From NCBI GenBank assembly GCA_947585425.1, contig CANPWZ010000001.1, positions 1 through 64,000 of the forward strand: a stretch of 64,000 nucleotides of DNA, read 5' to 3'. The stretch is from an uncultured Oscillospiraceae bacterium (lineage in GTDB: Bacteria; Bacillota; Clostridia; Oscillospirales; Oscillospiraceae). Numbering within the stretch: position 1 is the stretch's first letter; each line of letters starts with the position of its first letter. The notes under the pieces were generated by a model. That model saw only the letters and a list, made by a program, of their open reading frames with translations, was not told where the DNA came from and made no database searches. Of this stretch, positions 1 through 64,000 are shown piece by piece. A program made the position numbers and the translations under genes.

Positions 1-380
1 TCGTACTTGTGGTAGCTCTTGGAGGTGAGGATGGGGGAGAGCCAGATGCCCTCGATCCCCAGGCTGAGGCCGCTGGCAGGATCCCCGTCGTTCAGGTAGT
101 CCATGCGGTTTATGATGCCCCGCAGGTCGCCTGTGCCGTCCCCGTCGGAGTCGGAGAAGGAGCCCACGAAGATCTCATAGAACACCCGGTAGTTGTCGTC
201 GAGCAGGTCGCCGTCCTCCACGGTCACGTCGGTGACGGCCACTTCGCCGGCGGGGGCGGGCTCCTCAGTGGGCGCCTCGGAGGGGGCCTCAGAGGGCGCG
301 CCGGAGGGGCCGGCGGCGGGCTTCCCGCAGGCGGCGAGGAGCAGCAGCAGGGCCAGGGCCATGGCAAGAGTCTTTTTCAT
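1..380 (-). CDS. GH13 alpha-amylase-type lipoprotein, N-terminal part (cut by window start)
   Basis: Only the first 126 residues are in the window. They begin with a lipoprotein signal (MKKT, hydrophobic run, lipobox ending LAAC with Cys18), followed by a Pro/Ala/Glu-rich linker to about residue 45. The motif YRVFYEIFVGSFSDSDGDG and then GIEGIWLSPI are the first strands of the GH13 (beta/alpha)8 barrel, so this should be a cell-surface alpha-glucan hydrolase. Catalytic residues lie outside the window. The start is supported by AAGGAGG seven bases upstream. It is transcribed away from the importer operon but shares its presumed substrate, starch or maltodextrin. Family call is firm, exact specificity unknown. 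Confidence 0.88.
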   Translation of the reverse strand, partial: MKKTLAMALALLLLLAACGKPAAGPSGAPSEAPSEAPTEEPAPAGEVAVTDVTVEDGDLLDDNYRVFYEIFVGSFSDSDGDGTGDLRGIINRMDYLNDGDPASGLSLGIEGIWLSPILTSKSYHKY

Positions 381-426
381 ATCCGATACCTCCTTAAAGG
401 GTTAAGAGAGCACGTTTGACGTTCCC

Positions 427-456
427 ATTATGGCGCGGACGTTCGGGAATTGTCAA
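427..456 (-). promoter_or_regulatory. Sigma-A type promoter of the amylase lipoprotein
   Basis: Read on the minus strand: TTGACA (456-451), 18-bp spacer, CATAAT (432-427). It lies about 47 bp upstream of the start codon at 380. Confidence 0.7.
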
Positions 457-487
457 GCCGAAAAAAACGGAGGGTCTGCCGCCGCCC

Positions 488-516
488 TTGTCAATTGGCG
501 AAAAGCGTGGTAAGAT
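488..516 (+). promoter_or_regulatory. Sigma-A type promoter with unusually short leader
   Basis: TTGTCA (488-493), 17-bp spacer, TAAGAT (511-516). Transcription would start near 523, only about 13 bases before the ATG at 536, so the GAGGTGG ribosome site sits at the very 5' end of the transcript. The in-frame ATG at 515 falls inside the -10 box and is excluded as a start. Confidence 0.6.
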
Positions 517-535
517 GGAGCGCGAGGTGGTGGAG

Positions 536-1027
536 ATGCCCCAAAATATCGTGGAACTGTATACGGAGGAGGAGATCGCCCGCCTGGAGCGAAAGGTGAA
601 GCGCATCCTGGCGGCGCTCATCGTCCTGGGGGCGGCGGCGCTCATCGCCTGCATCACCCTGGCGGCGCTGGCGAACGTCCGGAACGCCGGGAGGCTGGAG
701 CTGGCCGCCGTCATCGTCAGCACGGTGGCGGGATGGATCTGCATCTACGGCGGGATTTTCGGCGTCAGCGCGGGGAAGAAGGAGATCGGCCACGCCAATA
801 TGCTCCGCTCGGAGCCCCGGGAGCGGATCGACGGCCCCGTCACCGTCACGAAAGAGCGGCTGAAGATCCGGGGCAGCATCACCGTGCGGCGGGTGGAGGT
901 GGCCTCGGAGACGGGCGTGCAGAAGGCGCTGGTCCATGAGGACCGGGCAAAGCGCCTGGCGGAGCTGCCCGTCACCGCGGTGTATCTGGCCCACGGCTAT
1001 GTGGCGGCGGTGGAGGTGGCGGAATGA
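536..1027 (+). CDS. Small membrane protein of unknown function
   Basis: I do not recognise this 163-aa protein. It has a charged N-terminal helix (EEEIARLERKVKR), two adjacent hydrophobic segments (about residues 25-45 and 55-77) and a soluble C-terminal domain of about 85 residues that is probably cytoplasmic and beta-rich. The start was chosen because the promoter -10 box overlaps the upstream alternative ATG, and because GAGGTGG precedes it by six bases. The last four bases overlap the next gene (ATGA), so the two are a translationally coupled pair, and probably work together at the membrane. Confidence 0.65.
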   Translation: MPQNIVELYTEEEIARLERKVKRILAALIVLGAAALIACITLAALANVRNAGRLELAAVIVSTVAGWICIYGGIFGVSAGKKEIGHANMLRSEPRERIDGPVTVTKERLKIRGSITVRRVEVASETGVQKALVHEDRAKRLAELPVTAVYLAHGYVAAVEVAE

Positions 1028-1515
1028 GAGTGCTGAAAAACATCCTCTCCCAGCTGCACAGCTTCCTCCTGTGGGCCCTGGCGTCCGTCCTGCTGTGGGC
1101 CTGGATCTTCGGCCTGGCCACCGACACCTCCTTTGACAAAAAGGTGATGATCTTCTGCCACGTGCCCGCCGTCCAGGAGGTGGAGCTGACCACGGAACTG
1201 GAAAAGGACCTGCCGGAGGGCATCAAAATGGTACAGGTCCACCCCTTCGACTATGTGATGTTCGACACGGTGTCCATCACCCGGGCGGACATCCTCATCA
1301 TCCCCGCCATCGACGTGGCCGAGATGGGGGACGAGATCGTCCCGCTGGAGGGGGAGCGCGGCGTCCAGGTCTACGACCCGGACACCGGCGAGGGGATTCT
1401 GCTGGACTACATCACCTACGGGGACGAGGCGTACTATCTGTTCCTGGGGGCGGGGTCTGCCCACCTGGAGGACGGGATCGCCGCCGAAATCGCGGAAAAA
1501 CTGCTGGATATGTGA
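1024..1515 (+). CDS. Single-pass membrane protein of unknown function
   Basis: A 163-aa protein with one N-terminal transmembrane helix (about residues 12-32) followed by an extracytoplasmic domain with alternating strands and helices, including KVMIFCHVPAV and ADILIIPAIDVAE. That pattern is reminiscent of a small Rossmann-like or periplasmic-binding-like fold, but no family is recognised. It overlaps the preceding gene by four bases and is followed directly by a terminator, so the pair forms a two-gene operon. Confidence 0.6.
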   Translation: MRVLKNILSQLHSFLLWALASVLLWAWIFGLATDTSFDKKVMIFCHVPAVQEVELTTELEKDLPEGIKMVQVHPFDYVMFDTVSITRADILIIPAIDVAEMGDEIVPLEGERGVQVYDPDTGEGILLDYITYGDEAYYLFLGAGSAHLEDGIAAEIAEKLLDM

Positions 1516-1520
1516 CAAAA

Positions 1521-1549
1521 ACGGGGCGTCCGCACAGAGGACGCCCCGT
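1521..1549 (+). terminator. Intrinsic terminator
   Basis: Perfect 11-bp stem ACGGGGCGTCC / GGACGCCCCGT with a 7-base loop, preceded by A-rich sequence and followed by TTTGT. It closes the two-gene membrane-protein operon. Confidence 0.8.
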
Positions 1550-1575
1550 TTGTATGTGCACCCATTTTTTGAAAG

Positions 1576-1609
1576 TTGCACAAATTTTCATTTGGAATTT
1601 TGTACAATC
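1576..1609. promoter_or_regulatory. Imperfect dyad upstream of the importer operon
   Basis: TTGCACAAA (1576-1584) and TTTGTACAA (1599-1607) form an inverted repeat with one mismatch. It lies about 30 bp upstream of the -35 box of the importer promoter, a plausible regulator site. No LacI- or AraC-type regulator gene is nearby in the window, so the binding protein is unknown. Confidence 0.35.
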
Positions 1610-1636
1610 GGACTGATTCCATTTTAAAATCATGTA

Positions 1637-1665
1637 TGGACAATGACGAAATAATTTGTTATAAT
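1637..1665 (+). promoter_or_regulatory. Promoter of the maltodextrin importer operon
   Basis: TGGACA (1637-1642), 17-bp spacer, perfect TATAAT (1660-1665). Transcription should start near 1672, giving a leader of about 85 nt that contains two hairpins. Confidence 0.75.
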
Positions 1666-1682
1666 TTCACTGTTAAAGGGCG

Positions 1683-1727
1683 CCATGGGGTACCCCATGG
1701 TTTTTTATCCCTGCAAAGCAGGGATAA
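1683..1727 (+). promoter_or_regulatory. Two consecutive leader hairpins before the binding-protein gene
   Basis: The first is a perfect 18-bp palindrome (1683-1700, CCATGGGGTACCCCATGG) followed directly by T6, which has the form of an intrinsic terminator. The second is a 10-bp stem TTATCCCTGC / GCAGGGATAA with an AAA loop (1705-1727). It shares the last T residues with the first, so both cannot form fully together. A transcriptional attenuator or mRNA-stabilising element is inferred. Confidence 0.55.
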
Positions 1728-1756
1728 CGCTCTAATAAAAAACAGGAGGAAAGAAA

Positions 1757-3103
1757 ATGAAGAAAATCGTAGCATTGCTGTTGGCTCTTGTCATGGTCGT
1801 GGCGCTGTGCGCCTGCGGCCCCAAGACCGAGCAGGGCCCCGGCCCCGTCAGCAATCCCGGCACTGAGGCCTCTCAGCCCGGCGGCGAGCAGCCCAGCCAG
1901 AACCCCGGCGGCGAGGGCGGTAGCAGCGAGCTGGCCGGCACCTATGACATCACCATCTGGGCGCCCGACAACGCTGTTGAGCTGACCAAGAAGCAGGTCG
2001 CGGACTTCAACAGCTCCAACGAGTTCGGCATCACCTTCAACGCCACCGTGGAGCCCGTCTCCGAGGCCGACGCCGCCAGCAACGTGGTCACTGACGTGTC
2101 CGCCGCCGGCGATCTGTTCTTCTTCGCGCAGGACCAGTTGAGCGTCATCGTGAAGGCCGGCTCCCTGACCAAGCTGGGCCAGGGCGCCGCCGCCACCGTG
2201 AAGGAGCTGAACGCTGAGGGCGCCGTCCTGGCCGCCACCTCCGGCTCCGACCTCTATGCCTATCCTCTGACCGCCGACAACGGCTACTTCATGTATTATG
2301 ATAAGTCCGTGGTCAAGGAAGAGCACATCGACAGCCTGGAGGACATTCTCGCCGACTGCAAGGCCGCCGGCAAGCTGTTCGCCATGGAGAACAACTCCTC
2401 CGCCTGGTATCTCGCCAGCTGGTTCTTCGGCACCGGCTGCCACTCCACCTGGGAGTTTGACGAGAAGGGCAACCCCATCGCTCTGGACGACGACTTCAAC
2501 TCCGACAACGGCGTCATCGCCGCCAAGGGCATGCTGCAGCTGCTGAACTCCGGGGTCCATCTGGATGGCTCCGAGGGCGGCTCCCACGTCTCCTCTTTTG
2601 CCAACGGAGCTGCCGTGGTCCTCTCCGGCACCTGGGATTACACCGCCGCCCTTGAGATCCTGGGCGACAACCTGGGCGCCGCCGATCTGCCCTCCTTCAC
2701 CGTGGACGGCCAGACCTATCACATGGGCTCCTACAACGGCTGCAAGCTGCTGGGCCTGAAGCCCCAGGAGGACGCCGTGAAGGGCGCCGCCCTGAACCAG
2801 CTGGCCCTCTATCTGACCGGCGAGCAGTGCCAGAAGGAGCGCTTCGCCGAGCTGGCCTGGGGTCCCTCCAACCTGGTCGCTCAGTCTGACCCCGCTGTGC
2901 TGGAGAACCCCGCTCAGGCCGCTCTGGCCGCTCAGAGCCCCTATTCCGTCCCCCAGGGCACCATCCCCAACGCCTGGTGGGATGTCGCCAAGGTCATCGC
3001 CGATGACGTGAAGGCCGCCGGCGACGATGACGCCGCCATCAAGGCCGCTCTGGAGAAATACGAAACCAGCGCCCAGGGCTGCGTGACCGCTCCCGCGGAA
3101 TAA
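1757..3103 (+). CDS. malE: Maltodextrin-type ABC transporter substrate-binding lipoprotein
   Basis: A 448-aa lipoprotein: signal peptide with lipobox LCAC (Cys20), then a Pro/Gly/Ser-rich flexible spacer to about residue 60, then a MalE-like family 1 binding fold starting YDITIWAPDNAVELTKKQ. It should capture oligosaccharide outside the membrane and pass it to the two permeases just downstream. AGGAGG stands nine bases before the ATG. Maltodextrin as ligand is inferred from the surrounding amylase, pullulanase and MalF/MalG homologues. Two leader hairpins and a downstream stem-loop suggest RNA-level tuning of its amount. Confidence 0.85.
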   Translation: MKKIVALLLALVMVVALCACGPKTEQGPGPVSNPGTEASQPGGEQPSQNPGGEGGSSELAGTYDITIWAPDNAVELTKKQVADFNSSNEFGITFNATVEPVSEADAASNVVTDVSAAGDLFFFAQDQLSVIVKAGSLTKLGQGAAATVKELNAEGAVLAATSGSDLYAYPLTADNGYFMYYDKSVVKEEHIDSLEDILADCKAAGKLFAMENNSSAWYLASWFFGTGCHSTWEFDEKGNPIALDDDFNSDNGVIAAKGMLQLLNSGVHLDGSEGGSHVSSFANGAAVVLSGTWDYTAALEILGDNLGAADLPSFTVDGQTYHMGSYNGCKLLGLKPQEDAVKGAALNQLALYLTGEQCQKERFAELAWGPSNLVAQSDPAVLENPAQAALAAQSPYSVPQGTIPNAWWDVAKVIADDVKAAGDDDAAIKAALEKYETSAQGCVTAPAE

Positions 3104-3155
3104 CACAGCTCGGGAAAACCAACCGCGTTTGGCCTGACCTGACTTAGCATAGCAT

Positions 3156-3194
3156 GATCGGTCGGAGCTTATGGCGCATAAGCTCCGGCCGATC
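3156..3194 (+). repeat. Long stem-loop between binding-protein and permease genes
   Basis: An 18-bp stem (3156-3173 with 3177-3194, one G-U wobble) closed by a GCG triloop and not followed by a T run. Such hairpins between malE and malF genes are known to protect the upstream message, so that binding protein outnumbers permease. That role is inferred here from position and shape. Confidence 0.7.
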
Positions 3195-3213
3195 TATTTA
3201 GAGGGGTGATTTG

Positions 3214-4755
3214 ATGAAAAGATACAGCGATATGGAGTACCTTCGCTTATCGAAATGGCAAAAGTTTGTCTACAAGCTGGTTTCCTTCCTGGTGGGCATC
3301 CCCCTGGGCATCGGCCACTTCTTCCAGAAGATCGGGATCGCCATCAAAGACGGCTTCCTGAAGATCGTCGCCGAGTTCAAGGACATCGGCGTGACCTTCA
3401 TCCACGGCGACTGGAAGACCAAAGTCTCCTATGTGGTCATGGGCTTCGGCAACATCGCCCGGGGGCAGGTCCTCCGGGGCCTGCTGTTCCTGCTGTTCGA
3501 GGCGGTGTTCATCTTCTACATGATCACCACCGGCGGCTACTGGCTGTCCAAGCTGGACAACCTGGGCGACCAGGGGCCGGTGGAGGTCTACGACCCCGTG
3601 TTCGACTCCTATAAGACCGAGTACCACGACAACTCCTTCAAGATCCTGCTCTACGGCGTTCTGACCGTCTTCTTCATCGTGGCCTTCATCTACACCTGGC
3701 GGGTCAACGTGAAGCAGAACAAGATCTCTGAGGAGATCATCCGCTCCGGCAAAAAGCTGAGGTCCGGCAAGGACGATCTGAAGTCCCTGGTGGACGATCA
3801 GTTCCATAAGACCCTGCTGGCCCTGCCCCTGGTGGGCATCCTGGTGTTCACCGTGCTGCCCATCGTGTTCATGGTGCTGGTGGCCTTCACCAACTACGAC
3901 GGCTCCCACAACGGCTACTCCAACGCGCTGTTCACCTGGGTGGGCTTCAAGAACTTCGGCACCATGTTCTCCTGGGAGGTCAACACGGCGGCCGGGCTCC
4001 AGTCCTACTCGGCCACCTTCGGTGAGATCCTGGTCTGGACGCTGATGTGGGCCTTCTTCGCCACTTTCACCAACTACTTCCTGGGCATGGGCGTGGCCAT
4101 GGCCATCAACAAGAAGGGCATCCGGCTGAAGAGGATGTGGCGGACCATCCTGGTCATGACGGTGGCCATCCCCCAGTTCATCTCCCTGCTGTACGTCTCC
4201 AAGATGTTCGCGCAAAACGGCCTCATCAACCAGATGCTGATGGGAATGAATCTCATCAAAAACCCCTTGCCCTTCTGGACCGACGCCATCTGGGCAAGGG
4301 TCACGGTGATCATCATCAACATCTGGATCGGTATCCCGTATCTGATGCTGATCACCACCGGCATTTTGATGAACATCCCCGCGGACCTGTACGAGTCCGC
4401 CAAGATCGACGGCGCCAGCGGCTGGAAACAGTTTACCAAGATCACCCTGCCCTACATGCTGTTCATCACCGGCCCCTATCTGCTCACCAGCTTTACGGGC
4501 AACATGAACAACTTTAACGTCATCTACCTGTTGACCGGCGGCGGCCCCACCAACGCGGCGGCCTCCGGCGCGGCGGGCTCCGTGGGCTACACGGACCTGT
4601 TGATCACCTGGTTGTTCAAGATCACCACCGGCGGCGACTCCCAGTACTACCTGGCCTCCGTGGTCGGCATCATGGTGTTCGTCGTGGTGGCCCTCATCTC
4701 CCTGGTGGTCTACAACGTGCTGCCCTCCATTAAGAACGAGGAGGACTTCCAGTGA
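3214..4755 (+). CDS. malF: MalF-type ABC transporter permease
   Basis: A 513-aa integral membrane protein of the carbohydrate uptake 1 group. It has an extended N-terminal region of about 200 residues with two membrane segments before the core permease. The EAA-type loop that contacts the ATPase is around residue 395 (YESAKIDGASGWKQF). GAGGGG lies seven bases before this ATG; an in-frame TTG three bases earlier is less well placed. It overlaps the next gene by one base (TGATG). The N-terminal extension is longer than in E. coli MalF-like minimal permeases but is common in Firmicutes maltodextrin systems. Confidence 0.87.
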   Translation: MKRYSDMEYLRLSKWQKFVYKLVSFLVGIPLGIGHFFQKIGIAIKDGFLKIVAEFKDIGVTFIHGDWKTKVSYVVMGFGNIARGQVLRGLLFLLFEAVFIFYMITTGGYWLSKLDNLGDQGPVEVYDPVFDSYKTEYHDNSFKILLYGVLTVFFIVAFIYTWRVNVKQNKISEEIIRSGKKLRSGKDDLKSLVDDQFHKTLLALPLVGILVFTVLPIVFMVLVAFTNYDGSHNGYSNALFTWVGFKNFGTMFSWEVNTAAGLQSYSATFGEILVWTLMWAFFATFTNYFLGMGVAMAINKKGIRLKRMWRTILVMTVAIPQFISLLYVSKMFAQNGLINQMLMGMNLIKNPLPFWTDAIWARVTVIIINIWIGIPYLMLITTGILMNIPADLYESAKIDGASGWKQFTKITLPYMLFITGPYLLTSFTGNMNNFNVIYLLTGGGPTNAAASGAAGSVGYTDLLITWLFKITTGGDSQYYLASVVGIMVFVVVALISLVVYNVLPSIKNEEDFQ

Positions 4756-5618
4756 TGAAAAACGAAAAGCGTCATATGGGCTTGAAGGCGGCCAACCGCC
4801 TGAGCAATACCGCCATCTACATCCTGCTGGTCATCATCAGCGTGATCTGGCTGCTCCCCTTTGTCTTCATCCTGTTCCAGTCCTTCCGCGTGGAGTCCAC
4901 CTGGCAGGTGGGATATATCATCCCCCAGCAGTGGGGCCTTCAGAATTACATCAACCTCTGGAATTCTGATTTCAAGCGGTGGTATCTGAACACCTTTATC
5001 ATCGCCCTGGTGTCGGCGGTGCTGGTCACCGTCATCCAGCTCTGCATGAGCTACACCCTCTCCCGCTTCCGTTTCAAGATGCGCGGCCCGCTGATGCGGT
5101 TCATGCTCATCCTGGGCATGTTCCCCGGCATGCTGACCATGATCATCCTGTACCGGGTCCTGGCCGACATCGGCCTGACCCAGGCCAACGCGGTGCCCGG
5201 CCTGATCCTGGTGGGCGTGGCCTCCTCCGGCATGGGCTACTATGTGTCCAAGGGCTTCTTCGACACCATCCCCAAGTCCCTGGACGAGGCGGCCCGCGTG
5301 GACGGCGCCACCCGCTTCCAGGTGCTGTACAAGATCATCCTGCCCCTGGCGAAGCCCATCGTCATCTACACGATCCTGACCGCCTTCATGGGCCCCTGGG
5401 GCGACTTCGTGTTCGCCCGCTACGTGGCCATGGGCACCTCCGCCGGCTATAACGTGGCTGTCGGTATGTACAGCTGGTTGACCGCTGACCAGATCAACAA
5501 CTGGTACACCACCTTCTGCGCCGGCGGCGTGATCGTGGCGCTCCCCGTGACCATCCTCTTCCTGTGCTTGCAGAAGTACTACGTCGAGGGCGTGACCGGC
5601 GGCGCCGTTAAAGGCTGA
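4755..5618 (+). CDS. malG: MalG-type ABC transporter permease
   Basis: A 287-aa permease with six predicted membrane helices and the conserved EAA loop DEAARVDGATRFQVLYKIILP about two thirds along. It pairs with the MalF-type permease to form the channel. The start ATG overlaps the malF stop; GAGGAGG lies about ten bases upstream. The end (KYYVEGVTGGAVKG) is the typical MalG C-terminus. Confidence 0.9.
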   Translation: MKNEKRHMGLKAANRLSNTAIYILLVIISVIWLLPFVFILFQSFRVESTWQVGYIIPQQWGLQNYINLWNSDFKRWYLNTFIIALVSAVLVTVIQLCMSYTLSRFRFKMRGPLMRFMLILGMFPGMLTMIILYRVLADIGLTQANAVPGLILVGVASSGMGYYVSKGFFDTIPKSLDEAARVDGATRFQVLYKIILPLAKPIVIYTILTAFMGPWGDFVFARYVAMGTSAGYNVAVGMYSWLTADQINNWYTTFCAGGVIVALPVTILFLCLQKYYVEGVTGGAVKG

Positions 5619-5639
5619 TTTGAAAGGAGAACGGGACAA

Positions 5640-6761
<1,122 letters not shown>

Positions 6762-6780
6762 ACATCCCCACAACGCGAAC

Positions 6781-6814
6781 AAAAGGCGCACGTAAAAAGT
6801 GCGCCTTTTGTTTT
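6781..6814 (+). terminator. Intrinsic terminator of the importer operon
   Basis: 11-bp stem AAAAGGCGCAC / GTGCGCCTTTT with a 7-base A-rich loop and a GTTTTT tail. It separates the importer operon from pulA. Confidence 0.85.
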
Positions 6815-6855
6815 TCCAACGGAAAACGATCGACAATGAAAACATGGAGGTGCGT

Positions 6856-9627
6856 ATGACTCAAAAATTCGCGAGCGCCGGAAGGCGCCTGAGCTGCGTT
6901 TTGCTGGCGGCGGTGCTGCTGCTGTCCCTGGCCCTGGCGGGGATCGGCCCCGTGTACGCCCAGGCGGCGGGTGGCGGCGTCACCGTCAAGCTCCACTACC
7001 ACAGGCCCGACGGCGATTACGACGGCTGGGACGTCTGGTTCTGGGCCGAGGGCAAGGACGGCGCCGGATACCCCTTCGCCGAGGAGGACGGGGAGATGGT
7101 GGCCACTTTTGCGGCCGAGGCCGGCGTGACCAGGATCGGCTACATCGTCAGGACGGCGAGCTGGGAAAAGGACGTGGACATGGACCAGTTCATCGACATC
7201 TCGGACGTGGTATCGGGCACCATCCACGTGTATGTGGAGTCCGGCGTGGAGGGTTATACCCGTGAAAACGGCGGCGACGCCGTGACCGGGGTGAAGGTGT
7301 CCTCCGCCAAGTATGACCACGCCTCCGGGACCGTCATCGTGAAGATGACGGGGACCCTGTCCGGCGACCCCGCCTCCGCCTTCACCCTCTCCGAGGCGGG
7401 CGGGGCGAAGATCGCCATCCAGTCGGCGGAGAAGAAGGGGGACACGGAGATCGCCCTCACGCCCGCCGCGCCCCTGGACGAGAACAAGTCCTATCAGCTG
7501 GAATACGACGGGGCGGCGTATACCGTCGTCATGCCCATCCTCTACTCCACGGAGGAGTTCGAGGCGGAGTACACCTATGACGGCGACGACCTGGGGGCCG
7601 TCTGGACGGCGGATGGGACCACCTTCCGGGTGTGGGCGCCCACGGCGGCGGCGGTGTCGGTGGACCTGTACACCGGCGGCGAGGCCGGGAAGGACGACCT
7701 GATCGAGCGGATCCCCATGACCGCCGACGTGAATGGCACCTGGGTGGCGGAGAAGGCCGGCGACCTGAACGGCACCTATTATACCTATGAGGTGACGGTG
7801 GGCGGCCAGGTCCGCGAGGCCTGCGACCCCTACGCCAGGACCACCGGCGTCAACGGGCAGCGGGCCATGGTGATCAATCTGGACTCCACCGACCCGGAGG
7901 GCTGGGATGATGACGCCGACCCCCACGCGGGGGGCACCTACAACGACGCGGTGATCTATGAGCTCCACGTGCGGGACGCCTCCATCGACGAGAGCTCCGG
8001 CATCACCAACAAGGGCAAGTATCTGGGCCTCACCGAGACGGGCACCAAGACCCCCGGCGGGGCGGCCACCGGCCTTGACCACATCAAGGAGCTGGGGGCC
8101 ACCCACGTCCACCTGCTGCCCGTCTACGACTTCGGCTCGGTGGACGAGACCAGGCTGGACACCCCCCAGTTCAACTGGGGCTACGATCCCGTCAACTACA
8201 ACGTGCCCGAGGGCTCCTACTCCACCGACCCCTATCACGGCGAGGTGCGGGTGGCCGAGATGAAGCAGATGGTGAAGGCCATGCACGACAACGGCCTCAG
8301 CGTGGTGATGGACGTGGTGTATAACCACGTGCAGAGCGCGGAGAGCTTCTGCTTCAACCAAATCGTCCCCGGCTACTTCAGCCGGATCTCCGACACCGGG
8401 GTCTACTCCAACGGCTCCGGCTGCGGCAACGACACCGCCTCCGAGCGCTCCATGGTGAGCAAGTACATCGTGGACAGCGTGAACTACTGGGCGGACGAGT
8501 ACCACATCGACGGCTTCCGCTTCGACCTGGTGGGGCTGCTGGACATAGACACCATCAGCAAGGTGGTGGAGACGGTCCACGCCAAGCACCCCGACGTGAT
8601 CTTCTACGGCGAGGGCTGGGTCATGAACACCAATGCGACCAAGGACGACGTGATCATGACTACCCAGCCCAGCTCCCACAGGATCCCGGGCTTCGCCTTC
8701 TTCAGCGACAACATCCGGGACGCCCTGAAGGGCAGCGTGTTCGACAAGGCCCCCGGCTTCGTCTCCGGGGCCACCGGCAAGGTCACCATCATGAGCCAGC
8801 TGTTCTTTGGGCTCAACTCCTGGTGCAAGACCCCCGCCCAGAGCGTGAACTACGCCTCCTGCCACGACAACAACACCCTCATCGACCGCATCACCCTCTC
8901 CACGGCCAGCGCGTCCCGGGCCGACCAGGTGCGGATGAACAACCTGGCCGCGGCCTTCTACCTGACCGCCGAGGGCATCCCCTTTATGCAGGCGGGGGAG
9001 GAGATGCTCCGCAGCAAGGTGAATCCCGACGGCTCCTACAACGAGAACAGCTATAACGCCTCCGACGAGGTCAACGCCATCAAATGGTCTGACCTGGACG
9101 AGGCGGAGTACGACAGTGTGTTCCAGTACTACAAGGGGCTCATCGCCTTCCGCAAGGCCCACGGGGCCCTGCGCCTCACCACCGCCGAGGACGTGAAGGC
9201 CCACATCGCCATCATGGAGGACCTGCCCGAGAACGTGGTGGCCCTCCAGATCAGCGGCGGGGTCAACGGGGAGACGGCCGACGCTATCTTCGTCATCTTT
9301 AACCCCAACAACGCAGAGGAGAGCGTCACCCTCCCGGAGGGCCAGTGGGACGTATACGTCGACGGCGAGCGCGCCGGGACGGAGGTGCTGGACACCGTGA
9401 GCGGCGCCGCTCAGGTGGCCCCCATCTCGGCCCTGGTGCTGACCCGCGCGTCCGCGCCCGCCCCCGGCGCCCCTGAGGAGAGCGCCCCGCCCACCGCGGC
9501 CCCGGAGGCCCCTCCCTCCACCGGGAACGGCGGCCTGATCGCCGCGATCATCGCTGTGGTGGTGGTAGTGATCGCCGCGGTGATCGTGGGCGTCGTGGTC
9601 TACAACAAAAAGAAAAAGTCCCAGTGA
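6856..9627 (+). CDS. pulA: Membrane-anchored type I pullulanase
   Basis: A 923-aa secreted enzyme that cleaves alpha-1,6 branches of pullulan, amylopectin or branched dextrins. In order: signal peptide (cleavage near YAQA), a CBM41-type starch-binding domain (VTVKLHYHRPDGDYDGWDVW), an Ig-like region, a CBM48-type domain (about 230-320), and the GH13_14 catalytic barrel with the type I signature NWGYDPVNYN. Predicted nucleophile is Asp557 (FRFD), acid/base Glu586 (YGEGW) and transition-state Asp671 (CHDN). After a Pro/Ala/Glu linker a strong transmembrane helix and KKKKSQ tail anchor it outside the cell. GGAGG five bases upstream decides the start over earlier in-frame ATGs that lie in or near the terminator. 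Confidence 0.92.
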   Translation: MTQKFASAGRRLSCVLLAAVLLLSLALAGIGPVYAQAAGGGVTVKLHYHRPDGDYDGWDVWFWAEGKDGAGYPFAEEDGEMVATFAAEAGVTRIGYIVRTASWEKDVDMDQFIDISDVVSGTIHVYVESGVEGYTRENGGDAVTGVKVSSAKYDHASGTVIVKMTGTLSGDPASAFTLSEAGGAKIAIQSAEKKGDTEIALTPAAPLDENKSYQLEYDGAAYTVVMPILYSTEEFEAEYTYDGDDLGAVWTADGTTFRVWAPTAAAVSVDLYTGGEAGKDDLIERIPMTADVNGTWVAEKAGDLNGTYYTYEVTVGGQVREACDPYARTTGVNGQRAMVINLDSTDPEGWDDDADPHAGGTYNDAVIYELHVRDASIDESSGITNKGKYLGLTETGTKTPGGAATGLDHIKELGATHVHLLPVYDFGSVDETRLDTPQFNWGYDPVNYNVPEGSYSTDPYHGEVRVAEMKQMVKAMHDNGLSVVMDVVYNHVQSAESFCFNQIVPGYFSRISDTGVYSNGSGCGNDTASERSMVSKYIVDSVNYWADEYHIDGFRFDLVGLLDIDTISKVVETVHAKHPDVIFYGEGWVMNTNATKDDVIMTTQPSSHRIPGFAFFSDNIRDALKGSVFDKAPGFVSGATGKVTIMSQLFFGLNSWCKTPAQSVNYASCHDNNTLIDRITLSTASASRADQVRMNNLAAAFYLTAEGIPFMQAGEEMLRSKVNPDGSYNENSYNASDEVNAIKWSDLDEAEYDSVFQYYKGLIAFRKAHGALRLTTAEDVKAHIAIMEDLPENVVALQISGGVNGETADAIFVIFNPNNAEESVTLPEGQWDVYVDGERAGTEVLDTVSGAAQVAPISALVLTRASAPAPGAPEESAPPTAAPEAPPSTGNGGLIAAIIAVVVVVIAAVIVGVVVYNKKKKSQ

Positions 9628-9647
9628 TCGGCGGCAAGTAAAACAGA

Positions 9648-9676
9648 AGGACCCCGGCTCATCGAGCCGGGGTCCT
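9648..9676. terminator. Bidirectional terminator between pulA and the GH2 gene
   Basis: 13-bp perfect stem AGGACCCCGGCTC / GAGCCGGGGTCCT with an ATC loop, and short T-rich flanks in both directions. It serves two convergent genes. Confidence 0.8.
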
Positions 9677-9689
9677 CTTTCGCGTCCCG

Positions 9690-12041
9690 TCACGGCAGGA
9701 CGGGGAAGGTCAACTTTGCGGGGGTGAGGCCGGGGGCGGAGAGGGAGACCTCCGCCGCTCCCGGGGCGGTCCCCCGGAGGATAAACAGGGCGCGGCCCCG
9801 CCAGGTCCGGCAGGAGGGATCGGTGTAGACGTGCTCCGTCTCCGGGTCGCCGGAGGCGGAGGCGACGATCTCCGCCGGGCCGGTGACGGCGGGGGACAGG
9901 TCCAACTCCGCCCAGGGGACCGGGCGGCCTTGATCGTCCCGCGCCTCCGTCCACAGGTAGAGCAGGCCGCCCACCCGGCAGGTCTCCGTCTCCGGGAGGA
10001 GGGCCAGGGCGGCGGGGGCCCCGGCGGTGGACAGCTCAGCAGTTTCTGCAGGGCGGCCGTCCCGCAGGTTGACCGCCCGGAGGACGCCGGGGCGGTAGGG
10101 GACGGCGAACACCGCCTTGCAGTCGATGGGCGCGGCCCGGCCCAGGACCTCGCCGTTCAGGGACAGCTCCACCTCCGGCGCGTTGGAGTACACCTCCACC
10201 CGGACGGGCCTGCCCTCGCCGCCGGGGAAGGTCCAGCACTCCTCCACGTCGGGCCAGCCCCAGGCGGTGACCCGCTCGGGCAGGGCGGCGAGCTCCGGGG
10301 GCAGCACCGCCAGCACGGGGGAGCGCTCCAGCCCCCACACCACCCGGCGGCATTTCCCCTGGGGCCGGAGGCGGCCGCAGATGTCGAAATCGCCGCAGGT
10401 GGCCAGGTGATAGGGGAAGTCCGCGGCGTACAGGGGGGCGCCGTCCCCGTAGGCGGCGTGGCCCACCGAGCTCTCCCCCAGGTAGTCCCAGGCGGTCCAG
10501 GTGAAGTCCCCGATGACGTTGGGGTTCTCCACCGTGTGCCGCCAGATCCGGGCCATCAGCTTGGGGAAGCTCTCGGTGCCCATAATGATCCGCTCCGGGA
10601 AGCGGCGGCGGTCGGAGGAGTAGCGGTAGTCCAGGTAGTTGTAGCCGGCCACATCCAGCGGGGCGATGAGCTGTTCCGTGGCGGCCCCCCAGTCGTGGGG
10701 CTGGAAGCCGGCCTGTTCCATCAGCTCCAGCACCTCGGGAGGCGCGTCCCCGGGGGAGGGGCCGTCCCCGTTCACCACGCCGGACAGCACCTCCTGCCAC
10801 TGGCCGCCCTCGATGAAGATGCCGTCCACCCCGCAGGTGACGGGGCGGGTGGGGTCCAGGGCGCGGGCAAAGTCCGCAAGCTGCCGGGACAGGGCCGCGC
10901 ATTGGGGGGAGGATCGGTCCCGGATCTCATTGCCGATGCTGTACAGCAGCACCGAGGGGTGATTGCGGTCCCGGAGGATCATGGCGGACAGGTCGGTCTG
11001 CCACCAGTCGTAAAACCATCGGTGGTAGTCGTGGGGGTTCTTGCCGTTCTGCCAGCAGTCGAAGGCCTCGTCGACGACCAGCAGGCCGAGGACGTCGCAG
11101 GCGTCCAGAAAGGCGGCGCTGGGGGGATCATGGGCGCAGCGGACGGCGTTGAACCCGGCTGCCTTCAGTTTGGCCGCCTTGCGGCGCTCCGCGTCGGGAT
11201 GGGCGCAGGCCCCCAGGGGGCCGTTGTCGTGGTGGACGCAGCCCCCCCGGAGCTTCAGCGGTTTGCCGTTGAGAGTGAGCCCCGTCTCCGGGGAGAGGGC
11301 AAGGGCCCTAAGGCCGAACGCCGTCCGCTCCGCGTCCCCGCCCGCGGTGAGGACGGCGGTGTACAGGGTGGGGCTGTCCGGGCTCCAGGGGGCGGGATAG
11401 GGCAGCTCCACCCGCCGCGTGAATCCGATGACGCCGGGGGCGGCCTTTTCAGTCCAGTCCAGCCGGGCGGCGGGGGCGCCGCCGGGGTCAAGGATCTCCA
11501 GGGACACGGGGACGTCCCGGACTTTGCCCATGTTCTCAATGGCGGAGGCCACCCGGATCACCGCCCGCTCATCCGTCAGCTCCTCCGTGGTGACGCAGGT
11601 GTGCCACAGGGGGATGTGGATCTCGTCCCCCAGGGCGGCCCACACCGGCCGGTAGAGACCGCTGCCGGGGTACCACCGGCTGTCGGGCAGCTGGGTGTGG
11701 TCCACCGCCACGGCGAGGGTATCCTGCCCGGTGAGCCTGCCGGTCAGGTCCACGTGGAACTCGGTGTAGCCGTAGGGGTGAACGGCCAGCCGTTCCCCGT
11801 TGAGGGAGACCTCCGCCACTCCCTGGCAGCCCTCGAACACCAGCACCGTTTTGGCGGCGGGGGGGAGGGACAGGGGGCGCTCATAGACCCCTCTGCCCCC
11901 CTGGAACCAGCCCCCCGGGCCCCCCATGGGGCTGTGGGGCGAGCGGGGAAGGCCGATGGAGAAGTCGTGGGGCAGGGAGACCGGCTGGGCGGAGCCGTCC
12001 ATGGTGAAGGTCCAGCCCCCGTTGAGATCGATCCGGCGCAT
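9690..12041 (-). CDS. Glycoside hydrolase family 2, probable beta-galactosidase
   Basis: A 783-aa cytoplasmic enzyme without signal peptide. It has the GH2 order: N-terminal sugar-binding jelly roll (RIDLNGGWTF, SLPHDFS), an Ig-like domain, and a TIM barrel with acid/base Glu372 in SIGNEI and nucleophile Glu490 in MGTESF, followed by C-terminal beta domains of the DUF4982 type. The DEAFDCW motif is typical of this group. AAGGAGG before the ATG fixes the start and excludes an upstream extension of 56 residues. Facing it is a GH53 galactanase operon, which favours galacto-oligosaccharides as substrate, but GH2 also includes beta-glucuronidases and beta-mannosidases. Confidence 0.86.
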   Translation of the reverse strand: MRRIDLNGGWTFTMDGSAQPVSLPHDFSIGLPRSPHSPMGGPGGWFQGGRGVYERPLSLPPAAKTVLVFEGCQGVAEVSLNGERLAVHPYGYTEFHVDLTGRLTGQDTLAVAVDHTQLPDSRWYPGSGLYRPVWAALGDEIHIPLWHTCVTTEELTDERAVIRVASAIENMGKVRDVPVSLEILDPGGAPAARLDWTEKAAPGVIGFTRRVELPYPAPWSPDSPTLYTAVLTAGGDAERTAFGLRALALSPETGLTLNGKPLKLRGGCVHHDNGPLGACAHPDAERRKAAKLKAAGFNAVRCAHDPPSAAFLDACDVLGLLVVDEAFDCWQNGKNPHDYHRWFYDWWQTDLSAMILRDRNHPSVLLYSIGNEIRDRSSPQCAALSRQLADFARALDPTRPVTCGVDGIFIEGGQWQEVLSGVVNGDGPSPGDAPPEVLELMEQAGFQPHDWGAATEQLIAPLDVAGYNYLDYRYSSDRRRFPERIIMGTESFPKLMARIWRHTVENPNVIGDFTWTAWDYLGESSVGHAAYGDGAPLYAADFPYHLATCGDFDICGRLRPQGKCRRVVWGLERSPVLAVLPPELAALPERVTAWGWPDVEECWTFPGGEGRPVRVEVYSNAPEVELSLNGEVLGRAAPIDCKAVFAVPYRPGVLRAVNLRDGRPAETAELSTAGAPAALALLPETETCRVGGLLYLWTEARDDQGRPVPWAELDLSPAVTGPAEIVASASGDPETEHVYTDPSCRTWRGRALFILRGTAPGAAEVSLSAPGLTPAKLTFPVLP

Positions 12042-12173
12042 GAAATGGCCTCCTTTTTTCTTCACGGAGCCGCGCTCCGGCTGTTTTCCCCATCGTACCA
12101 TGTTCGGGCGGGGATTTCCACCAAAAGTTTTGAAAACTGCGTCCAAAGCGGGGAGGCATTTCGCAGGAAGGGA

Positions 12174-12209
12174 TTGACAAGGGGCAAAACGGGGTGTTAT
12201 CTTTAACAC
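12174..12209 (+). promoter_or_regulatory. Promoter with an overlapping palindromic operator
   Basis: TTGACA (12174-12179), 18-bp spacer, TATCTT (12198-12203). A perfect dyad GTGTTA-TCTT-TAACAC (12194-12209) covers the -10 box, a classic repressor position. It controls the 613-aa protein, zinc-ribbon and galactanase genes. Confidence 0.6.
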
Positions 12210-12270
12210 AGGACCAGACCCCCGCGGGCCCGCCCGCGGCGGCGGTCACGAATGAAAAGGAGGATGATGA

Positions 12271-14112
12271 ATGGACAAGCTCATTTTGAACATCATCCAC
12301 CGCCCCGAGATGGTGCCGGAGTACGCCGAAAAGGTCACCGGCCACGGGAAGGCGGAGGATCTGGGCAGGAAGACCCTGCTCACCGAGAGCCTGGATATTT
12401 TCAAGATCCAGCAGGAGTGCGCTCACAAAAACGGCCTCAAGACCACCATCCAGATGACCTACGCCTCTCTGTTCAACGACGAGGCGGTGTCCCTGGCCAA
12501 GGAACACCATGAGAAGTACGGGGACGAGATCGCCCTGACCCTCCTGGGCCTGCCCTGTGAGCAGTTCCGGCAGAAGTACAAGACCAAGGACTTCTGCATC
12601 TGGATGTTCTCCATGGAGGACAAGATGGCCATCGTGGACGACGTGTTCGGCAAGTTCTACGAGCGGTTCGGGTCCTACCCGGAGTCCACCGGCTCCTACT
12701 ACATGGACGCGGAGCTCATCAACTACATCAAGGGGAAGTACCCCATGGTGAAGTGCGCCGTGGCCACCTGCTGGGAGGAGGGCCCCAAGGCCTACCACAC
12801 CTGCAACAACTCCTGGTACACCTTCATGGACGGCGGCCCCTGGGCGCCCTGGATCCCCTCCAAGGTGAACACCCACGCCCCCGCCGCCAACGAGGAGGAG
12901 GACAGCGGCATCGTGGCCATCCCCCATCTGAGCCGGGACCTCATCGCCTGCTACGACGGCAACGGCTCCAACTTCGGCACCCATCCCCAGAACGTGCTGC
13001 GGGGCATGATCTACGACACCTCCACCTGGGAGTACCCCTATCTCTACAACCTGATCGACCAGTACCGCCACCTGGCCCGTTACAACAACGGCTACGCCTA
13101 TAACATGATGTTCGTGGGCCCCGGCTGGATGAACAAGATGGGCCGGTGGGAGGCCCCCTACGAGCTGCTGCTCAAGTCCTACGAGGACGGCTGCGCCTAC
13201 TACGGCAAGCTGAAAAAAGAGGGCAAGCTGGTGGACATGACTATGGCGGAGTTCGCCGGCCACTACCGGGCGGTGAAGGGCTATACCGAGCCCGAGTGTG
13301 CCCTGTGGCGGGACATCCTGTACGGCAGCGAAAAGCAGCTCTTCTGGTACTGCGACCCCTTTATGCGGGCCTGCGTCAACATGGACCAGGGGGGCGCCAT
13401 CGTGGATCTGCGGCCCTACGCCGCCAAGCTGGAGTGGCCGGTGGGCATCGGCACCCCCCACATCCAGGACGCCAGCTATCCCTTCCTGATCCAGGAGAAA
13501 TACCGAGCGGGCTACTTCACCCACTACGCCGGGGAGGGCACGGTGCGCAGCGCCAAGCTCTGCTGGAACGGCGAGGAGGTGGACCTGTGCCAGTGCCGCA
13601 CCAAGGCCCATTTCTCCCAGGAGGGAAAGACCCGCAAACTCACCCTGGACCCGGTGGAGATCGCCTTTGCCGGCGGGCTCAGGATCAAGGTGCAGACCGT
13701 CCTCTCCTTCCCCGAGGGGGAGAGCGTCATTCGGATCGAGCGGAAGCTGCTGGAGAGCTCCGACCCGGCGGAAAAGGTCACCATCAACGAGTACATGGTG
13801 GGCTGCTACGGCACCACCGAGTACACCGAGGACATGAGCTCCCTCACCCTGTCCCTGAGGGCGGGGGACACGGTGGAGACGCTGCCCTACGAGTACCGCT
13901 GCCGGGAGCTGTCCCTGGCCGGCGCGGAGGAGGCCGCCTGCGTGCTGCCCCCCATCCGCACCCGGGTCTCCCTGGCCGCCGAGGGCGCGGACAAGGCGGG
14001 CTACGTGAAGGAGGGCTACGCCTTCAGTCCCATGTTCACCATCGGTTACACCGGCACACTGAGTGAAAAGGAGGGCTTTACCACATGGCTCAGGCTGGAA
14101 AGGGCAAACTGA
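12271..14112 (+). CDS. Unrecognised 613-aa carbohydrate-locus protein
   Basis: I cannot assign a family with certainty. No signal peptide or membrane segment is present, so it is cytoplasmic. The first ~330 residues look like an alpha/beta barrel (ESLDIFKIQQECAHKNGLK, IALTLLG, GSYPESTGSYYMD), vaguely like polysaccharide-deacetylase or GH57-type barrels, but the NodB TFDDG motif is absent. It is rich in Trp, Tyr, Asp and Glu (WYTFMDGGPWAPWIPSK), as in glycan-active enzymes. The last ~190 residues look beta-rich. It is co-transcribed with a GH53 galactanase and faces a GH2 gene, so a role in galactan or oligosaccharide breakdown is inferred. AGGAGG-like AAAGGAGGATGATGA precedes the start. Confidence 0.7.
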   Translation: MDKLILNIIHRPEMVPEYAEKVTGHGKAEDLGRKTLLTESLDIFKIQQECAHKNGLKTTIQMTYASLFNDEAVSLAKEHHEKYGDEIALTLLGLPCEQFRQKYKTKDFCIWMFSMEDKMAIVDDVFGKFYERFGSYPESTGSYYMDAELINYIKGKYPMVKCAVATCWEEGPKAYHTCNNSWYTFMDGGPWAPWIPSKVNTHAPAANEEEDSGIVAIPHLSRDLIACYDGNGSNFGTHPQNVLRGMIYDTSTWEYPYLYNLIDQYRHLARYNNGYAYNMMFVGPGWMNKMGRWEAPYELLLKSYEDGCAYYGKLKKEGKLVDMTMAEFAGHYRAVKGYTEPECALWRDILYGSEKQLFWYCDPFMRACVNMDQGGAIVDLRPYAAKLEWPVGIGTPHIQDASYPFLIQEKYRAGYFTHYAGEGTVRSAKLCWNGEEVDLCQCRTKAHFSQEGKTRKLTLDPVEIAFAGGLRIKVQTVLSFPEGESVIRIERKLLESSDPAEKVTINEYMVGCYGTTEYTEDMSSLTLSLRAGDTVETLPYEYRCRELSLAGAEEAACVLPPIRTRVSLAAEGADKAGYVKEGYAFSPMFTIGYTGTLSEKEGFTTWLRLERAN

Positions 14113-14306
14113 ACTACCGCTGCCCCTCCTGCTTCATGCGGGAGCTGGACATCGATATGTTTTTCGACGCCGACAAGGGCGAGTACTACTGCATCCGCTG
14201 CGAGTACACCGGCACCGAGGAAGAGGTGCTGAAGGCCAATCAGCTGGCCCGGTTCCGCTACCGGGACATGCTCAAACGGTTCGATTTCGACGCGCTGGAG
14301 GACTGA
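14085..14306 (+). CDS. Small zinc-ribbon protein
   Basis: 73 aa with a four-cysteine zinc ribbon: CPSC (residues 13-16) and CIRC (36-39), then a charged helix. It overlaps the end of the 613-aa gene by 28 bases in another frame; AAGGAGG ten bases upstream supports the start. Function unknown; it could be a regulator or a partner of its operon neighbours. Confidence 0.7.
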   Translation: MAQAGKGKLNYRCPSCFMRELDIDMFFDADKGEYYCIRCEYTGTEEEVLKANQLARFRYRDMLKRFDFDALED

Positions 14307-14313
14307 CGCGGGC

Positions 14314-15411
14314 ATGAGGAAATGGATGATCGGCGCGGACCTGTCCTCTCTGCTGGAGGTGGAGGCCCGCGGCGGGAAATTCTACGACGGCGGCCGGCAG
14401 GACGACCCCATGGCAATTTTGAAGCGCTACGGGGTGAACACCATCCGGCTGCGCCTGTGGAACGACCCCTACAACGCCGAGGGCGTGCCCTACGGCGCCG
14501 GCGGCTGCGATCTGGACTGCGTCATCGCCCTGGCAAGGCGGGCGAAAGAGCTGGGGCTGGACTGGCTGCTGGACTTCCACTACTCCGACTTCTGGGCCGA
14601 CCCGGGCAAGCAGGTCATCCCCAAGGGGTGGCGGGGGCTGGATGAGGCTGGTCTCGCCGCCGCGGTGGGGGACTATACCGCCGAAACGCTGGCCGCCCTC
14701 AAGGAGGCCGGGGTGCCCCCCCAGATGGCCGCGGTGGGGAACGAGCTGTCCAACGGTCTGCTGTGGCCGGTGGGGAAAACGCCCAACTACCCTGCCATCG
14801 CCCGGCTGGTCAGCGCCGGCGTCCGCGCCGCGCGGGCCTATGATCCCGCCCTGCCGGTGATGATCCACCTGGACGCCGGCGGCGACAACGCCCTGTACCG
14901 CCGGTGGTTCGACAACTATTTCGCCAACGGCGGCGCGGACTTCGACGTGATCGGCCTCAGCTACTACCCCTTCTGGCACGGGCCCATGTCCGGCCTGGGA
15001 GCCAACATGGCCGATCTGGCGGAGCGGTACGGCAAGGAGATGATCGTGGTGGAGACCTCCATGGGCTTCACCATGGAGAACTACCGGGAGTACGAGGATC
15101 TGGCCCCGGAGGATCGGAAGGACATGGCCACCAAGCCATCCCTGGTGGAGAAGATCGACTATCCCATGACCCCGGAGGGCCAGCGGGCCTTCCTCCACGA
15201 CCTGATCGCCCTGCTGCGGGACACCCCCAGGGCGGCGGGCTATTGCTGGTGGGAGCCCTGCTGGCTGCCCATCCCCGGGAGCCAGTGGGCCAACCGGGAG
15301 GGCTGGCTCTATGTGGGCGACCCCGGCCCCGGCGGAAACGAGTGGGCCAACCAGACCCTATTCGACTACGACGGGAACGCCCTGCCCGCCCTGAAGGAGC
15401 TGGGCGGATAA
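14314..15411 (+). CDS. ganB: GH53 endo-beta-1,4-galactanase
   Basis: 365 aa, close to the usual size of the catalytic domain. Hallmarks of the family are GADLSSLLEVE at the N-terminus, NTIRLRLWNDP, LDFHYSDFWADP, acid/base Glu144 in AVGNEL and nucleophile Glu247 in IVVETSMGFT. It hydrolyses beta-1,4-galactan side chains of pectin. GH53 enzymes are normally exported, but this one begins directly with the domain and lacks a signal peptide. That suggests it works inside the cell on imported galacto-oligosaccharides. It lies seven bases after the zinc-ribbon gene and is followed by a strong terminator. Confidence 0.9.
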   Translation: MRKWMIGADLSSLLEVEARGGKFYDGGRQDDPMAILKRYGVNTIRLRLWNDPYNAEGVPYGAGGCDLDCVIALARRAKELGLDWLLDFHYSDFWADPGKQVIPKGWRGLDEAGLAAAVGDYTAETLAALKEAGVPPQMAAVGNELSNGLLWPVGKTPNYPAIARLVSAGVRAARAYDPALPVMIHLDAGGDNALYRRWFDNYFANGGADFDVIGLSYYPFWHGPMSGLGANMADLAERYGKEMIVVETSMGFTMENYREYEDLAPEDRKDMATKPSLVEKIDYPMTPEGQRAFLHDLIALLRDTPRAAGYCWWEPCWLPIPGSQWANREGWLYVGDPGPGGNEWANQTLFDYDGNALPALKELGG

Positions 15412-15420
15412 CGAGACGCG

Positions 15421-15459
15421 AAAGAGCGGCCAGCCGGGACCTCCGGCTGGCCGCTCTTT
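15421..15459. terminator. Strong terminator, probably bidirectional
   Basis: 17-bp perfect stem (15421-15437 with 15443-15459) with a GACCT loop; the stem begins AAA and ends TTT. It closes the galactanase operon and the convergent SLH gene. Confidence 0.85.
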
Positions 15460-15474
15460 GGTATTGCAGTTATC

Positions 15475-17841
15475 TTACATCAGAGGCTCTACCGCCTCGC
15501 GGTAGAGGAAGGTGACAATCTGGCCGCGGTTGCAGACCGCGTCGGGGGAGAAGATCCTGTCCTGGGTGCTGGTGCCGTTGGTGACGCCGTTGGCCACCGC
15601 CCAGGCGACGGCCTGCTCATAGTCGGAACCGGCGGCCACATCGACAAAGGAGACGCTGTCAGCGGCCTTGGGGCTGTCCGCGGCCTTCCACATATAGTAC
15701 ACGGCGGTGGCGCGGGTGCAGTACTTGTTGGGATCGAAGCCGGCGCTGATGATGCCCTTTTCGGCGGCCCAGGCCCGGGCTGCCGCCATGTCAGAGAAGT
15801 CGGCCTGGAAGCTGGGATCGGCCGCGACGCGCTCGGCGCGGTACAGCATGGTGAGGATCTGCTCCTGCGTACAGGCGGCGTCGGGGGAGAAGACCTTGTC
15901 CTGGGCGCTGGTGCCGTTGGTCACGCTGTTCTGCACAGCCCAGCCCACAGCGCCGGAGAACCAGTCCTTTTCCTTGACGTCATTGAACTCCTTGGCGGCC
16001 TGTTTGACATAGGCCTGCTTCATCGCGGACTTCTGCTCCTCTTTCTCCTGTTCCCTGATCTCGCCCAGGGTCATGCCGCAGACCTCGCACTTCTGGATAT
16101 TGCCCTCGGTGACGACGATGTGTTCCCCGCGGTCAGCGGTCTCGCCGCAGCCGGAGCAGGCGTGCCAGTGCTCGGTGGCGCTGGCGGCCCACTTGCCGTT
16201 CCAGCTGTGGATGTGGTCCTGGGGGGCCTTGTAGTTGGGATCGGCCGCGCCGCAGACGGTACACACGCCGTCTTTAAAGGTGTGCTCGGCGTAATCCACC
16301 TTTTCGCCGCAGGAGCAGGCCCTCCAGTGGTGGGCGCCGTCCTGGCTCCAGGTGGAGGCGTAGCTGTGGGTGTGGGCGGCGGTCAGGGCGGGGATGCTGC
16401 TGCCGGAGCTGATCATCTGGCCGCAGCCCAGGCAGTAGGTGTCGCCGGTGTAGCCGGGTTCGCCGACCTTGGCGGCCACGGCGTTCCTGATCTCGGTGCC
16501 GCCGCTGTGGGCGCCGGCGGGACGGCCGGTGACGGTGGCGCCGCAGTCACTGCAGACCGCCTCGCCCTTGCAGTTGGCCGCGCCGAAGCTGTGGTTCGCG
16601 CTTTGAACAGCGCTGCAGCCGGGAACGGTGCAGGCGTGGGAGTGGCTGCTGCCGCCGCCGGAGGTCCACACGCCCCAGACGTGGGTGTGGGAGGCCAGGG
16701 ACTTGGGATCGGTGTAGTTGCAGACGACGCACTTCTTCAGGCCGCCGCTGACGGTCTGGTAGGTGTGGGGCTCGGGAGTCTGGCCGTACTGGCAGCCGGA
16801 GTTCAGGCAGGCGTGGGTGTGGGTGCTGTCAGTGCAGCGCCAGGTGCCGAAGTTGTGGTTTTTTTGGGGCTCTCTGCGCACGTTGCCGCAGGAGCAGTAC
16901 TCGGTGGTGGTGCAGTCGGTGCGGGGGGTGTAGAGGGTGGACTGAGTGCAGTTGACGCTCTTGGTCTCGCCGCAGAGGGCGCATTTTTCCCGATGGGTGA
17001 AAGTGCTGGTTTTGTTCTCGATGGTCCACTGGTGGGAGCACTTGCCGGAACCAACCTGGCGGCCGCAGACGCAGCAGCCGTCGCCGGAGTCAAAGTGTTT
17101 GTTGACAGGGGTGGTATAGCTGCACCGCGAGCAGGTCTGGTAGTGGCCATCCCCGGCGTCCACATAGTTCAGCGTGTGGGACACGCCGGGCTGGACGTCG
17201 CCGCAGCGGATGCAGGTGCGCTCATCGGTACACAGCGTGCCGGACTGGTACAGGTGGTTCAGAGCGGGCTGGGTCACGGCCTCCGAGCGCTCGCCGCACA
17301 CCGAGCAGGTCTGTACCCGCTTGCCGGGCTCGGTACAGGTGGCGTCGGTGTAAGTGATCTTCCAGTCATGCCCGCCGGAGGATCGGTTTTCCACAGCGCC
17401 GCATGCGCAGGCGCGCTGTTCCGTCTTGACCGCGCAGGGACCGGCGCCGCTGGAGACCGTCTCCCAGTCAGACCACTGGTGGCCGCCCCTGGTGACCAAT
17501 TGCGTGAACTGGCAGGCAGAGCACACATTCACCACGGCGCCGTGGGCGGTGCAGGTTTCGCTGGGGAAGGTCATTGTGGTGAAGTGATGCTCGCCATGGG
17601 CATACGCCCCCGCGGGCCGCGTGGCGGTCATGTAGGCGAAGCCGCATTTGGTACATTCCGTGATCGATGTCTCGCAGGAGCCATATACGCAGTCGGTCCG
17701 AGTCACCGTCCGGGTGGTCATGGTGTGCTGGCAGGTCCCGCCAGCGGCCGACGCGGGCAAGACGAGCACCCCCATCATTCCGACGAGCAGAGCGGCGCAG
17801 AGCAGGAGCGCCAGACATCTCGTGCCTTTCCTTTTCTTCAT
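15475..17841 (-). CDS. Exported cysteine-rich surface protein with C-terminal SLH domains
   Basis: 788 aa: signal peptide (MKKRKGT, cleavage near ASAAGG), then about 550 residues carrying many CxxC pairs and scattered His (ECTKCGF, CSVCGER, CIRCGD, CSRCSY, CCVCGRQ, CALCGET, CLGCGQM). These are spaced like tandem zinc-ribbon-like units of 25-45 residues. A charged helix (EKEEQKSAMKQ) links to three SLH repeats at the C-terminus (GWAVQNSVTNG, AEKGIISAG, AWAVANGVTNG), which bind secondary cell-wall polymer. GGAGGAACCC before the ATG fixes the start. Metal binding or disulfide-stabilised repeats are both possible; the function is unknown. Confidence 0.82.
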   Translation of the reverse strand: MKKRKGTRCLALLLCAALLVGMMGVLVLPASAAGGTCQHTMTTRTVTRTDCVYGSCETSITECTKCGFAYMTATRPAGAYAHGEHHFTTMTFPSETCTAHGAVVNVCSACQFTQLVTRGGHQWSDWETVSSGAGPCAVKTEQRACACGAVENRSSGGHDWKITYTDATCTEPGKRVQTCSVCGERSEAVTQPALNHLYQSGTLCTDERTCIRCGDVQPGVSHTLNYVDAGDGHYQTCSRCSYTTPVNKHFDSGDGCCVCGRQVGSGKCSHQWTIENKTSTFTHREKCALCGETKSVNCTQSTLYTPRTDCTTTEYCSCGNVRREPQKNHNFGTWRCTDSTHTHACLNSGCQYGQTPEPHTYQTVSGGLKKCVVCNYTDPKSLASHTHVWGVWTSGGGSSHSHACTVPGCSAVQSANHSFGAANCKGEAVCSDCGATVTGRPAGAHSGGTEIRNAVAAKVGEPGYTGDTYCLGCGQMISSGSSIPALTAAHTHSYASTWSQDGAHHWRACSCGEKVDYAEHTFKDGVCTVCGAADPNYKAPQDHIHSWNGKWAASATEHWHACSGCGETADRGEHIVVTEGNIQKCEVCGMTLGEIREQEKEEQKSAMKQAYVKQAAKEFNDVKEKDWFSGAVGWAVQNSVTNGTSAQDKVFSPDAACTQEQILTMLYRAERVAADPSFQADFSDMAAARAWAAEKGIISAGFDPNKYCTRATAVYYMWKAADSPKAADSVSFVDVAAGSDYEQAVAWAVANGVTNGTSTQDRIFSPDAVCNRGQIVTFLYREAVEPLM

Positions 17842-17920
17842 ATGGGTTCCTCCTTCCGGGATCATACGCGGTGCCGTACCGCTGCCGGCACGCCCTCTTT
17901 TACGCCCTTTTTACGCCTCT

Positions 17921-17950
17921 ACTCTATCAGAGGGGCGGCCGCCCTGTCAA
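17921..17950 (-). promoter_or_regulatory. Promoter of the SLH protein gene
   Basis: Minus strand TTGACA (17950-17945), 18-bp spacer, TAGAGT (17926-17921). The leader is about 75 nt. Confidence 0.6.
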
Positions 17951-18004
17951 TATGGGAAAACGCTGAAATATCAAGGCTTTCAGGCATTTTTTACAAAAAA
18001 TAGA

Positions 18005-18037
18005 AGACCGTCCCAGGGCGTCTGGCCGGGACGGTCT
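18005..18037 (-). terminator. Terminator of the cysE-cysS operon
   Basis: 10-bp stem AGACCGTCCC / GGGACGGTCT with a 13-base loop. On the minus strand it is followed by a T-rich tract at 18004-17993; the plus strand also has a T run, so it can work in both directions. Confidence 0.75.
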
Positions 18038-18042
18038 TTTTA

Positions 18043-19494
18043 TCATATTTTTTTCCAGACCGCGCCGCCGGGCACGTCGGTGATCTCGACGCCCCGGGTC
18101 CTCAGCTCGTCCCGGATGCGGTCGGCCTCGGCGAAGTTTTTGGCCTTCTTAGCCTCCGCCCGCCGCAGTACCAGCGCGTCGATCTCCGGGTCCCCCTCGC
18201 CGGTGACGGTGAACCCGCCGGAGGCAGAGGAGGCCCGCGCCTGGGCGGCCTCCTTAGCCCGGAGCTCCGCGGCCTTGTCCAGCAGGGACAGGGACAGCAC
18301 CCGGTCGAAACTGTCCAGGATGGCCAGGCGTGTGGCGTCGTTGGTATCCGCTTTCAGGGCGTCGTAAAGGCAGGTCACGCCCAGAGCGGTGTTCAGGTCG
18401 TTCCCCACCCGCTCGATGAATGTGGCCTTGTACTCGGCCAGGACCGCCTGGTCCACGGGGCCGTCCGCCGGCTTGAGGGCGGCGATCCGCTTCACCAGCT
18501 TCTGATAGGCCTTGGCGGCGTTGTCCAGGTTTTCCCAGGAGAACACCAGCGCTTTGCGGTAATGGCTCTGGAGGCAGAAGAAGCGGTAGGCCAGGGGGTC
18601 GTAGCCCTTCTCCTCCAGCAGGGAGACGGTGAGGAACTCCCCCTTGGACTTGGACATCTTGCCATTGTCGGAGTTCAGGTGGTGGACGTGGAACCACTGC
18701 CTGCACCAGGGGTGGCCCAGGTAGGCCTCGGACTGGGCGATCTCGTTGGTGTGGTGGGGGAAGGCGTTGTCCACGCCGCCGCAGTGGAGGTCCAGATACT
18801 CGCCGTTATACTTCATGGAGATGCAGGAGCATTCGATGTGCCAGCCGGGGTAGCCCACCCCCCAGGGGGAGTCCCACTTGAGCGCCTGGTCCTCGAACTT
18901 GGATTTGGTGAACCAGAGGACAAAGTCGTTCTTGTTCCGCTTGTTCAGGTCCTCCTCCACGCCCTCCCGGACGCCCACGGCCAGGTCCTCCTCGTCATGG
19001 TCGTTGAACACATAGTAGCGATCCAGCTTGGAGGTGTCGAAGTAGACGTTGCCGCCGGCGAAGTAGGCATAGCCCTTGTCCATCAGGCCCTGGACCACCT
19101 TGATGAACTCGTCGATGAGGCCGGTGGCGGGCTGGACCACCTCCGGGGTCTTGATGTTCAGCTTGCGGCAGTCGTCGAAAAAGGCGTCGGTGTAGAATCT
19201 GGCGATCTCCATCACCGTCTTGTGCTCCCGGCGGGCGCCCTTCAGCATCTTGTCCTCGCCGGTGTCGGCGTCGGAGCTGAGGTGGCCCACGTCGGTGATG
19301 TTCATGACCCGGTTCACATCGTATCCCTCGTATCGGAGGTATTTCTCCAGGGCGTCCTCCATGATGTAGGAGCGGAGGTTGCCGATGTGGGCGAAGTGGT
19401 AGACGGTGGGGCCGCAGGTGTACATCTCCACCCGGCCGGGGGTGTGGGTGGTGAATTCCTCTTTTTTATGGGTGGCGGAATTGTATAATTGCAT
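18043..19494 (-). CDS. cysS: Cysteinyl-tRNA synthetase
   Basis: 483 aa, normal length for the family. Class I signature HIGN (within FAHIGNLRSY), the zinc/substrate motif CGPTVY near residue 27, and KMSKS (GKMSKSKGEF) are all present, with a C-terminal DALR-type domain and a helical tail rich in Lys/Arg. It charges tRNA-Cys. It begins four bases after the cysE stop, so both are one operon under the upstream T-box. Confidence 0.97.
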   Translation of the reverse strand: MQLYNSATHKKEEFTTHTPGRVEMYTCGPTVYHFAHIGNLRSYIMEDALEKYLRYEGYDVNRVMNITDVGHLSSDADTGEDKMLKGARREHKTVMEIARFYTDAFFDDCRKLNIKTPEVVQPATGLIDEFIKVVQGLMDKGYAYFAGGNVYFDTSKLDRYYVFNDHDEEDLAVGVREGVEEDLNKRNKNDFVLWFTKSKFEDQALKWDSPWGVGYPGWHIECSCISMKYNGEYLDLHCGGVDNAFPHHTNEIAQSEAYLGHPWCRQWFHVHHLNSDNGKMSKSKGEFLTVSLLEEKGYDPLAYRFFCLQSHYRKALVFSWENLDNAAKAYQKLVKRIAALKPADGPVDQAVLAEYKATFIERVGNDLNTALGVTCLYDALKADTNDATRLAILDSFDRVLSLSLLDKAAELRAKEAAQARASSASGGFTVTGEGDPEIDALVLRRAEAKKAKNFAEADRIRDELRTRGVEITDVPGGAVWKKI

Positions 19495-19498
19495 GACG

Positions 19499-20212
19499 TC
19501 AATTCTCCTTATCTGACGGGTTATCCTTTGGGACGTAATTTTCAGCGGCTTTGAGGAAGGGCTCGCCGGCCAGGTCCGCGGCCTGGCGCTCGACGAGCTG
19601 CTCCAGCCACTCCACCCGGGAGTTCAGGGCCTGCAGCTCCTTCTGGATCGGGTCGGACACGCTGATCTGGTCCACCCGCCCGGCGAAGTCCACCTTCTCG
19701 CCCGCGATGCGCACCACCCGGGCGGGGACGCCCACGGCGGTGGCGTTGGGGGGTATCTCGGACAGGACCACGGCGTTGGCGGCGATGCGGGCGCCGTCCC
19801 CCACCTTGAAGGGGCCCAGCACCTTGGCGCCGGTGGAGATCAGCACGTTGTTGCCGATGGTGGGGTGGCGCTTGCCCTGGTCCTTGCCGGTGCCGCCCAG
19901 GGTGACCCCGTGGTAGATCAGGCAGTCGTCCCCGATCTCGGCGGTCTCGCCGATGACGATGCCCATGCCGTGGTCCATGACCAGCCGTCGGCCGATCCGG
20001 GCCCCGGGGTGGATCTCGATCCCCGTCCAGCAGCGGCACCACTGGGAGACGCACCGGGCGATGAATTTCAGCTTGTGTTGGTAGAAGAAGTGCGCGATGC
20101 GGTGGTAGATGACGGCGTGGACGCCGGGGTATAGCAGGAAGATCTCCAGCCGGCTCCGGGCCGCCGGGTCGCGGGCCTGATAGGCCCGCAGGGTCTCGCC
20201 CAATCGGGTCAT
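19499..20212 (-). CDS. cysE: Serine O-acetyltransferase
   Basis: 237 aa. The N-terminal helical region with RLEIFLLYPGVHAVIYHR is followed by a left-handed beta-helix of hexapeptide repeats with MDHGMGIVIGETAEIGD, the active-site His segment typical of CysE. It makes O-acetylserine, the precursor of cysteine. The C-terminal 50 residues are a charged coiled-coil-like extension (LQALNSRVEWLEQLVERQ). GAGGAG eight bases upstream supports the start. It is the first gene of a cysteine operon that senses uncharged tRNA-Cys. Confidence 0.95.
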   Translation of the reverse strand: MTRLGETLRAYQARDPAARSRLEIFLLYPGVHAVIYHRIAHFFYQHKLKFIARCVSQWCRCWTGIEIHPGARIGRRLVMDHGMGIVIGETAEIGDDCLIYHGVTLGGTGKDQGKRHPTIGNNVLISTGAKVLGPFKVGDGARIAANAVVLSEIPPNATAVGVPARVVRIAGEKVDFAGRVDQISVSDPIQKELQALNSRVEWLEQLVERQAADLAGEPFLKAAENYVPKDNPSDKEN

Positions 20213-20226
20213 AATGATCGCTCCTC

Positions 20227-20465
20227 AAAAAAGAAAATCCCCCCACGCCCGAAGGCATGAGAGGCGAAGATCGTTCGCGGTTCCACTCTCGTTTATCGCT
20301 CGAAGGCTTTGACGCAGCCACGCGGAGGGCGCCCATGTCCCCCTCGCTCCCGCCCGCAATTCGCGCCGTCCTTCCACGAGGGCCGCTTGCAGCCGGCGGC
20401 GGCCCCTCTCTGACGCTTCCGAAACGGACTACTGAAAGGCGTTCATCGCGATATTCTCTTGTCGC
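20227..20465 (-). ncRNA. T-box riboswitch, probably tRNA-Cys specific
   Basis: On the minus strand the leader carries the conserved 14-nt T-box sequence AGAGTGGAACCGCG (20289-20276). It is followed by a terminator helix (CCTCTCATGCC / GGGCGTGGGGGG region, 20264-20239) ending in a T-rich tract (20238-20227). Upstream are a Stem I-like AGTA...CAGAGAG element and a long GC hairpin. A TGC triplet at 20358-20356 in CGAATTGCGGG is my candidate specifier, in line with cysE-cysS downstream. Full stem assignment was not folded by program. Confidence 0.85.
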
Positions 20466-20471
20466 CCCAGT

Positions 20472-20500
20472 ATATTACCACGGGCGGCGGATGGTGTCAA
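20472..20500 (-). promoter_or_regulatory. Promoter of the T-box cysE-cysS operon
   Basis: Minus strand TTGACA (20500-20495), 17-bp spacer, TAATAT (20477-20472). Near-consensus. Confidence 0.85.
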
Positions 20501-20523
20501 GAGGGAAGGAGAGAGGGACTATC

Positions 20524-20627
20524 ATATGTTAATCACATATATTTTTTTACAGAGCGTAATTTTGTACAAAATAACGCTTTCATGTTGGGCGGGATGAGTA
20601 TATACTATGTGCCAAACTGTATAGTTT
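20524..20627. promoter_or_regulatory. Cluster of three dyads upstream of the ABC exporter
   Basis: Dyad 1: ATATGT-5 bp-ACATAT (20524-20540). Dyad 2: a 26-bp near-perfect palindrome (20553-20578) with arms AGCGT...ACGCT around ATTTTGTACAAAAT, only one mismatched pair. Dyad 3: AAACT-GTAT-AGTTT (20614-20627). TATACT at 20601-20606 is a possible -10 box. Regulator binding sites are inferred; the regulator gene is not adjacent. Confidence 0.6.
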
Positions 20628-20687
20628 ACGGCGTCGGCCCGGCCTTGCTCCGGGCGGTAAGAGCCGGGAAAGGAGTTTTTTGCAGAT

Positions 20688-22430
20688 ATGTTGAAACGGT
20701 TAGCGGCGTCGGTCCGGGAGTTCAAGGCCACGACCATCGCCACGCCCATCCTGGTGTCCTTCGAGGTGATCGCCGAGTGCGTCATCCCCATGGTCATGGC
20801 CGAGCTCATCAAGCAGATCGAGGCCGGCTGCGGGCTGGACGTCATCGTTCGGTTCGGCGGGGCGCTGATTTTGCTGGCGGGCTTCTCCCTGGTGATGGGC
20901 TGGGCGGCGGGCACCACCTGCGCCATCGCCTCCACCGGGTTCGCCCGGAACCTGCGGCAGGATATGTTTTTCGCCATCCAGGGGTTCTCCTTCGCCAACA
21001 TCGACAAGTTCTCCACGTCCTCCCTGGTGACACGGCTCACCACCGACGTGACCAACGTGCAGATGGCCTTTATGATGCTGATCCGGGGGGCCATCCGCTC
21101 CCCCTTCATGCTGGTGTTCTCTTTCTTCATGGCCTACACCATGGGCGGGTCCCTGGCCTTCGTCTTCCTGTTCACCATCCCGGTGCTGCTGGTGGGCCTG
21201 TCCCTGGTCATCTGGAAGACCATGCCCCTGTTCCGGCGGGTGTTCCGCAAGTATGACCGGCTGAACGAGTCCATCCAGGAGAACGTGCAGGCCATGCGGG
21301 TGGTCAAGTCCTTTGTCCGGGAGGACTATGAGAAGGAGAAGTTCAACGCCGCCGCCGAGGACGTGTGCATCGACTTTACCAAGGCGGAGAAGATCCTGGC
21401 CCTGAACAGCCCCATCATGCAGTTCTGCGTGTACACCGGCATGATCCTCATCGCCTCTCTGGGCTCCCGGATCATCATCAGCACCGGCGGCGCCGCCCTG
21501 AACGTGGGGCAGATGTCCGCCCTGATGACTTACAGCTTCCAGATCCTCATGAGCCTGATGATGCTGTCCATGGTGTTCGTGATGATCACCATGTCGGTGG
21601 AGTCGGGCCGGCGCATCGCCGAGGTGCTGGAGGAGACCTCCACCATCGCCAGCCCGGAAGACCCCGTGGAGACGGTGAAGGACGGCTCCATCGACTTCGA
21701 TCACGTGTCCTTCCGCTACTCCGAGCACGCCCAGCGCATGGCCCTGTCCGACGTGGACCTCCACATCCGCTCCGGCGAGACCATCGGCATCCTGGGCGGC
21801 ACCGGCTCCTCCAAGTCCACCCTGATCCAGCTCATCTCCCGGCTGTACGACGTGACCGGGGGAGAGGTGAAGGTGGGCGGCGTGGATGTGCGGGACTACG
21901 ACCTGACCGCCCTCAGGGACGCGGTGTCGGTGGTGCTGCAGAAGAACGTGCTGTTCTCCGGCACCATCAAGGAGAACCTGCGCTGGGGCGATTTGAACGC
22001 CAGCGACGAGGAGCTGGTCCACGCGTGTAAGCTGGCCCAGGCCGACGAGTTCATCAGCCAGTTCCCCGACGGGTACGACACCTACATCGAGCAGGGGGGC
22101 ACCAACGTGTCCGGCGGCCAGAAGCAGCGGCTCTGCATCGCCCGGGCCCTGCTGAAAAAGCCCAAGGTTTTGATTTTGGACGACTCCACCTCCGCCGTGG
22201 ACACCAAGACCGACGCCCTCATCCGCAAGGCCTTCCGGGAGTATCTGCCCGAGACCACCAAGATCATCGTGGCCCAGCGGGTGGCCTCGGTGGAGGACGC
22301 CGACCGCATCCTCATCCTGGACGGGGGCGCCATCGCCGCCGTGGGCACCCACGAGGAGCTGCTGGCCTCCAACCCCATCTACCAGGAGATCTATCACTCC
22401 CAGAACAAGGCGGGAGGTGAGCGGGAATGA
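20688..22430 (+). CDS. ABC exporter half-transporter, degenerate-site subunit
   Basis: 580 aa: six-helix exporter domain (about 1-320) and an ATPase domain. Walker A is GGTGSSKST (Lys376), signature VSGGQKQR, Walker B VLILDD. The catalytic Glu after Walker B is replaced by Asp499, typical of the non-catalytic site in heterodimeric type IV exporters (BmrC/BmrD, LmrC/LmrD type). Its last four bases overlap the partner gene. AAAGGAG lies twelve bases upstream of the ATG. Drug, lipid or peptide export is likely; the substrate is unknown. Confidence 0.9.
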   Translation: MLKRLAASVREFKATTIATPILVSFEVIAECVIPMVMAELIKQIEAGCGLDVIVRFGGALILLAGFSLVMGWAAGTTCAIASTGFARNLRQDMFFAIQGFSFANIDKFSTSSLVTRLTTDVTNVQMAFMMLIRGAIRSPFMLVFSFFMAYTMGGSLAFVFLFTIPVLLVGLSLVIWKTMPLFRRVFRKYDRLNESIQENVQAMRVVKSFVREDYEKEKFNAAAEDVCIDFTKAEKILALNSPIMQFCVYTGMILIASLGSRIIISTGGAALNVGQMSALMTYSFQILMSLMMLSMVFVMITMSVESGRRIAEVLEETSTIASPEDPVETVKDGSIDFDHVSFRYSEHAQRMALSDVDLHIRSGETIGILGGTGSSKSTLIQLISRLYDVTGGEVKVGGVDVRDYDLTALRDAVSVVLQKNVLFSGTIKENLRWGDLNASDEELVHACKLAQADEFISQFPDGYDTYIEQGGTNVSGGQKQRLCIARALLKKPKVLILDDSTSAVDTKTDALIRKAFREYLPETTKIIVAQRVASVEDADRILILDGGAIAAVGTHEELLASNPIYQEIYHSQNKAGGERE

Positions 22431-24319
22431 AGCCTAATGTGAAGCTCGGCCCCACCCTGAAACGCATCTGGCGCACCCTCATCGGCTTTTACCCCGTGAT
22501 GCTGCCGGTGACGCTGCTGTGTATCCTGTTCAGCGCCGCGGTGAGCGCCGTCCCCTCCCTGTTCATGCAGAAGGTCATCGCCATCATCGAGGAGTGCTGG
22601 CCCACTAAGGACTGGGCGGGGGCCTCGGGCCGCATCTTCGGGATCATCATCGTGCTGGCGGCGCTATACGCGGTGTCCCTGTTCAGCGTGTTCCTGTGGA
22701 ACCGGCTCATGGCCATCATCACCCAGGGCACCCTGAAAAAGCTGCGCTGCAGGATGTTCGACGGGATGCAGGATCTGCCCATCCGCTACTTTGACACCAA
22801 CAGCCACGGGGACATCATGTCCTTCTACACCAACGACATCGACACCCTGCGGCAGCTCATCTCCCAGTCCCTGCCCAACCTGCTGAACTCCGCGGTCATC
22901 GTCATCACCAACTTCTTTATCATGGTGTGGTTCAGCGTGCCCCTGACCCTGGTGGTGCTGGCGGGGGTGGTCATCATGATCGCCGTTACCCGCAAGGTGG
23001 GGGGCGGCTCCGCCAAATACTTCCGCCGCACCCAGAAGTCCGTGGCCCGGCTGGAGGGCTTTGTGGAGGAGCTGATGGAGGGCCAGAAGGTGGTCAAGGT
23101 CTTCAACCACGAGACCGAGACCAAAAAGGACTTCGTCGGGTTCAACGACCAGCTCTACGAGGACTCCAAGGCCGCCAACCGTTACGCCAATACCCTGATG
23201 CCCATCCTCAACAACATGGGCCACATCATCTACGCCGCCTGCGCCATCGTGGGCGGGGTGATGCTCATCCTGAACGCCCCCAACCCCTGCCTGTCCGGCA
23301 TGGCCGTCAGCATCAGCGTGGTGGTGCCCTTCCTGAACATGACCCGGCAGTTCTCCGGTAGCATCAGCCAGGTGTCCCAGCAGGTGAACCCCATCGTCAT
23401 GGGCATGGCGGGCGCCCAGCGGGTCTTTGACCTGATGGACCAGCAGCCCGAGACCGACGAGGGGAAGGTGACCCTGGTCAACGTGAAGGAGCGGGCCGAC
23501 GGCTCCCTGGAGGAGTGCTCCCAGCGGACCAACGTGTGGGCCTGGAAGGTCCCCCAGGCGGACGGTTCCTTTACCTACACCAGGCTCACCGGCGACGTGC
23601 GGTTCCAGAACGTGGACTTCGGCTACGTGCCGGAGAAAACGGTGCTCCACGACATCACCCTGTTCGCCGAGCCCGGCCAGAAGGTGGCCTTCGTGGGGGC
23701 CACCGGCGCGGGCAAGACCACCATCACCAACCTGATCAACCGATTCTACGACATCCACAAGGGCCGGATCCTCTATGACGGCATCGACATCATGGAGATC
23801 AAAAAGGCCGACCTGCGCCGGTCTCTCGGCATCGTGCTCCAGGACACCAACCTGTTCACCGGCACCGTGATGGAGAATATCCGCTACGGCAACCTGGACG
23901 CCTGCGACGAGGAGTGTATCGCCGCGGCGGAGCTGGCCGGGGCCCACGACTTCATCACCCGGCTGCCCGACGGCTATGATACCATGCTCACCGGCAACGG
24001 GGCCAACCTGTCCCAGGGCCAGCGGCAGCTGCTGGCCATCGCCCGGTGCGCCGTGGCCGACCCGCCGGTGATGATCCTGGACGAGGCCACCTCCTCCATC
24101 GACACCCGCACCGAGGCCATCGTCCAGCGGGGCATGGACGCCCTCATGACCGGGCGCACCGTGTTCGTCATCGCCCACCGGCTGTCCACCGTCCAGAACT
24201 CCGACGTCATCATGGTGCTGGAGCAGGGCCGCATCATCGAGCGGGGCAGCCACGACAAGCTCATCGCCGAAAAGGGCAAGTACTATCAGCTCTACACCGG
24301 CGCGTTTGAGCTGGAATAA
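22427..24319 (+). CDS. ABC exporter half-transporter, catalytic subunit
   Basis: 630 aa, partner of the preceding gene (ATGA overlap). It has six membrane helices, a longer inter-domain linker (about residues 345-390, VNVKERADGSLEECSQ...) as usual for the larger partner, Walker A GATGAGKTT (Lys430), signature LSQGQRQ, and a consensus Walker B with catalytic Glu553 in ILDEATSSID. The pair should form one degenerate and one active ATP site. Confidence 0.92.
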   Translation: MKPNVKLGPTLKRIWRTLIGFYPVMLPVTLLCILFSAAVSAVPSLFMQKVIAIIEECWPTKDWAGASGRIFGIIIVLAALYAVSLFSVFLWNRLMAIITQGTLKKLRCRMFDGMQDLPIRYFDTNSHGDIMSFYTNDIDTLRQLISQSLPNLLNSAVIVITNFFIMVWFSVPLTLVVLAGVVIMIAVTRKVGGGSAKYFRRTQKSVARLEGFVEELMEGQKVVKVFNHETETKKDFVGFNDQLYEDSKAANRYANTLMPILNNMGHIIYAACAIVGGVMLILNAPNPCLSGMAVSISVVVPFLNMTRQFSGSISQVSQQVNPIVMGMAGAQRVFDLMDQQPETDEGKVTLVNVKERADGSLEECSQRTNVWAWKVPQADGSFTYTRLTGDVRFQNVDFGYVPEKTVLHDITLFAEPGQKVAFVGATGAGKTTITNLINRFYDIHKGRILYDGIDIMEIKKADLRRSLGIVLQDTNLFTGTVMENIRYGNLDACDEECIAAAELAGAHDFITRLPDGYDTMLTGNGANLSQGQRQLLAIARCAVADPPVMILDEATSSIDTRTEAIVQRGMDALMTGRTVFVIAHRLSTVQNSDVIMVLEQGRIIERGSHDKLIAEKGKYYQLYTGAFELE

Positions 24320-24335
24320 ACCGCATAACAGCAGC

Positions 24336-24361
24336 AAGGCCCCGGCGGAAGCCGGGGCCTT
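24336..24361. terminator. Bidirectional terminator
   Basis: 11-bp stem AAGGCCCCGGC / GCCGGGGCCTT with a GGAA tetraloop and TTTTC tail; lies between convergent genes. Confidence 0.85.
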
Positions 24362-24367
24362 TTCTGA

Positions 24368-24796
24368 TCAGAGAAATTGTTTCATTTCCTCGATGTTGGA
24401 CTGCTCGGTGTGGAGCAGCTTGTCCGCCAGGGCCCGGACCTCGCCGTCGTGCAGGTCGCAGTCCCGGATGGTGCGCAGGCTCTTGGTCACCCCCATGGTG
24501 GAGCCCTGGATCATCATCTCCGCGATGTTGGTGGAGGAGCGGTCGGTCATGGCCTTCATGGTGCTCATGGCCTCGGAGGACAGGCGGGCCACCGGGCTGA
24601 TGCCCTTGGAGGGCTCGCCCCGGGCGTGGAGCATGGAGTCGGCGCTGGACTGGAGCTTTTCGTACTCGGTGCGCTGGGCGGAGAGGGCGTCGACCAAATG
24701 GGGATTTTTGGCGTAGCGCAGCACCGTGTCGATGCCCTCCACTCCCATTTGGGCGGTCTGGTAGATGTGATTGAGCAGTTGGGTCTCGGTCAGCAT
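24368..24796 (-). CDS. Conserved helical protein of unknown function
   Basis: 142 aa, almost entirely alpha-helical, with four long amphipathic helices (QLLNHIYQTAQMGVEGIDTVLRY, ALSAQRTEYEKLQSSA, AEMMIQGSTMGVTKS, ALADKLLHTEQSNIEEMKQFL quoted in part). The pattern suggests a ferritin-like or DUF2383-like four-helix bundle. No ferroxidase ExxH pair is obvious. It is a single-gene unit divergent from recD2. Small bundles of this kind are common in Clostridia, and their role is not established. Confidence 0.65.
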   Translation of the reverse strand: MLTETQLLNHIYQTAQMGVEGIDTVLRYAKNPHLVDALSAQRTEYEKLQSSADSMLHARGEPSKGISPVARLSSEAMSTMKAMTDRSSTNIAEMMIQGSTMGVTKSLRTIRDCDLHDGEVRALADKLLHTEQSNIEEMKQFL

Positions 24797-24848
24797 TCTT
24801 TCTCACCTCGTATTTCATGTGAGGATAGTATGCGCGCCAAATTCACAG

Positions 24849-24877
24849 TTGAAAATGGAAATGTTTTTTGCTACAAT
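24849..24877 (+). promoter_or_regulatory. Promoter of recD2
   Basis: TTGAAA (24849-24854), 17-bp spacer, TACAAT (24872-24877). Confidence 0.75.
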
Positions 24878-24909
24878 AGCGAAAAGAACAAATGTTTGAG
24901 GAGGCCGCC

Positions 24910-27141
24910 ATGGCTGTGGAGAGATCGGAAGGGCAGGAATGGAATCACATCGAGGGCGCGGTGGAGGCGGTGCTGTTCCGCAACGAGGAGAACGGCTACA
25001 CGGTGCTGAAGCTGGACTGCGGCGAGAAGGGGGACGTGGCGGTGGTGGGCTGTATGCCCGGCGTCACCCCCGGCGAGCGGCTGGAGCTGGAGGGCACCTG
25101 GGGCCGCCACCCCAGCTACGGGGAGCAGTTCAAGGCGGAGGTGGTGGTCCGGCGGCTGCCGGAGGGAGAGCGGGCCATCTTTGAGTACCTGGCCTCCGGG
25201 GCCGTCAAGGGCGTCCGCATGGGGACGGCGCGGCAGATCGTGGACCGATTCGGGGAAAAGGCCCTGGAGATCATCGAGAACGAGCCGGAGCGGCTGGCCG
25301 AGATCCGGGGCATCACCCCCAAGCGGGCCAGGGCCATCGGCGAGGCGTTCCGGGAGCAGATGGGGATGCGGCGGCTGGCGGAGTTTTTGTCGGAACACCG
25401 GCTCCCCCTGGCCGCCGCGGTGCCGCTCTACAAACGGTTCGGCGACGTGGCGGTGGAGGTGGTGCGGGACAATCCGTACCTGCTGGCGGACAGGTCCCTG
25501 GAGGTGCCCTTTGCCCAGGTGGACGCCCTGGCCATCGAGCTGGGGGTGGCGGGGGACGACCCCCAGCGGGTGGAGGCCGCCCTCCAGTTCGAGCTGGACC
25601 ACAACGCCAACAACGGCCACGTGTTTCTGCCCCGGGAGAAGCTGCTCGCGGCCACCGCCGCCCTCATCGGCGTGGAGGGGGACTGCCTGGACAAGGGGCT
25701 TGAGGAGCTGATCCGGCGGGGCGAGGTGGTCCGGGAGGACATCGCGGGGGTCACCGCCTGCTATCCCGCGGAGCTCTATGAGGCGGAGTGCTATGTGGCC
25801 ATGCGGCTGGGGGAGATGTGCTCCGCCGAGCTGCGGGCGCCGGACGACCTGGACCGGCTCATCGGGCGCATCGAGAAGGAGCAGGGCATCGTATACGCGG
25901 AGCAGCAGCGGGAGGCGGTGGAGCTGGCGGCATCCCGGCAGGTGATGCTGCTCACCGGGGGGCCGGGCACCGGCAAGACCACCTCCCTGCGGGGGGTGCT
26001 GGCCCTGTTCGACCGGCTGGGGCTGGAGACCGCCCTGGCGGCCCCCACCGGGCGGGCGGCCAAGAAGCTGGCCGAGACCTGCGGGACGGAGGCGGCCACC
26101 ATCCACCGGCTGCTGTGTACCCAGCTGGACCCCTTCACCGGGATGCTGGCCTTTACCAAAAATCAGGACGAGCCTCTGGAGGCGGACGCGGTCATTGTGG
26201 ACGAGACCTCCATGGTGGATATGTCTCTCATGGCGGCGCTGCTGGCCGCCCTCCGCTCCGACTGCCGGCTGGTGCTGGTGGGCGACCCGGATCAACTGCC
26301 CTCCGTGGGGCCGGGGAACGTGCTGGATCACCTGCTGCGCAGCGGTGTGGTGCCCTCTGTCCGGCTCACCGAGATCTTCCGGCAGGCCAGGGAGAGCGCC
26401 ATCGTCATGAACGCCCACGGGGTCAACGAGGGGAAGGCGCCAAGGCTGGATAACAGGAGCCGGGACTTCTTCTATCTGGGCAGGCGGGACGCCGCCCGGA
26501 CGGCGGAGACCGTGGTGGAACTGTGCCAGACCCGGCTGCCCAAAAACATGGGCATCCCGCCGGAGCAGATCCAGGTGCTGTCCCCCACCCGGCGGAGAGG
26601 GGCGGGCACCGCCGCCCTCAACCGGGCCTTGCAGGACGCCCTCAATCCCCCCGCCGAGGGCAAGGGGGAGCGGGCCTTCGGGCAGTACATCTTCCGGGAG
26701 GGCGACCGGGTGATGCAGGTGAAGAACAATTACGACCTGTTCTGGGAGGACCCAAACACCGGCGAGCGGGACATGGGGGTGTTCAACGGCGATGTGGGCA
26801 TCATCCAGGAGGCGGGCGGAGGCGGGGTCACCGTGTCCTTCGACGGGCATTTGGTGGTCTATCCCCCGGAGCTGCTGGGAGAGCTGGAGCCGGCCTACGC
26901 CGTCACCGTCCACAAGGCCCAGGGCAGCGAGTACCGGGCGGTGATCCTGGCCCTCAGCGACGTGCCGCCCTCCCTGCTGGCCCGGGGGGTCCTGTATACC
27001 GCCATCACCAGGGCCAGGGAGCTGTTCATCCTGGTGGGCAGCGACGAGCTGATGGCCAAAATGGTGGCCAACGACCGGCATACCAGGCGGTACTCCGCCC
27101 TCCGCACCCGGCTGCTGCGGGAGATGGGCGCGGAGGCGTGA
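24910..27141 (+). CDS. recD2: RecD2-type ATP-dependent DNA helicase
   Basis: 743 aa SF1B 5'-3' helicase. The N-terminal domain (about 1-180) with tandem helix-hairpin-helix-like motifs (IRGITPKRARAIGE) is characteristic of RecD2 and absent from RecBCD RecD. The helicase core has Walker A TGGPGTGKTT (Lys356), VDETSMVD, GDPDQLPSVGPG and a C-terminal TVHKAQGSEY motif. GAGGAGG five bases before this ATG favours it over the ATG six codons upstream. It acts in DNA repair without RecBC. Confidence 0.93.
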   Translation: MAVERSEGQEWNHIEGAVEAVLFRNEENGYTVLKLDCGEKGDVAVVGCMPGVTPGERLELEGTWGRHPSYGEQFKAEVVVRRLPEGERAIFEYLASGAVKGVRMGTARQIVDRFGEKALEIIENEPERLAEIRGITPKRARAIGEAFREQMGMRRLAEFLSEHRLPLAAAVPLYKRFGDVAVEVVRDNPYLLADRSLEVPFAQVDALAIELGVAGDDPQRVEAALQFELDHNANNGHVFLPREKLLAATAALIGVEGDCLDKGLEELIRRGEVVREDIAGVTACYPAELYEAECYVAMRLGEMCSAELRAPDDLDRLIGRIEKEQGIVYAEQQREAVELAASRQVMLLTGGPGTGKTTSLRGVLALFDRLGLETALAAPTGRAAKKLAETCGTEAATIHRLLCTQLDPFTGMLAFTKNQDEPLEADAVIVDETSMVDMSLMAALLAALRSDCRLVLVGDPDQLPSVGPGNVLDHLLRSGVVPSVRLTEIFRQARESAIVMNAHGVNEGKAPRLDNRSRDFFYLGRRDAARTAETVVELCQTRLPKNMGIPPEQIQVLSPTRRRGAGTAALNRALQDALNPPAEGKGERAFGQYIFREGDRVMQVKNNYDLFWEDPNTGERDMGVFNGDVGIIQEAGGGGVTVSFDGHLVVYPPELLGELEPAYAVTVHKAQGSEYRAVILALSDVPPSLLARGVLYTAITRARELFILVGSDELMAKMVANDRHTRRYSALRTRLLREMGAEA

Positions 27142-27162
27142 CATTTGGATCAAAATGGGGAG

Positions 27163-27197
27163 TCCCCGGAGCGAGTTTTTCGCTCCGGGGATTTTTT
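27163..27197 (+). terminator. Terminator of recD2
   Basis: 11-bp stem TCCCCGGAGCG / CGCTCCGGGGA with a 7-base loop and T6. It isolates the phage cluster that follows from recD2. Confidence 0.9.
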
Positions 27198-27259
27198 GCG
27201 CCTTGCACCGGGAGGGGCAACAAATCACCGTATGTCACGGGGTGCGGAGGGGGTTCGGC

Positions 27260-27580
27260 ATGGGCGAAAAGGGAAAGAGCGGGACGTCGCGCCGGAGGAA
27301 CGAGGCGGTGTGCCAACTGCGGAAGCTGGCCCAGTGGAAGACCAATGACGCTGTGAAGCTGGCCTATTTTGGAGAGAAGAATCTGAGGCAGATCAAGGGA
27401 CTGGACTTGGCCGGGATCACGGAGCTGAAGCGGCACGCCAACGGGGCCATCGAGATGAAGTTCATCGATAAGGTGCGGGTGTTTGAGATGATCGGCGAGC
27501 TGCTGGACCGGCAGGATGACCGGGAGCTGAACAGACTGCTGGACGAGCTGGGCCACGCGGAGAGCGGCGATGAGCGGTGA
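27260..27580 (+). CDS. Terminase small subunit-like protein
   Basis: 106 aa, basic N-terminus (MGEKGKSGTSRRRNEAVCQLR) and a C-terminal coiled-coil-like segment (VFEMIGELLDRQDDRELNRLLDEL). Position directly before the large terminase and size suggest the DNA-recognition subunit. GGAGGGGG seven bases upstream fixes the start. Family membership is from context more than sequence. Confidence 0.6.
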   Translation: MGEKGKSGTSRRRNEAVCQLRKLAQWKTNDAVKLAYFGEKNLRQIKGLDLAGITELKRHANGAIEMKFIDKVRVFEMIGELLDRQDDRELNRLLDELGHAESGDER

Positions 27581-28809
27581 GCGGGCCCCGGTTTTCTCCC
27601 AAGCAGCGGAGGGTGCTGACCTGGTGGAAAACGGACTGTTATGACGCTGTGATCTGCGACGGGGCGGTGCGCTCCGGCAAGAGCTACGCGGCGACCATCT
27701 CCTTTTTCCTGTGGGCCATGGCCCGGTTCCAGCGGCAGCGGTTCGGCCTGTGCGCCCCCACCATCAACGCCGTGCGGCGCAATCTCCTGACCCCGGTCCG
27801 GGGGGAGCTGGAGCGGCTGGGGTTTCGATGGGAGGAGCGGTCCGGCCAGAACCAGGTGGCCCTCTCGGGCGGAGGGCGGGAGAACGTCTTTTATCTGTAC
27901 GGCGGGCGCGGCGCGGGGAGCGCCTCCCTCATCCAGGGGGTGACCCTGGCGGGGGCGCTACTGGACGAGGTGGCGCTGATGTCCCGCTCCTTTGTGGAAC
28001 AGGCCTGCGCCCGGTGCTCCGTGCCGGAGGCCAAGCTGTGGTTCTCCTGCAATCCGGCGGGGCAGGCCCACTGGTTCTACCGGGAGTGGATCCAGAGGGC
28101 GGAGGAGAAGCGGGCGCTGTACCTCCGCTTCACCATGGACGACAATCCGGCGCTGACCCGGCGGACGAAAGAGCGATACCGGCGGCTGTTCCAGGGGGCA
28201 TTTTACCGGCGGTATGTGCTGGGGGAGTGGACGTCCCCGGAGGGGCTGGTGTACGACTTCTTCGATCCCGGACAGGCGCGGCCCGCCCCCAGAGGGGGCT
28301 TCGAGCGGTGGCGCATCTCCTGCGACTACGGCACCCGGAACCCGGCATCCTTCGGGCTGTGGGGACTGAGGGAGAACACCTGGTACCGGGTGAAGGAGTA
28401 TTACTACGACGCCGCCGTGGAGGGAAGCCAGAAAACCGACGGGGAGTATGCCCGGGAGCTGGAGCGGCTGGCCGGGGGACGGCGGATCGAGGCGGTGATC
28501 GTAGATCCGTCGGCGGCCAGCTTCATCGAGACGCTGCGGCGGAAGGGCTGGCCGGTGCGGAAGGCGGACAACCGGGTGCTGGAGGGCATCCGGCGGACGG
28601 CGGAGGCCCTGAAGGAGGAAAGGGTAGTCATCTGCAGGGGGTGCGGAGCCGCCCTCCGGGAGTTCGGACTGTACCGCTGGGAGAACGACGGGACAAAAGA
28701 CCGGGTCCACAAGGAACACGACCACGCCATGGATGACATCCGATACTTCGTGATGAGTTTGGAGACGGAGGAGCCGCTTGCGGCGGCGTTTGTAGAGCGG
28801 TGTGTATGA
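27577..28809 (+). CDS. terL: Phage terminase large subunit
   Basis: 410 aa. ATPase Walker A-like DGAVRSGKSYAA (Lys35), Walker B ALLDEVAL (Asp130, Glu131) and coupling motif SCNPAG are followed by an RNase H-like nuclease domain (SCDYGTRNPASFGLWG, VDPSAASFIETL, HAMDDIRYFV carrying acidic residues). It packages DNA into proheads. The GTG start overlaps the preceding stop. All visible motifs look intact, so packaging activity may be retained. Confidence 0.93.
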   Translation: MSGPRFSPKQRRVLTWWKTDCYDAVICDGAVRSGKSYAATISFFLWAMARFQRQRFGLCAPTINAVRRNLLTPVRGELERLGFRWEERSGQNQVALSGGGRENVFYLYGGRGAGSASLIQGVTLAGALLDEVALMSRSFVEQACARCSVPEAKLWFSCNPAGQAHWFYREWIQRAEEKRALYLRFTMDDNPALTRRTKERYRRLFQGAFYRRYVLGEWTSPEGLVYDFFDPGQARPAPRGGFERWRISCDYGTRNPASFGLWGLRENTWYRVKEYYYDAAVEGSQKTDGEYARELERLAGGRRIEAVIVDPSAASFIETLRRKGWPVRKADNRVLEGIRRTAEALKEERVVICRGCGAALREFGLYRWENDGTKDRVHKEHDHAMDDIRYFVMSLETEEPLAAAFVERCV

Positions 28810-28879
28810 CACCAAAACAACAGAGGGAGAGACCTATAAAGGGATTTCCATATACACATCAATGAGAGGAGCATGAGAC

Positions 28880-29230
28880 ATGGAGATTTGCTTTGAGGGC
28901 GTGGGCCAGGCGGTGGCCACCTTCCTGACCGGGGCGGAGCTGACCGCCGGCCAGGCGGTGGCGCTGACCGGCAGCTCCACCGTGGGCCTGGGCGAGAGCG
29001 GCGCGCTGCCCTGCGGCGTGACGGCGGGCAGCCAGCGGAACGGCGCGGTGGCCGTCCAGATCGCGGGGGCGGTGACGGTGGGCTATTCCGGCGAGACCGC
29101 GCCCACCGTGGGCTACTGCGCCCTGACCTGCGACGGCAGGGGGATGCTGACCAAGGCGGAGGACGGTGGGCTCACCTGCCTGGTGCTGGCGGTGGACGAG
29201 ACGGCCAAGACCGTCACCGTGAAGCTGTAA
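28880..29230 (+). CDS. Small capsid-associated protein, DUF2190-like
   Basis: 116 aa, Ala/Gly/Thr-rich, predicted all-beta (LTAGQAVALTGSSTVGLGESG, GAVAVQIAGAVTVGYSG quoted in part). The size, composition and place just before the capsid gene fit head decoration or fibre proteins of the DUF2190 group. Ribosome site GAGAGGAG lies nine bases upstream. A more AT-rich 70-base gap separates it from terL. Confidence 0.6.
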   Translation: MEICFEGVGQAVATFLTGAELTAGQAVALTGSSTVGLGESGALPCGVTAGSQRNGAVAVQIAGAVTVGYSGETAPTVGYCALTCDGRGMLTKAEDGGLTCLVLAVDETAKTVTVKL

Positions 29231-29252
29231 AAACATCGAGAGGAGATCAGAT

Positions 29253-30275
29253 ATGGCTTATCGATTCGACAATGTGAAGCTGGAGAAGGGCATGTACCAC
29301 GAGGCGGGCCGGTCCTTCACCCAGGTGCTGGAGAAGATGGATCCCAGCGAGCAGTACAAGGGCACCGCCCTGGAGGGGCTGGACGCCTATCAGCGGCAGC
29401 TGAAGCGGTTTGACATCAAGGTGAAGGGGGCCGGCTCCGATCTGGTGGACAAGTTCTTCTCCACCTCCCAGTCGGCGGTGCTGTTCCCCGAGTACATCGC
29501 CCGGGCGGTGAAGGTGGGCATGGAGGAGGCCAACATCCTCCCCGACATCACCGCCACCGAGACCCTCATCGAGGGGATGGACTACCGCTCCATCACCTCC
29601 GTGCCCGAGGATGAGAAAAATCTGAAGCGGGTGGCCGAGGGGGCTGCCATCCCCCAGACCACCGTGCGCACCAGGGACAGCCTGGTAAAGCTCCACAAGC
29701 GGGGGCGGATGCTGGTGGCCTCCTACGAGGCCATCCGATTCCAGAAGCTGGACCTGTTCTCCGTCACCCTGCGGCAGATCGGCGCCCAGATCGGGCGGAT
29801 GCACCTGGAGGACGCCATCGAGGTCATCCTCAACGGAGACGGCAACGATAACAAGGCGGAGGTCTCCCACGTGGCCGCCGCCGGCAAGCTGACCTATGAC
29901 GACCTGCTGGATTTCTGGAACAGCTTTGAGCCCTATCAGCTCAACACCCTGCTGGTGGGCACCGACACCATGACCAAGCTGCTGGCCATGAGCCAGATGC
30001 AGGACGCCGCCGCCGGGCTGGACTTCCACGGCACCGGCAAACTCATCACCCCCATGGGGGCCAAGGTGCTGCGCACCTCCGCCATGCCCAAGGACACCAT
30101 CATCGGCCTGGACAAGAACTATGCCCTGGAGATGGTGAAGGCCGGCGACGTGATGGTGGAGTACGACAAGATCATCGACCGGCAGCTGGAGCGGGCGGCC
30201 ATCACCACCATCTCCGGCTACGCCAAGATCTTTGAGGACGCCAGCCGCGCCCTGTCCATGAACGCGGCGGAATGA
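29253..30275 (+). CDS. Phage major capsid protein
   Basis: 340 aa, consistent with an HK97-fold capsid protein: N-terminal helical arm (FTQVLEKMDPSEQYKGTALEGL), a central spine region and the P-domain style MLVASYEAIRFQKLDLFSVTLRQIG, ending with a strand-rich section. GAGAGGAGATC precedes the ATG. It is followed rather than preceded by the portal gene, the reverse of most tailed phages. Confidence 0.82.
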   Translation: MAYRFDNVKLEKGMYHEAGRSFTQVLEKMDPSEQYKGTALEGLDAYQRQLKRFDIKVKGAGSDLVDKFFSTSQSAVLFPEYIARAVKVGMEEANILPDITATETLIEGMDYRSITSVPEDEKNLKRVAEGAAIPQTTVRTRDSLVKLHKRGRMLVASYEAIRFQKLDLFSVTLRQIGAQIGRMHLEDAIEVILNGDGNDNKAEVSHVAAAGKLTYDDLLDFWNSFEPYQLNTLLVGTDTMTKLLAMSQMQDAAAGLDFHGTGKLITPMGAKVLRTSAMPKDTIIGLDKNYALEMVKAGDVMVEYDKIIDRQLERAAITTISGYAKIFEDASRALSMNAAE

Positions 30276-30294
30276 ATCTGATCGGAGGCGGGAT

Positions 30295-31440
30295 ATGGGC
30301 CTTCTGAGACGAAAACAGGCGGGGCGGGCGGCGGCCGCCGCCCAGCTCCGGGACGCCGGACGGCATCCCTTTGCCATGCTGGACGGCTATGTGCCCCTCC
30401 TGAGTGGGGAGACCGCCCTGTACCGGGCCATCCGGGAGGGGGTCCCCGTGATCGACGCGGCCATCGACAAGCTGATCCGGCTGAGCGGCGGCGTGATCGT
30501 CCGCTGTAAGGACCGCAGGGCCCAGGAGGGGATGGAGCGGTTTCTCCGCACCGTCCCCACCGGGCGGGGGCGGCGGGGCATCCAGTCCTTCCTGGACGGC
30601 TACCTGGACTCCATGCTGGTGACGGGCCGGGCGGTGGGCGAGATGGTGCCCGCCGCCGACGGCCGGGGCGTGGCGGCGCTGCTGTGCGCCGACGTGGGCC
30701 GGGTGGAGATCAAAGAGGGGGACAGCCCGCTGGACTTCACCCTCTGGGCCAGGGACAGCGACGGGAAGCTGCGGGAGCTGCCCCGGCAGGAGCTGCTGCT
30801 GTTCACCCCTTTCCAGCCGGAGACCGGGTCGCCCTACGGGGTGTCTCTGCTGCGGTCCATGCCCTTTTTGGCCGAGATCCTCATCAAGATCTTCGACGCC
30901 ATCGGAAAGAACTGGGAGCGGACGGGCAACGTGCGCTTCGCGGTGGTGTGCAAGGGCGCCGAGGCGGGGCTCGCCGAGGAGCGGTGCCGGCAGGTGGCGC
31001 GGGAGTGGTCCGCCGCTATGCAGGCCGGCCGGGACGGGGCCGTGCGGGACTTTGTGTGTGCCGGGGACGTGGAGATCAAAGCCATCGGCGCGGACAACCA
31101 GGTGCTGGACAGCGAGGTCCCCGTGCGGCAGATCCTGGAGCAGCTGGTGGCAAAGACGGGCATCCCGCCCTTTTTGCTGGGCCTCAGCTGGTCCTCCACC
31201 GAGCGGATGAGCAGCCAGCAGGCCGATATCCTCACCAGCGAGATCGCCGCCATCCGGCGGAGTCTGGAGCCGGTGGTGGAGCGGATCTGCGAGCTGTGGC
31301 TGCGGCTGAAGGGCTATGACGACCGGGTGGACATCGACTGGATCGACGTGAATCTGCAGGACGAGGAAGTGGAGGCCAGGGCCGCGCTCTACCGGGCGCA
31401 GGCGGGGGCCATCGAGGAGGAACGGAATGGAGATCAGTAA
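30295..31440 (+). CDS. Phage portal protein
   Basis: 381 aa with portal features: N-terminal LYRAIREGVPVIDAAIDKL, wing/stem region with PYGVSLLRSMPFLAEILIKIFDAIGKNWERTG, and C-terminal VAKTGIPPFLLGLSWSSTERMS followed by helices. It forms the dodecameric DNA channel at one capsid vertex. The last 14 bases overlap the next gene. Confidence 0.9.
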   Translation: MGLLRRKQAGRAAAAAQLRDAGRHPFAMLDGYVPLLSGETALYRAIREGVPVIDAAIDKLIRLSGGVIVRCKDRRAQEGMERFLRTVPTGRGRRGIQSFLDGYLDSMLVTGRAVGEMVPAADGRGVAALLCADVGRVEIKEGDSPLDFTLWARDSDGKLRELPRQELLLFTPFQPETGSPYGVSLLRSMPFLAEILIKIFDAIGKNWERTGNVRFAVVCKGAEAGLAEERCRQVAREWSAAMQAGRDGAVRDFVCAGDVEIKAIGADNQVLDSEVPVRQILEQLVAKTGIPPFLLGLSWSSTERMSSQQADILTSEIAAIRRSLEPVVERICELWLRLKGYDDRVDIDWIDVNLQDEEVEARAALYRAQAGAIEEERNGDQ

Positions 31441-32296
31441 GGACGCGGTGGTGAAGGCCATCGGCACGCCGGAGGGGGAGGATCTGTCCCTCATCAACCG
31501 GCTGGCCCGGCGGGAGCTGACAGCGGAGGAGGTCTACACCTTCGCGGTGCGGCTGTGCGACAACGACATCGACCGAGACTTTGAGCGGTTCGACGATGGG
31601 GCGCTGGACACCCTGGCGGAGCTGTTCCCGGGAGTATCCGGGGTGTTCGACCACCAGTGGTCGGCCAAGGGCCAGACGGCCCGCATCTATCGGACCGAGG
31701 TGGTGGCCGACCCCGGCGTGGTCACCGCCGACGGGCGGCCCTACAAGTTTTTGAAGGGCTGGGCCTACATGATGCGCACGGCGGAGAACGCCGACCTCAT
31801 CGCCGAGATCGACGGGGGCATCAAGCGGGAGGTCAGCGTGGGCTGCGCGGTGGAGCAGGTGATCTGCTCCATCTGCGGCGAGGCGCTGGAGGACTGCCCC
31901 CACGAAAAGGGACAGGAGTACGACGGGCAGGTGTGCGCCGGCGTCCTCACCGGGGCCACCGACGCCTATGAGTGGTCCTTCGTGGCGGTGCCCGCCCAGC
32001 GGAAGGCCGGGGTCATCAAGAGCGCGGGAAAACGGCTGGAGGACGAGGCCCGGCTGGGCCGGAAGTACCTCAAGAGCCTGCGCCGGGAGACGGCGCGGCT
32101 GGCGGGCATCGCCGAGCCGGGGGCCAATCACGGTCTGCTGGAGCGGGTGTGCGCCAAGCTGGACGAGGAGGAACTGCTGGGGCTCATCAAACTGTACCGG
32201 GGAAAGACCGAGAAGATGCTCACCGGGCGGCCCCAGCTCCCCTACGGCGAAGAGGGACAGGAGCCGGAGATGGCCGACGGGGCCTATCTCATCTGA
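31427..32296 (+). CDS. Prohead protease/scaffold-like protein (XkdF position)
   Basis: 289 aa. The stretch DIDRDFERFDDGALDTLAELFPGVSG and FDHQWSAKGQTARIYR, then DAYEWSFVAVPAQRKAG, resembles the XkdF/HK97-type prohead protease-like domain with a His in GVFDHQW and a Ser in WSFV as possible catalytic residues. A CSICG...CPHE cysteine pair in the middle may bind metal. The C-terminal 100 residues are charged and helical, as expected of a scaffold segment. Protease activity is not certain. Confidence 0.65.
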   Translation: MEISKDAVVKAIGTPEGEDLSLINRLARRELTAEEVYTFAVRLCDNDIDRDFERFDDGALDTLAELFPGVSGVFDHQWSAKGQTARIYRTEVVADPGVVTADGRPYKFLKGWAYMMRTAENADLIAEIDGGIKREVSVGCAVEQVICSICGEALEDCPHEKGQEYDGQVCAGVLTGATDAYEWSFVAVPAQRKAGVIKSAGKRLEDEARLGRKYLKSLRRETARLAGIAEPGANHGLLERVCAKLDEEELLGLIKLYRGKTEKMLTGRPQLPYGEEGQEPEMADGAYLI

Positions 32297-32311
32297 TAAG
32301 GGGGCGCGGAT

Positions 32312-32659
32312 ATGACCGACGCGGTGCTGGAGATCGTGAAGGGGCTGTGCCCCGGACGGGACGAGGAGCTGCTGCGGCTGCTGTGCGCCGCCGCCTGTGA
32401 GGCGCTGGGCGGCCTGCTGCGGGACGGCGTAACGCCCGAGGACTGCGGGGGGCGCTACCCTCTGGCGGCGGCGTGGATGGCCGCGGACTGGCTGCGGGAC
32501 TGCGGCGGGGCGGAGGAGATCACCGCCCTCACCGCCGGGGACATGAGCGTCCGCCGGGAGAGCGGCGGAACTGGCGGAAAGCTGTCCGGCAGGGCCATGG
32601 AGCTGATGGCCCCCTACATCCGGGATACCGGGTTCGTGTTCCGGGGGGTGCGGGGATGA
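32312..32659 (+). CDS. Head-tail connector protein
   Basis: 115 aa, mostly helical, ending in a beta hairpin region (GDMSVRRESG). Typical of gp6/XkdH-type adaptor proteins that bind the portal. It overlaps the next gene by four bases. Confidence 0.65.
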   Translation: MTDAVLEIVKGLCPGRDEELLRLLCAAACEALGGLLRDGVTPEDCGGRYPLAAAWMAADWLRDCGGAEEITALTAGDMSVRRESGGTGGKLSGRAMELMAPYIRDTGFVFRGVRG

Positions 32660-32991
32660 CAGAGCTGTTCGCGGAGGTCATCCGGGCCTATGGCAAAGAG
32701 CTGATTTGCCGGAGGCAGGACGGGACCGAGGCGGGCCGGGGGATGGCCATCGTCCGGCCCATGACGAGGCGGGAGCGGCAGAGCGCCGGCGGGGCGCTGG
32801 GCGCGGAGCGGACCGACAGCTTCCTGGGCCTGGCCGAGCCGGGAACGCCGGTGGAGGCGATCGGCCCCGGGGGATGGCTGGAGTGGAGCGGCCAGCGGTT
32901 CGAGGCGCTGACCTGCCAGCCCATCCCGGTGGGGGATATGGTGACCCACCTGTGGCTGGCCCTGCGGCCCTGCGGGGAGACCGCTCCATGA
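32656..32991 (+). CDS. Head closure-like protein
   Basis: 111 aa, beta-rich (ELICRRQDGTEAGRGMAIVRPM, FEALTCQPIPVGDMVTHLW in part), in the position of head-closure proteins. The ATG overlaps the preceding stop (ATGA) and the end overlaps the next start the same way. Assigned mainly by order. Confidence 0.6.
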   Translation: MTELFAEVIRAYGKELICRRQDGTEAGRGMAIVRPMTRRERQSAGGALGAERTDSFLGLAEPGTPVEAIGPGGWLEWSGQRFEALTCQPIPVGDMVTHLWLALRPCGETAP

Positions 32992-33488
32992 GCGGCGGAT
33001 TCGAGGCGCTGCGGGAGGGGGTCGTGTCCCTCCTGCGGGAGAACGGGGTCAACGCGGTGCCGGGGATGTCGCCGGAGCCGGCCAGACGGTGGCGGGAAGC
33101 CGCGGCGGCGGTGTCCGTCAAGAAAGTGAGCTGCGCCGCCGGGGGATTCCAGAACTATCTGGGCCGGGAGGCGGACGGCGGCGGCGAGAAGGAGCTCTAC
33201 GGCAGGGCGGCGGACATCACTCTGTCCATCGACGTGTACGCCCCCAAAGACGGGGGCGAGGGGGCCTGCCAGAGGGCGCTGGAGCGGATCGCGGAGATCC
33301 TGCTGACCTGCGGCGCGGCGGGGCTGGAGGCGGCCGAGCTGACGGCGGGACAGACGGAGTGGCTGGACCGGGAGGGGATGTACCGGCTCAGGGCGGAGTG
33401 CCTGTGCCGGGCATGGCTCACCGTGTCCGCCAACCGGGAGAGCGGCGGATACTTTACCGATTTTGAAGTGAGAGGGAGAAGGACATGA
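32988..33488 (+). CDS. Tail terminator/minor tail-like protein (XkdJ position)
   Basis: 166 aa alpha/beta protein: N-terminal helix FEALREGVVSLLRENG, strands AADITLSIDVYAPK, helix CQRALERIAEILLTCG, and a C-terminal strand pair. This matches the usual fold plan of tail terminator or completion proteins. It lies between head closure and sheath. Confidence 0.55.
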   Translation: MSGGFEALREGVVSLLRENGVNAVPGMSPEPARRWREAAAAVSVKKVSCAAGGFQNYLGREADGGGEKELYGRAADITLSIDVYAPKDGGEGACQRALERIAEILLTCGAAGLEAAELTAGQTEWLDREGMYRLRAECLCRAWLTVSANRESGGYFTDFEVRGRRT

Positions 33489-34537
33489 GCATGACAGTAC
33501 AGCATGAGCGGCCGGGGGTGTACTCCTCCTATGAGGCGTCCAGCCTGACGGCGGCCATGGATCGGGGCGGCGTGGTGGCCGTGATCGCCAGGTCGGACAA
33601 AGAGGGAGCGGAGAAGGTCTACTCCTGGAGCAGCTACAGCAGGGCGCTGAACGACGTGGGGGAGTGCGCCCTCAGTGAGATGGCCCGGCTGGCCATCCGC
33701 AACGGCGCGGGGCTGGCGTACGGCCTTCCCGTGAAGGCGGAGGAGGGTTATGACGACGCCTTCGCCCTGGCCGCTGCCTTGGAGGATGTGGACATCGTGG
33801 TGTGCGACAGCGACGATCAGGCCACCCAGAAAAAGCTGCTGGAGACGGTGAGCGCCTGCTCCGCCGCCCGGAAGGAGCGCATCGCCGTGGTGGGGGGCAA
33901 GGCGGACGAGACGGTGGATCAGCTCATCACCCGGGCCAAGGCCCTCAACAGCGAGCGGGCGGTGCTGGCGGCCCCCGGCGCGGTGACCGGCGCGGGAAAA
34001 AGCACCGGCGGGGCCCAGTGCGCCGCGGCGCTGGCGGGAGCTATCGCGGGCAATGCCGACCCGGCCCTGCCCCTGGGGGGCGCGCAGATCTACGGACTGG
34101 ACGGCCTGGAGGCCAACTATGACGACGGGGACATCGACAAGCTGATCCGGGGCGGCGTCACTCCGCTGGAGACCCTGGCCGGGAACTGCTATGTGGTGCG
34201 CGCCGTCACCACCCGGACCACCACCGGCGGCGTGGACGACGCCACCTGGCGGGAGCTGACCACCATCCGGGTGGTGGACGAGGTCATCCCCGGCATCCGA
34301 AATGCGCTGCGGGCCAAATTCAGCCGGGCGAAGAACACCGAACAGACCAGAGGGGCCATCCGCTCCCAGACCGTGATGGAACTGGAAAAGCGGGTGAGCC
34401 GGGAGATCATCGACGGCTATGAGGACGTGACCGTGTCCGCCCTGCCGGAGGATCCCGCCGTGTGCCTGGTGGAGTTCGCCTTCACCGTGGCCCACGGGCT
34501 GAACCAGATCTGGCTGTCGGCCCACATCACCGTTTGA
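33485..34537 (+). CDS. xkdK: Contractile tail sheath protein
   Basis: 350 aa, on the short side for a sheath. Hallmarks: N-terminal HERPGVYSSYEASSL, central VVGGKADETVDQLITRAKAL with a vWA-like fold, and the C-terminal domain GNCYVVRAVTTRTT...WRELTTIRVVDEVIPGIRNALRAKF. It forms the contracting outer tube of a myovirus-type tail, so the element encodes a contractile device. The ATG overlaps the preceding gene. Confidence 0.92.
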   Translation: MSMTVQHERPGVYSSYEASSLTAAMDRGGVVAVIARSDKEGAEKVYSWSSYSRALNDVGECALSEMARLAIRNGAGLAYGLPVKAEEGYDDAFALAAALEDVDIVVCDSDDQATQKKLLETVSACSAARKERIAVVGGKADETVDQLITRAKALNSERAVLAAPGAVTGAGKSTGGAQCAAALAGAIAGNADPALPLGGAQIYGLDGLEANYDDGDIDKLIRGGVTPLETLAGNCYVVRAVTTRTTTGGVDDATWRELTTIRVVDEVIPGIRNALRAKFSRAKNTEQTRGAIRSQTVMELEKRVSREIIDGYEDVTVSALPEDPAVCLVEFAFTVAHGLNQIWLSAHITV

Positions 34538-34552
34538 TAAGGGGGAGAGAGC

Positions 34553-34957
34553 ATGAGCGCGATTTCTTTGGGACAGGCCGGGTTCCCCACCAGCAGCGAC
34601 ATCTGGCTGGAGCTGGACGGCAAAAAGGTGGCCGTGGTGCAGAGCTATACCAGCAAGGCCACGAGGAATTCCACCGCGGTGGAGGCCTTCGGCGAGAGCG
34701 AGCCGGTGGCAACCGTCCAGGGGCCCCAGAGCCACGTCATCCAGCTGAGCCGGCTGTACGCCACCGACAGGGCCATCGCCGACGGGCTGAACTTCTATGA
34801 TATGAAGAACTTTTCTCTGGTCATCTGCAAGCCGGATCGGAAGGTCATCTACTCCGACTGCCAGTGGAGCGACATCCAGGAGGACGCCAAGCTGGGCCAG
34901 ACCGTGGTGGAGAAGCTGACCCTGGTGGCCAGGAAACGGATGGAGACCAGGGCGTGA
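34553..34957 (+). CDS. xkdM: Tail tube protein
   Basis: 134 aa, the usual size. It shows a tube-type beta fold with KKVAVVQSYTSKATRNSTAVEAFGE and NFSLVICKPDRKVIYSDCQWSDIQE. It forms the inner tube inside the sheath. GGGGGAGAG before the ATG. Confidence 0.88.
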   Translation: MSAISLGQAGFPTSSDIWLELDGKKVAVVQSYTSKATRNSTAVEAFGESEPVATVQGPQSHVIQLSRLYATDRAIADGLNFYDMKNFSLVICKPDRKVIYSDCQWSDIQEDAKLGQTVVEKLTLVARKRMETRA

Positions 34958-35367
34958 GCATCCGGGCGGGACGGGAGCGGATGACGGTGGCCGAGGGGGA
35001 ACTGCGGCTGCTGTCCGCCCTGGAGGCGCTGGAGGCCCGCCGGGAGGGGGCCGCCCTGGCCGCCGACGAGAGGGAGCGGGCGCTGTGCGACAACGCCTGC
35101 CTCCTGGCCAAGGCGCTGGAACGGGACGGAAAGCCCGTCTTTGCCGACGGGCGGGCCGTGCTGGCCGGGCTGCGGGTGGAGGACATCGCCCGGCTTTCCG
35201 ATGAGTGGGCCAGATTCAACCGGGAGCAGAATCCCTCCCCGGTGGGGAGCGTTGAGGAGCAGGAACGGCGAAAAAAAGCCTGGAGCACGCGCGTTATGAG
35301 CGCCTTCAATGGCGCGTGCTCCGCCTGTTCGGCGCTCTTCCCACGGAGGAACGGGCCCGGAAGATGA
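34954..35367 (+). CDS. xkdN: Tail assembly chaperone, zero-frame product
   Basis: 137 aa starting at a GTG that overlaps the tube stop. Residues 1-108 form the helical chaperone domain (LLSALEALEARREGAALAADERERAL). Past the A7 slip site the zero frame continues only 29 residues with low-complexity, non-family-like sequence (SAFNGACSACSALFPRR), as in other gpG-type proteins. The longer frameshift form is given separately. Confidence 0.8.
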   Translation: MSIRAGRERMTVAEGELRLLSALEALEARREGAALAADERERALCDNACLLAKALERDGKPVFADGRAVLAGLRVEDIARLSDEWARFNREQNPSPVGSVEEQERRKKAWSTRVMSAFNGACSACSALFPRRNGPGR

Positions 35368-35567
35368 AGGACCGGGACTATCTGTGGTGCGCCCTGAACC
35401 TGGCGCTGGACCGGGAGGAGGAGCTGGCGCGGCTGTGCCCCTCCTGCCGGGAGCGGGCGGAGCGGGAGCCCTGCCCCGCCTGCGGCGCCCCCAGGGAGAG
35501 CTGGGGGATCAACGTCGGGTTTGACTGGGCGAGATATATGAGGTTGAAGGGGGGCGGCGGCCTGTGA
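34954..35567 (+). CDS. Tail assembly chaperone, -1 frameshift fusion product
   Basis: Ribosomes shifting back one base at the A7 run (35271-35277) make a fusion of about 204 aa: 108 zero-frame residues plus 96 residues from the -1 frame (SLEHARYERLQWRVLRLFG..., then a zinc-ribbon-like CPSC...CPAC segment, then WGINVGFDWARYMRLK). No stop codon occurs in the -1 frame between the slip site and its end at 35567. Both the signal and the gpG/gpGT-like gene position are classical. The ratio of short to long form would control tail assembly. Confidence 0.85.
35271..35322 (+). promoter_or_regulatory. Programmed -1 ribosomal frameshift signal
   Basis: Slippery heptamer A AAA AAA in register with the zero frame (codons CGA AAA AAA GCC), a 4-base spacer, then a perfect 11-bp stem GGAGCACGCGC / GCGCGTGCTCC (35282-35292 with 35312-35322) around a 19-base loop. 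Confidence 0.88.
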
Positions 35568-36181
35568 TCGATCGGCTGGCGGAACTGCTGGGGATCGCGG
35601 AGCGTGAGGACGAGGATGAGAGCGAGAGGGACGAGAGCGTAGTGGAGGCCGGCCCCTTCTTCGGGCCGGGACGGCGGCGGACCGATCCGGCCAGAGAGGA
35701 GGCCGGGCCGGAAGATCCGGCGGCAGAGGCTTCCGAGGCCCGGGAGTCCCCCGCGGTTCCGGCCGGGGCGGGGGCAGAGACCGTGCCGGAGGAACTGGAG
35801 CGGGCGATCCGGGAGGCGGAGACCCTTCGGGAGGAGCGGAGCGGCGTCCGGCCACCCGAAGAGGACAGCGTGCCGGCGGCGCCGTTCCCAGCGCCGCCGG
35901 GGGAGGACGGGCTTGTCTCCCCGGAGGAGAGTGGCCCCGGGGGGGCGGACTGGCTGCCGTCTCTCGGCCGGGAGGGAGACCAGTCGGGGCTGGAGCTGCT
36001 GTACCGGGCGGCCGCCCGGGCGGGGGAGACGGCGGCGGAGCCGCTGTCCGCCGGACAGACCGCCCGGCAGGTCCTGCCCGACCCAGTCCCCTCGGAGCCC
36101 GTCCGAATGACGGTGGAGGAGATGGACCGGGCCATGCGCCGGGACAGCCGCCGGTATGACGGCGGAATGACCATCTATTGA
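35564..36181 (+). CDS. Short disordered protein in the tape-measure slot
   Basis: 205 aa. The N-terminus is a short helix (MIDRLAELLGIAEREDEDE), the middle ~130 residues are Pro/Glu/Ala/Gly-rich and predicted disordered, and the C-terminus (PVRMTVEEMDRAMRRDSRRYDGGMTIY, in part) looks like a conserved docking motif. It starts with a GTG overlapping the chaperone stop and precedes the LysM hub protein. That is exactly where PBSX-type elements carry a tape-measure protein of over 1000 residues. It has no membrane helices or long coiled coil. It may be a remnant, a minimal ruler or a replacement protein. Confidence 0.7.
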   Translation: MIDRLAELLGIAEREDEDESERDESVVEAGPFFGPGRRRTDPAREEAGPEDPAAEASEARESPAVPAGAGAETVPEELERAIREAETLREERSGVRPPEEDSVPAAPFPAPPGEDGLVSPEESGPGGADWLPSLGREGDQSGLELLYRAAARAGETAAEPLSAGQTARQVLPDPVPSEPVRMTVEEMDRAMRRDSRRYDGGMTIY

Positions 36182-36200
36182 CGAGAGAGGAGCGGGGAGG

Positions 36201-36779
36201 ATGAACCTTTCCCCCATGCGGTTCAAAAGCTTTGTGTGGCCCCACAACCCCAGGACCTACACCATCACTTTTGAGCGGAAGATCGCCGCCCACAAGATCC
36301 CCTTCGGGCGGCACTATCTCCAGAGCCTGGGACTGACCAGAAGGGTACTCTGGGGCGAAGGGGAATTTGTGGGCGCGGGGGCCTACGATAAGTTCAAGGA
36401 GCTGGCCAGCGTGTTCTACGAGGAGACGCCGGGGGTGCTGGTCCACCCGGTGTGGATGACCACCACCGCCTGGTTCGCGGGGCTGTCGCTCCGGCAGGAG
36501 CCCAGGGAGGACTATGTGGCCTATACCTTTGAGTTCTGGGAGACAGGGGGCGACGAGGATACCAAACTCACTGCCGCCCCCGAAAGGGGCGCGGGCGGCG
36601 CCTCCGGGAGCGGGGAGGCCCAGAGCGGCGGCGAGGTGTGGTATGCCGTGGTAAAGGGGGATACCCTCTGGGGCATCGCCGCACGGTACGGCAGCGGCCT
36701 GAGCCAGATCATCGCCCTGAACCCACAGATCAAGAACCCCAACCTCATTTTCGTCGGACAGAAGGTGAGGGTGCAATGA
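36201..36779 (+). CDS. xkdP: LysM-containing tail hub protein, XkdP-like
   Basis: 192 aa. The first ~120 residues are the XkdP-type domain (MRFKSFVWPHNPRTYTI start), followed by a Gly/Ser linker and a C-terminal LysM repeat (YAVVKGDTLWGIAARYGSG...NPNLIFVGQKVRV). The LysM likely contacts peptidoglycan or tail-tip partners. GAGAGGAGCGGGGAGG precedes the start; it overlaps the next gene by four bases. Confidence 0.88.
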   Translation: MNLSPMRFKSFVWPHNPRTYTITFERKIAAHKIPFGRHYLQSLGLTRRVLWGEGEFVGAGAYDKFKELASVFYEETPGVLVHPVWMTTTAWFAGLSLRQEPREDYVAYTFEFWETGGDEDTKLTAAPERGAGGASGSGEAQSGGEVWYAVVKGDTLWGIAARYGSGLSQIIALNPQIKNPNLIFVGQKVRVQ

Positions 36780-37729
36780 TCCGATGCTGGGTGACAAAGG
36801 GAGACGGCTCGGCCCTGACCCTGCCCACGGCGGAGCGATGGCGGTTCCGCTACGGCACGGACACCCCCTGCGACAGCTTTGAAGTGCGGTGCCTGTGGGA
36901 AAAAGGACAGGAGAAGGAGCTGTCTGCCGCCTGCCGCTTCTACGCCCAGTGGGAGGGCCAGCGGGTGTTCACCGGGGTAGTGGACGAGTACGCGGTGGTG
37001 TGCGGCAGGGAGGGGCTGTATCTGGAGCTCTCCGGCCGGGGGATGGCGGCCCTGCTGCTGGACAACGAGGCCATGCCCGCCCAGTACCAGCGGGTCACCG
37101 GGGCGGTCATCATAGCGGACCATGTGACGCCCTACGGGATCACTGCCGTGGGCGAAAGCAGCCTGCCGGTGGTGAGCAATTTCACAGTGAGCAGCGGGGA
37201 GAGCGAGTGGAGCGTGGTGCGGACCTTCGCCTGCTGCTACGGCGGGGTGGTGCCCCGGTTCGACCGGGAGGGCAGGCTGATCCTGAACGGACACGGCGAC
37301 GGATCGGTGCTGAAGATCGGGGACGGCACGGCCCTCACCGGGTGGGAGTACCGGGAGGACCGCCACGGGGTGCTGAGCCAGGTGGCGGTGCGGAGAAGGT
37401 CCCAGCCGGGGACCCAGTGGGTGTCGGACCAGAGCTTTATCGCCGAGGGCGGAAAGGCCCGGCGGGTGGTCACGGTGCCCAACATCACCGGGACGGCGGC
37501 CATGCGGTATACGGCGGACTATCAGCTGCGGGCCTCCCGCCGGGAGCGGAAACGGCTGACAGCGGCGCTGGCCGGGGCCTTTTTGGCCTGGCCGGGGCAG
37601 CTGGTGGACGTGGCACTCACCGGGTGCGGGGCCAACGGGAGATACCGGGTGGCCCAGACGGAGGTGTCCTGCGGGGAGGACGGACTGACCACCGTGCTGA
37701 TCCTGGGCGAGCCGGACAGCATGATCTGA
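36776..37729 (+). CDS. xkdQ: Baseplate hub protein, XkdQ/gpD-like
   Basis: 317 aa, beta-rich, with the late-control-D/XkdQ style plan: split-barrel domain with VFTGVVDEYAVV and GLYLELSGRGMAALLLDNEA, a central helix pair, and a C-terminal SQVAVRRRS...WPGQLVDVALTG region. The true ATG overlaps the xkdP stop; the longer reading upstream runs through xkdP and is not real. It builds the hub above the spike. Confidence 0.85.
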   Translation: MIRCWVTKGDGSALTLPTAERWRFRYGTDTPCDSFEVRCLWEKGQEKELSAACRFYAQWEGQRVFTGVVDEYAVVCGREGLYLELSGRGMAALLLDNEAMPAQYQRVTGAVIIADHVTPYGITAVGESSLPVVSNFTVSSGESEWSVVRTFACCYGGVVPRFDREGRLILNGHGDGSVLKIGDGTALTGWEYREDRHGVLSQVAVRRRSQPGTQWVSDQSFIAEGGKARRVVTVPNITGTAAMRYTADYQLRASRRERKRLTAALAGAFLAWPGQLVDVALTGCGANGRYRVAQTEVSCGEDGLTTVLILGEPDSMI

Positions 37730-37745
37730 ACAGGAGGACGAGACG

Positions 37746-38096
37746 ATGTGGCTGAGCGGACAGCAGAGACGGCCCGCCGAGAATGGCGAGGGCCAGACCG
37801 GCACCGTCACCATGTGCGAGGGCGAGCTGGCGGTGGAGCTGGACAGCGAGCGGCGGGGGCTGGAGCTGTACGGCCCCGCCGGCTACCGCTGGACCCCGGA
37901 GGTGGGGGAGCGGGTGCTGGTCATCGAGGGCAGAGGGGAGACCCCATGCGTGGTGGGGACCCGCCAGGGGGATCATGTGCCGGAAAAGGTCACTGTGGAG
38001 GCAAAAGACGTGGCGCTCAAGGGCCAGGTGTGGATCGGCGATATGACACTGGAGCAGTATATCGCCATGATCGCGGCCGCGATAACGGGAGGTTAG
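37746..38096 (+). CDS. Small baseplate/spike-like protein
   Basis: 116 aa, all-beta: TGTVTMCEGELAVELDSERRG, YRWTPEVGERVLVIEG and a final VEAKDVALKGQVWIGDMTLEQYIAM. The OB-fold-like start and repeated strands suit a minimal gpV-type spike or XkdR-position protein. AGGAGGACGAG lies before the ATG. No metal-binding apex motif of PAAR proteins is visible. Confidence 0.6.
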   Translation: MWLSGQQRRPAENGEGQTGTVTMCEGELAVELDSERRGLELYGPAGYRWTPEVGERVLVIEGRGETPCVVGTRQGDHVPEKVTVEAKDVALKGQVWIGDMTLEQYIAMIAAAITGG

Positions 38097-38098
38097 GG

Positions 38099-38449
38099 AT
38101 GAGTCTGCTGCTGAAAAACCGGGATTACGCGGTGAATGGAGACGGCGGCGTGGTGGTGGCCGCCGGAGGGGATGCGCTGCTGAACGAGGCGCTGTTCCGG
38201 CTGACTGTTAGGAGGGGCAGCTTTCCCTTCCTGCCTGAGCTGGGCAGCCGGATGTACCTGCTCCGGCGGGAGAAGCCCTCCGCCTGGGCGGACCTGGCGT
38301 GTCAGTATGCCGCCGAGGCACTGGCTGATCTGACTGGCCTGACGGTGACCGGCGCCGCGGTGAGCCGGCAGGGAGACGCGCTGTGGGCAGAGATCGCCAT
38401 GAAGTGGAAAGGCGAGAGTTTGACGGTGACGGCGGAGTTGGAGGGATAA
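38099..38449 (+). CDS. xkdS: Baseplate wedge protein, XkdS/gpW (gp25)-like
   Basis: 116 aa. The segment LLNEALFRLTVRRGSFPFLPELGSRMYLLRREKP is a GP25/XkdS signature region (quoted here only for recognition in part: RGSFPFLPELGSR). Three bases separate its stop from the next gene. It starts the baseplate wedge. Confidence 0.82.
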   Translation: MSLLLKNRDYAVNGDGGVVVAAGGDALLNEALFRLTVRRGSFPFLPELGSRMYLLRREKPSAWADLACQYAAEALADLTGLTVTGAAVSRQGDALWAEIAMKWKGESLTVTAELEG

Positions 38450-38452
38450 CAG

Positions 38453-39514
38453 ATGATGACCTTGGAGGAAATCTATCAGAAGCTGGCGGCGGAGTTCCAG
38501 GAGCGGACCGGCCTGGCCGCGGCGGGCAGCAGCGAGCTGGCGGTTCGGTTCTACGCGGTGGCGGCGGAACTGTACAGCTTGTATGTCCAGGCGGAGTGGA
38601 CCCGCCGGCAGTGCTTCCCTCAGACTGCCGTGGGGGAAGATCTGGACAACCACGCCTGGCTGCGGGGCATCGACCGGCGGCAGGCTGTGAAGGCCACCGG
38701 CACGGTGACCTTTTTCCTGGACAAGGCCCAGGAGACCGAGGTGGAGATCCCGGAGGGGACGGTTTGCATGACAGCGGGAGGGACGCGGTTCGTCACCCTG
38801 GAGACGGGGACGGTGGAGGCCCAGTCGGTCCAGACGGACGTGCCGGTGGAGGCCGTAGAGGCCGGGATCTCCGGCAATGCGGCGGCCAATACCATCGTAT
38901 ATATGGCGGTGCCCCCCGTGGGGGTGGCGGCCTGCGCCAACGCGGAGCCGCTGGTGAACGGCCAGGACACCGAGGACGACGAGAGCCTCCGCGCCCGGGT
39001 GCTGGAGAGCTACCGACGGCTGGCCAACGGCGCCAATAACGCCTTTTATGAGCAGGCGGCCATGGCCTTTGACGGGGTGGCGGCGGTGACGGTGCTGCCC
39101 AAGGCCCGGGGCGTGGGCACCGTGGACCTGGTGGTGGCCTCCCCCGGCGGCAAGCCGGAGGAGGAGCTCATCCGTGCCCTTCAGGCGTATTTCGACCGGG
39201 TGCGGGAGATCGCCGTGAGCGTGGAGGTCAAGGCCCCGGCGGAGCACACGGTGGACGTGGAGGCCGCAGTGACGCCGGAGGCGGGCTGGGAGTTCGGCCA
39301 GGTGTCCGCTCTGGCGGAGAAGGCGGTGCGGGACTGGTTCACCGGGGAGCGGCTGGGCAAGCCCCTTACCCGGGCGGAGCTGATCGCTCTCATCTATCAG
39401 GTGGACGGGGTAGCCAACGTGACCCTGACCAGGCCGGCGGAGGATCTGGCGGCGGAGCAGTCCACCCTGCCGGTGCTGGGGACGCTGACCATCACCAACG
39501 CGGCAGGGGAATGA
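38453..39514 (+). CDS. xkdT: Baseplate wedge protein, gpJ/XkdT-like
   Basis: 353 aa with the baseplate J plan: helical N-terminus (TLEEIYQKLAAEFQERTG), DLDNHAWLRGIDRR, a beta-rich middle (EIPEGTVCMTAGGTRF, GISGNAAANTI), DDESLRARVLESYRRLANGANN, and a C-terminal VDGVANVTL. It connects wedges around the hub. Confidence 0.92.
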   Translation: MMTLEEIYQKLAAEFQERTGLAAAGSSELAVRFYAVAAELYSLYVQAEWTRRQCFPQTAVGEDLDNHAWLRGIDRRQAVKATGTVTFFLDKAQETEVEIPEGTVCMTAGGTRFVTLETGTVEAQSVQTDVPVEAVEAGISGNAAANTIVYMAVPPVGVAACANAEPLVNGQDTEDDESLRARVLESYRRLANGANNAFYEQAAMAFDGVAAVTVLPKARGVGTVDLVVASPGGKPEEELIRALQAYFDRVREIAVSVEVKAPAEHTVDVEAAVTPEAGWEFGQVSALAEKAVRDWFTGERLGKPLTRAELIALIYQVDGVANVTLTRPAEDLAAEQSTLPVLGTLTITNAAGE

Positions 39515-39527
39515 GGGGATGCGGCGG

Positions 39528-40106
39528 ATGAGCTATGAGGACTATCTGGTAGAGCTGCTGCGGCCCCTGGGGGCGTACGATCTGAAAGAGGGGACCGTCA
39601 ACCGGGGAGAGCTGGCGGCCTACGGCGCCCGGCTGGACGGCGCGGCGAGGGAACTGGAGGACACCGAGCGGGAGATGAATCTGGTCACCGCCGAGGACTT
39701 CGGCCTGAAGCGGATCGAGGAGCTGATGCCCTACCGGCCGGTGTGCTACACCACAAATCAACGGCGGCGGGCCCTGGCCGCCCTGCTGCGCATCAGCGGG
39801 GACAGCTTTACGCCCGAGGCGGTCAACGACACCCTCACCGGCTGCGGGCTCAACGCCGTGGCGGAGGAGACCGGCACTCCGGGGCATGTGAGGGTCCGAT
39901 TCCCGGAGGTGGCGGGGATCCCGGAGGGTTTTGAGCAGATAAAGGAGATCATCGAGGAGATCCTGCCCAGCCACCTGGACATCGAGTATAAGTTCTGGTA
40001 CAATACCTGGGCCATGGTCCGGGACAGACATCCCACCTGGGGAGACGCCGTGGCCGCGAAACTGAGCTGGTACGGCGTCGCCACCGAGCACGACCCGTGG
40101 GAATAA
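39528..40106 (+). CDS. xkdU: Baseplate protein, gpI/XkdU-like (DUF2313)
   Basis: 192 aa with features of the XkdU/DUF2313 group: N-terminal YEDYLVELLRPLGAYDL, a middle NLVTAEDFGLKRIEELMPYRP, and C-terminal ILPSHLDIEYKFWYNTW, typical for proteins that link tail fibres to the wedge. GAGGGG nine bases upstream favours this ATG over one three codons earlier. It is the last gene; no tail fibre gene follows, only a terminator. Confidence 0.85.
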   Translation: MSYEDYLVELLRPLGAYDLKEGTVNRGELAAYGARLDGAARELEDTEREMNLVTAEDFGLKRIEELMPYRPVCYTTNQRRRALAALLRISGDSFTPEAVNDTLTGCGLNAVAEETGTPGHVRVRFPEVAGIPEGFEQIKEIIEEILPSHLDIEYKFWYNTWAMVRDRHPTWGDAVAAKLSWYGVATEHDPWE

Positions 40107-40112
40107 CAGGGA

Positions 40113-40147
40113 AACAAGGGGATGGCTGGGAAAGCCATCCCCTTGTT
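40113..40147 (+). terminator. Stem-loop at the end of the phage operon
   Basis: 15-bp perfect stem AACAAGGGGATGGCT / AGCCATCCCCTTGTT with a GGGAA loop. The T run after it is weak, so termination may be partial. Confidence 0.65.
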
Positions 40148-40187
40148 AGCTTCCTGAAAAAGGTTATAAAATTTTCACAAAAAACTA

Positions 40188-40216
40188 TTGACAAATGAAA
40201 AGGCTTATAGTACAAT
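40188..40216 (+). promoter_or_regulatory. Strong promoter of the noncoding RNA
   Basis: TTGACA (40188-40193), 17-bp spacer, TACAAT (40211-40216). Near-consensus, one of the strongest in the window. Confidence 0.88.
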
Positions 40217-40222
40217 ACAGAC

Positions 40223-40512
40223 AGAAAGGAAAAGGTGAGTCCAATGATTTGAGGAACCGCCCGAATCCCTTTCGTGATGGAATCGCAGGTGTGAGACGAA
40301 CCCTTGACCGTTCCAAACGTGCTTGAGTAAGCATCGGAAGCCAGAGGAGTCTGAAGCGTCCATTTAGTTTGCAGAAACAGGGAGCAAGTAGTTTCTATAG
40401 CGAATCTGTCACGGCAATCTCTCGGAAAGCGAAGGTACCCGCCAATGAACAACCAAGACCAGAAGTAGGCCCCCAGTCGCGATGTAGGACGGCTGGGGGC
40501 CGAGGTGTTTTT
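40223..40512 (+). ncRNA. Structured noncoding RNA of about 290 nt (raiA-motif-like candidate)
   Basis: Bounded by a near-consensus promoter and an intrinsic terminator, with no credible reading frame. Visible helices include TGCTT-GAGT-AAGCA (from 40324), CAGA-GGAG-TCTG, AGAAAC...GTTTCT around a 12-base loop, and GGAAC...GTTCC enclosing an imperfect CGAATCC/GGAATCG hairpin. GNRA-like and purine-rich loops are frequent. It is not tmRNA, RNase P, SRP or 6S by eye. The 5' part (GGAACCGCCCGAATCCC) reminds me of the raiA motif, but I cannot verify that without a covariance search. Confidence 0.72.
40468..40512 (+). terminator. Terminator of the noncoding RNA
   Basis: 9-bp GC stem GGCCCCCAG / CTGGGGGCC (40468-40476 with 40493-40501) followed by GAGGTG and T5. 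Confidence 0.8.
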
Positions 40513-40546
40513 ATGGCGGTTTTTGGACAGACGGACTTAAGACCTC

Positions 40547-40573
40547 ATCCGGCGTTGAGCCGGATCTTTTTTT
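40547..40573 (+). terminator. Second terminator upstream of mreB
   Basis: 7-bp stem ATCCGGC / GCCGGAT with a GTTGA loop, then C and T7. Two terminators in a row insulate mreB from the noncoding RNA. The 45 bases between them hold no gene that I can see. Confidence 0.8.
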
Positions 40574-40611
40574 GCCCGAAAAAATTGATGGAAAGTTTAC
40601 AGAAAAGGGTA

Positions 40612-40640
40612 TTGCAAAATGAAAGTGCGTCCTGTATTAT
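40612..40640 (+). promoter_or_regulatory. Promoter of mreB
   Basis: TTGCAA (40612-40617), 17-bp spacer, TATTAT (40635-40640). The ~85-nt leader includes a GCCCG/CGGGC hairpin near 40690. Confidence 0.7.
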
Positions 40641-40730
40641 TATATGTGCATTTTCATCGGAAGGTGAGATTTGCCATTTTACCGCCGCCCGTAAGCGACA
40701 TCGGGCGCGTATGATACAGGAGTGAGCGAA

Positions 40731-41759
40731 ATGTCTCTGTTTGCGAAGGATATTGGGATCGACCTGGGCACCGCCACCGTGCTGGTCTATATCAAGGATA
40801 AAGGCATCGTGCTGCGGGAGCCCTCTGTGGTGGCCCTGGACAAGAACACCGGCAAGCTGCTGAAGGTGGGCACCGAGGCTCAGCAGATGCTGGGACGCAC
40901 CCCCGGCAACATCGTAGCCATCCGGCCCCTGCGGGAGGGCGTCATTTCCGACTACGACATGACCGAGCGGATGCTCCGGGAGTTCATCCGTAAGGTGGCC
41001 CCGGTGCGGCTGTTCAAGCCCCGTGTGGTCATCTGCGTGCCCTCCGGCATCACCGAGGTAGAGGAGCGCGCCGTCATCGACGCGGGCATCCAGGCCGGCG
41101 CCCGGAAGGTGTACCTCATCGAGGAGCCCCTGGCCGCCGCCATCGGCGCGGGGGTGGACATCACCCAGCCCGACGGCCACATGGTGGTGGACATCGGCGG
41201 CGGCACCGCCGACATCGCCGTCATCTCCCTGTCCGGCATCGTGGAGTCCGCCTCCATCAAGGTGGCCGGCGACGCCTTCAGCGAGGCGGTGGTGAAGTAT
41301 ATCCGCAAGCGCCACAACGTGCTCATCGGCGACCGCACCGCCGAGGAACTGAAGATGACCATCGGCTGTGTGTTCCCCCGGCCGGAGGAGCTCACCATGG
41401 AGATCAAGGGCCGCTGCCTGATGACCGGCCTGCCCCGGGTGTTCACCGTGTCCTCCAGCGAGATGATCGAGGCCTTCGAGGAGCCCTGCTCCCGCATCCT
41501 GGAGGCGGTCCACGGCGTGCTGGAGCGCACTCCGCCCGAGCTGGTGGCCGACATCTCCAGCAACGGCATCATCATGACCGGCGGCGGCTCTCTGGTCTGG
41601 GGCTTTGACAAGCTGATCGAGTCCCATACCGGCATCGAGACCTTTGTGGCGGACGACGCCATCTCCTGCGTGGCGCACGGCACCGGCAAGAGCCTGGACT
41701 GGGTGGGCGATATGCAGGACGGCACCATGAACATCGCCCGCAGCAAGCAGATGCTGTGA
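40731..41759 (+). CDS. mreB: MreB/Mbl family rod-shape actin homologue
   Basis: 342 aa actin-fold ATPase. Phosphate 1 DIGIDLGTATVLVYI, connecting YLIEEPLAAAIGAG, phosphate 2 VDIGGGTADIAVISL and the adenosine motif IIMTGGGSLVWG are all present. It polymerises under the membrane and guides cell-wall synthesis. AGGAG ten bases upstream supports this ATG over the GTG three codons earlier. mreC and mreD do not follow, so this is a stand-alone copy of the Mbl/MreBH type. Next to it, seven bases on, is rlmA. Confidence 0.93.
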   Translation: MSLFAKDIGIDLGTATVLVYIKDKGIVLREPSVVALDKNTGKLLKVGTEAQQMLGRTPGNIVAIRPLREGVISDYDMTERMLREFIRKVAPVRLFKPRVVICVPSGITEVEERAVIDAGIQAGARKVYLIEEPLAAAIGAGVDITQPDGHMVVDIGGGTADIAVISLSGIVESASIKVAGDAFSEAVVKYIRKRHNVLIGDRTAEELKMTIGCVFPRPEELTMEIKGRCLMTGLPRVFTVSSSEMIEAFEEPCSRILEAVHGVLERTPPELVADISSNGIIMTGGGSLVWGFDKLIESHTGIETFVADDAISCVAHGTGKSLDWVGDMQDGTMNIARSKQML

Positions 41760-41766
41760 GCCGCCC

Positions 41767-42600
41767 GTGAGGGAGAGCCTGTTTTGCTGCCCGATCTGCG
41801 CCGCGCCGCTGTCGCGGGAGGGAAACGCCCTGCGCTGCCCGTCCAGGCACAGCTTCGATGTGGCGAGAGAAGGTTATGTAAACCTTTTGCCCTCTAACCG
41901 AAAGCACTCCAAAGACCCGGGCGACGACAGGGACATGGTCGCCGCCCGGTCCGCTTTTTTGGAGAAAGGGTACTACCTGCCCCTGCGGGAGGCCCTGGAA
42001 GGGCTGACCGTCCGGCTCGCCGGGGACATTCCCGCGCCCAGCCTTGTGGACAGCGGCTGCGGGGAGGGCTGGTACACCGCCGGTGTCCACCGGGCTTTGA
42101 CCGGGGCGGGGAGAGCGCCTCGGACCGCCGGGGTGGATCTGTCCAAATACGCCCTGCGGCGGGCGGCCCGCCGGCTGCCCCAGGGGGAGTTCGCCGTGGC
42201 CTCCGTCTACCGATTACCCCTGGGGGACGCCTCCGCCGATCTGCTGCTGGACGTGTTCTCGCCCCTGGCGGCGGCGGAGTTTGCCCGGGTGGTGCGGCCC
42301 GGAGGGTATTTCCTCTATGTGGTGCCCTCCGCCCGGCACCTGTGGCAGATGAAGGAGATCCTCTATCCGAAGCCCTACGAGAACCCGGTGAAGGTGGAGG
42401 ACTACCCCGGCTTCGCCTATCAGGGCGTGACGGAGATCAGGGAGACCGTCACGCTGAGCGAGCGGGCGGACATCACGGCTCTGTTCGGCATGACGCCTTA
42501 CGCCTGGAAAACGCCCAGGGAGGGGGTCGAGCGCCTGGAGGGGCTGGATACCCTCACCACCGAGATCGGCTTCGACATCCACTGTTACCGCAGAGGGTAA
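41767..42600 (+). CDS. rlmA: 23S rRNA (guanine-N1)-methyltransferase, RlmA family
   Basis: 277 aa. An N-terminal zinc finger (CCPICAAPL...LRCPSRHSFD) is followed by the family motif REGYVNLLPSNRKHSKDPGD and a Rossmann SAM domain with VDSGCGEGWYT. It methylates G745 or G748 of 23S rRNA; related TlrB proteins give macrolide resistance. The GTG start is seven bases after mreB, so co-transcription is likely. Confidence 0.92.
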   Translation: MRESLFCCPICAAPLSREGNALRCPSRHSFDVAREGYVNLLPSNRKHSKDPGDDRDMVAARSAFLEKGYYLPLREALEGLTVRLAGDIPAPSLVDSGCGEGWYTAGVHRALTGAGRAPRTAGVDLSKYALRRAARRLPQGEFAVASVYRLPLGDASADLLLDVFSPLAAAEFARVVRPGGYFLYVVPSARHLWQMKEILYPKPYENPVKVEDYPGFAYQGVTEIRETVTLSERADITALFGMTPYAWKTPREGVERLEGLDTLTTEIGFDIHCYRRG

Positions 42601-42604
42601 AACG

Positions 42605-42630
42605 CGGCCCCGGAGGTCTCTCCGGGGCCG
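42605..42630. terminator. Bidirectional terminator
   Basis: 11-bp stem CGGCCCCGGAG / CTCCGGGGCCG, T-rich on the plus side; lies between convergent genes. Confidence 0.75.
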
Positions 42631-42639
42631 TTTCGCACA

Positions 42640-43812
42640 TCATTTCCGCTTCACCAGGGGCACGCCGATCAAAATCAATACCGGGAACACGATGGCGGGC
42701 AGCAGGCCGGCGGAGAGCCGGTTGCCGCTTGCCGCCGCGGCGAAGCCCACCAGCGTCGGCCCGGCGGAGCAGCCCACGTCCCCCGCCAGGGCCATGAGGG
42801 CGTACATGGCGGTGCCGGCGGCGGGGAGGCGGGCGGCGGCCGCGCTGAAGGTCCCCGGCCAGAACAGGCCCACCGAGAACCCGCAGAGGGCGCAGCCGGC
42901 GAGGCTCAGCGCCGGGGAGCCGGACAGGGCGGCCAGCAGGTAGCAGCAGACGCACAGCCCCGCGCTGCCCATCATGGCGGCGCGGAGGGGGATGCGGTCG
43001 CTGAATCTGGCGTACAGCGCCCGGGAGGTCCCCATCAGCAGGGCGAAGGAGCAGGGTCCCGCCAAATCGCCCACCGCCTTGGTCACATGGAGGGCGGACT
43101 CGGCAAAGGAGGAGGCCCACTGGCTCATGGCCTGCTCCGACGCGCCGGCGCACACCATCAGCAGGAGCAACAGCCAGAACACCTTTTGCCGCAGCAGATC
43201 GCGGAGGCGCATGGGCTCCCGTCCGCCGGCCATGGGGAAGATGGGCACCGCGGCGAAATAAAAGGCGTTGGCGGCGGGGAGGAGGGCCCAGAGCAGAGCC
43301 AGCGCCCGCCAGTTTTCGATGCCGAACAGGGCAAAGAAGCCGGTGGAGATCAGCACCACCCCCACATGGCCCCAGCAGTAGAAGGAGTGGAGGAGGCTCA
43401 TGGCAGCCTCCTTTTTCTCGGTGGGGCAGTTTTCCACGATGGGGCTGATGAGCACCTCGGTGAGGCCGCCGCCGATGGCGTACAGCACCACCGCGCACAG
43501 GACGCCGGGGTAGGGGGGCAGCAGGGAGGGCAGCACCGTCAGGCCGGCGAGGCCCGCGGCGGCGAAGATGTGGGCCGCCACGATGCACCGGCGGACGCCG
43601 GCCCGGTCCACGAATTTGGCGGACAGAAGGTCCACCAGCATCTGTACGGCGAAGTTCACCGTGGTGATGAGGGTGATTTGCCCAAGGGACAGGGAGAAGT
43701 CCGAGGCCAGGGTCAGGAACAGCAGGGGGACGAAGTTGTTGACGACGGCCTGGGTGACGTATCCGAAATAGCTGGCGTAAATGGTGTGGGTATAGCTCTG
43801 CAAACGCGGCAT
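42640..43812 (-). CDS. MFS transporter
   Basis: 390 aa with twelve hydrophobic segments. The A-motif-like VDLLSAKFVDRAGVRR lies between helices 2 and 3, and YAIGGGLTEVLISPIVENCP in helix 4-5 resembles the fucose permease-type (FHS) group. The C-terminal RK tail is cytoplasmic. Substrate cannot be told; sugars or drugs are the common options. Single-gene unit with its own promoter. Confidence 0.82.
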   Translation of the reverse strand: MPRLQSYTHTIYASYFGYVTQAVVNNFVPLLFLTLASDFSLSLGQITLITTVNFAVQMLVDLLSAKFVDRAGVRRCIVAAHIFAAAGLAGLTVLPSLLPPYPGVLCAVVLYAIGGGLTEVLISPIVENCPTEKKEAAMSLLHSFYCWGHVGVVLISTGFFALFGIENWRALALLWALLPAANAFYFAAVPIFPMAGGREPMRLRDLLRQKVFWLLLLLMVCAGASEQAMSQWASSFAESALHVTKAVGDLAGPCSFALLMGTSRALYARFSDRIPLRAAMMGSAGLCVCCYLLAALSGSPALSLAGCALCGFSVGLFWPGTFSAAAARLPAAGTAMYALMALAGDVGCSAGPTLVGFAAAASGNRLSAGLLPAIVFPVLILIGVPLVKRK

Positions 43813-43842
43813 AGATCCAACCTCTTTCCAAAATCCTAAGCC

Positions 43843-43913
43843 ATTCTATGCGCCGGCGGCGGAGCTGTCAAGGGGGAGCCTCACTTGACGGGAGGGACGG
43901 GCGCTGGTATACT
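43843..43913. promoter_or_regulatory. Back-to-back promoters of the MFS gene and ttcA
   Basis: Minus strand: TTGACA (43871-43866), 17 bp, TAGAAT (43848-43843) for the MFS gene. Plus strand: TTGACG (43885-43890), 17 bp, TATACT (43908-43913) for ttcA. The -35 boxes are only 13 bp apart, so the polymerases may interfere. Confidence 0.8.
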
Positions 43914-43945
43914 GTGAGGAGCTTGAAAACGGGGAAGGGGGAGGG

Positions 43946-44809
43946 ATGCCCATGGCCAGGACGCTGGACCGCTGCCAGCTCATCGAGCGGAGCATCATCA
44001 AAAAATACCGCAAGGCCCTGTGGAACCCCTTTACCTACGCGGTCAAAAAGTATGAGCTGATCCAGCCGGGGGACAGGATCGCCGTGTGCCTCTCCGGGGG
44101 CAAGGACTCCATGCTCATGGCCAAGCTGATGCAGGAGCTCCGCCGTCACACCGAGGTGCCCTTTGAGCTGACTTTCCTGGTGATGGACCCCGGTTACAGT
44201 CCCGCCAACCGAAAGCGCATCGAGGACAACGCCGCCCTGCTCCGGGTGCCGGTGACCGTTTTCGAGAGCAGTATCTTTGACATCGCCAACCACGCGGGGG
44301 GCTCTCCCTGCTACCTCTGCGCCCGGATGCGCCGGGGGCACCTGTACGCCAGGGCGCGGGAGCTGGGCTGCAACAAGATCGCCCTGGGCCACCACTTCAA
44401 CGACGTCATCGAGACCACGGTGCTGGGCCTGTTCTACGGCTCCCAGCTCCAGGGGATGATGCCCAAGCTCCACAGCACGAATTTTCCCGGCATGGAGCTG
44501 ATCCGGCCTCTGTACTGCGTCCATGAGGAGGACATCATCGCCTGGGCCAGGTACAACGGCCTGGAGTTCCTCCAGTGCGCCTGCCGCTTCACCCAGGACG
44601 CCGCCGACCGGGCGGGGGAGTCCAAGCGGCTGGAGATCAAGGCCCTGCTGAAAAAGCTCCGGGAGGACAGCCCCGACATCGAGAAGAGCATCTTCAACGC
44701 CGTCCACGACGTCCATCTGGACACCTTTCCGGGATACAAGACCGGGGGAGAGGAGCACTCCTTCCTGGAGGATTACGACAGGGGAACAAGGGACCGTGGG
44801 ACTGATTGA
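43946..44809 (+). CDS. ttcA: TtcA-family tRNA thiolation protein
   Basis: 287 aa. PP-loop ATP pyrophosphatase motif CLSGGKDSM (around residue 50), CYLCARMRRG with paired cysteines, IALGHHFNDVIETT, and a third cysteine site CACRF. These cysteines hold the iron-sulfur cluster used in 2-thiocytidine formation at tRNA position 32, or a related thiolation. GGGAAGGGGGAGGG precedes the start. Its final bases carry the -35 box of the next gene. Confidence 0.88.
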   Translation: MPMARTLDRCQLIERSIIKKYRKALWNPFTYAVKKYELIQPGDRIAVCLSGGKDSMLMAKLMQELRRHTEVPFELTFLVMDPGYSPANRKRIEDNAALLRVPVTVFESSIFDIANHAGGSPCYLCARMRRGHLYARARELGCNKIALGHHFNDVIETTVLGLFYGSQLQGMMPKLHSTNFPGMELIRPLYCVHEEDIIAWARYNGLEFLQCACRFTQDAADRAGESKRLEIKALLKKLREDSPDIEKSIFNAVHDVHLDTFPGYKTGGEEHSFLEDYDRGTRDRGTD

Positions 44810-44834
44810 CAAATCTGCCCTGCGGTGCTATCAT
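44806..44834 (+). promoter_or_regulatory. Promoter of the phosphoribosyltransferase gene
   Basis: TTGACA (44806-44811) overlapping the ttcA stop, 17-bp spacer, TATCAT (44829-44834). Confidence 0.75.
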
Positions 44835-44884
44835 TTGTTCAGATGTGCCCCAAAAATTCAAATTTTAACGGAGATGTGTCCCTC

Positions 44885-45436
44885 ATGACCTATGAAATGA
44901 CCGTGGCGGGCGTGAAGCGCGCCCTGCCCCTATGCCCTCTGAACGACCACATGATGATCGCGGCCTTCGTCATCTTCGGCGATGTGGAGCTCACCTGCGC
45001 CTGCGCCCGGGACCTGCTGAAGATCGCCCCAGACTTCGACTATATGGTGGCCCCCGAGGCAAAGGCCATCCCCCTGGTCCATGAGATGGCCCGGCAGAGC
45101 GGCCGCAACGAGTACTTCCTGGTCCGCAAGAAGAAGAAGGCGTACATGGACGGCGTGTTCGAGGCGGTGGACCACTCCATCACCACCGAGGGGGAGCAGA
45201 AGCTCTACATGGACGGCGCCGACGCCAAGAAGATGAAGGGCAAGCGCATCCTGGTGCTGGACGACGTGATCTCCACCGGCGGGTCCCTGGCGGCGGTGGA
45301 GAACCTGGTGGAGCAGGCCGGCGGCATCGTGGTGGGCAAGATGGCCATCCTGGCCGAGGGCGGCGCCGCCGATCGGAAGGACATCCTGTTCCTGGATAAG
45401 CTGCCCCTGTTCGACGGGCAGGGCAGGCCCATGTGA
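44885..45436 (+). CDS. Purine-type phosphoribosyltransferase
   Basis: 183 aa type I PRTase. PRPP-binding motif RILVLDDVISTGGSL, upstream DYMVAPEAKAIPLVHEMAR and YFLVRKKKKAYMDG match the adenine/xanthine phosphoribosyltransferase group. Reading frames further upstream (ATG 44825, 44843) start at or before the expected transcription start, so this ATG is preferred. It salvages a free base into its nucleotide; the base is not resolvable here. Confidence 0.78.
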   Translation: MTYEMTVAGVKRALPLCPLNDHMMIAAFVIFGDVELTCACARDLLKIAPDFDYMVAPEAKAIPLVHEMARQSGRNEYFLVRKKKKAYMDGVFEAVDHSITTEGEQKLYMDGADAKKMKGKRILVLDDVISTGGSLAAVENLVEQAGGIVVGKMAILAEGGAADRKDILFLDKLPLFDGQGRPM

Positions 45437-45502
45437 GAGAGCGGGAGGCGGCACGATAAAAATTGGGGGTCCAAAACGGACACAAGTAGGAGGGGCGTAG
45501 AC

Positions 45503-46441
45503 ATGGCGCTCATGGATCTGTCTCAATTTGACATGACGATCCCTCCGGGGCCTCCCTATGTTGTTGTAGATGTCGAAACGACCGGGTTATCTCCATATCA
45601 CGATAAGATCATCCAGTTGGCGGCGATCCGTTTTGAGGACAATAAGCCCGTGGCGTACATAAACACCTACGTCGATCCGCATCGGCCTGTCCCGGCGGAG
45701 GCTACGGCAGTCAATGGGATAACAGACGATGCGCTGGTGGGCGCCCCGGCGGCCGAGGACATCAGGGAACGGTTCGCGGCTCTGATCGACGGCGCGATGC
45801 TGCTCGGATGGAACGTTGGGTTTGATTTGCAATTTTTGGATCAGGCTTTCCCGGACTTGCTCAGCGGAGCAAGTTATATTGATGTCATGGAGATGGCGGG
45901 ATGTATCGGCGATTTGCCCGATCACACCCTTGAGACAGCGGCGGCGTTCCTTGGATTTGTTCCTCCAGGGGGTTTCCACGATGCTCTGGCTGACTGCTGG
46001 GCGGCGGCAATGGTCTATTTCGCTACATTTCACGCTCAACTGTTCAAAATCAGCAAGCAATTCGTCGCGCATCACCAAAGCAGCTCCAAGCTGTCACGTT
46101 TCAAGAGTTTTCGGCCTGGTGACGTCGTGCCCACAGTGGCCGTTGTCCCACAGGATCATCCCTTTTCCGGCAAATCGATCGTTTTCACCGGGGAGCTGTC
46201 CGTTGGCCGTGTGACCGCGGCGACGATGGCGGCAAACGTCGGGGCGCTGATCAGCGGCAGCGTATCTCGCAAGACCGGGTTCCTGGTCGTGGTCACACAA
46301 GACCCGACGATTGTCGGAGCGGACGGCATCAGCACAAAGGAGCGGCGCGCCCGGGAGCTGAACGAGACAGGTAAAGCAACCATCAAAATCCTCACGGAAG
46401 ACGAATTTTTCGCACTGCTGGAGGGTGCTCAGAATGAGTAA
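45503..46441 (+). CDS. DEDD 3'-5' exonuclease with C-terminal BRCT domain
   Basis: 312 aa. The exonuclease domain (about 15-180) has Exo I VVVDVETTGL, Exo II NVGFDLQFLDQ and Exo III GGFHDALADCWA, giving acidic residues and a His of the DnaQ DEDDh type. A linker leads to a BRCT domain (about 220-312: FSGKSIVFTGEL, GALISGSVSRKTGFLVV). This resembles stand-alone epsilon-like nucleases that act in repair. AGGAGGGG precedes the ATG. The last bases overlap the next gene. Confidence 0.87.
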   Translation: MALMDLSQFDMTIPPGPPYVVVDVETTGLSPYHDKIIQLAAIRFEDNKPVAYINTYVDPHRPVPAEATAVNGITDDALVGAPAAEDIRERFAALIDGAMLLGWNVGFDLQFLDQAFPDLLSGASYIDVMEMAGCIGDLPDHTLETAAAFLGFVPPGGFHDALADCWAAAMVYFATFHAQLFKISKQFVAHHQSSSKLSRFKSFRPGDVVPTVAVVPQDHPFSGKSIVFTGELSVGRVTAATMAANVGALISGSVSRKTGFLVVVTQDPTIVGADGISTKERRARELNETGKATIKILTEDEFFALLEGAQNE

Positions 46442-46982
46442 TCAAATTTCCCTTGCAGGTTTCGAGCCGATTTCTCAAAGTGAGACGGATTTTCTGGCGG
46501 GCCTGCGACCTGCCATGGAAGCGGCAGTGGAGGCCAACGGCGGGTCTCCGTCCTCGCTGACGATCACGTCTACCCGGCCAACGAAGTTTGCAAGCGGCGG
46601 GTACACGGTGGTCAAGCTCAACGAGTTCACCGCGTTCCGGCTGAAGCTCCGGGGAAAGCAGCAGTATGTCTCTGTGCCTACCTTTTTCGCTGATCTGATC
46701 CCTGCGGACTGGCCCCAGTCCATAGTAGCGGCGGAGCCCAAGTATATTCGGCTCCCGGTCAATGAGACCCGCCCGGTCAGCGTCTATGCCGATTTTTTGG
46801 TGCGGGTGGCCGGAGAGACGGTCAATCGCTATCCCAAGGAGTGGGACTGCTGCTCCAGGTACGAGGAGTGCAGCAATGCCAGACAATGCGTGCATCCCGA
46901 TAAGGCTTTCGCGCTGTCCTGCGGCTACCGAAAGATACTCAACTCCGGCAAGATCTATTTTGGAGCAAACCGAAACGTCTGA
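46434..46982 (+). CDS. Unknown protein with a C-terminal cysteine cluster
   Basis: 182 aa, no family recognised. Residues 1-120 are a mixed alpha/beta region; near the C-terminus six cysteines are packed (DCCSRYEECSNARQC, then FALSCGY), which could bind zinc or an iron-sulfur cluster. It overlaps the exonuclease gene by eight bases, with GGAGGG eight bases before the ATG, so the two are probably made together and may act on nucleic acid as a pair. Confidence 0.62.
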   Translation: MSNQISLAGFEPISQSETDFLAGLRPAMEAAVEANGGSPSSLTITSTRPTKFASGGYTVVKLNEFTAFRLKLRGKQQYVSVPTFFADLIPADWPQSIVAAEPKYIRLPVNETRPVSVYADFLVRVAGETVNRYPKEWDCCSRYEECSNARQCVHPDKAFALSCGYRKILNSGKIYFGANRNV

Positions 46983-46997
46983 AGGGGAGGCCGATCC

Positions 46998-47792
46998 ATG
47001 TTTTGCAGTAACTGCGGCACACAGCTCCCAGAGGGGGCCAAGTTCTGCCCCGGCTGCGGAGCCCCGGCGGGCGGGACCTCTCCGGCTGCGAGCCCGAGGC
47101 CGAGGAAAAACTGGACGGTGCGGGACGCCCTCCAGCTCAGCGGTACCCCGGTCATGATGGCCGGCAGGGCGGTGGACACGGCCCAGGCGGAGCTGGAGCC
47201 GGACGAGTCGGTCGAGGCGGCTATCGTGACCAACTGCACGATCACCGGGCAGGGCCTTGTGAACGGATGCCTGGTGGTCACCGACCGGCGGGTCCTGTTT
47301 TGCGGCATGGCTTTGGGGTCGCCCAGGGCCATCGTGTTTGATTACCGCGAGGACCTCGCCTTGAGCAACGTGCAGGGCGGCGAGACGGCGGCCAAAATGA
47401 CCATGCGGGCCAGGGGCATCACGATCCGAATCGAGATCGGGACCCGGCGAACGCTCAATGCGCTGAGCGGCGCTCTGCTGGACGCTTACATGGAGTACCC
47501 GTCCCACGGGCGGATCGAGACCATCTGGGCGGATGACGGTCCGGCGGCCGGCCGGCAGGCCCTGCCCCCGCATCTCCAGCGGATCCGGGAGAACAGGCAG
47601 GCGGGCGTGGCCTGCTGTCCCAGGTGCGGCTCCACGTCGCTGTCCGCCAACAAAAAAGGGTTTGGCCTGGGCAAGGCCGCGCTGGGCGGATTTATCGCCG
47701 GCCCGGTGGGCCTGATCGGCGGGGCCTTCGGCGCCAACAAGGTCGTGGTCACCTGCCTCAGCTGCGGCCATAAATTCAAACCCGGCCGATGA
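46998..47792 (+). CDS. Double zinc-ribbon protein with a PH-like domain
   Basis: 264 aa. N-terminal zinc ribbon CSNCGTQLPEGAKFCPGCG, a central bacterial PH-like beta domain (GCLVVTDRRVLFCGMALG...DLALSNVQGG), and a second C-terminal ribbon CPRCGS...CLSCGHKFKPG around a Gly-rich hydrophobic hairpin (LGGFIAGPVGLIGGAFG). It might associate with membranes through that hairpin. Follows the cysteine-cluster gene by 15 bases, likely the same operon. Function unknown. Confidence 0.7.
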   Translation: MFCSNCGTQLPEGAKFCPGCGAPAGGTSPAASPRPRKNWTVRDALQLSGTPVMMAGRAVDTAQAELEPDESVEAAIVTNCTITGQGLVNGCLVVTDRRVLFCGMALGSPRAIVFDYREDLALSNVQGGETAAKMTMRARGITIRIEIGTRRTLNALSGALLDAYMEYPSHGRIETIWADDGPAAGRQALPPHLQRIRENRQAGVACCPRCGSTSLSANKKGFGLGKAALGGFIAGPVGLIGGAFGANKVVVTCLSCGHKFKPGR

Positions 47793-47793
47793 G

Positions 47794-47821
47794 GCAAATC
47801 CGCAAACGTCTGCGGATTTGC
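47794..47821. repeat. Inverted repeat
   Basis: 11-bp perfect arms GCAAATCCGCA / TGCGGATTTGC around AACGTC, no T run. It may be an extra stem before the true terminator. Confidence 0.6.
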
Positions 47822-47859
47822 AAAAGCACATCGTATTATCAGTAGATTCAGAAAAAGGA

Positions 47860-47888
47860 CAGGGGTCTGTGATCCTCACAGACCCCTG
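47860..47888. terminator. Bidirectional terminator
   Basis: 13-bp perfect stem CAGGGGTCTGTGA / TCACAGACCCCTG with a TCC loop and a TTTTTC tract on each side. Confidence 0.88.
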
Positions 47889-47919
47889 CCTTTTTCACAC
47901 GATTCCGCCGCGCCGCGCG

Positions 47920-48153
47920 TCACTCTTTTTTGCCCTTCCGTTTCCGCACCGCCTCGGTGAGGATGAACTCGATCTGGCCGTTGATGGAGCGGAAGTCCTC
48001 CTCCGCCCAGGCGGCGATCTCGCTCCAGAGGGTGGCGGACAGCCGCAGGGGGACCTGCTTTTTGGCGGACTCCTTGGCCTTCACTTCCCGCTCCAGGGCC
48101 TCGATGCGCTCCAGCCGCGCCCGGAGGGCCTGTTCCCGTTCCTCGGGGCCCAT
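47920..48153 (-). CDS. Small Arc-like ribbon-helix-helix protein
   Basis: 77 aa. A charged N-terminal helix (REQALRARLERIEALEREV) leads into VPLRLSATLWSEIAAWAEED and a second helix FRSINGQIEFILTEAVRK, the Arc/MetJ ribbon-helix-helix pattern, followed by a basic tail. Its ATG overlaps the SPFH stop by one base (TGATG). The RHH fold and the palindrome over the operon promoter suggest auto-regulation, but it could also be an adaptor of the SPFH protein. Confidence 0.75.
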   Translation of the reverse strand: MGPEEREQALRARLERIEALEREVKAKESAKKQVPLRLSATLWSEIAAWAEEDFRSINGQIEFILTEAVRKRKGKKE

Positions 48154-49175
48154 CAGTAGATGCTCCCGGAGTTGACGATGGGCTGGGCGTCCTTATTGCC
48201 GCACAGCACCACCAGCAGGTTGGAAACCATGGCGGCCTTGCGCTCCTCGTCCAGGACCACCACCTCGTCCTCGCCCAGGCGGTCGATGGCCATTTTCACC
48301 ATGCCCACGGCGCCGTCCACGATCTTTTGCCGGGCGGCGATGATGGCCACCGCCTGTTGGCGCTGGAGCATGGCGGCGGCGATCTCCTCGGCGTAGGCCA
48401 GATGGGTGATGCGCACCTCCTCGATGGCGAGGCCGGCGTCGATGACCCGCTTTTGCAGCTCCTCCCGCATGGAGTCGGCGATCTCGATGGCGGAGCTGCG
48501 GAGGGTCTTCTCCTTCACGCCGTCGTCGTCATCGTCGTCGTCGAACACGTCGTAGGGGTACAGCCGGGCGATATTGCGGATGGTGGAGTCGGTCTGGATG
48601 TTCAAAAACTCCACGTAGTTCTCCACGGCGAAGGCGGCCAGGGTGGGGTTCTCCACGTGCCAGATGACCACTGCGCCGATGATGATGGGGTTGCCCAGCA
48701 CGTCGTTGACCTTCTGCCGGTGGTTGTCCAACGTCTGGGTCTTGAGGGAGATGCCCTTGCCGCCGGGGACGGAGACCAGGGCGGTCTTGCCCTCCTCCTC
48801 CAGCTGTTTTGCCTTGAGCCGGGCGGACTTGAGGGCCTCATTGTAGGCGGGGGAGAAGGAGGAGGCAAAAGGGTTTACATAATAGAAGCCGCTCTCCTTC
48901 ACGGTGCCGTAGTACTTGCCGAACAGGGTGAACACCCGGGCCTCGTTGGGCTTGACGATCTTCAGGCCGGCCATCAGGATGGGGCAGACGACCCAGCCGA
49001 AAACAGCGCCGATGATGCCGAGAAGCACTCCGGGCATGTCTTTCCCGGTGCTCACGCTCACGGCGATGCCGGCGATGAACACCGCCGTGCCACAGAGGAT
49101 GCCCAGGATCAGCAGCAGCAGGACCAGCCCGCCGGACTTGGGGTGGAGCTCTTTTTCCACGATGTTGGTTTTCAT
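48153..49175 (-). CDS. SPFH/Band 7 family membrane protein
   Basis: 340 aa. Two N-terminal hydrophobic segments ([17 protein letters not shown] and [15 protein letters not shown]) are followed by the SPFH domain ([32 protein letters not shown]) and coiled-coil helices ([20 protein letters not shown]). A run of seven Asp ([10 protein letters not shown]) sits in a loop. Such proteins form oligomeric scaffolds in membranes. AAGGAGG eight bases upstream picks this start over one ten codons earlier. Co-transcribed with the RHH gene. Confidence 0.88.
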
Positions 49176-49206
49176 AGGGGAGACCTCCTTGACATTGATT
49201 GCCATA

Positions 49207-49247
49207 AATGATATTAAAATAATATCATTACAATATTAAACTGTCAA
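49207..49247 (-). promoter_or_regulatory. Promoter of the SPFH operon with embedded palindromic operator
   Basis: Minus strand TTGACA (49247-49242), 17-bp spacer, TATTAT (49224-49219). A perfect dyad AATGATATT-AAAAT-AATATCATT (49207-49229) covers the -10 box. Confidence 0.82.
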
Positions 49248-49259
49248 GAGAAAGTTCTC

Positions 49260-50171
49260 CTACAAGCAAGTGTTCCAACTGGTGATTTGCATTTGCCCAG
49301 TTTCAACCGCCGCTCTATTTATTTTGCCGGTCGTTTTATAGTTGGTAAGCAGAGCTTCAACCATCGGATGGCGATTTTTTTCCTTTGCTCCGACATGATA
49401 AAAATGGTTTTGCGTGATAACAAAACATTCTGGCCATAGCTCTTTGATGGAATCGTTTATTCTGTAATCGTTGTGATGCCATGTGGACAGCATGAAGTTT
49501 GACTGGACTTTTGTCAGCGCCTCATGCAGTTGCTTTTCAGATGCAACGTCCCAACTGTCAAAGTAATCCACATGACGCCCGATGTATGGCGGATCACAAT
49601 ATATAAAATCGCCCTTTGAAGCCATTGCAATGGTTTTCTGGAAAGGCTGACAAAGAAAGGTCCAGTGATTCTTTTTGATCAGATACTCCACATGGGCGAC
49701 CTGATTTACGATTTTGGTCACATATGCTTTGGAAAATCGATACGGTTTGTGGCCGTACGGGACATTGAATTCATAGTTTTTGTTAAAGCGGATCATGCCA
49801 TTGAAACACGCCCGATTCAGAAACAAAAAGTCAAGAGGGTCATGGCTGCGATTAAATCGGTCACGGACGATGTAATAGTAGTCGTCATCATCCCGTTCGA
49901 GTGATTTGCCCTCCTGCATCAGAAAAGCGCGGACCCGCTTAGGGGTGATCTCCCCATCCTTGATCTGGTTATAGAAATTGATAACGTGCGGGTTGATGTC
50001 CGAGAACACAGCATGGTGAGGGGCTACATTGAATCCCACGACCCCTGATCCCAAAAAAGGTTCATACCAGACTGAATCGGGTTCAAGGACAATATGCTCT
50101 CGAATAAGAGGCACCAGTTTCGTTTTTATTCCCTGGATTTTGATCGGAGGAATATATACAGTGTTATCCAT
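49260..50171 (-). CDS. D12-class N6-adenine DNA methyltransferase
   Basis: 303 aa Dam-type enzyme. SAM motif WYEPFLGSGVVGFN (about residues 39-52), a target-recognition region in the middle and catalytic motif FIYCDPPY (about 192-199). Its ATG overlaps the stop of the endonuclease gene by one base. Partner of the EcoRV-like nuclease, so it most likely methylates adenine in GATATC. More AT-rich than neighbours, which suggests acquisition by transfer. Confidence 0.9.
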   Translation of the reverse strand: MDNTVYIPPIKIQGIKTKLVPLIREHIVLEPDSVWYEPFLGSGVVGFNVAPHHAVFSDINPHVINFYNQIKDGEITPKRVRAFLMQEGKSLERDDDDYYYIVRDRFNRSHDPLDFLFLNRACFNGMIRFNKNYEFNVPYGHKPYRFSKAYVTKIVNQVAHVEYLIKKNHWTFLCQPFQKTIAMASKGDFIYCDPPYIGRHVDYFDSWDVASEKQLHEALTKVQSNFMLSTWHHNDYRINDSIKELWPECFVITQNHFYHVGAKEKNRHPMVEALLTNYKTTGKINRAAVETGQMQITSWNTCL

Positions 50172-51007
50172 TATGGTTTCCTCTTGGCCGCTTTCGGATT
50201 ATTTAACGCTTGAGGCAGGCCCCGGTATTTCAGATATTCGGCAAAGGATGATAGTTTTTTGCGAGTCGCCCCGGCCTGCAATTCGATTTTTCCGAAATTC
50301 GCCCAATAGTCGTCAAACAAGGCTTCACCGGCCTTTGCAAATACTCCGTTTCCGTTTATGATATCTTCGATTTTTTCAATGCTTCCGATGTTTGCCGTGT
50401 TCCCGCTGCCGCCTTTGTCACTTGCTATTTTCCATTTTTCCTCGGCAAAAAACAGGAAATCATGTATTACGGACGGTATCGCGGTTATTTCGTCCACTGA
50501 ATAGGTCCGTAATTCTTCGTCTTTCCTGAGGATGCTCCTTGAATAAATAATGCCAAGACAAAAATGGCCGTTGTATTCACTATATGGGTGCTGAATATTT
50601 TTTGAACTCGTCCTGTCAATAAAGTATTTTCCATGTGACCCCAATGTAAAGCCATTGCAAAACCCAGGGTGTTCTTCATCTCTGTAGGTCGTTTTTAAAT
50701 CTACGGCAAACATCACAGAGGGGTCTGTTTTGGAGATGAAGGTGAGATCCGGGTACCAGTTTTGATATTCCGCGAGTTCAATTTTATATCCAATATGATC
50801 GGCAAATTCCAAAAAATACGGGAAAAGGTGTAGTTCCAGTATTTTTGATACCACTTTTGTATCAGCAGAGATCGTATGGATGTTTTTGAAAATATCTATA
50901 AATCCCTTAACAGTCCATTCTCCGCCATACGATATTTTTCCTGCGAGCCCACCCGCAAACGCTTTCAGCTGTGCGGCAAAATCGCTTTTGAAGCGTTCTT
51001 TTTCCAC
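50171..51007 (-). CDS. EcoRV-like type II restriction endonuclease
   Basis: 278 aa with clear EcoRV features recalled from the known protein: SADTKVVSKILEL, the catalytic PD...DxK set YPDLTF (Asp87), AVDLKTTY (Asp103, Lys105) with the same 16- and 2-residue spacing as EcoRV Asp74/Asp90/Lys92, and GSGNTANIGSI. Cleavage at GATATC is therefore predicted. AGGTG six bases upstream supports the GTG start here rather than a GTG three codons earlier. The gene is AT-rich, and nuclease precedes methylase in one transcript, with no separate C protein seen. Confidence 0.9.
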   Translation of the reverse strand: MEKERFKSDFAAQLKAFAGGLAGKISYGGEWTVKGFIDIFKNIHTISADTKVVSKILELHLFPYFLEFADHIGYKIELAEYQNWYPDLTFISKTDPSVMFAVDLKTTYRDEEHPGFCNGFTLGSHGKYFIDRTSSKNIQHPYSEYNGHFCLGIIYSRSILRKDEELRTYSVDEITAIPSVIHDFLFFAEEKWKIASDKGGSGNTANIGSIEKIEDIINGNGVFAKAGEALFDDYWANFGKIELQAGATRKKLSSFAEYLKYRGLPQALNNPKAAKRKP

Positions 51008-51025
51008 TGCACTCACCTCTTTTTC

Positions 51026-51054
51026 AGAATAGCATAACAGCCGACAAAAAGCAA
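51026..51054 (-). promoter_or_regulatory. Promoter of the restriction-modification operon
   Basis: Minus strand TTGCTT (51054-51049), 17-bp spacer, TATTCT (51031-51026). Confidence 0.6.
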
Positions 51055-51055
51055 C

Positions 51056-51075
51056 GGTTTGCGGGAGAGCAAACC
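51056..51075 (-). terminator. Weak terminator candidate after trmO
   Basis: 7-bp stem GGTTTGC / GCAAACC with a 6-base loop, followed on the minus strand by GTTGCTTTTTG. It abuts the -35 box of the restriction operon. Confidence 0.4.
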
Positions 51076-51115
51076 CAATGCCCTGATCTATTTTCTCATC
51101 TAAAACTGGTTTTCG

Positions 51116-51787
51116 TTACCGTTCAATTATATCAATAACTGTGGCTACCCCGTCCCGGACAGAGAATTTGACCTCCATCCCGGCGAAGCCGAACCCGTAG
51201 ACCCGCTCCGGGTCGTCCTGGTAGGAGGGCCGGGGGTCCAGGGCCAGCACGTGGATCAGCGCATCCCGGCGGTCCTCCGGCACCTTTCGGATCAGCTCGT
51301 CCGGGACGGACACCGCCAGCCGCGCCTCCGGGGCCTCCGCCGCGAAGCCGCCCACCGCCTCGGGCCGGCAGTCGGCGTAGGGGAGGTAGGGCTTCACGTC
51401 GTAGATGGGGGTGCCGTCCATCAGGTCCGCCCCCGCCACGTGTAGGACGGGGCCCTCCGGGCCGTCCAGCTCCACCCTCAGCAGCTTTACGCAGGACAGG
51501 CCGATGGGGTTTGGCCGGAAGGGGGAGCGGGTGGCGAACACCCCCAGCCGGGTATTCCCGCCCAGCCGGGGAGGGCGCACCGTGGGGGACCAGCCCTCCC
51601 GCTTTGCCTGGGAGAACTCCCAGATCAGCCACAGGTGGGAGAAGCCGTCCAGCCCCCGGAAGGCGTCTGCCATCCGGTACTCCGGCTCGAACACAACGGC
51701 CGCCCGCAGCTCCTCCACCAGCCCCGCCTGCCGGGGCACGCCGAACTTGGAGGAGAACTCGGTGCGGATGTGGGCGATGGGCTTCAT
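51116..51787 (-). CDS. trmO: tRNA (N6-threonylcarbamoyladenosine-N6)-methyltransferase
   Basis: 223 aa TrmO/TsaA family beta-barrel. Motifs IAHIRTEFSSKFGVPRQ, FSHLWLIWEF, GVFATRSPFRPNPIGLS and DLMDGTPIYDVKPYLPYAD are family signatures for SAM binding and catalysis. A C-terminal domain of about 70 residues is also typical. It methylates t6A37 of tRNA-Thr. GC-rich like the core genome, in contrast with the flanking island genes. GGAGG precedes the ATG. Confidence 0.94.
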   Translation of the reverse strand: MKPIAHIRTEFSSKFGVPRQAGLVEELRAAVVFEPEYRMADAFRGLDGFSHLWLIWEFSQAKREGWSPTVRPPRLGGNTRLGVFATRSPFRPNPIGLSCVKLLRVELDGPEGPVLHVAGADLMDGTPIYDVKPYLPYADCRPEAVGGFAAEAPEARLAVSVPDELIRKVPEDRRDALIHVLALDPRPSYQDDPERVYGFGFAGMEVKFSVRDGVATVIDIIER

Positions 51788-51811
51788 GGGCGGGGCCTCC
51801 CTTCAAAAAAG

Positions 51812-51836
51812 CAGGGCGGGAGAGGCTCCCGCCCTG
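51812..51836 (-). terminator. Terminator of the XRE regulator gene
   Basis: 11-bp stem CAGGGCGGGAG / CTCCCGCCCTG with a 3-base loop and T6 on the minus strand (51810-51805). Confidence 0.82.
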
Positions 51837-51881
51837 TCCTTAGGACTATTTTACTCCTCGTCGGGGAGGATGACAATCGTT

Positions 51882-52223
51882 TTATTGCGGCTCGCGCAGT
51901 TTCCCACGGGCGGCCAGTCCTTCCATGTAGGCAAGAGACAGTTCTTTGCCCTGTTCATCGAGGGCATCCCAATGCTTCAGGCAAGTCTGCTGTCTTTTGG
52001 TGAGTTTTGCTTTTTCATCTTGAAGATTAAAAAACTGGGAAAGGGTGATACCAAAACCGTCGCAGATTTTCATAAGCGAGGGGACAGTCGGCACATAGGT
52101 CTTGTGGAGCATGGTGTTCAGTGTGGAGTACGGTATCCCAGATTCCTTCGCTAGACGGTAGTATGACCAGGAACGGTCATGGCATAATTGATTGATTCTT
52201 CCCATCACGTCAAACTCGTTCAT
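51882..52223 (-). CDS. XRE-family transcriptional regulator
   Basis: 113 aa. An HTH_3 domain (residues 5-65: INQLCHDRSWSYYRLAKESG, IPYSTLNTMLHK, PSLMKICDGFGITLSQFF) and a helical tail. It resembles single-domain regulators of integrative elements and metabolism alike. GGAGGGG precedes this ATG. A palindrome directly over its promoter region suggests auto-repression, and control of the divergent zinc-ribbon genes is possible. Confidence 0.85.
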   Translation of the reverse strand: MNEFDVMGRINQLCHDRSWSYYRLAKESGIPYSTLNTMLHKTYVPTVPSLMKICDGFGITLSQFFNLQDEKAKLTKRQQTCLKHWDALDEQGKELSLAYMEGLAARGKLREPQ

Positions 52224-52232
52224 GTTCCACCC

Positions 52233-52259
52233 CTCCATGTAAGTTTATTTTACATGGAG
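52233..52259. promoter_or_regulatory. Palindromic operator between XRE gene and zinc-ribbon gene
   Basis: Perfect 10-bp arms CTCCATGTAA (52233-52242) and TTACATGGAG (52250-52259) with a 7-base spacer, ten bases upstream of the XRE start codon. TTGACC on the minus strand (52274-52269) is a possible -35 box. Confidence 0.7.
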
Positions 52260-52302
52260 AAAGTCTGGTCAAAATAGATGTGAAAAAACGAAATAAAAAC
52301 AG

Positions 52303-52331
52303 TTGATTTCATGACGACAATACGTTATAAT
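52303..52331 (+). promoter_or_regulatory. Promoter of the zinc-ribbon membrane protein genes
   Basis: TTGATT (52303-52308), 17-bp spacer, TATAAT (52326-52331). Confidence 0.8.
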
Positions 52332-52367
52332 CCAGATAAGAAAAGCCATAAGGGAGGTTTTAACACT

Positions 52368-52874
52368 ATGTATTGCCAGAATTGTGGCAGCGAATTGCCT
52401 GAAGGAGCGATGTTTTGCCCTCGTTGTGGTACGGAATCTACAATTTTACCACAGCAAACAGATGAGGAACCGAAAAAGACGGAGGCGCAGCCGGCATGGG
52501 ATCGGTCGCAGCGCCCAGAAACATTGAACAAATTTTTCGGCCTACTTGATATTGCGCAGGCGATTTGGGCAGCTATCAATGTGATTGGAATTTTGGTTTC
52601 TTTGGATTCTTTTGTTTTAACAGATTGGCAGCTTCTTGAGGGCGTCTTTCGGATATTGGGATTTGAAGTGGTGGGCTGCCTGGTCTTTGTAGGTATTCTT
52701 TGCTTCGCGCTTAAGAAATATGGCCGGCAAAACACACCACAGGACGAGAAATACATCAAAAGCGAACAGGGAATTAAGGACTTCGGCAGACTTCGCACTA
52801 GTGTTTTTATCGTGGCTGCAATTGCGCTGGTCTCCCTTGTAATCATTTTGTGGAAGTATTTTGGGTGGAGGTAA
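52368..52874 (+). CDS. Zinc-ribbon membrane protein
   Basis: 168 aa. N-terminal zinc ribbon CQNCGSELPEGAMFCPRCG, a charged linker, then three hydrophobic helices (about 60-75, 95-112, 145-163). The ribbon should be cytoplasmic. AGGGAGG nine bases before the ATG. AT-rich compared with the core genome. Function unknown; such domain pairs occur in many small Firmicutes membrane proteins. Confidence 0.72.
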   Translation: MYCQNCGSELPEGAMFCPRCGTESTILPQQTDEEPKKTEAQPAWDRSQRPETLNKFFGLLDIAQAIWAAINVIGILVSLDSFVLTDWQLLEGVFRILGFEVVGCLVFVGILCFALKKYGRQNTPQDEKYIKSEQGIKDFGRLRTSVFIVAAIALVSLVIILWKYFGWR

Positions 52875-52943
52875 AAGACAGCGAGAAGGTAAGAACAATG
52901 CTTTCACTATATAACGATTGAGACAGGGAGATGATTCTTCATA

Positions 52944-54134
52944 ATGTTCTGCATCTACTGTGGGAAAGAAATTGAGGACAGGGCAAGGTTTTGCCCCTAT
53001 TGCGGCAAAGCGCAAGTACCCCAGGCGGAAAAAGCACAAGAGCCCGCAAGCGACAAAAACCCTGACAATAAACTGTCCGCGTCGAAACGCACGGACGGCA
53101 GTATAAACGGGGCTGTCGTTCCTCCGATTTTGGTGGACAACAAGGTCAATAGAACAAAGCGGAAAACGATGTCTATTGCGGTGGCGGCAGTTTGCGTCTT
53201 TCTCATCATAGCAGTCGCAGTAGGTATGCTGATTCTGCGCGGAGCAGGGGGCGGTTCCGTAGCAAACCCGACGCCGACCATTCCGACGCTTGCACCCAGC
53301 ACACCGGCTTCCAACACAGACAATACGCCAACCGAAGCCGGGCTTGTTATCGATGAAAGCCAACTTCTTGCGGCGTCTACCACCCAATGGCCTTTCAGTT
53401 TGACCGACGAGGAAATCTATTTTCTTTGCTTTGAGACAGCGTATGAATACGCGCGCGATGTTTGTTGCATGCCAGAGGCTACGGAGGATGAACTGGAAGC
53501 CCAAGAGACCTATGTTTATATTGCAAAGGATTCCGTATTTGCCGACCAGTCGGCTGCGGATCGGTTCGATTTAGGCTTCAACATACTTGTTGTAAATGAA
53601 TACGATCCCTTTTATGATGAGAAAGAGATGAGCGTGAATTGGGCATTTATGCCGGACGGAAGCGGCAAATACAAAGCAGAAGAAACCTCGTCCACGGCAG
53701 GGGAATTCTGGGGTACCATGAATTATGAGTACACAGATAAGTATGGTGAGCCGTATGTTATGCACGGCAGCGACGCCCCATATGATGATTATCCGATGGA
53801 TAACTACTGGCCGGGTACTGACTTAACGGTCGATACCGTTTACTGGATTGCCGACTTTGCCGCTGAGTGTTACGTGAAGCAGCTTTATCTTCCGCTTTGG
53901 CACGAGAATATGAGTCTTGACTTTTTCCTTTCTTCCGGGGGAGCATTCACAAGCGATAAAGAGAGTATTCATGTGGAGCAAAAGGGGAATAAATATCAGG
54001 CATACGTTGCGTTTGAGATTTACGATATAGGCGACAGTTATCCTTCAAAGCCAGATGGATACTTCACTTTTACCTATGATTTTGCGAGTGGTTATGTTAC
54101 AATTACTGACCACGACTGGTATTCTTACACTTGA
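52944..54134 (+). CDS. Zinc-ribbon, transmembrane, extracellular-domain protein
   Basis: 396 aa. Cytoplasmic zinc ribbon CIYCGKEIEDRARFCPYCG, a basic linker, one membrane helix (about residues 75-98), a Pro/Thr-rich stalk (TPTIPTLAPSTPASN), then about 265 residues of acidic, Tyr/Trp-rich extracellular sequence predicted beta-rich and ending in DHDWYSYT. It follows the similar zinc-ribbon gene by 69 bases. It may sense something outside the cell and signal through the ribbon. AT-rich; no family recognised for the outer domain. Confidence 0.7.
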   Translation: MFCIYCGKEIEDRARFCPYCGKAQVPQAEKAQEPASDKNPDNKLSASKRTDGSINGAVVPPILVDNKVNRTKRKTMSIAVAAVCVFLIIAVAVGMLILRGAGGGSVANPTPTIPTLAPSTPASNTDNTPTEAGLVIDESQLLAASTTQWPFSLTDEEIYFLCFETAYEYARDVCCMPEATEDELEAQETYVYIAKDSVFADQSAADRFDLGFNILVVNEYDPFYDEKEMSVNWAFMPDGSGKYKAEETSSTAGEFWGTMNYEYTDKYGEPYVMHGSDAPYDDYPMDNYWPGTDLTVDTVYWIADFAAECYVKQLYLPLWHENMSLDFFLSSGGAFTSDKESIHVEQKGNKYQAYVAFEIYDIGDSYPSKPDGYFTFTYDFASGYVTITDHDWYSYT

Positions 54135-54170
54135 CTTAATGGGTATCTGAGAGAACAGCCCCTTCAATAT

Positions 54171-54203
54171 AAAAAGAGACTTGCGAAAGCAAGTCTCTTT
54201 TTT
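54171..54203. terminator. Bidirectional terminator
   Basis: 13-bp stem around GAAA (AGAGACTTGC / GCAAGTCTCT core) with A and T runs on both sides. Confidence 0.9.
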
Positions 54204-54224
54204 ATATGATTCCCCCAAAACTGA

Positions 54225-54809
54225 TCAGAAGTACCGCTTCAGCAGGCCCTCCAGAGCCCTGCCGTGGCGGGCCTCGTCACGGGCCATCTCGTGGACGGTG
54301 TCGTGGATGGCGTCAAGGCCGTTCTTCTTGGCGCAGGCGGCCAGGTCGAACTTGCCCTTGGTGGCGCCGTACTCGCAGTCCACCCGCCAGGCCAGGTTCT
54401 TCTTGGTGCTGACGGTCATGTTGGGCTCCAGCTCGCTGCCCAGCAGCTCGGCGAACTTGGCGGCGTGCTCGGCCTCCTCATAGGCGGCCTTCTCCCAGTA
54501 CAGGCCGATCTCGGGATAGCCCTCCCGGTGGGCGATGCGGGCCATGCAGAGGTACATGCCCACCTCGCCGCACTCGCCGTTGAAGTTGGCCATCAGCTGC
54601 TCCTTGATGTAGGCCTTGTCCTCGTCGGAGATGTCGGCGTTGTTCTTCACGGTCTTGGCGTAGACGCCGAACTCATGCTCGGCGGCCAGCTTCATCTCGC
54701 CCTCCTGGGCGGTGAACTTGGAGCCGGAGACGTGGCAGACGGGGCACTCGGCGGGGGGATTCTCGCCCTCATAGACGTAGCCGCAGACGGGGCAGATCCA
54801 TTTTTTCAT
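54225..54809 (-). CDS. rbr: Reverse rubrerythrin
   Basis: 194 aa. The rubredoxin-like domain is at the N-terminus (CPVCGYVYEGENPPAECPVC), followed by the ferritin-like di-iron domain (AEHEFG, NGECGEVGMY, EEAEHAAKF, DEARHGRALEGLL). This is the domain order of reverse rubrerythrins. They reduce hydrogen peroxide and oxygen in anaerobes. GAGGAGG precedes the ATG. Confidence 0.95.
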   Translation of the reverse strand: MKKWICPVCGYVYEGENPPAECPVCHVSGSKFTAQEGEMKLAAEHEFGVYAKTVKNNADISDEDKAYIKEQLMANFNGECGEVGMYLCMARIAHREGYPEIGLYWEKAAYEEAEHAAKFAELLGSELEPNMTVSTKKNLAWRVDCEYGATKGKFDLAACAKKNGLDAIHDTVHEMARDEARHGRALEGLLKRYF

Positions 54810-54863
54810 CGGTGTTTCCTCCTCAAAAGATTGTTGTAGTTAACAGGAATAAATCCTATTAGC

Positions 54864-54892
54864 ATCTTACCACAGATTCCCGTTGATGTAAA
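54864..54892 (-). promoter_or_regulatory. Promoter of the rubrerythrin gene
   Basis: Minus strand TTTACA (54892-54887), 17-bp spacer, TAAGAT (54869-54864). A small AGGA-ATAAA-TCCT dyad follows; no PerR box is evident. Confidence 0.75.
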
Positions 54893-54918
54893 GAGCTTTT
54901 TGCGGTCCAGGACAAGAT

Positions 54919-55944
54919 TTAGTCGTCCTTGTGCTGGGCGTAGAACTGATCGTAGTCCTTGAGATTGGCCGCCAGCAGGGCGGGGGTGTCCAGCCCGTAG
55001 GGGCAGCGGCTCTTGCAGGCGCTGCAGTGGAGGCAGTTTTCGATGCGGTGCATCTTCTCATACCAGACATCGCTCATATAGGGCTTGTAGGGGGAGCGGC
55101 GGAGCAGCTGGGCCATCCGGGCGGACTGGGGGATGTCGATCTCCGCGGGGCAGGGGAGGCAGTAGCCGCAGCTCCGGCAGAAGCTCCCCACCAGCTCCTT
55201 GCGGTCCTGTTCGATGACGGCGCGCAGCTCGTCGGTCATCTGCTGTCCGGCGGCGTCCAGCTCCAGCCACTGGTCCAGCTCCCACTGGTGCTGGATGCCC
55301 CAGATGGGCACCACGTTCTCGTGCTGCTGCATGAAGGCGAAGCAGGCGGCGGCGTTGTTCAGCATCCCGCCGGAGAGCCCCTTCATGGCGATGAAGCCCA
55401 TGTCGGCCGCCTCGCACCGTTTCAGCAGGTCCCGCTCGATGCCGGTGGCCAGATAACAGAAGGGGAACTGGAGCGTCTCGAAGTTTCCGCTCTCGATGGC
55501 GGCTTTGGCGATGTGGGCCCGGTGGTTGGTGATGCCGATGTGCCGCACGTACCCCTTTTGTTTGGCCTCCAGGGCGGCGGCAAAGGCCCCGTCCGGGTCC
55601 TGGGGGTCGGGCAGCTCCGCCGGGTTATGGAACTGGAACAGGTCGATGTAGTCGGTTTTCAGCATCCGCAGGGAGTTCTCGATGTGCTCCGCCACCGTCT
55701 TTTTATCCTTTGCCATGCTCTTGGTGGAGATGACCACGTTCTCCCGGATGCCCTCGAAGGCGATCCCCAGCTTTTTCTCGCTGTCGGTGTAGGCGTTGGC
55801 GGTGTCGAAGTAGTTGATCCCGGCGTCGTAGGCCCGGCGGACCAGTTTCACCGCGTCCTCCACCGGGATGCGCTGGATGGGCAGGGCGCCGAAGGCGGTC
55901 TTGGTGACCATCAGCTCGGTCTTGCCCAGGCGGACTTTTTTCAT
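54919..55944 (-). CDS. Aldo/keto reductase with C-terminal ferredoxin-like domain
   Basis: 341 aa. The AKR barrel has KTAFGALPIQRI, catalytic-type FDTANAYTDSE (Asp, Tyr), STKSMAK (Lys) and LFQFHNP (His). The last ~100 residues carry two Cys sets, CRSCGYCLPCP and CLHCSACKSRCPYGL, typical of [4Fe-4S] binding. Such AKR-ferredoxin fusions are common in anaerobes; substrates are mostly unknown. The start after AAAGGGGCG replaces a longer upstream reading. Confidence 0.9.
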   Translation of the reverse strand: MKKVRLGKTELMVTKTAFGALPIQRIPVEDAVKLVRRAYDAGINYFDTANAYTDSEKKLGIAFEGIRENVVISTKSMAKDKKTVAEHIENSLRMLKTDYIDLFQFHNPAELPDPQDPDGAFAAALEAKQKGYVRHIGITNHRAHIAKAAIESGNFETLQFPFCYLATGIERDLLKRCEAADMGFIAMKGLSGGMLNNAAACFAFMQQHENVVPIWGIQHQWELDQWLELDAAGQQMTDELRAVIEQDRKELVGSFCRSCGYCLPCPAEIDIPQSARMAQLLRRSPYKPYMSDVWYEKMHRIENCLHCSACKSRCPYGLDTPALLAANLKDYDQFYAQHKDD

Positions 55945-55973
55945 GCGGATCGCCCCTTTGGTGTGTTTTGTCC

Positions 55974-56002
55974 AGTGTATCACAGATGGGGCGCGTCCGC
56001 AA
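55974..56002 (-). promoter_or_regulatory. Promoter of the aldo/keto reductase gene
   Basis: Minus strand TTGCGG (56002-55997), 17-bp spacer, TACACT (55979-55974). Confidence 0.6.
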
Positions 56003-56060
56003 GAAAAATCGGGGCCCCTGGGAAGCTGGAAAATTTGCCGGAAAATGATGGGATTGGGTC

Positions 56061-56089
56061 TGGCTTTTTCGTCAAAAAGCTGATATAAT
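56061..56089 (+). promoter_or_regulatory. Promoter of the HAD-acetyltransferase operon
   Basis: Perfect TATAAT (56084-56089) with a poor -35 box TGGCTT (56061-56066) at 17 bp. Confidence 0.55.
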
Positions 56090-56114
56090 ACGATCAGCGA
56101 ACTTTTGGGCGGGG

Positions 56115-56948
56115 GTGAGGCCTTTGGCCGCGCTGCAAGACAAACGGCTGTTTCTGCTGGACATGGACGGCACCATCTATCTGGACGAGGACCTGTTCCC
56201 CGGTGCCAAGTCCTTCCTGGAGGCGGTGCGGGAGCGGGGCGGGCGGTATCTGTTCCTCACCAACAACTCCTCCAAGGGGGTGGACGCCTACATCGAAAAG
56301 CTGGCCCGAATGGGGGTGGAGTCCTCCCGGGAGGACTTCCTCACCTCGGTGGACGCCCTCATCGCCCACCTGCGGGGAAGGCCCTCCTACCGGCTCTGCT
56401 ACGTGTTCGGCACCGAGAGCTTTCGGGCCCAGCTCAAGGAGGCGGGCGTTCCCGTCACTGACCGGCGCTCTGACGAGGTGGACTGCCTGCTCATCGGCTT
56501 CGACACCGAGCTGACCTTTCAGAAGCTGGAGGACGCCTGCATCCTGTTAAACAAAGGGGTGGACTTCATCGCCACCAACCCGGACTGGGTGTGCCCCACC
56601 TGGTACGGCTCGGTGCCCGACTGCGGCAGCGTCTGCGAGATGTTGTACCGTGCCACCACACGGCGGCCTCTGGTCATCGGCAAGCCCAAGCCCGCCATGG
56701 TGGAGCTGGCCATCCGGCGGACCGGCTTTGCCCCGGAGCAGGCCCTGGTGGTGGGGGACCGGCTGTACACCGACATCGCCGCCGGGGTGAACGCCGGGGT
56801 GGACACCGCCTTCGTTCTCTCCGGCGAGGGGACGAGAGCCGACCTGGAGACCAGTCAGGTAAAGCCCGTTTGGGTGTTCGACGACATCGCCGCCCTCCAC
56901 GCCGCCTGGGCGGGGGAGGACCGTCCGGCAGAGGGGGAGAGGAAATGA
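56115..56948 (+). CDS. HAD-IIA family phosphatase (NagD/AraL-like)
   Basis: 277 aa. HAD motif I LLDMDGTIYLDED, motif II LTNNSS, motif III Lys in IGKPKPAM and motif IV VVGDRLYTDIAAGVNAG; the large C2 cap between motifs II and III marks class IIA. It dephosphorylates sugar phosphates or nucleotides. GTG start near GGGCGGGGG; a TTG nine bases later is the alternative. Overlaps the acetyltransferase gene by four bases. Confidence 0.9.
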   Translation: MRPLAALQDKRLFLLDMDGTIYLDEDLFPGAKSFLEAVRERGGRYLFLTNNSSKGVDAYIEKLARMGVESSREDFLTSVDALIAHLRGRPSYRLCYVFGTESFRAQLKEAGVPVTDRRSDEVDCLLIGFDTELTFQKLEDACILLNKGVDFIATNPDWVCPTWYGSVPDCGSVCEMLYRATTRRPLVIGKPKPAMVELAIRRTGFAPEQALVVGDRLYTDIAAGVNAGVDTAFVLSGEGTRADLETSQVKPVWVFDDIAALHAAWAGEDRPAEGERK

Positions 56949-57586
56949 CCAACCGTGAGCGCAGGGATCGGGGAATGGTCTACGTGGGGGACGACCAGGT
57001 TTTCGCGGAGATGGCGGAGTGCAAAAAGAAGCTGAAAAAGCTGAATGAACTGGACCGCTGGGAGTACGAGAAGATCAACGCCGCTGCCAGGGAGGTCATC
57101 CCCGACTCCCAAAACCTGTTCGTGATCCCGCCCTTTTACTGCGAGTACGGCACCCACATCAGGACGGGGCGCAACTTTTTCGCCAACTACAACTGCGTGC
57201 TCATCGACGTGGCCCCCATCGTCATCGGCGACAACTGCATGTTCGGGCCCAACGTGTCGATCTACACGGCGGGGCACCCCGTCCATCCCGCCACCCGGAA
57301 CAGCGGCTATGAGTATGGCAAAGGGGTGGTCATCGGGGACAACGTGTGGATCGGCGGCAGCGTCACCATCGTGCCGGGGGTACGGATCGGCAGCAACGCC
57401 GTCATCGGCGCGGGCAGCGTGGTCACCTCCGACATCCCGGACCTGGTGGTGGCGGCGGGGAATCCCTGCCGGGTGATCCGCCAGATCACCGAGCAGGACC
57501 GCCGGTACGCCTACAAAAAAGAGCTGATCGACGACGAGGCCTGGAAGATCATCTCCGCCGACGGCGGGGAGCTGTTCTGGAAATAA
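56945..57586 (+). CDS. Sugar O-acetyltransferase (Maa/LacA-like)
   Basis: 213 aa left-handed beta-helix acyltransferase. N-terminal helical part (CKKKLKKLNELDRWEYEKI), then hexapeptide repeats with IYTAGHPVHPATRN (catalytic His) and VWIGGSVTIVPGVRIGSNAVIGAGSVVT. It acetylates maltose, galactosides or similar sugars with acetyl-CoA. ATGA overlap with the HAD gene. The position before a sugar transporter fits detoxification of surplus sugars. Confidence 0.92.
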   Translation: MTNRERRDRGMVYVGDDQVFAEMAECKKKLKKLNELDRWEYEKINAAAREVIPDSQNLFVIPPFYCEYGTHIRTGRNFFANYNCVLIDVAPIVIGDNCMFGPNVSIYTAGHPVHPATRNSGYEYGKGVVIGDNVWIGGSVTIVPGVRIGSNAVIGAGSVVTSDIPDLVVAAGNPCRVIRQITEQDRRYAYKKELIDDEAWKIISADGGELFWK

Positions 57587-57644
57587 GCGCATCCTGTGAC
57601 CGTCCGTTCCGCCCCATCCACCCATTCTGAGAGAGGAGAGACGT

Positions 57645-58991
57645 ATGGATCCCAACAAGCTGAACAACAAACGCACCATCCTGGTGGGCCTGGCCTTCCT
57701 GTCCATCAGCGCCTTCTGGCAGATGTACGACGGCGTGGTGCCCAAGATCCTGACCAAGACCTTTGAGATGAACGAGACGCTGACCGGCGTCATCATGGCG
57801 GCGGACAACGTGCTGGCTCTGTTCCTGCTGCCCCTGTTCGGCGGCCTGTCCGACCGCACCAAGCCCGGCAGGCTGGGCCGCCGGACGCCTTACATATTGG
57901 CGGGCACCGCCCTGGCGGTGATCCTGATGAACATCCTGCCCATCCTGGACAACGGCTACGCCGCCGAGGCCGCGCCGTTTAAGTTCGCCTCCTTCGTGGT
58001 GGTGCTGGGCCTGCTGCTCATCGCCATGGGCATCTACCGCTCCCCCGCCGTGGCCCTCATGCCCGACGTGACCCCCAAGCCGCTGCGCTCCAAGGGCAAC
58101 GCCATCATCAACCTGATGGGCGCCGTGGGCGGCATCATCTACCTGATCCTGGCTGCGGTGATGTACCCCAACTCCAAGGTGCAGGGCCTGGATCATGTGA
58201 ACTACCAGCCCCTGTTCCTGATCGTGTCTGGCATCATGGCGGTGGCGGTGATCGTGCTGCTCGTCACCATCCGGGAGCCCAAGCTGGCCGCCGACAACCA
58301 GGCCCTGGAGGCCCAGCACCCCGAGTGGAACCTGGCGGAGGACGACGGCTCCGGCAACGAGGAGCTGCCCGCCCCGGTGAAGCGGAGCCTGGGCTTCCTG
58401 CTGGCCTCCATCGCCCTGTGGTTCATCGGCTACAACGGCGTCACCACCTGGTTCACCACCTACATCGACGAGGTCATGGGCCAGGGCCTGGGCGGCGCGT
58501 CCACCTGCCTGATGGTGGCCACCGCCGGCGCCATCGTGTCCTATATCCCCATCGGCATCATCGCCTCCAAGATCGGCCGGAAGAAGACCATCCAGGCGGG
58601 GATCATCCTGCTGGCGGTCATGTTCCTCCTCGGTGGCATTCTGACCATGGTGTTCCACTCCATCAACGCCGTGATGTTCGTGGCCTTCGCCGCCGTGGGC
58701 CTGGCATGGGCGGCCATCAACGTCAACTCCCTGCCCATGGTGGTGGAGATGTGCAAGGGCTCCGACGTGGGCAAGTTCACCGGCTACTACTACACCGCCT
58801 CCATGGCGGCCCAGGTGATCACTCCCGCCCTGGCGGGCACCCTCATGCGGGCCATCGGCTACCGGGTGCTGTTCCCCTACGCCGCCTTCTTCGTGGCGTG
58901 CAGCTTCGTCACCATGCATTTTGTGAAGCATGGGGACGTGAAGGTCAAGGCCAAGAAGGGTCTTGAGGCGTTCGAAGACATGGATGACTGA
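57645..58991 (+). CDS. MFS sugar transporter, GPH/SLC45-like
   Basis: 448 aa with twelve membrane helices. LFGGLSDRTKPGRLGRRTPYIL is the MFS A-motif with the charged stretch typical of glycoside-cation symporters. A long central loop (about 205-245, EAQHPEWNLAEDDGSGNEELP) separates the halves. Likely takes up a disaccharide or glycoside. GAGAGGAGAGACGT before the ATG. Lies between an acetyltransferase and a phosphodiesterase gene. Confidence 0.85.
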   Translation: MDPNKLNNKRTILVGLAFLSISAFWQMYDGVVPKILTKTFEMNETLTGVIMAADNVLALFLLPLFGGLSDRTKPGRLGRRTPYILAGTALAVILMNILPILDNGYAAEAAPFKFASFVVVLGLLLIAMGIYRSPAVALMPDVTPKPLRSKGNAIINLMGAVGGIIYLILAAVMYPNSKVQGLDHVNYQPLFLIVSGIMAVAVIVLLVTIREPKLAADNQALEAQHPEWNLAEDDGSGNEELPAPVKRSLGFLLASIALWFIGYNGVTTWFTTYIDEVMGQGLGGASTCLMVATAGAIVSYIPIGIIASKIGRKKTIQAGIILLAVMFLLGGILTMVFHSINAVMFVAFAAVGLAWAAINVNSLPMVVEMCKGSDVGKFTGYYYTASMAAQVITPALAGTLMRAIGYRVLFPYAAFFVACSFVTMHFVKHGDVKVKAKKGLEAFEDMDD

Positions 58992-59005
58992 GCGAGGCGA
59001 TTAAA

Positions 59006-59836
59006 ATGAAAAAACACAGCTCATTACGGGCCGCCCTGATGGCCCCGGCGGCCGCGGCGGGGGCCTACCTGCTGTCCCTCCGGGGCAGGAGGGACCACCC
59101 CGCCTGGGCGGTGCTGGAGCGGTACCGCTACGCCCACCGGGGCCTCCACGACAAAGCAAACGGCGTCCCGGAGAACTCCCTGGCCGCCTTCCGCCGGGCG
59201 GTGGAGCACGGCTTCGGCGCGGAGCTGGACGTCCATCTGACAAAGGACGGACGGCTGGCCGTCATCCACGACGACTCCCTGCTCCGCACCGCCGGGGCGG
59301 ATGTGAAGGCGTCCGAGTCCACGGCGGAGGAGCTGGCCCAGTACCGCCTGGAGGGGACGGAGGAGAAGATCCCTTTTTTGGAGGAGGTGCTGCCCATCTT
59401 TGAGGGCAAGACGCCCCTCATCGTGGAGCTGAAGGTAGACGGGAACAACGACGCCCTCTGTCAGGCCGCCTGCGAGATGCTGGATCGGTTCGATGTGGAC
59501 TACTGCGTCGAGTCCTTCCACCCCGGCGCGGTGCGTTGGCTGAAGGAGCATCGGCCCGATGTCTGCCGGGGCCAGCTCAGCGAAAACTTTTTGAAAAGCA
59601 AGGGCACCAACATGGGCCCCTTCGCCGACTTCGCCATGACCCATCTGCTGCTGGACTTCGTCACCCTGCCCGACTTCATCGCCTACGACTGGCACGGCCG
59701 GGAGGGCCTGTCCCCCCGGCTGGCCCGGACGCTCTGGGGCGTCCGGGAGGTCAGCTGGACCGTCCGGGACCGGGAGACCATGGAGCGGCTGGAACAGGAG
59801 GGCAGCCTCATTATCTTTGAGGATTTCATCCCGTGA
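59006..59836 (+). CDS. Glycerophosphodiester phosphodiesterase
   Basis: 276 aa. An N-terminal hydrophobic segment (AALMAPAAAAGAYLLSL) probably anchors it. The GDPD motifs are YAHRGLHDKANGVPENS, ELDVHLTKDGRLAVIHDD and VELKVDG; HR, E-N, E-D and H are the metal and catalytic residues. It releases glycerol-3-phosphate from lipid or teichoic-acid derived diesters. Substrate can feed the glpP/GlpA-like genes 3 kb further on. 14 bases after the transporter gene. Confidence 0.92.
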   Translation: MKKHSSLRAALMAPAAAAGAYLLSLRGRRDHPAWAVLERYRYAHRGLHDKANGVPENSLAAFRRAVEHGFGAELDVHLTKDGRLAVIHDDSLLRTAGADVKASESTAEELAQYRLEGTEEKIPFLEEVLPIFEGKTPLIVELKVDGNNDALCQAACEMLDRFDVDYCVESFHPGAVRWLKEHRPDVCRGQLSENFLKSKGTNMGPFADFAMTHLLLDFVTLPDFIAYDWHGREGLSPRLARTLWGVREVSWTVRDRETMERLEQEGSLIIFEDFIP

Positions 59837-59853
59837 GAGACGCGGATAAAAGG

Positions 59854-59885
59854 AGAGCGCCGGGGCCGTAAGGCTCCGGCGCTCT
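59854..59885. terminator. Bidirectional terminator
   Basis: Stem AGAGCGCCGG / CCGGCGCTCT, extended inward by GGCC-GTAA-GGCT, flanked by AAAAGG and TTTTGG. Confidence 0.82.
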
Positions 59886-59901
59886 TTTGGGGAAAAGCGG
59901 G

Positions 59902-61716
59902 TCACAGCAGGGAACAGGTGTTGGTGATGGTGAGCAGTCCGACAATGATGGCATTGGTGACGCCCACGATATATGGGTTTTTGGTGGCCTTGTAGACCAC
60001 GCGGCTCATGATGGTGTTGAAGAACAGAATGAGCACGATGGGGAAGAGCCACAGGACGTGCATATTGGACGCCGGCCACATCATGTGCTTGGCGGAGAAG
60101 TAGGTGATATACTGAATCCAGGGCAGAACCAGCGCCGGGATGGTGGCGAAGACCGCCACGATCAGAGCGTTTACCCAGGACTTGACGCCAATTGTGTTGT
60201 AGTTGAAGCAGTTGGCGGCGACGGATTGGGCGACGTAGTAGGTGATGAACAGCAGCATATAGGGCCAGAAGCGGAGGATGGGTAGCTCAAAGGCCTTGAT
60301 CGCCAGGGTCCAGATGCGGAAGTCGGCAAAGAAGAAGTAGTCGGCGACGAATACGCAGCCATAGGCCACCACCGCGACGATGACGCCCAGCAGCACGCTG
60401 AGGCCAAGCTTCTTGAGGGGCATCTTCACGCCCAGGTCGGCCAGGTCCATGCCGTGCTTCTTGCCGTAGCAGAAGTAGAACACCACCATGCTGAGGATGC
60501 AGAACACGCCGCAGAGAGTGGACCACAGGCCGAGGCCCATGGCCTCTGTCTGCCCCACCGGCAGCCCTGTGCCGAATTTGAGGATTGGGATATAGATCAG
60601 GGTGCCGAACAGGGCGCCAGCGGCCAGGGAGCCCCAGAACCAGATCACGCCGGTCCGGTCAGCTACCTTGGCGGGCTTGACAGGCTCGGCGGCGCGGAGG
60701 GAGGAGAACAGCGGCGTGAATACCATCAGGATGGCGAAGGAGCAGATGAACAGGCCGAATCCGATCAGGCCGATGCAGTTGAAGGCCTCCTTCCATTGCC
60801 AGACCTGGTCACTGCTGGCGATGGGATTGGGCGCGCCGAAAGCTTCCTCAAAGAATTCTATCACACGGGTGGTCGCCTTGGCGGAGAAGTGGGACCAGGG
60901 GTGGATGATGTCGGGGCGGTAGATCACGCGGATGGCATCCTCGCCGTCGATCTCCTGGTGATAGATGGTATCTGCGTTACGGGTCTCGACACCGGCGGGA
61001 TCGACACCGAAGTTCAGGAAGGACTGGGCGGCCGGGTTCTCCATAAAGTAGGGGGCCTCCCGGTAAGCGCCGGTGCTGTCGGTAAAGGAGTGGAAAAACT
61101 CATCGTACTGGGCGGAGAGGATCCCCACGTCACGGCTGCCGTAAATATTGGCATAATTGCCGTCCGCGTCGGTATAAGTGGCGTCGGCGCAGTTGAGCAG
61201 GACGGCGGAGATCAGCGGGGTCTCATTTATATTGTCCAGAGCGATGGCCATGTTGCAGTTCATGCCGCCCATGGAGTGGCCGGTGATACCGATGCGGGTG
61301 TGATCCACGAAAGGCATACGGCTCAGGGCGACGGCGCCGTGGTAAACGGTGGTCAGCGCGACGCCGGTGCCTTCCTCTGCCGATAGGATCTGGCTGTCGC
61401 CATGGCTCAGCATATCGGTCGCCAGCACCACATAGCCCCGGCGGGCCAGTTCCACATAGTTGGCGTCCTGCATTTCTTTGTTGTTCAGGTAGCCGTGGCT
61501 GGAGACAATACCGGGAGCGGGATTGTCCGCTGTGGCGGTGTCGGGAATGAACAGATAGGCAGACACGGTGTAGCCTGTATCGGTTTCAAAGGTCAGTTCC
61601 TTCATAGTGACGTTGCCGCCGCTGGTTTGGATGCTGGAAACTACGATGCCGCACAGCAGCATGAATACCAGAGACACAACCAGCGTGATTTTTGCAAAGC
61701 GTTTTACCTTATCCAT
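59902..61716 (-). CDS. Alpha/beta hydrolase fused to a polytopic membrane domain
   Basis: 604 aa. One N-terminal helix (about 8-30) is followed by an alpha/beta hydrolase domain (about 45-270: VSSHGYLNNKEM oxyanion region, nucleophile Ser in GITGHSMGGMN, catalytic His probably in HPWSHFSAK), then eight to nine membrane helices (about 275-600). By the positive-inside rule the hydrolase lies outside the cell. The membrane part has no clear family. Such an architecture suggests processing of a lipid or peptide at the membrane. AAGGAAG precedes the ATG; leader about 150 nt with a strong hairpin. Confidence 0.82.
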   Translation of the reverse strand: MDKVKRFAKITLVVSLVFMLLCGIVVSSIQTSGGNVTMKELTFETDTGYTVSAYLFIPDTATADNPAPGIVSSHGYLNNKEMQDANYVELARRGYVVLATDMLSHGDSQILSAEEGTGVALTTVYHGAVALSRMPFVDHTRIGITGHSMGGMNCNMAIALDNINETPLISAVLLNCADATYTDADGNYANIYGSRDVGILSAQYDEFFHSFTDSTGAYREAPYFMENPAAQSFLNFGVDPAGVETRNADTIYHQEIDGEDAIRVIYRPDIIHPWSHFSAKATTRVIEFFEEAFGAPNPIASSDQVWQWKEAFNCIGLIGFGLFICSFAILMVFTPLFSSLRAAEPVKPAKVADRTGVIWFWGSLAAGALFGTLIYIPILKFGTGLPVGQTEAMGLGLWSTLCGVFCILSMVVFYFCYGKKHGMDLADLGVKMPLKKLGLSVLLGVIVAVVAYGCVFVADYFFFADFRIWTLAIKAFELPILRFWPYMLLFITYYVAQSVAANCFNYNTIGVKSWVNALIVAVFATIPALVLPWIQYITYFSAKHMMWPASNMHVLWLFPIVLILFFNTIMSRVVYKATKNPYIVGVTNAIIVGLLTITNTCSLL

Positions 61717-61798
61717 TCTCTCGTTCTTCCTTTCATTTAATATGGTGAGCAGAAGCGGCTATATTGACGTCTGCGTTTCACCTCCATGCACAAAACAA

Positions 61799-61826
61799 GA
61801 GCGCAACGGCAAAAGCCGCTACGCTC
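61799..61826 (-). promoter_or_regulatory. Leader hairpin of the hydrolase gene
   Basis: Minus strand stem GAGCGTAGCGGC / GCCGTTGCGCTC (two wobble pairs) with a TTTT loop, then TTGTTTTG. It looks like a weak leader terminator about 80 bases before the start codon. Confidence 0.5.
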
Positions 61827-61869
61827 CTCTCTTAACACTCTATGAGCTGGTATCCACTTGTGCAAGCTC

Positions 61870-61898
61870 ATTATATAATTTCCTCATATTTCTGTCAA
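61870..61898 (-). promoter_or_regulatory. Perfect consensus promoter of the hydrolase gene
   Basis: Minus strand TTGACA (61898-61893), 17-bp spacer, TATAAT (61875-61870): full consensus in both boxes. Confidence 0.92.
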
Positions 61899-61958
61899 CC
61901 CCTCAAAATGATTTTGTCGAAACCGAACAAAAATGGCTGTCGTTTTTTGGGAGAACTA

Positions 61959-62012
61959 CCAAAGAAAAACTTTGGCCCGCCCCTTGCAATTTCCGATCTG
62001 GTCTGTTATGAT
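61959..62012 (+). promoter_or_regulatory. Promoter of the glpP operon with upstream dyad
   Basis: TTGCAA (61984-61989), 17-bp spacer, TATGAT (62007-62012). A dyad CCAAAG-AAAAA-CTTTGG (61959-61975) lies just upstream of the -35 box and may bind an activator or repressor. Confidence 0.7.
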
Positions 62013-62052
62013 TAAAAAGAACTGGATATCCATGTGCGGAGTTATTGGAGTA

Positions 62053-62091
62053 GCGCAGGGCAACATAAAAGGGTTGCTTTGCGCGTTTTTT
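62053..62091 (+). terminator. Leader terminator upstream of glpP
   Basis: 12-bp stem GCGCAGGGCAAC / GTTGCTTTGCGC (two G-U pairs) with an 8-base loop, then G and T6, placed between promoter and glpP. GlpP proteins act by antitermination on such leaders, so autoregulation is likely. Confidence 0.78.
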
Positions 62092-62126
62092 GTTCCTGCG
62101 CTCTATGCGGAAGGGGAGTGATCGAA

Positions 62127-62696
62127 ATGGATCGGAGTTTACTCTTGCGTCTTTTAGAGGAGGGGCCTGTCATTGCCGCGGTCAAGGACGCGACCGGACT
62201 GGACGCCGCTCTGGAGAGCGATGTGCCGGTGGTGTTCCTGCTGGCCAGCGACGTGCTCTCCGTAGGGGAGATGGCAGCCCGGGTCCGCAAGGCGGGCAAG
62301 CGGGTGTTCGTCCACCTGGACCTGGTGGAAGGGCTGGCCGCCCGGGACATCGCGGCGGACTTCATCGCCCGGAACACCGTGGCGGACGGGGTCATCTCCA
62401 CAAAGGATTCGCTGACCCGGCGCGCCAGGGAGCTGGGCCTGCTGGCCATCCGGCGGGTGTTCCTGCTGGACTCCATGGCGCTGGCCACGGTGGAGCGCCA
62501 TCTGACCCAGGACTCCGCCGACCTGATCGAGGTGCTGCCCGGATTGATGCCCAAGATCATCCGCCGGCTGGCGGCGGTGGTGAGCAAGCCCATCATCGCC
62601 GGCGGCCTCATCTCGGATAAAGAGGACGTCACCGGCGCGCTGGGGGCGGGCGCCATCGCCGTGTCCACCACCAATCCCGCCGTGTGGAGCATGTAG
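62127..62696 (+). CDS. glpP: Glycerol-3-phosphate responsive antiterminator GlpP
   Basis: 189 aa, the usual size. TIM-barrel-like RNA-binding protein with PVIAAVKDATGLDAAL at the start, VFVHLDLVEGLAARDIAADFI, VISTKDSLTRRARE, and DLIEVLPGLMPKIIRRL, PIIAGGLISDKEDV, TNPAVW near the end. With glycerol-3-phosphate it prevents leader termination in glp operons. AAGGGGAG precedes the ATG; it is followed after 16 bases by a GlpA-like dehydrogenase gene. Confidence 0.95.
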   Translation: MDRSLLLRLLEEGPVIAAVKDATGLDAALESDVPVVFLLASDVLSVGEMAARVRKAGKRVFVHLDLVEGLAARDIAADFIARNTVADGVISTKDSLTRRARELGLLAIRRVFLLDSMALATVERHLTQDSADLIEVLPGLMPKIIRRLAAVVSKPIIAGGLISDKEDVTGALGAGAIAVSTTNPAVWSM

Positions 62697-62712
62697 AGAA
62701 GGGGGCCGTTTT

Positions 62713-64000
62713 GTGTATGACGTTGTGATCGTGGGCTGCGGCGTGGTGGGCGCGGCCACAGCCTTTGAACTGTCCAAATACAAACTGAAGGCGGCTGTGC
62801 TGGAGCGGGAGAACGATGTGGCCATGGGCACCACCAAGGCCAACTCCGCCATCCTCCACGCTGGGTACGACCCGGAGCCGGGCACCCTGATGGCGCGCTT
62901 GAACGTCCGGGGCTCCGCCCTGGCGGGGGAGCTGTGCAGGGCCCTGGATGTGCCATATAAACAGTGCGGCTCCCTGGTGGTGGGGCTGTCTGAGGAGGAC
63001 AGGCCCAGGCTGGAGGAGCTATACCGCCGGGGGAAGGCCAACGGCGTCCCCGGCCTGCGCCTGCTGGACCGGGAGGAGGCCCTGGCCCTGGAGCCCAACC
63101 TGTCCCCGGAGACGGTGGGGGCCCTATACGCCCCCTCCGCCGCCATCTGCTCCCCCTGGGAGTTCTGCCTGGCCCTGGCGGAGACGGCGGTGAACAACGG
63201 CGCGGAGCTCCACCTGGATACCGCCGTCACCGGCATGGAGCGCGGGGAGGACGGCTGGACCGTCCACACCCTCAAGGGAGATTTCAAGGCCCGGTATGTG
63301 GTCAGCGCCGCCGGGGTGGACGGGGCCGCCGTCCACGACATGGTCGCCCCACACGCCTTCGACATCTCCCCCAGCCGGGGCCAGTACTACCTGCTGGACA
63401 AGAGCGAGGGGGACCGGGTGGGCCATGTCATCTTCCAGTGCCCCAATGAGAAGGGCAAGGGGGTGCTGGTGGCCCCCACCGTCCACGGCAATCTGATCGT
63501 GGGCCCCGACGCCCAGCCGGTGGAGGGAAACGACACCGCCACCAACGCCGACGGTATGGCCTTTGTAAAGGCTACCGCCTTGCGGAGCGTGCCCTCCGTG
63601 GATTTCCGGGCCTCCATCCGCAATTTCGCCGGCGTCCGGGCCAAGTCGGGGGACGATTTCATCCTCCGGGAGGCGGAGGGCGCCCCCGGCTTCATCGATT
63701 TGGCGGGTGTCTGCTCGCCGGGGCTGTCCGCGGCGGCCGCCATCGGCGAGTATGCCGCGGGGCTGCTGAAACGGGCCGGTCTAAAGCTTGTGAAGAAAGA
63801 TGCCTTTACAGTAAAGCGCCGCCGCATCCGCTTTAAGGAGCTGCCCCCGGCGGAGCGGGCCGCCCTGGTGGAGCGGGACCCCGCTTATGGCCGGGTCATC
63901 TGCCGGTGCGAGACAGTCACCGAGGGGGAGATCCTGGCGGCCCTCCGGGGGCCCATCCCGCCCCGGTCGGTAGACGGGGTGAAGCGAAGGGTCAACGCCG
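62713..64000 (+). CDS. GlpA-like FAD-dependent glycerol-3-phosphate dehydrogenase (cut by window end)
   Basis: The first 429 residues are present. A Rossmann FAD motif VYDVVIVGCGVVGAATAFELSK starts it (quoted in part: VIVGCGVVGAA), then TTKANSAILHAGYD, FRASIRNFAGVRAKSGDDF and LAGVCSPGLSAAAAIGEY, a DAO-type oxidoreductase. Near the cut, VICRCETVTEGEI begins a BFD-like [2Fe-2S] domain as in anaerobic GlpA. GTG start with AAGGGGG seven bases upstream. Second gene of the GlpP-controlled operon; glpB-like genes are expected beyond the window. L-2-hydroxyglutarate oxidase-like enzymes are the main alternative. Confidence 0.85.
   Translation, partial: MYDVVIVGCGVVGAATAFELSKYKLKAAVLERENDVAMGTTKANSAILHAGYDPEPGTLMARLNVRGSALAGELCRALDVPYKQCGSLVVGLSEEDRPRLEELYRRGKANGVPGLRLLDREEALALEPNLSPETVGALYAPSAAICSPWEFCLALAETAVNNGAELHLDTAVTGMERGEDGWTVHTLKGDFKARYVVSAAGVDGAAVHDMVAPHAFDISPSRGQYYLLDKSEGDRVGHVIFQCPNEKGKGVLVAPTVHGNLIVGPDAQPVEGNDTATNADGMAFVKATALRSVPSVDFRASIRNFAGVRAKSGDDFILREAEGAPGFIDLAGVCSPGLSAAAAIGEYAAGLLKRAGLKLVKKDAFTVKRRRIRFKELPPAERAALVERDPAYGRVICRCETVTEGEILAALRGPIPPRSVDGVKRRVNA

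Follow-up and report, generated by a model that had tools for sequence, protein, structure and literature searches.

Does the compact array of contractile-phage genes at positions 27260-40106 of an Oscillospiraceae genome represent a prophage in decay, a working phage, a killing particle, or a device that the host has domesticated? The stretch analyzed (the window, 64,000 nucleotides) comprises positions 1-64,000 of the forward strand of contig CANPWZ010000001.1 (GCA_947585425.1, uncultured Oscillospiraceae bacterium). The initial annotation weighed decay against a domesticated particle of gene transfer agent (GTA)-like or tail-like kind, and the comparative data favor domestication. With a probability of roughly 0.68, judged from sequence comparison, the cluster derives from a phage, has been domesticated and passes on mostly by vertical descent, as a GTA-type element with a contractile tail.

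Gene content and intactness

The cluster comprises 19 intact particle genes in one strand-consistent array on the + strand, from the conserved start of gene 1 (27260) to the stop of the Gp48 gene (40106); Pfam and PHROGs searches recognize its main packaging, head, sheath and baseplate genes. This bears out the described PBSX-like series of packaging, capsid, portal, connector, sheath, tube, hub and baseplate genes, to which a remnant of the terminase small subunit (TerS), a protease-like protein, extra neck genes and a -1 frameshift tail assembly chaperone, all missed earlier, are now added. The genes were said to overlap mostly by four bases; exact four-base overlaps occur at only 7 of the 19 junctions between cluster reading frames. 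No frame is broken in this copy, as had been reported, and gene lengths fall in a narrow range for every measurable gene across the homologous loci, 23 of them in group A and 29 in group B (in group B, g12 is measurable in 2 loci only and g17 in 1). The GC content (0.65-0.71) is similar to that of the adjoining recD2 and slightly higher than in most of the window, which corrects the supposed identity with host composition.

The array opens with the TerS remnant, C-terminal part only (g01, 27260-27580), and the terminase large subunit TerL (g02, 27577-28809; PF03237, 2.3e-10; phrog_2, 7.9e-48). These are followed by a head/virion structural protein (g03, 28880-29230; phrog_4588, 6.9e-19), the major capsid protein (g04, 29253-30275; PF25209, 1.3e-15; phrog_3922, 1.8e-111) and the portal protein (g05, 30295-31440; phrog_30703, 2.1e-156). 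The next gene (g06, 31427-32296) encodes a probable prohead protease; it matches phrog_16951, which carries no function, and shares 49% identity with the protein that another prophage of this genome encodes between its portal and capsid. Its AlphaFold model (mean pLDDT 74) has no PDB match at E 0.001, and the protease role therefore rests on position and homology. A head-tail connector (g07, 32312-32659; phrog_541 head-tail adaptor at E 0.18 only), a neck protein (g07b, 32656-32991; no family match, present in 39/40 family loci) and a tail completion/terminator-like protein (g08, 32988-33488; phrog_25177, 2.9e-31, function unknown) are assigned by position.

The contractile tail sheath (g09, 33485-34537) matches PF17482 (4.9e-15), PF04984 (7e-13) and phrog_279 (1.4e-44), and the gene after it is assigned by position to the tail tube (g10, 34553-34957; phrog_27038, 3.8e-56, function unknown; phrog_985, virion structural, 7.2e-5). 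The tail assembly chaperone is recognized by position and frameshift. Its zero frame (g11a, 34954-35367, 137 aa, no family match) contains a conserved A7 slippery heptamer (35271-35277), which 46 of the 47 g11a copies from groups A and B have in X XXY YYZ register, and its -1 frame extension (g11b, 35283-35567) carries CxxC pairs, with a median dN/dS of 0.16 and zinc-ribbon-like matches below cut-off. The tape-measure slot holds g12 (35564-36181), a 205-aa acidic, proline-rich ORF without significant family match, which is not a normal tape measure. Across the family loci measured the slot spans 279-1552 bp, its largest ORF is 270 aa, and a long tape measure protein is absent from it. In some genera almost no gene is left between tube and LysM.

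An XkdP-like LysM tail protein follows (g13, 36201-36779; LysM, 2.9e-15; DNA_circ_N, 1.2e-5; phrog_184 baseplate hub, 3.2e-9). It also matches 'endolysin' PHROGs, but the N-terminus (DNA_circ_N, phrog_184) is that of a tail protein. The baseplate genes comprise a Gp44/XkdQ-like hub (g14, 36776-37729; phrog_177, 7.1e-43 with the longer ORF; PF22255, 2.8e-5, just under cut-off), a spike/Gp45-like protein by position (g15a, 37746-38096; phrog_25991, 4.7e-11, function unknown), a Gp46-like wedge (g15b, 38099-38449; PF07409, 5.7e-5, below cut-off; phrog_180, 3.1e-5), baseplate J (g16, 38453-39514; PF04865, 1.7e-51; phrog_6, 1.3e-73) and, as last gene, a Gp48-like protein (g17, 39519-40106; phrog_521, 1.3e-18; PF10076, 1.6e-5, below cut-off). 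A terminator-like hairpin on the + strand (40107-40156, the first stem in a fold of 40107-40721) ends the cluster, and the host gene mreB (40722-41759, +) is its right-hand neighbor outside the element.

The cluster had been described as devoid of tape measure, lysis, integration and fiber genes. The last three were indeed not recognized in it, and the tape-measure slot is occupied by the 205-aa ORF. By profile matches, inspection by eye and crude motifs, the cluster has no recognizable fiber gene and none of the modules of a temperate prophage (integrase, repressor, replication genes, holin, endolysin), and no lysis, fiber or regulator genes belonging to it were located. Flanking att-like repeats were not apparent (longest common word 10 bases; shuffles, mean 9.3 and maximum 14), and no sigma-70-like promoter was found inside the cluster on the + strand before 38043. 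An Rfam scan of the window gave no known RNA at gathering score, the single weak match near mreB being at chance level.

Terminase small subunit

On its own the window g01 protein has no family match in profile searches, and its identity therefore rests on its relatives. Those that keep a helix-turn-helix match TerS phrog_51 with up to 1.2e-11, and those lacking it match positions 142-212 of 261 (1.3e-6). The g01 HMM matches the C-termini of phage TerS with an hhalign probability of only 66%, stronger via longer relatives. Loss of the helix-turn-helix has been proposed as a defining trait of GTA-type TerS (PMC6854486, available text). The domain is missing from the window copy, 21 other group A copies, 27 group B copies and 32/40 family loci; it is retained in full-length ORFs at 8/40 family and 7/19 order loci, so that the loss is not general and a family-wide loss is ruled out. 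The GTA-like lack of an N-terminal DNA-binding domain is accordingly a property of the window and of groups A and B, and not of those 8 and 7 loci. At least 5 changes are required on either tree, and 6-7 or more losses if the domain is ancestral. Since some other genera retain it, repeated loss is implied, DNA recognition apparently having been lost in parallel while the remaining cluster was kept.

Comparison with known systems

PBSX of Bacillus subtilis has the order terminase, portal, capsid, neck, sheath, tube, chaperone, LysM, hub, Gp46, J and Gp48, and the cluster shows a PBSX-like order of contractile particle genes when set against it. PBSX-type elements carry a long tape measure and, behind the baseplate genes, fiber and holin/endolysin genes. 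The cluster has no long tape measure; no fiber, holin/endolysin or regulator was found in it, and mreB follows the baseplate genes in the window. Its TerS is reduced in the host to the C-terminus, and its homologues span the whole family. According to the available text of PMC12946183, PBSX packages random host DNA in 13.4 kb fragments and acts as a tailocin; random packaging is likewise proposed for the cluster.

A PBSX-like particle that packages random host DNA but whose main role is to kill kin as a contractile bacteriocin would agree with the gene order and with the presence of sheath and baseplate, but not with the want of a proper tape measure, the nearly empty slot of some genera or the lack of a fiber gene in the cluster. 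Outside the family, moreover, the sheath profile matches only 1/11 f23 and 2/6 f26 loci read, with the head kept (diverged sheaths could be missed), and packaging, not contraction, therefore looks like the conserved core. We regard such a killer as unlikely. A point against the GTA reading is that descriptions of PBSX, functionally the closest analogue, speak of killing and not of transfer.

R-type tailocins and diffocins have genes for a contractile tail but no phage life cycle, and they lack capsid, portal and terminase. The cluster is not a tailocin: all three are present with low dN/dS and are among the best conserved genes, in agreement with the earlier argument that intact TerL and capsid genes speak against a pure bacteriocin. 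RcGTA has a very short tape measure and a siphovirus-type, non-contractile tail; the cluster shares a short tape-measure slot but differs in its contractile tail and comes from an unrelated host phylum. RcGTA and other alphaproteobacterial GTAs are domesticated, as the cluster appears to be, and their TerS likewise lacks an N-terminal DNA-binding domain (PMC6854486, available text). FpGTA I/II of Faecalibacterium prausnitzii, from a related gut family, is compared by its description in the accessible part of PMC12946183: it is GTA-like and shares with the cluster TerL, portal, capsid and a TerS that shows no obvious DNA-binding domain. It is described there as probably podovirus-like, a second operon carrying its baseplate, fiber and lysis genes, whereas sheath, tube and baseplate lie inside the main cluster here.

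Distribution, conservation and inheritance

Homologous clusters were found in 147/400 sampled Oscillospiraceae genomes and in 50/106 genera; carriers make up about one third of the sampled genomes of this major gut family and include isolates of Flavonifractor (sp. An82, An306) and Pseudoflavonifractor (P. gallinarum DSM 107456). The other 253/400 genomes have no cluster match, so loss or missing assembly is frequent. In a sample of the order, 70/394 genomes carry the cluster, 21 from the family and 49 from elsewhere. Copy number is essentially one per genome, with a single portal except in 3 genomes that have a second partial or split match. The head-to-baseplate content is retained at 36/40 family loci read. 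Frameshifts in most copies, which would have told against domestication, were not seen, a stop lying inside the portal match in 3/147 carrier genomes. Capsid and sheath have no close cultivated phage relative, the best non-fecal matches being 26-28%.

As anticipated for a domesticated locus, dN/dS is low: medians in the window clade are 0.13-0.52 across the cluster genes and below 1 for every gene. Several genes (0.35-0.52), and g12 in other group A pairs (0.72), are looser than mreB (0.04). Genes of an active phage would likewise show dN/dS below 1, which counts against the GTA reading.

The head-gene tree of 33 genomes shares 19/30 splits with the rpoB tree, compared with a mean of 0.25 and a maximum of 4 in 500 permutations, and the two sets of distances are correlated (Mantel r 0.82); 5 cluster-tree splits with support of at least 95 conflict, being missing from the rpoB tree. 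Within the host genus alone, the Mantel r is 0.86 with 9/15 splits in common. The cluster lies directly upstream of mreB in 10/10 same-genus genomes that have portal and mreB on one contig. The conserved position between recD2 and mreB that had been predicted is thus confirmed on the mreB side, the recD2 flank being shared with the nearest relatives only. Flanks are apparent host genes that vary by genus. Clean empty sites, named beforehand as a counter-argument, do exist (G012; L079-L081, L083-L085), but the cluster-less G012 is nested among carriers in the species tree (built from tblastn-extracted sequences) and therefore reads as a loss within a cluster-bearing clade. Inheritance appears mostly vertical, as of a host locus under purifying selection.

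A prophage, active or satellite, that relies on a helper phage for integration, lysis and replication is improbable, given this fixed place beside mreB within the genus, the essentially single copy, trees largely congruent with the host, and a scan with crude motifs, without positive control, that found nothing integrase-like in 40 + 20 loci or in 81 loci from viral collections. It would account for the TerS helix-turn-helix kept by some members, for holin or endolysin genes directly after the Gp48 gene in some family members, and for an ordinary prophage in the same genome with an XhlA-like gene (below the Pfam cut-off) and a CHAP gene. The presence of such lysis genes in an ordinary prophage had been foreseen as an objection; that prophage, with its holin-like and endolysin genes, is an element separate from the cluster. 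Two candidate lysis partners were rejected: Phage_holin_4_1 (in 16/40 relatives, absent from the host, not tracking the cluster) and Peptidase_M15_4 (in 2/40 relatives, none within the genus).

A domesticated particle with another role, such as DNA packaging for stress survival of the producer population or protein delivery, is very improbable; conserved capsid and TerL and the absence of a visible receptor-binding protein in the cluster would suit it, but J is found in 36/40 and Gp48 in 35/40 family loci, which suggests delivery across an envelope. A decaying remnant retained by chance, to which the missing integration, lysis, replication and fiber genes and the clean empty sites of some relatives might point, is strongly contradicted and hardly credible in view of gene lengths that vary little across the 23 + 29 loci, the portal match without a stop in 144/147 genomes, the same content in many genera and the conserved frameshift signal (46/47).

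Proposed role

Domestication is favored because the cluster occurs about once per genome, its content is conserved across genera, it is inherited mostly vertically, its dN/dS is below 1, and the packaging module is kept although the DNA-binding domain of the host TerS is gone. As in a GTA, genes for head, packaging and tail are present, and integration and replication genes are absent by profiles, eye and crude motifs. To our knowledge, few GTA loci are described beyond the Alphaproteobacteria, and the cluster is a strong candidate for one in the Oscillospiraceae, where the best reading is that of an ancient contractile-tail GTA-like element. It probably makes small phage-like shells that pack random fragments of host DNA. 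The whole cluster would be transcribed as a single operon; capsid, portal and protease would assemble a small head, which TerL, with the C-terminal TerS devoid of a helix-turn-helix, would fill to capacity with host DNA independently of any pac site. Chaperone, tube, sheath and baseplate would build a very short contractile tail. Release would depend on lysis proteins supplied from elsewhere in the genome, and the particles may then deliver their DNA to other cells.

By title and abstract, no paper describing the cluster was found (subscription papers and bioRxiv preprints fell largely outside this scope), and the available part of PMC9723715 contains nothing relevant to it. A 2026 study (PMC12946183) reports, in its accessible text, GTA-like packaging in Oscillospiraceae (Onthomonas, 3/25 events); four MAGs were searched there, and a strong operon candidate is named in one Faecalibacterium MAG only. 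The packaging reported there concerns neither the genus of the present host nor its locus.

A possible order-wide lineage, and viral-collection records

A wider reading is offered tentatively, its parts taken together being held at somewhat less than even odds. One ancient GTA lineage may have arisen from a PBSX-like contractile phage and been a host locus since the Oscillospiraceae ancestor or earlier, with the TerS DNA-recognition domain lost several times in parallel and the tail eroding stepwise. The stages would be a complete tail with sheath and chaperone (in most of the Oscillospiraceae loci read), near-absence of chaperone and tape slot, a baseplate without sheath (most f23 loci read), and, in Ruminococcus, only head, tube-like and hub-like genes of about 7 kb. 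If true, the packaged host DNA reported for Faecalibacterium, Ruminococcus callidus and Onthomonas would come from branches of one lineage.

Three fecal records labelled Bacteriophage sp. (L098, L100, L102) may be linked to the VLP study PMC8361208, the available text of which holds no accession match to them. As their phage genes were probably the reason for their selection, they are not counted as packaged host DNA. Their clusters stand beside housekeeping-like genes (by eye), and they therefore look like pieces of chromosome recovered as viral scaffolds.

Organization of the cluster

The host genome comprises 2.0 Mb in 58 contigs. The cluster is a single strand-consistent array from 27260 to 40106 (+) in the window, between genes that we take, from their sequence and known motifs, to be recD2 (24892-27141) on the left and mreB (40722-41759) on the right. 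TerL, capsid, portal, sheath, a LysM tail protein, hub, Gp46, J and Gp48 were named by profile searches, and the remaining genes were assigned from position and conservation in relatives. Four-base overlaps occur at 7 of the 19 junctions among the 20 reading frames, and a strong hairpin lies directly 3' of the last gene. No flanking direct repeats longer than chance were found, and no mobility genes were recognised in the cluster. The initial annotation, which described an intact, compact contractile-phage cluster, is confirmed with corrections: judged from the reading frames, the genes for head, packaging and neck and those for contractile tail and baseplate are intact in the window.

The tail chaperone gene g11 carries an A7 heptamer in the X XXY YYZ register, predicted to shift the ribosome into the g11b frame. 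The site is kept in 46 of 47 copies in groups A and B, the two sets of homologous loci (group A includes the window); between tube and LysM genes, an A-run of at least seven is present in 13 of 37 wider family loci, the region being fused or shortened elsewhere. Selection thus acts on a tail-assembly programme, at a minimum in the wider group to which the host belongs. The ORF in the tape-measure slot (g12) has 205 aa in the window. The tube-to-LysM interval spans 279-1552 bp in the family loci measured (leaving out L268, where the spacing is negative), and all ORFs there have at most 270 aa. In contrast, a 785-aa ORF occupies the tape-measure position, by which it was identified, in another prophage of the same genome, together with HTH-type regulators (recognised by eye), an XhlA-like gene and a CHAP gene. 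The tail of the particle would be very short.

Distribution and inheritance

The portal was found in 17 of the 40 nearest genomes, host included, and in 15 of 24 other genomes of the genus. A wider scan with a 12-row portal profile detected it in 147 of 400 family genomes (110 of 246 high-quality ones), representing 50 of 106 genera, and in 70 of 394 order genomes (21 from the family, 49 outside). Each carrier has a single portal match except three: in G275 and G425 the match is split in pieces on one contig, and G167 has an additional partial match, on a different contig and overlapping the first, which may be a further copy or noise in the assembly. The match is interrupted by a stop in 3 of the 147 family genomes (G072, G111, G425), and contig ends cut several matches.

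Genes in the 40 family loci read (up to 20 kb each) typically run g01-terL-portal-g06-g03-capsid-neck genes-sheath-tube-chaperone-LysM-hub-g15a-g15b-J-Gp48, small swaps being an effect of ORF starts; among these loci g03 and capsid precede the portal only in the two of the host genus. Sheath is present in 36, J in 36 and Gp48 in 35 of the 40; of the four loci without sheath, L255 and L276 are contig ends and L268 and L269 lack tail genes. Flanks vary by genus and include host-like types such as dacA, glgB, recG and kdpD (named by eye).

Within the genus, mreB lies directly downstream of the cluster in all 10 genomes (host included) in which one contig carries both portal and mreB; the tail half in G002 and two further genomes (G440, G383) agree. 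The left neighbour is variable: a murA-MBL-rlmH group in five loci (only murA was recognised in L090), an enolase-type gene in one, a MATE-type gene nearby in another, and recD2 in the nearest relatives. In six cluster-less loci rlmH adjoins mreB, in a seventh a MATE-type gene lies between them, and an eighth is short with other genes (all named by eye). In the cluster-less genome G012, recD2 is followed by two mreB-leader RNA copies and then mreB, and no significant cluster trace was found. Its nesting inside the cluster-bearing clade (100/99, rpoB+mreB tree) indicates that G012 lost the cluster. Cluster presence requires four changes in all on this tree, in which the host rpoB is partial, G010 and G021 are mostly gaps and eight forks are weakly supported.

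At genus level the cluster and rpoB+mreB trees have 9 of 15 splits in common (Mantel r 0.86, reached in 0 of 2000 permutations); the splits that disagree would be accounted for by recombination between close relatives. At family level 33 genomes were compared (29 of the 40 family loci, the other 11 having no full rpoB sequence in the data set, plus four further loci), and rpoB and terL+portal+capsid+g06 have 19 of 30 splits in common, compared with a mean of 0.25 and a maximum of 4 in 500 permutations (Mantel r 0.82, 0 of 2000 as high). Five cluster and three rpoB splits with support of at least 95 are without a counterpart in the other tree. Inheritance of the cluster, as read from these trees, is largely host-like.

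By the Nei-Gojobori method, with overlapping frames counted as they stand, median dN/dS in the window clade is 0.13 for capsid, 0.19 for portal and 0.21 for TerL, and about 0.5 for g01, g03, g11a and g12; the neighbours recD2 and mreB have 0.14 and 0.04. In other group A pairs g12 reaches 0.72. The measured cluster genes have narrow length ranges in the 23 and 29 loci of the two groups. The earlier suggestion of domestication is supported.

Terminase small subunit and proposed function

Gene g01 encodes 106 aa and lies ahead of TerL, with which it overlaps. By itself the window protein gave no family match in profile searches; among 14 scanned relatives, 7 match phrog_51 and 8 phrog_2606, both terminase small subunit (TerS) families. 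The g01 profile (hhalign probability 66%) aligns with residues 198-238 of 304 in the TerS of phage SpaA1, 212-242 of 299 in D6E and 205-234 of 294 in PVJ1, weakly with that of Lj965 and not with that of iLp84.

A full-ORF check of g01 homologues revealed two states, long with an HTH-like segment and short without it. In the longer form the phrog_51 match begins at positions 86-94 and ends at 208-214 of 261 (best value among the five tested, 1.2e-11); the segment profile also matches TerS of D6E (4e-4), PVJ1 (6e-4) and SpaA1 (1.4e-3) but not of Lj965 or iLp84. In the shorter form the phrog_51 match starts only at about position 142 (L259, 1.3e-6; L272, 3.5e-6); L244, also short, had no TerS match in the profile scan. 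The segment is present in 8 of 40 family loci, which are the seeds of the profile itself, and in 7 of 19 order loci; it is absent from the window, the 21 other group A copies and the 27 group B copies examined. Length is 91-130 aa in 71 of 89 copies (window, both groups and the 40 family loci). The state changes at least five times on the 33-genome trees, and at least seven (cluster tree) or six (rpoB tree) losses follow if the HTH is ancestral and never regained, two of the eight family loci with the segment being outside these trees. The predicted host TerS is in the proposed GTA-type state, with the DNA-recognition part absent; the family overall is mixed in this respect. The HTH-like N-terminus was lost in most relatives of the genera that keep it, and genera with and without it offer a natural comparison for packaging specificity.

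The cluster is a candidate contractile gene transfer agent (GTA) across a gut family, a reading given a probability of about 0.68, down from 0.70 before the TerS check. Host DNA would be packaged unspecifically by a headful mechanism into small heads with very short contractile tails, and the particles, released with the aid of genes other than the cluster's, would be delivered to kin. A killer particle acting as PBSX does is unlikely, and the TerS check made it very slightly less so. Random chromosomal DNA packaging, which the GTA reading of the cluster predicts, was reported in Oscillospiraceae (Onthomonas); the available text of that source names an operon only in a Faecalibacterium MAG (PMC12946183), and a link between that MAG and the cluster is putative.

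Genes downstream of Gp48 include a holin (L242), an M15 peptidase (L245) and a CBM5/12 protein (L111), each confirmed with Pfam. Similar leftovers were seen by eye in six other loci, and XhlA-like small proteins in four, the one tested with Pfam (L251) giving nothing over the cut-off. These lysis or attachment genes suggest that a lysis cassette was present ancestrally and disappeared at separate times; different genera keep different remains, as if eroded independently.

Related phage records and other elements

In a set of 50,697 phage records, capsid matches five scaffolds from faeces labelled 'Bacteriophage sp.' and two Caulobacter phage Seuss records (27%), portal matches five scaffolds of that kind and one Microcystis phage (30%), and sheath matches two of that kind and four records of Lysinibacillus/Bacillus phages (26-28%). 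TerL discriminates less well, with 573 matching records and 45% to phages of Lactobacillus. No free phage for this cluster is known in that set. Relatives of the cluster occur in five 'Bacteriophage sp.' GenBank records of human-faecal origin (Mexico), among them MT835769, MT835508 and MT836604. Bacterial-looking housekeeping genes lie beside the cluster in three of the five, such as ribosomal proteins in MT835508 (by eye), so the records may be mislabelled chromosome pieces.

A viral-contig collection yielded 15 loci with the window query and 318 by profile, 80 of which were kept. Capsid is present in 67 and sheath in 51 of 81 distinct loci; a crude, uncalibrated scan with two regular expressions found an integrase-like motif in none of the 81. 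The cluster makes up a median 93% of each stretch, these ending at 10 kb flanks, so that longer source contigs (up to 55 kb) are covered in part.

Outside the family, the sheath profile matches 4 of 20 order loci (1 of 11 in f23, 2 of 6 in f26, and f2, all families of the same order); two loci are cut by contig ends, and diverged tail genes could escape the family-built profiles. In several f23 loci only a small gap separates the neck genes from LysM, hub and J. Four Ruminococcus-type loci are minimal clusters of about 7 kb with TerS, TerL, portal, capsid, protease-like, neck, tube-like and hub-like genes; host-like genes come next in two (L069, L072), and the other two end there. R. callidus is reported to package 4.6 kb fragments (PMC12946183).

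The other host prophage, with its 785-aa ORF, and a second portal, the latter on a contig of 4.2 kb, lie on contigs C17 and C54; 12 of 40 relatives have portals scoring above the Pfam cut-off. A low-GC island (0.45-0.55) at 49000-54200 of the window holds a D12-class adenine methyltransferase, an HTH_26 regulator and a zinc-ribbon protein. Upstream of mreB, a transcript-like unit of about 300 nt (40188-40516; TTGACA-17-TACAAT, G+C-rich terminator) gave no Rfam match at gathering score. Relatives without the cluster conserve this unit, and G012 has it twice in tandem.
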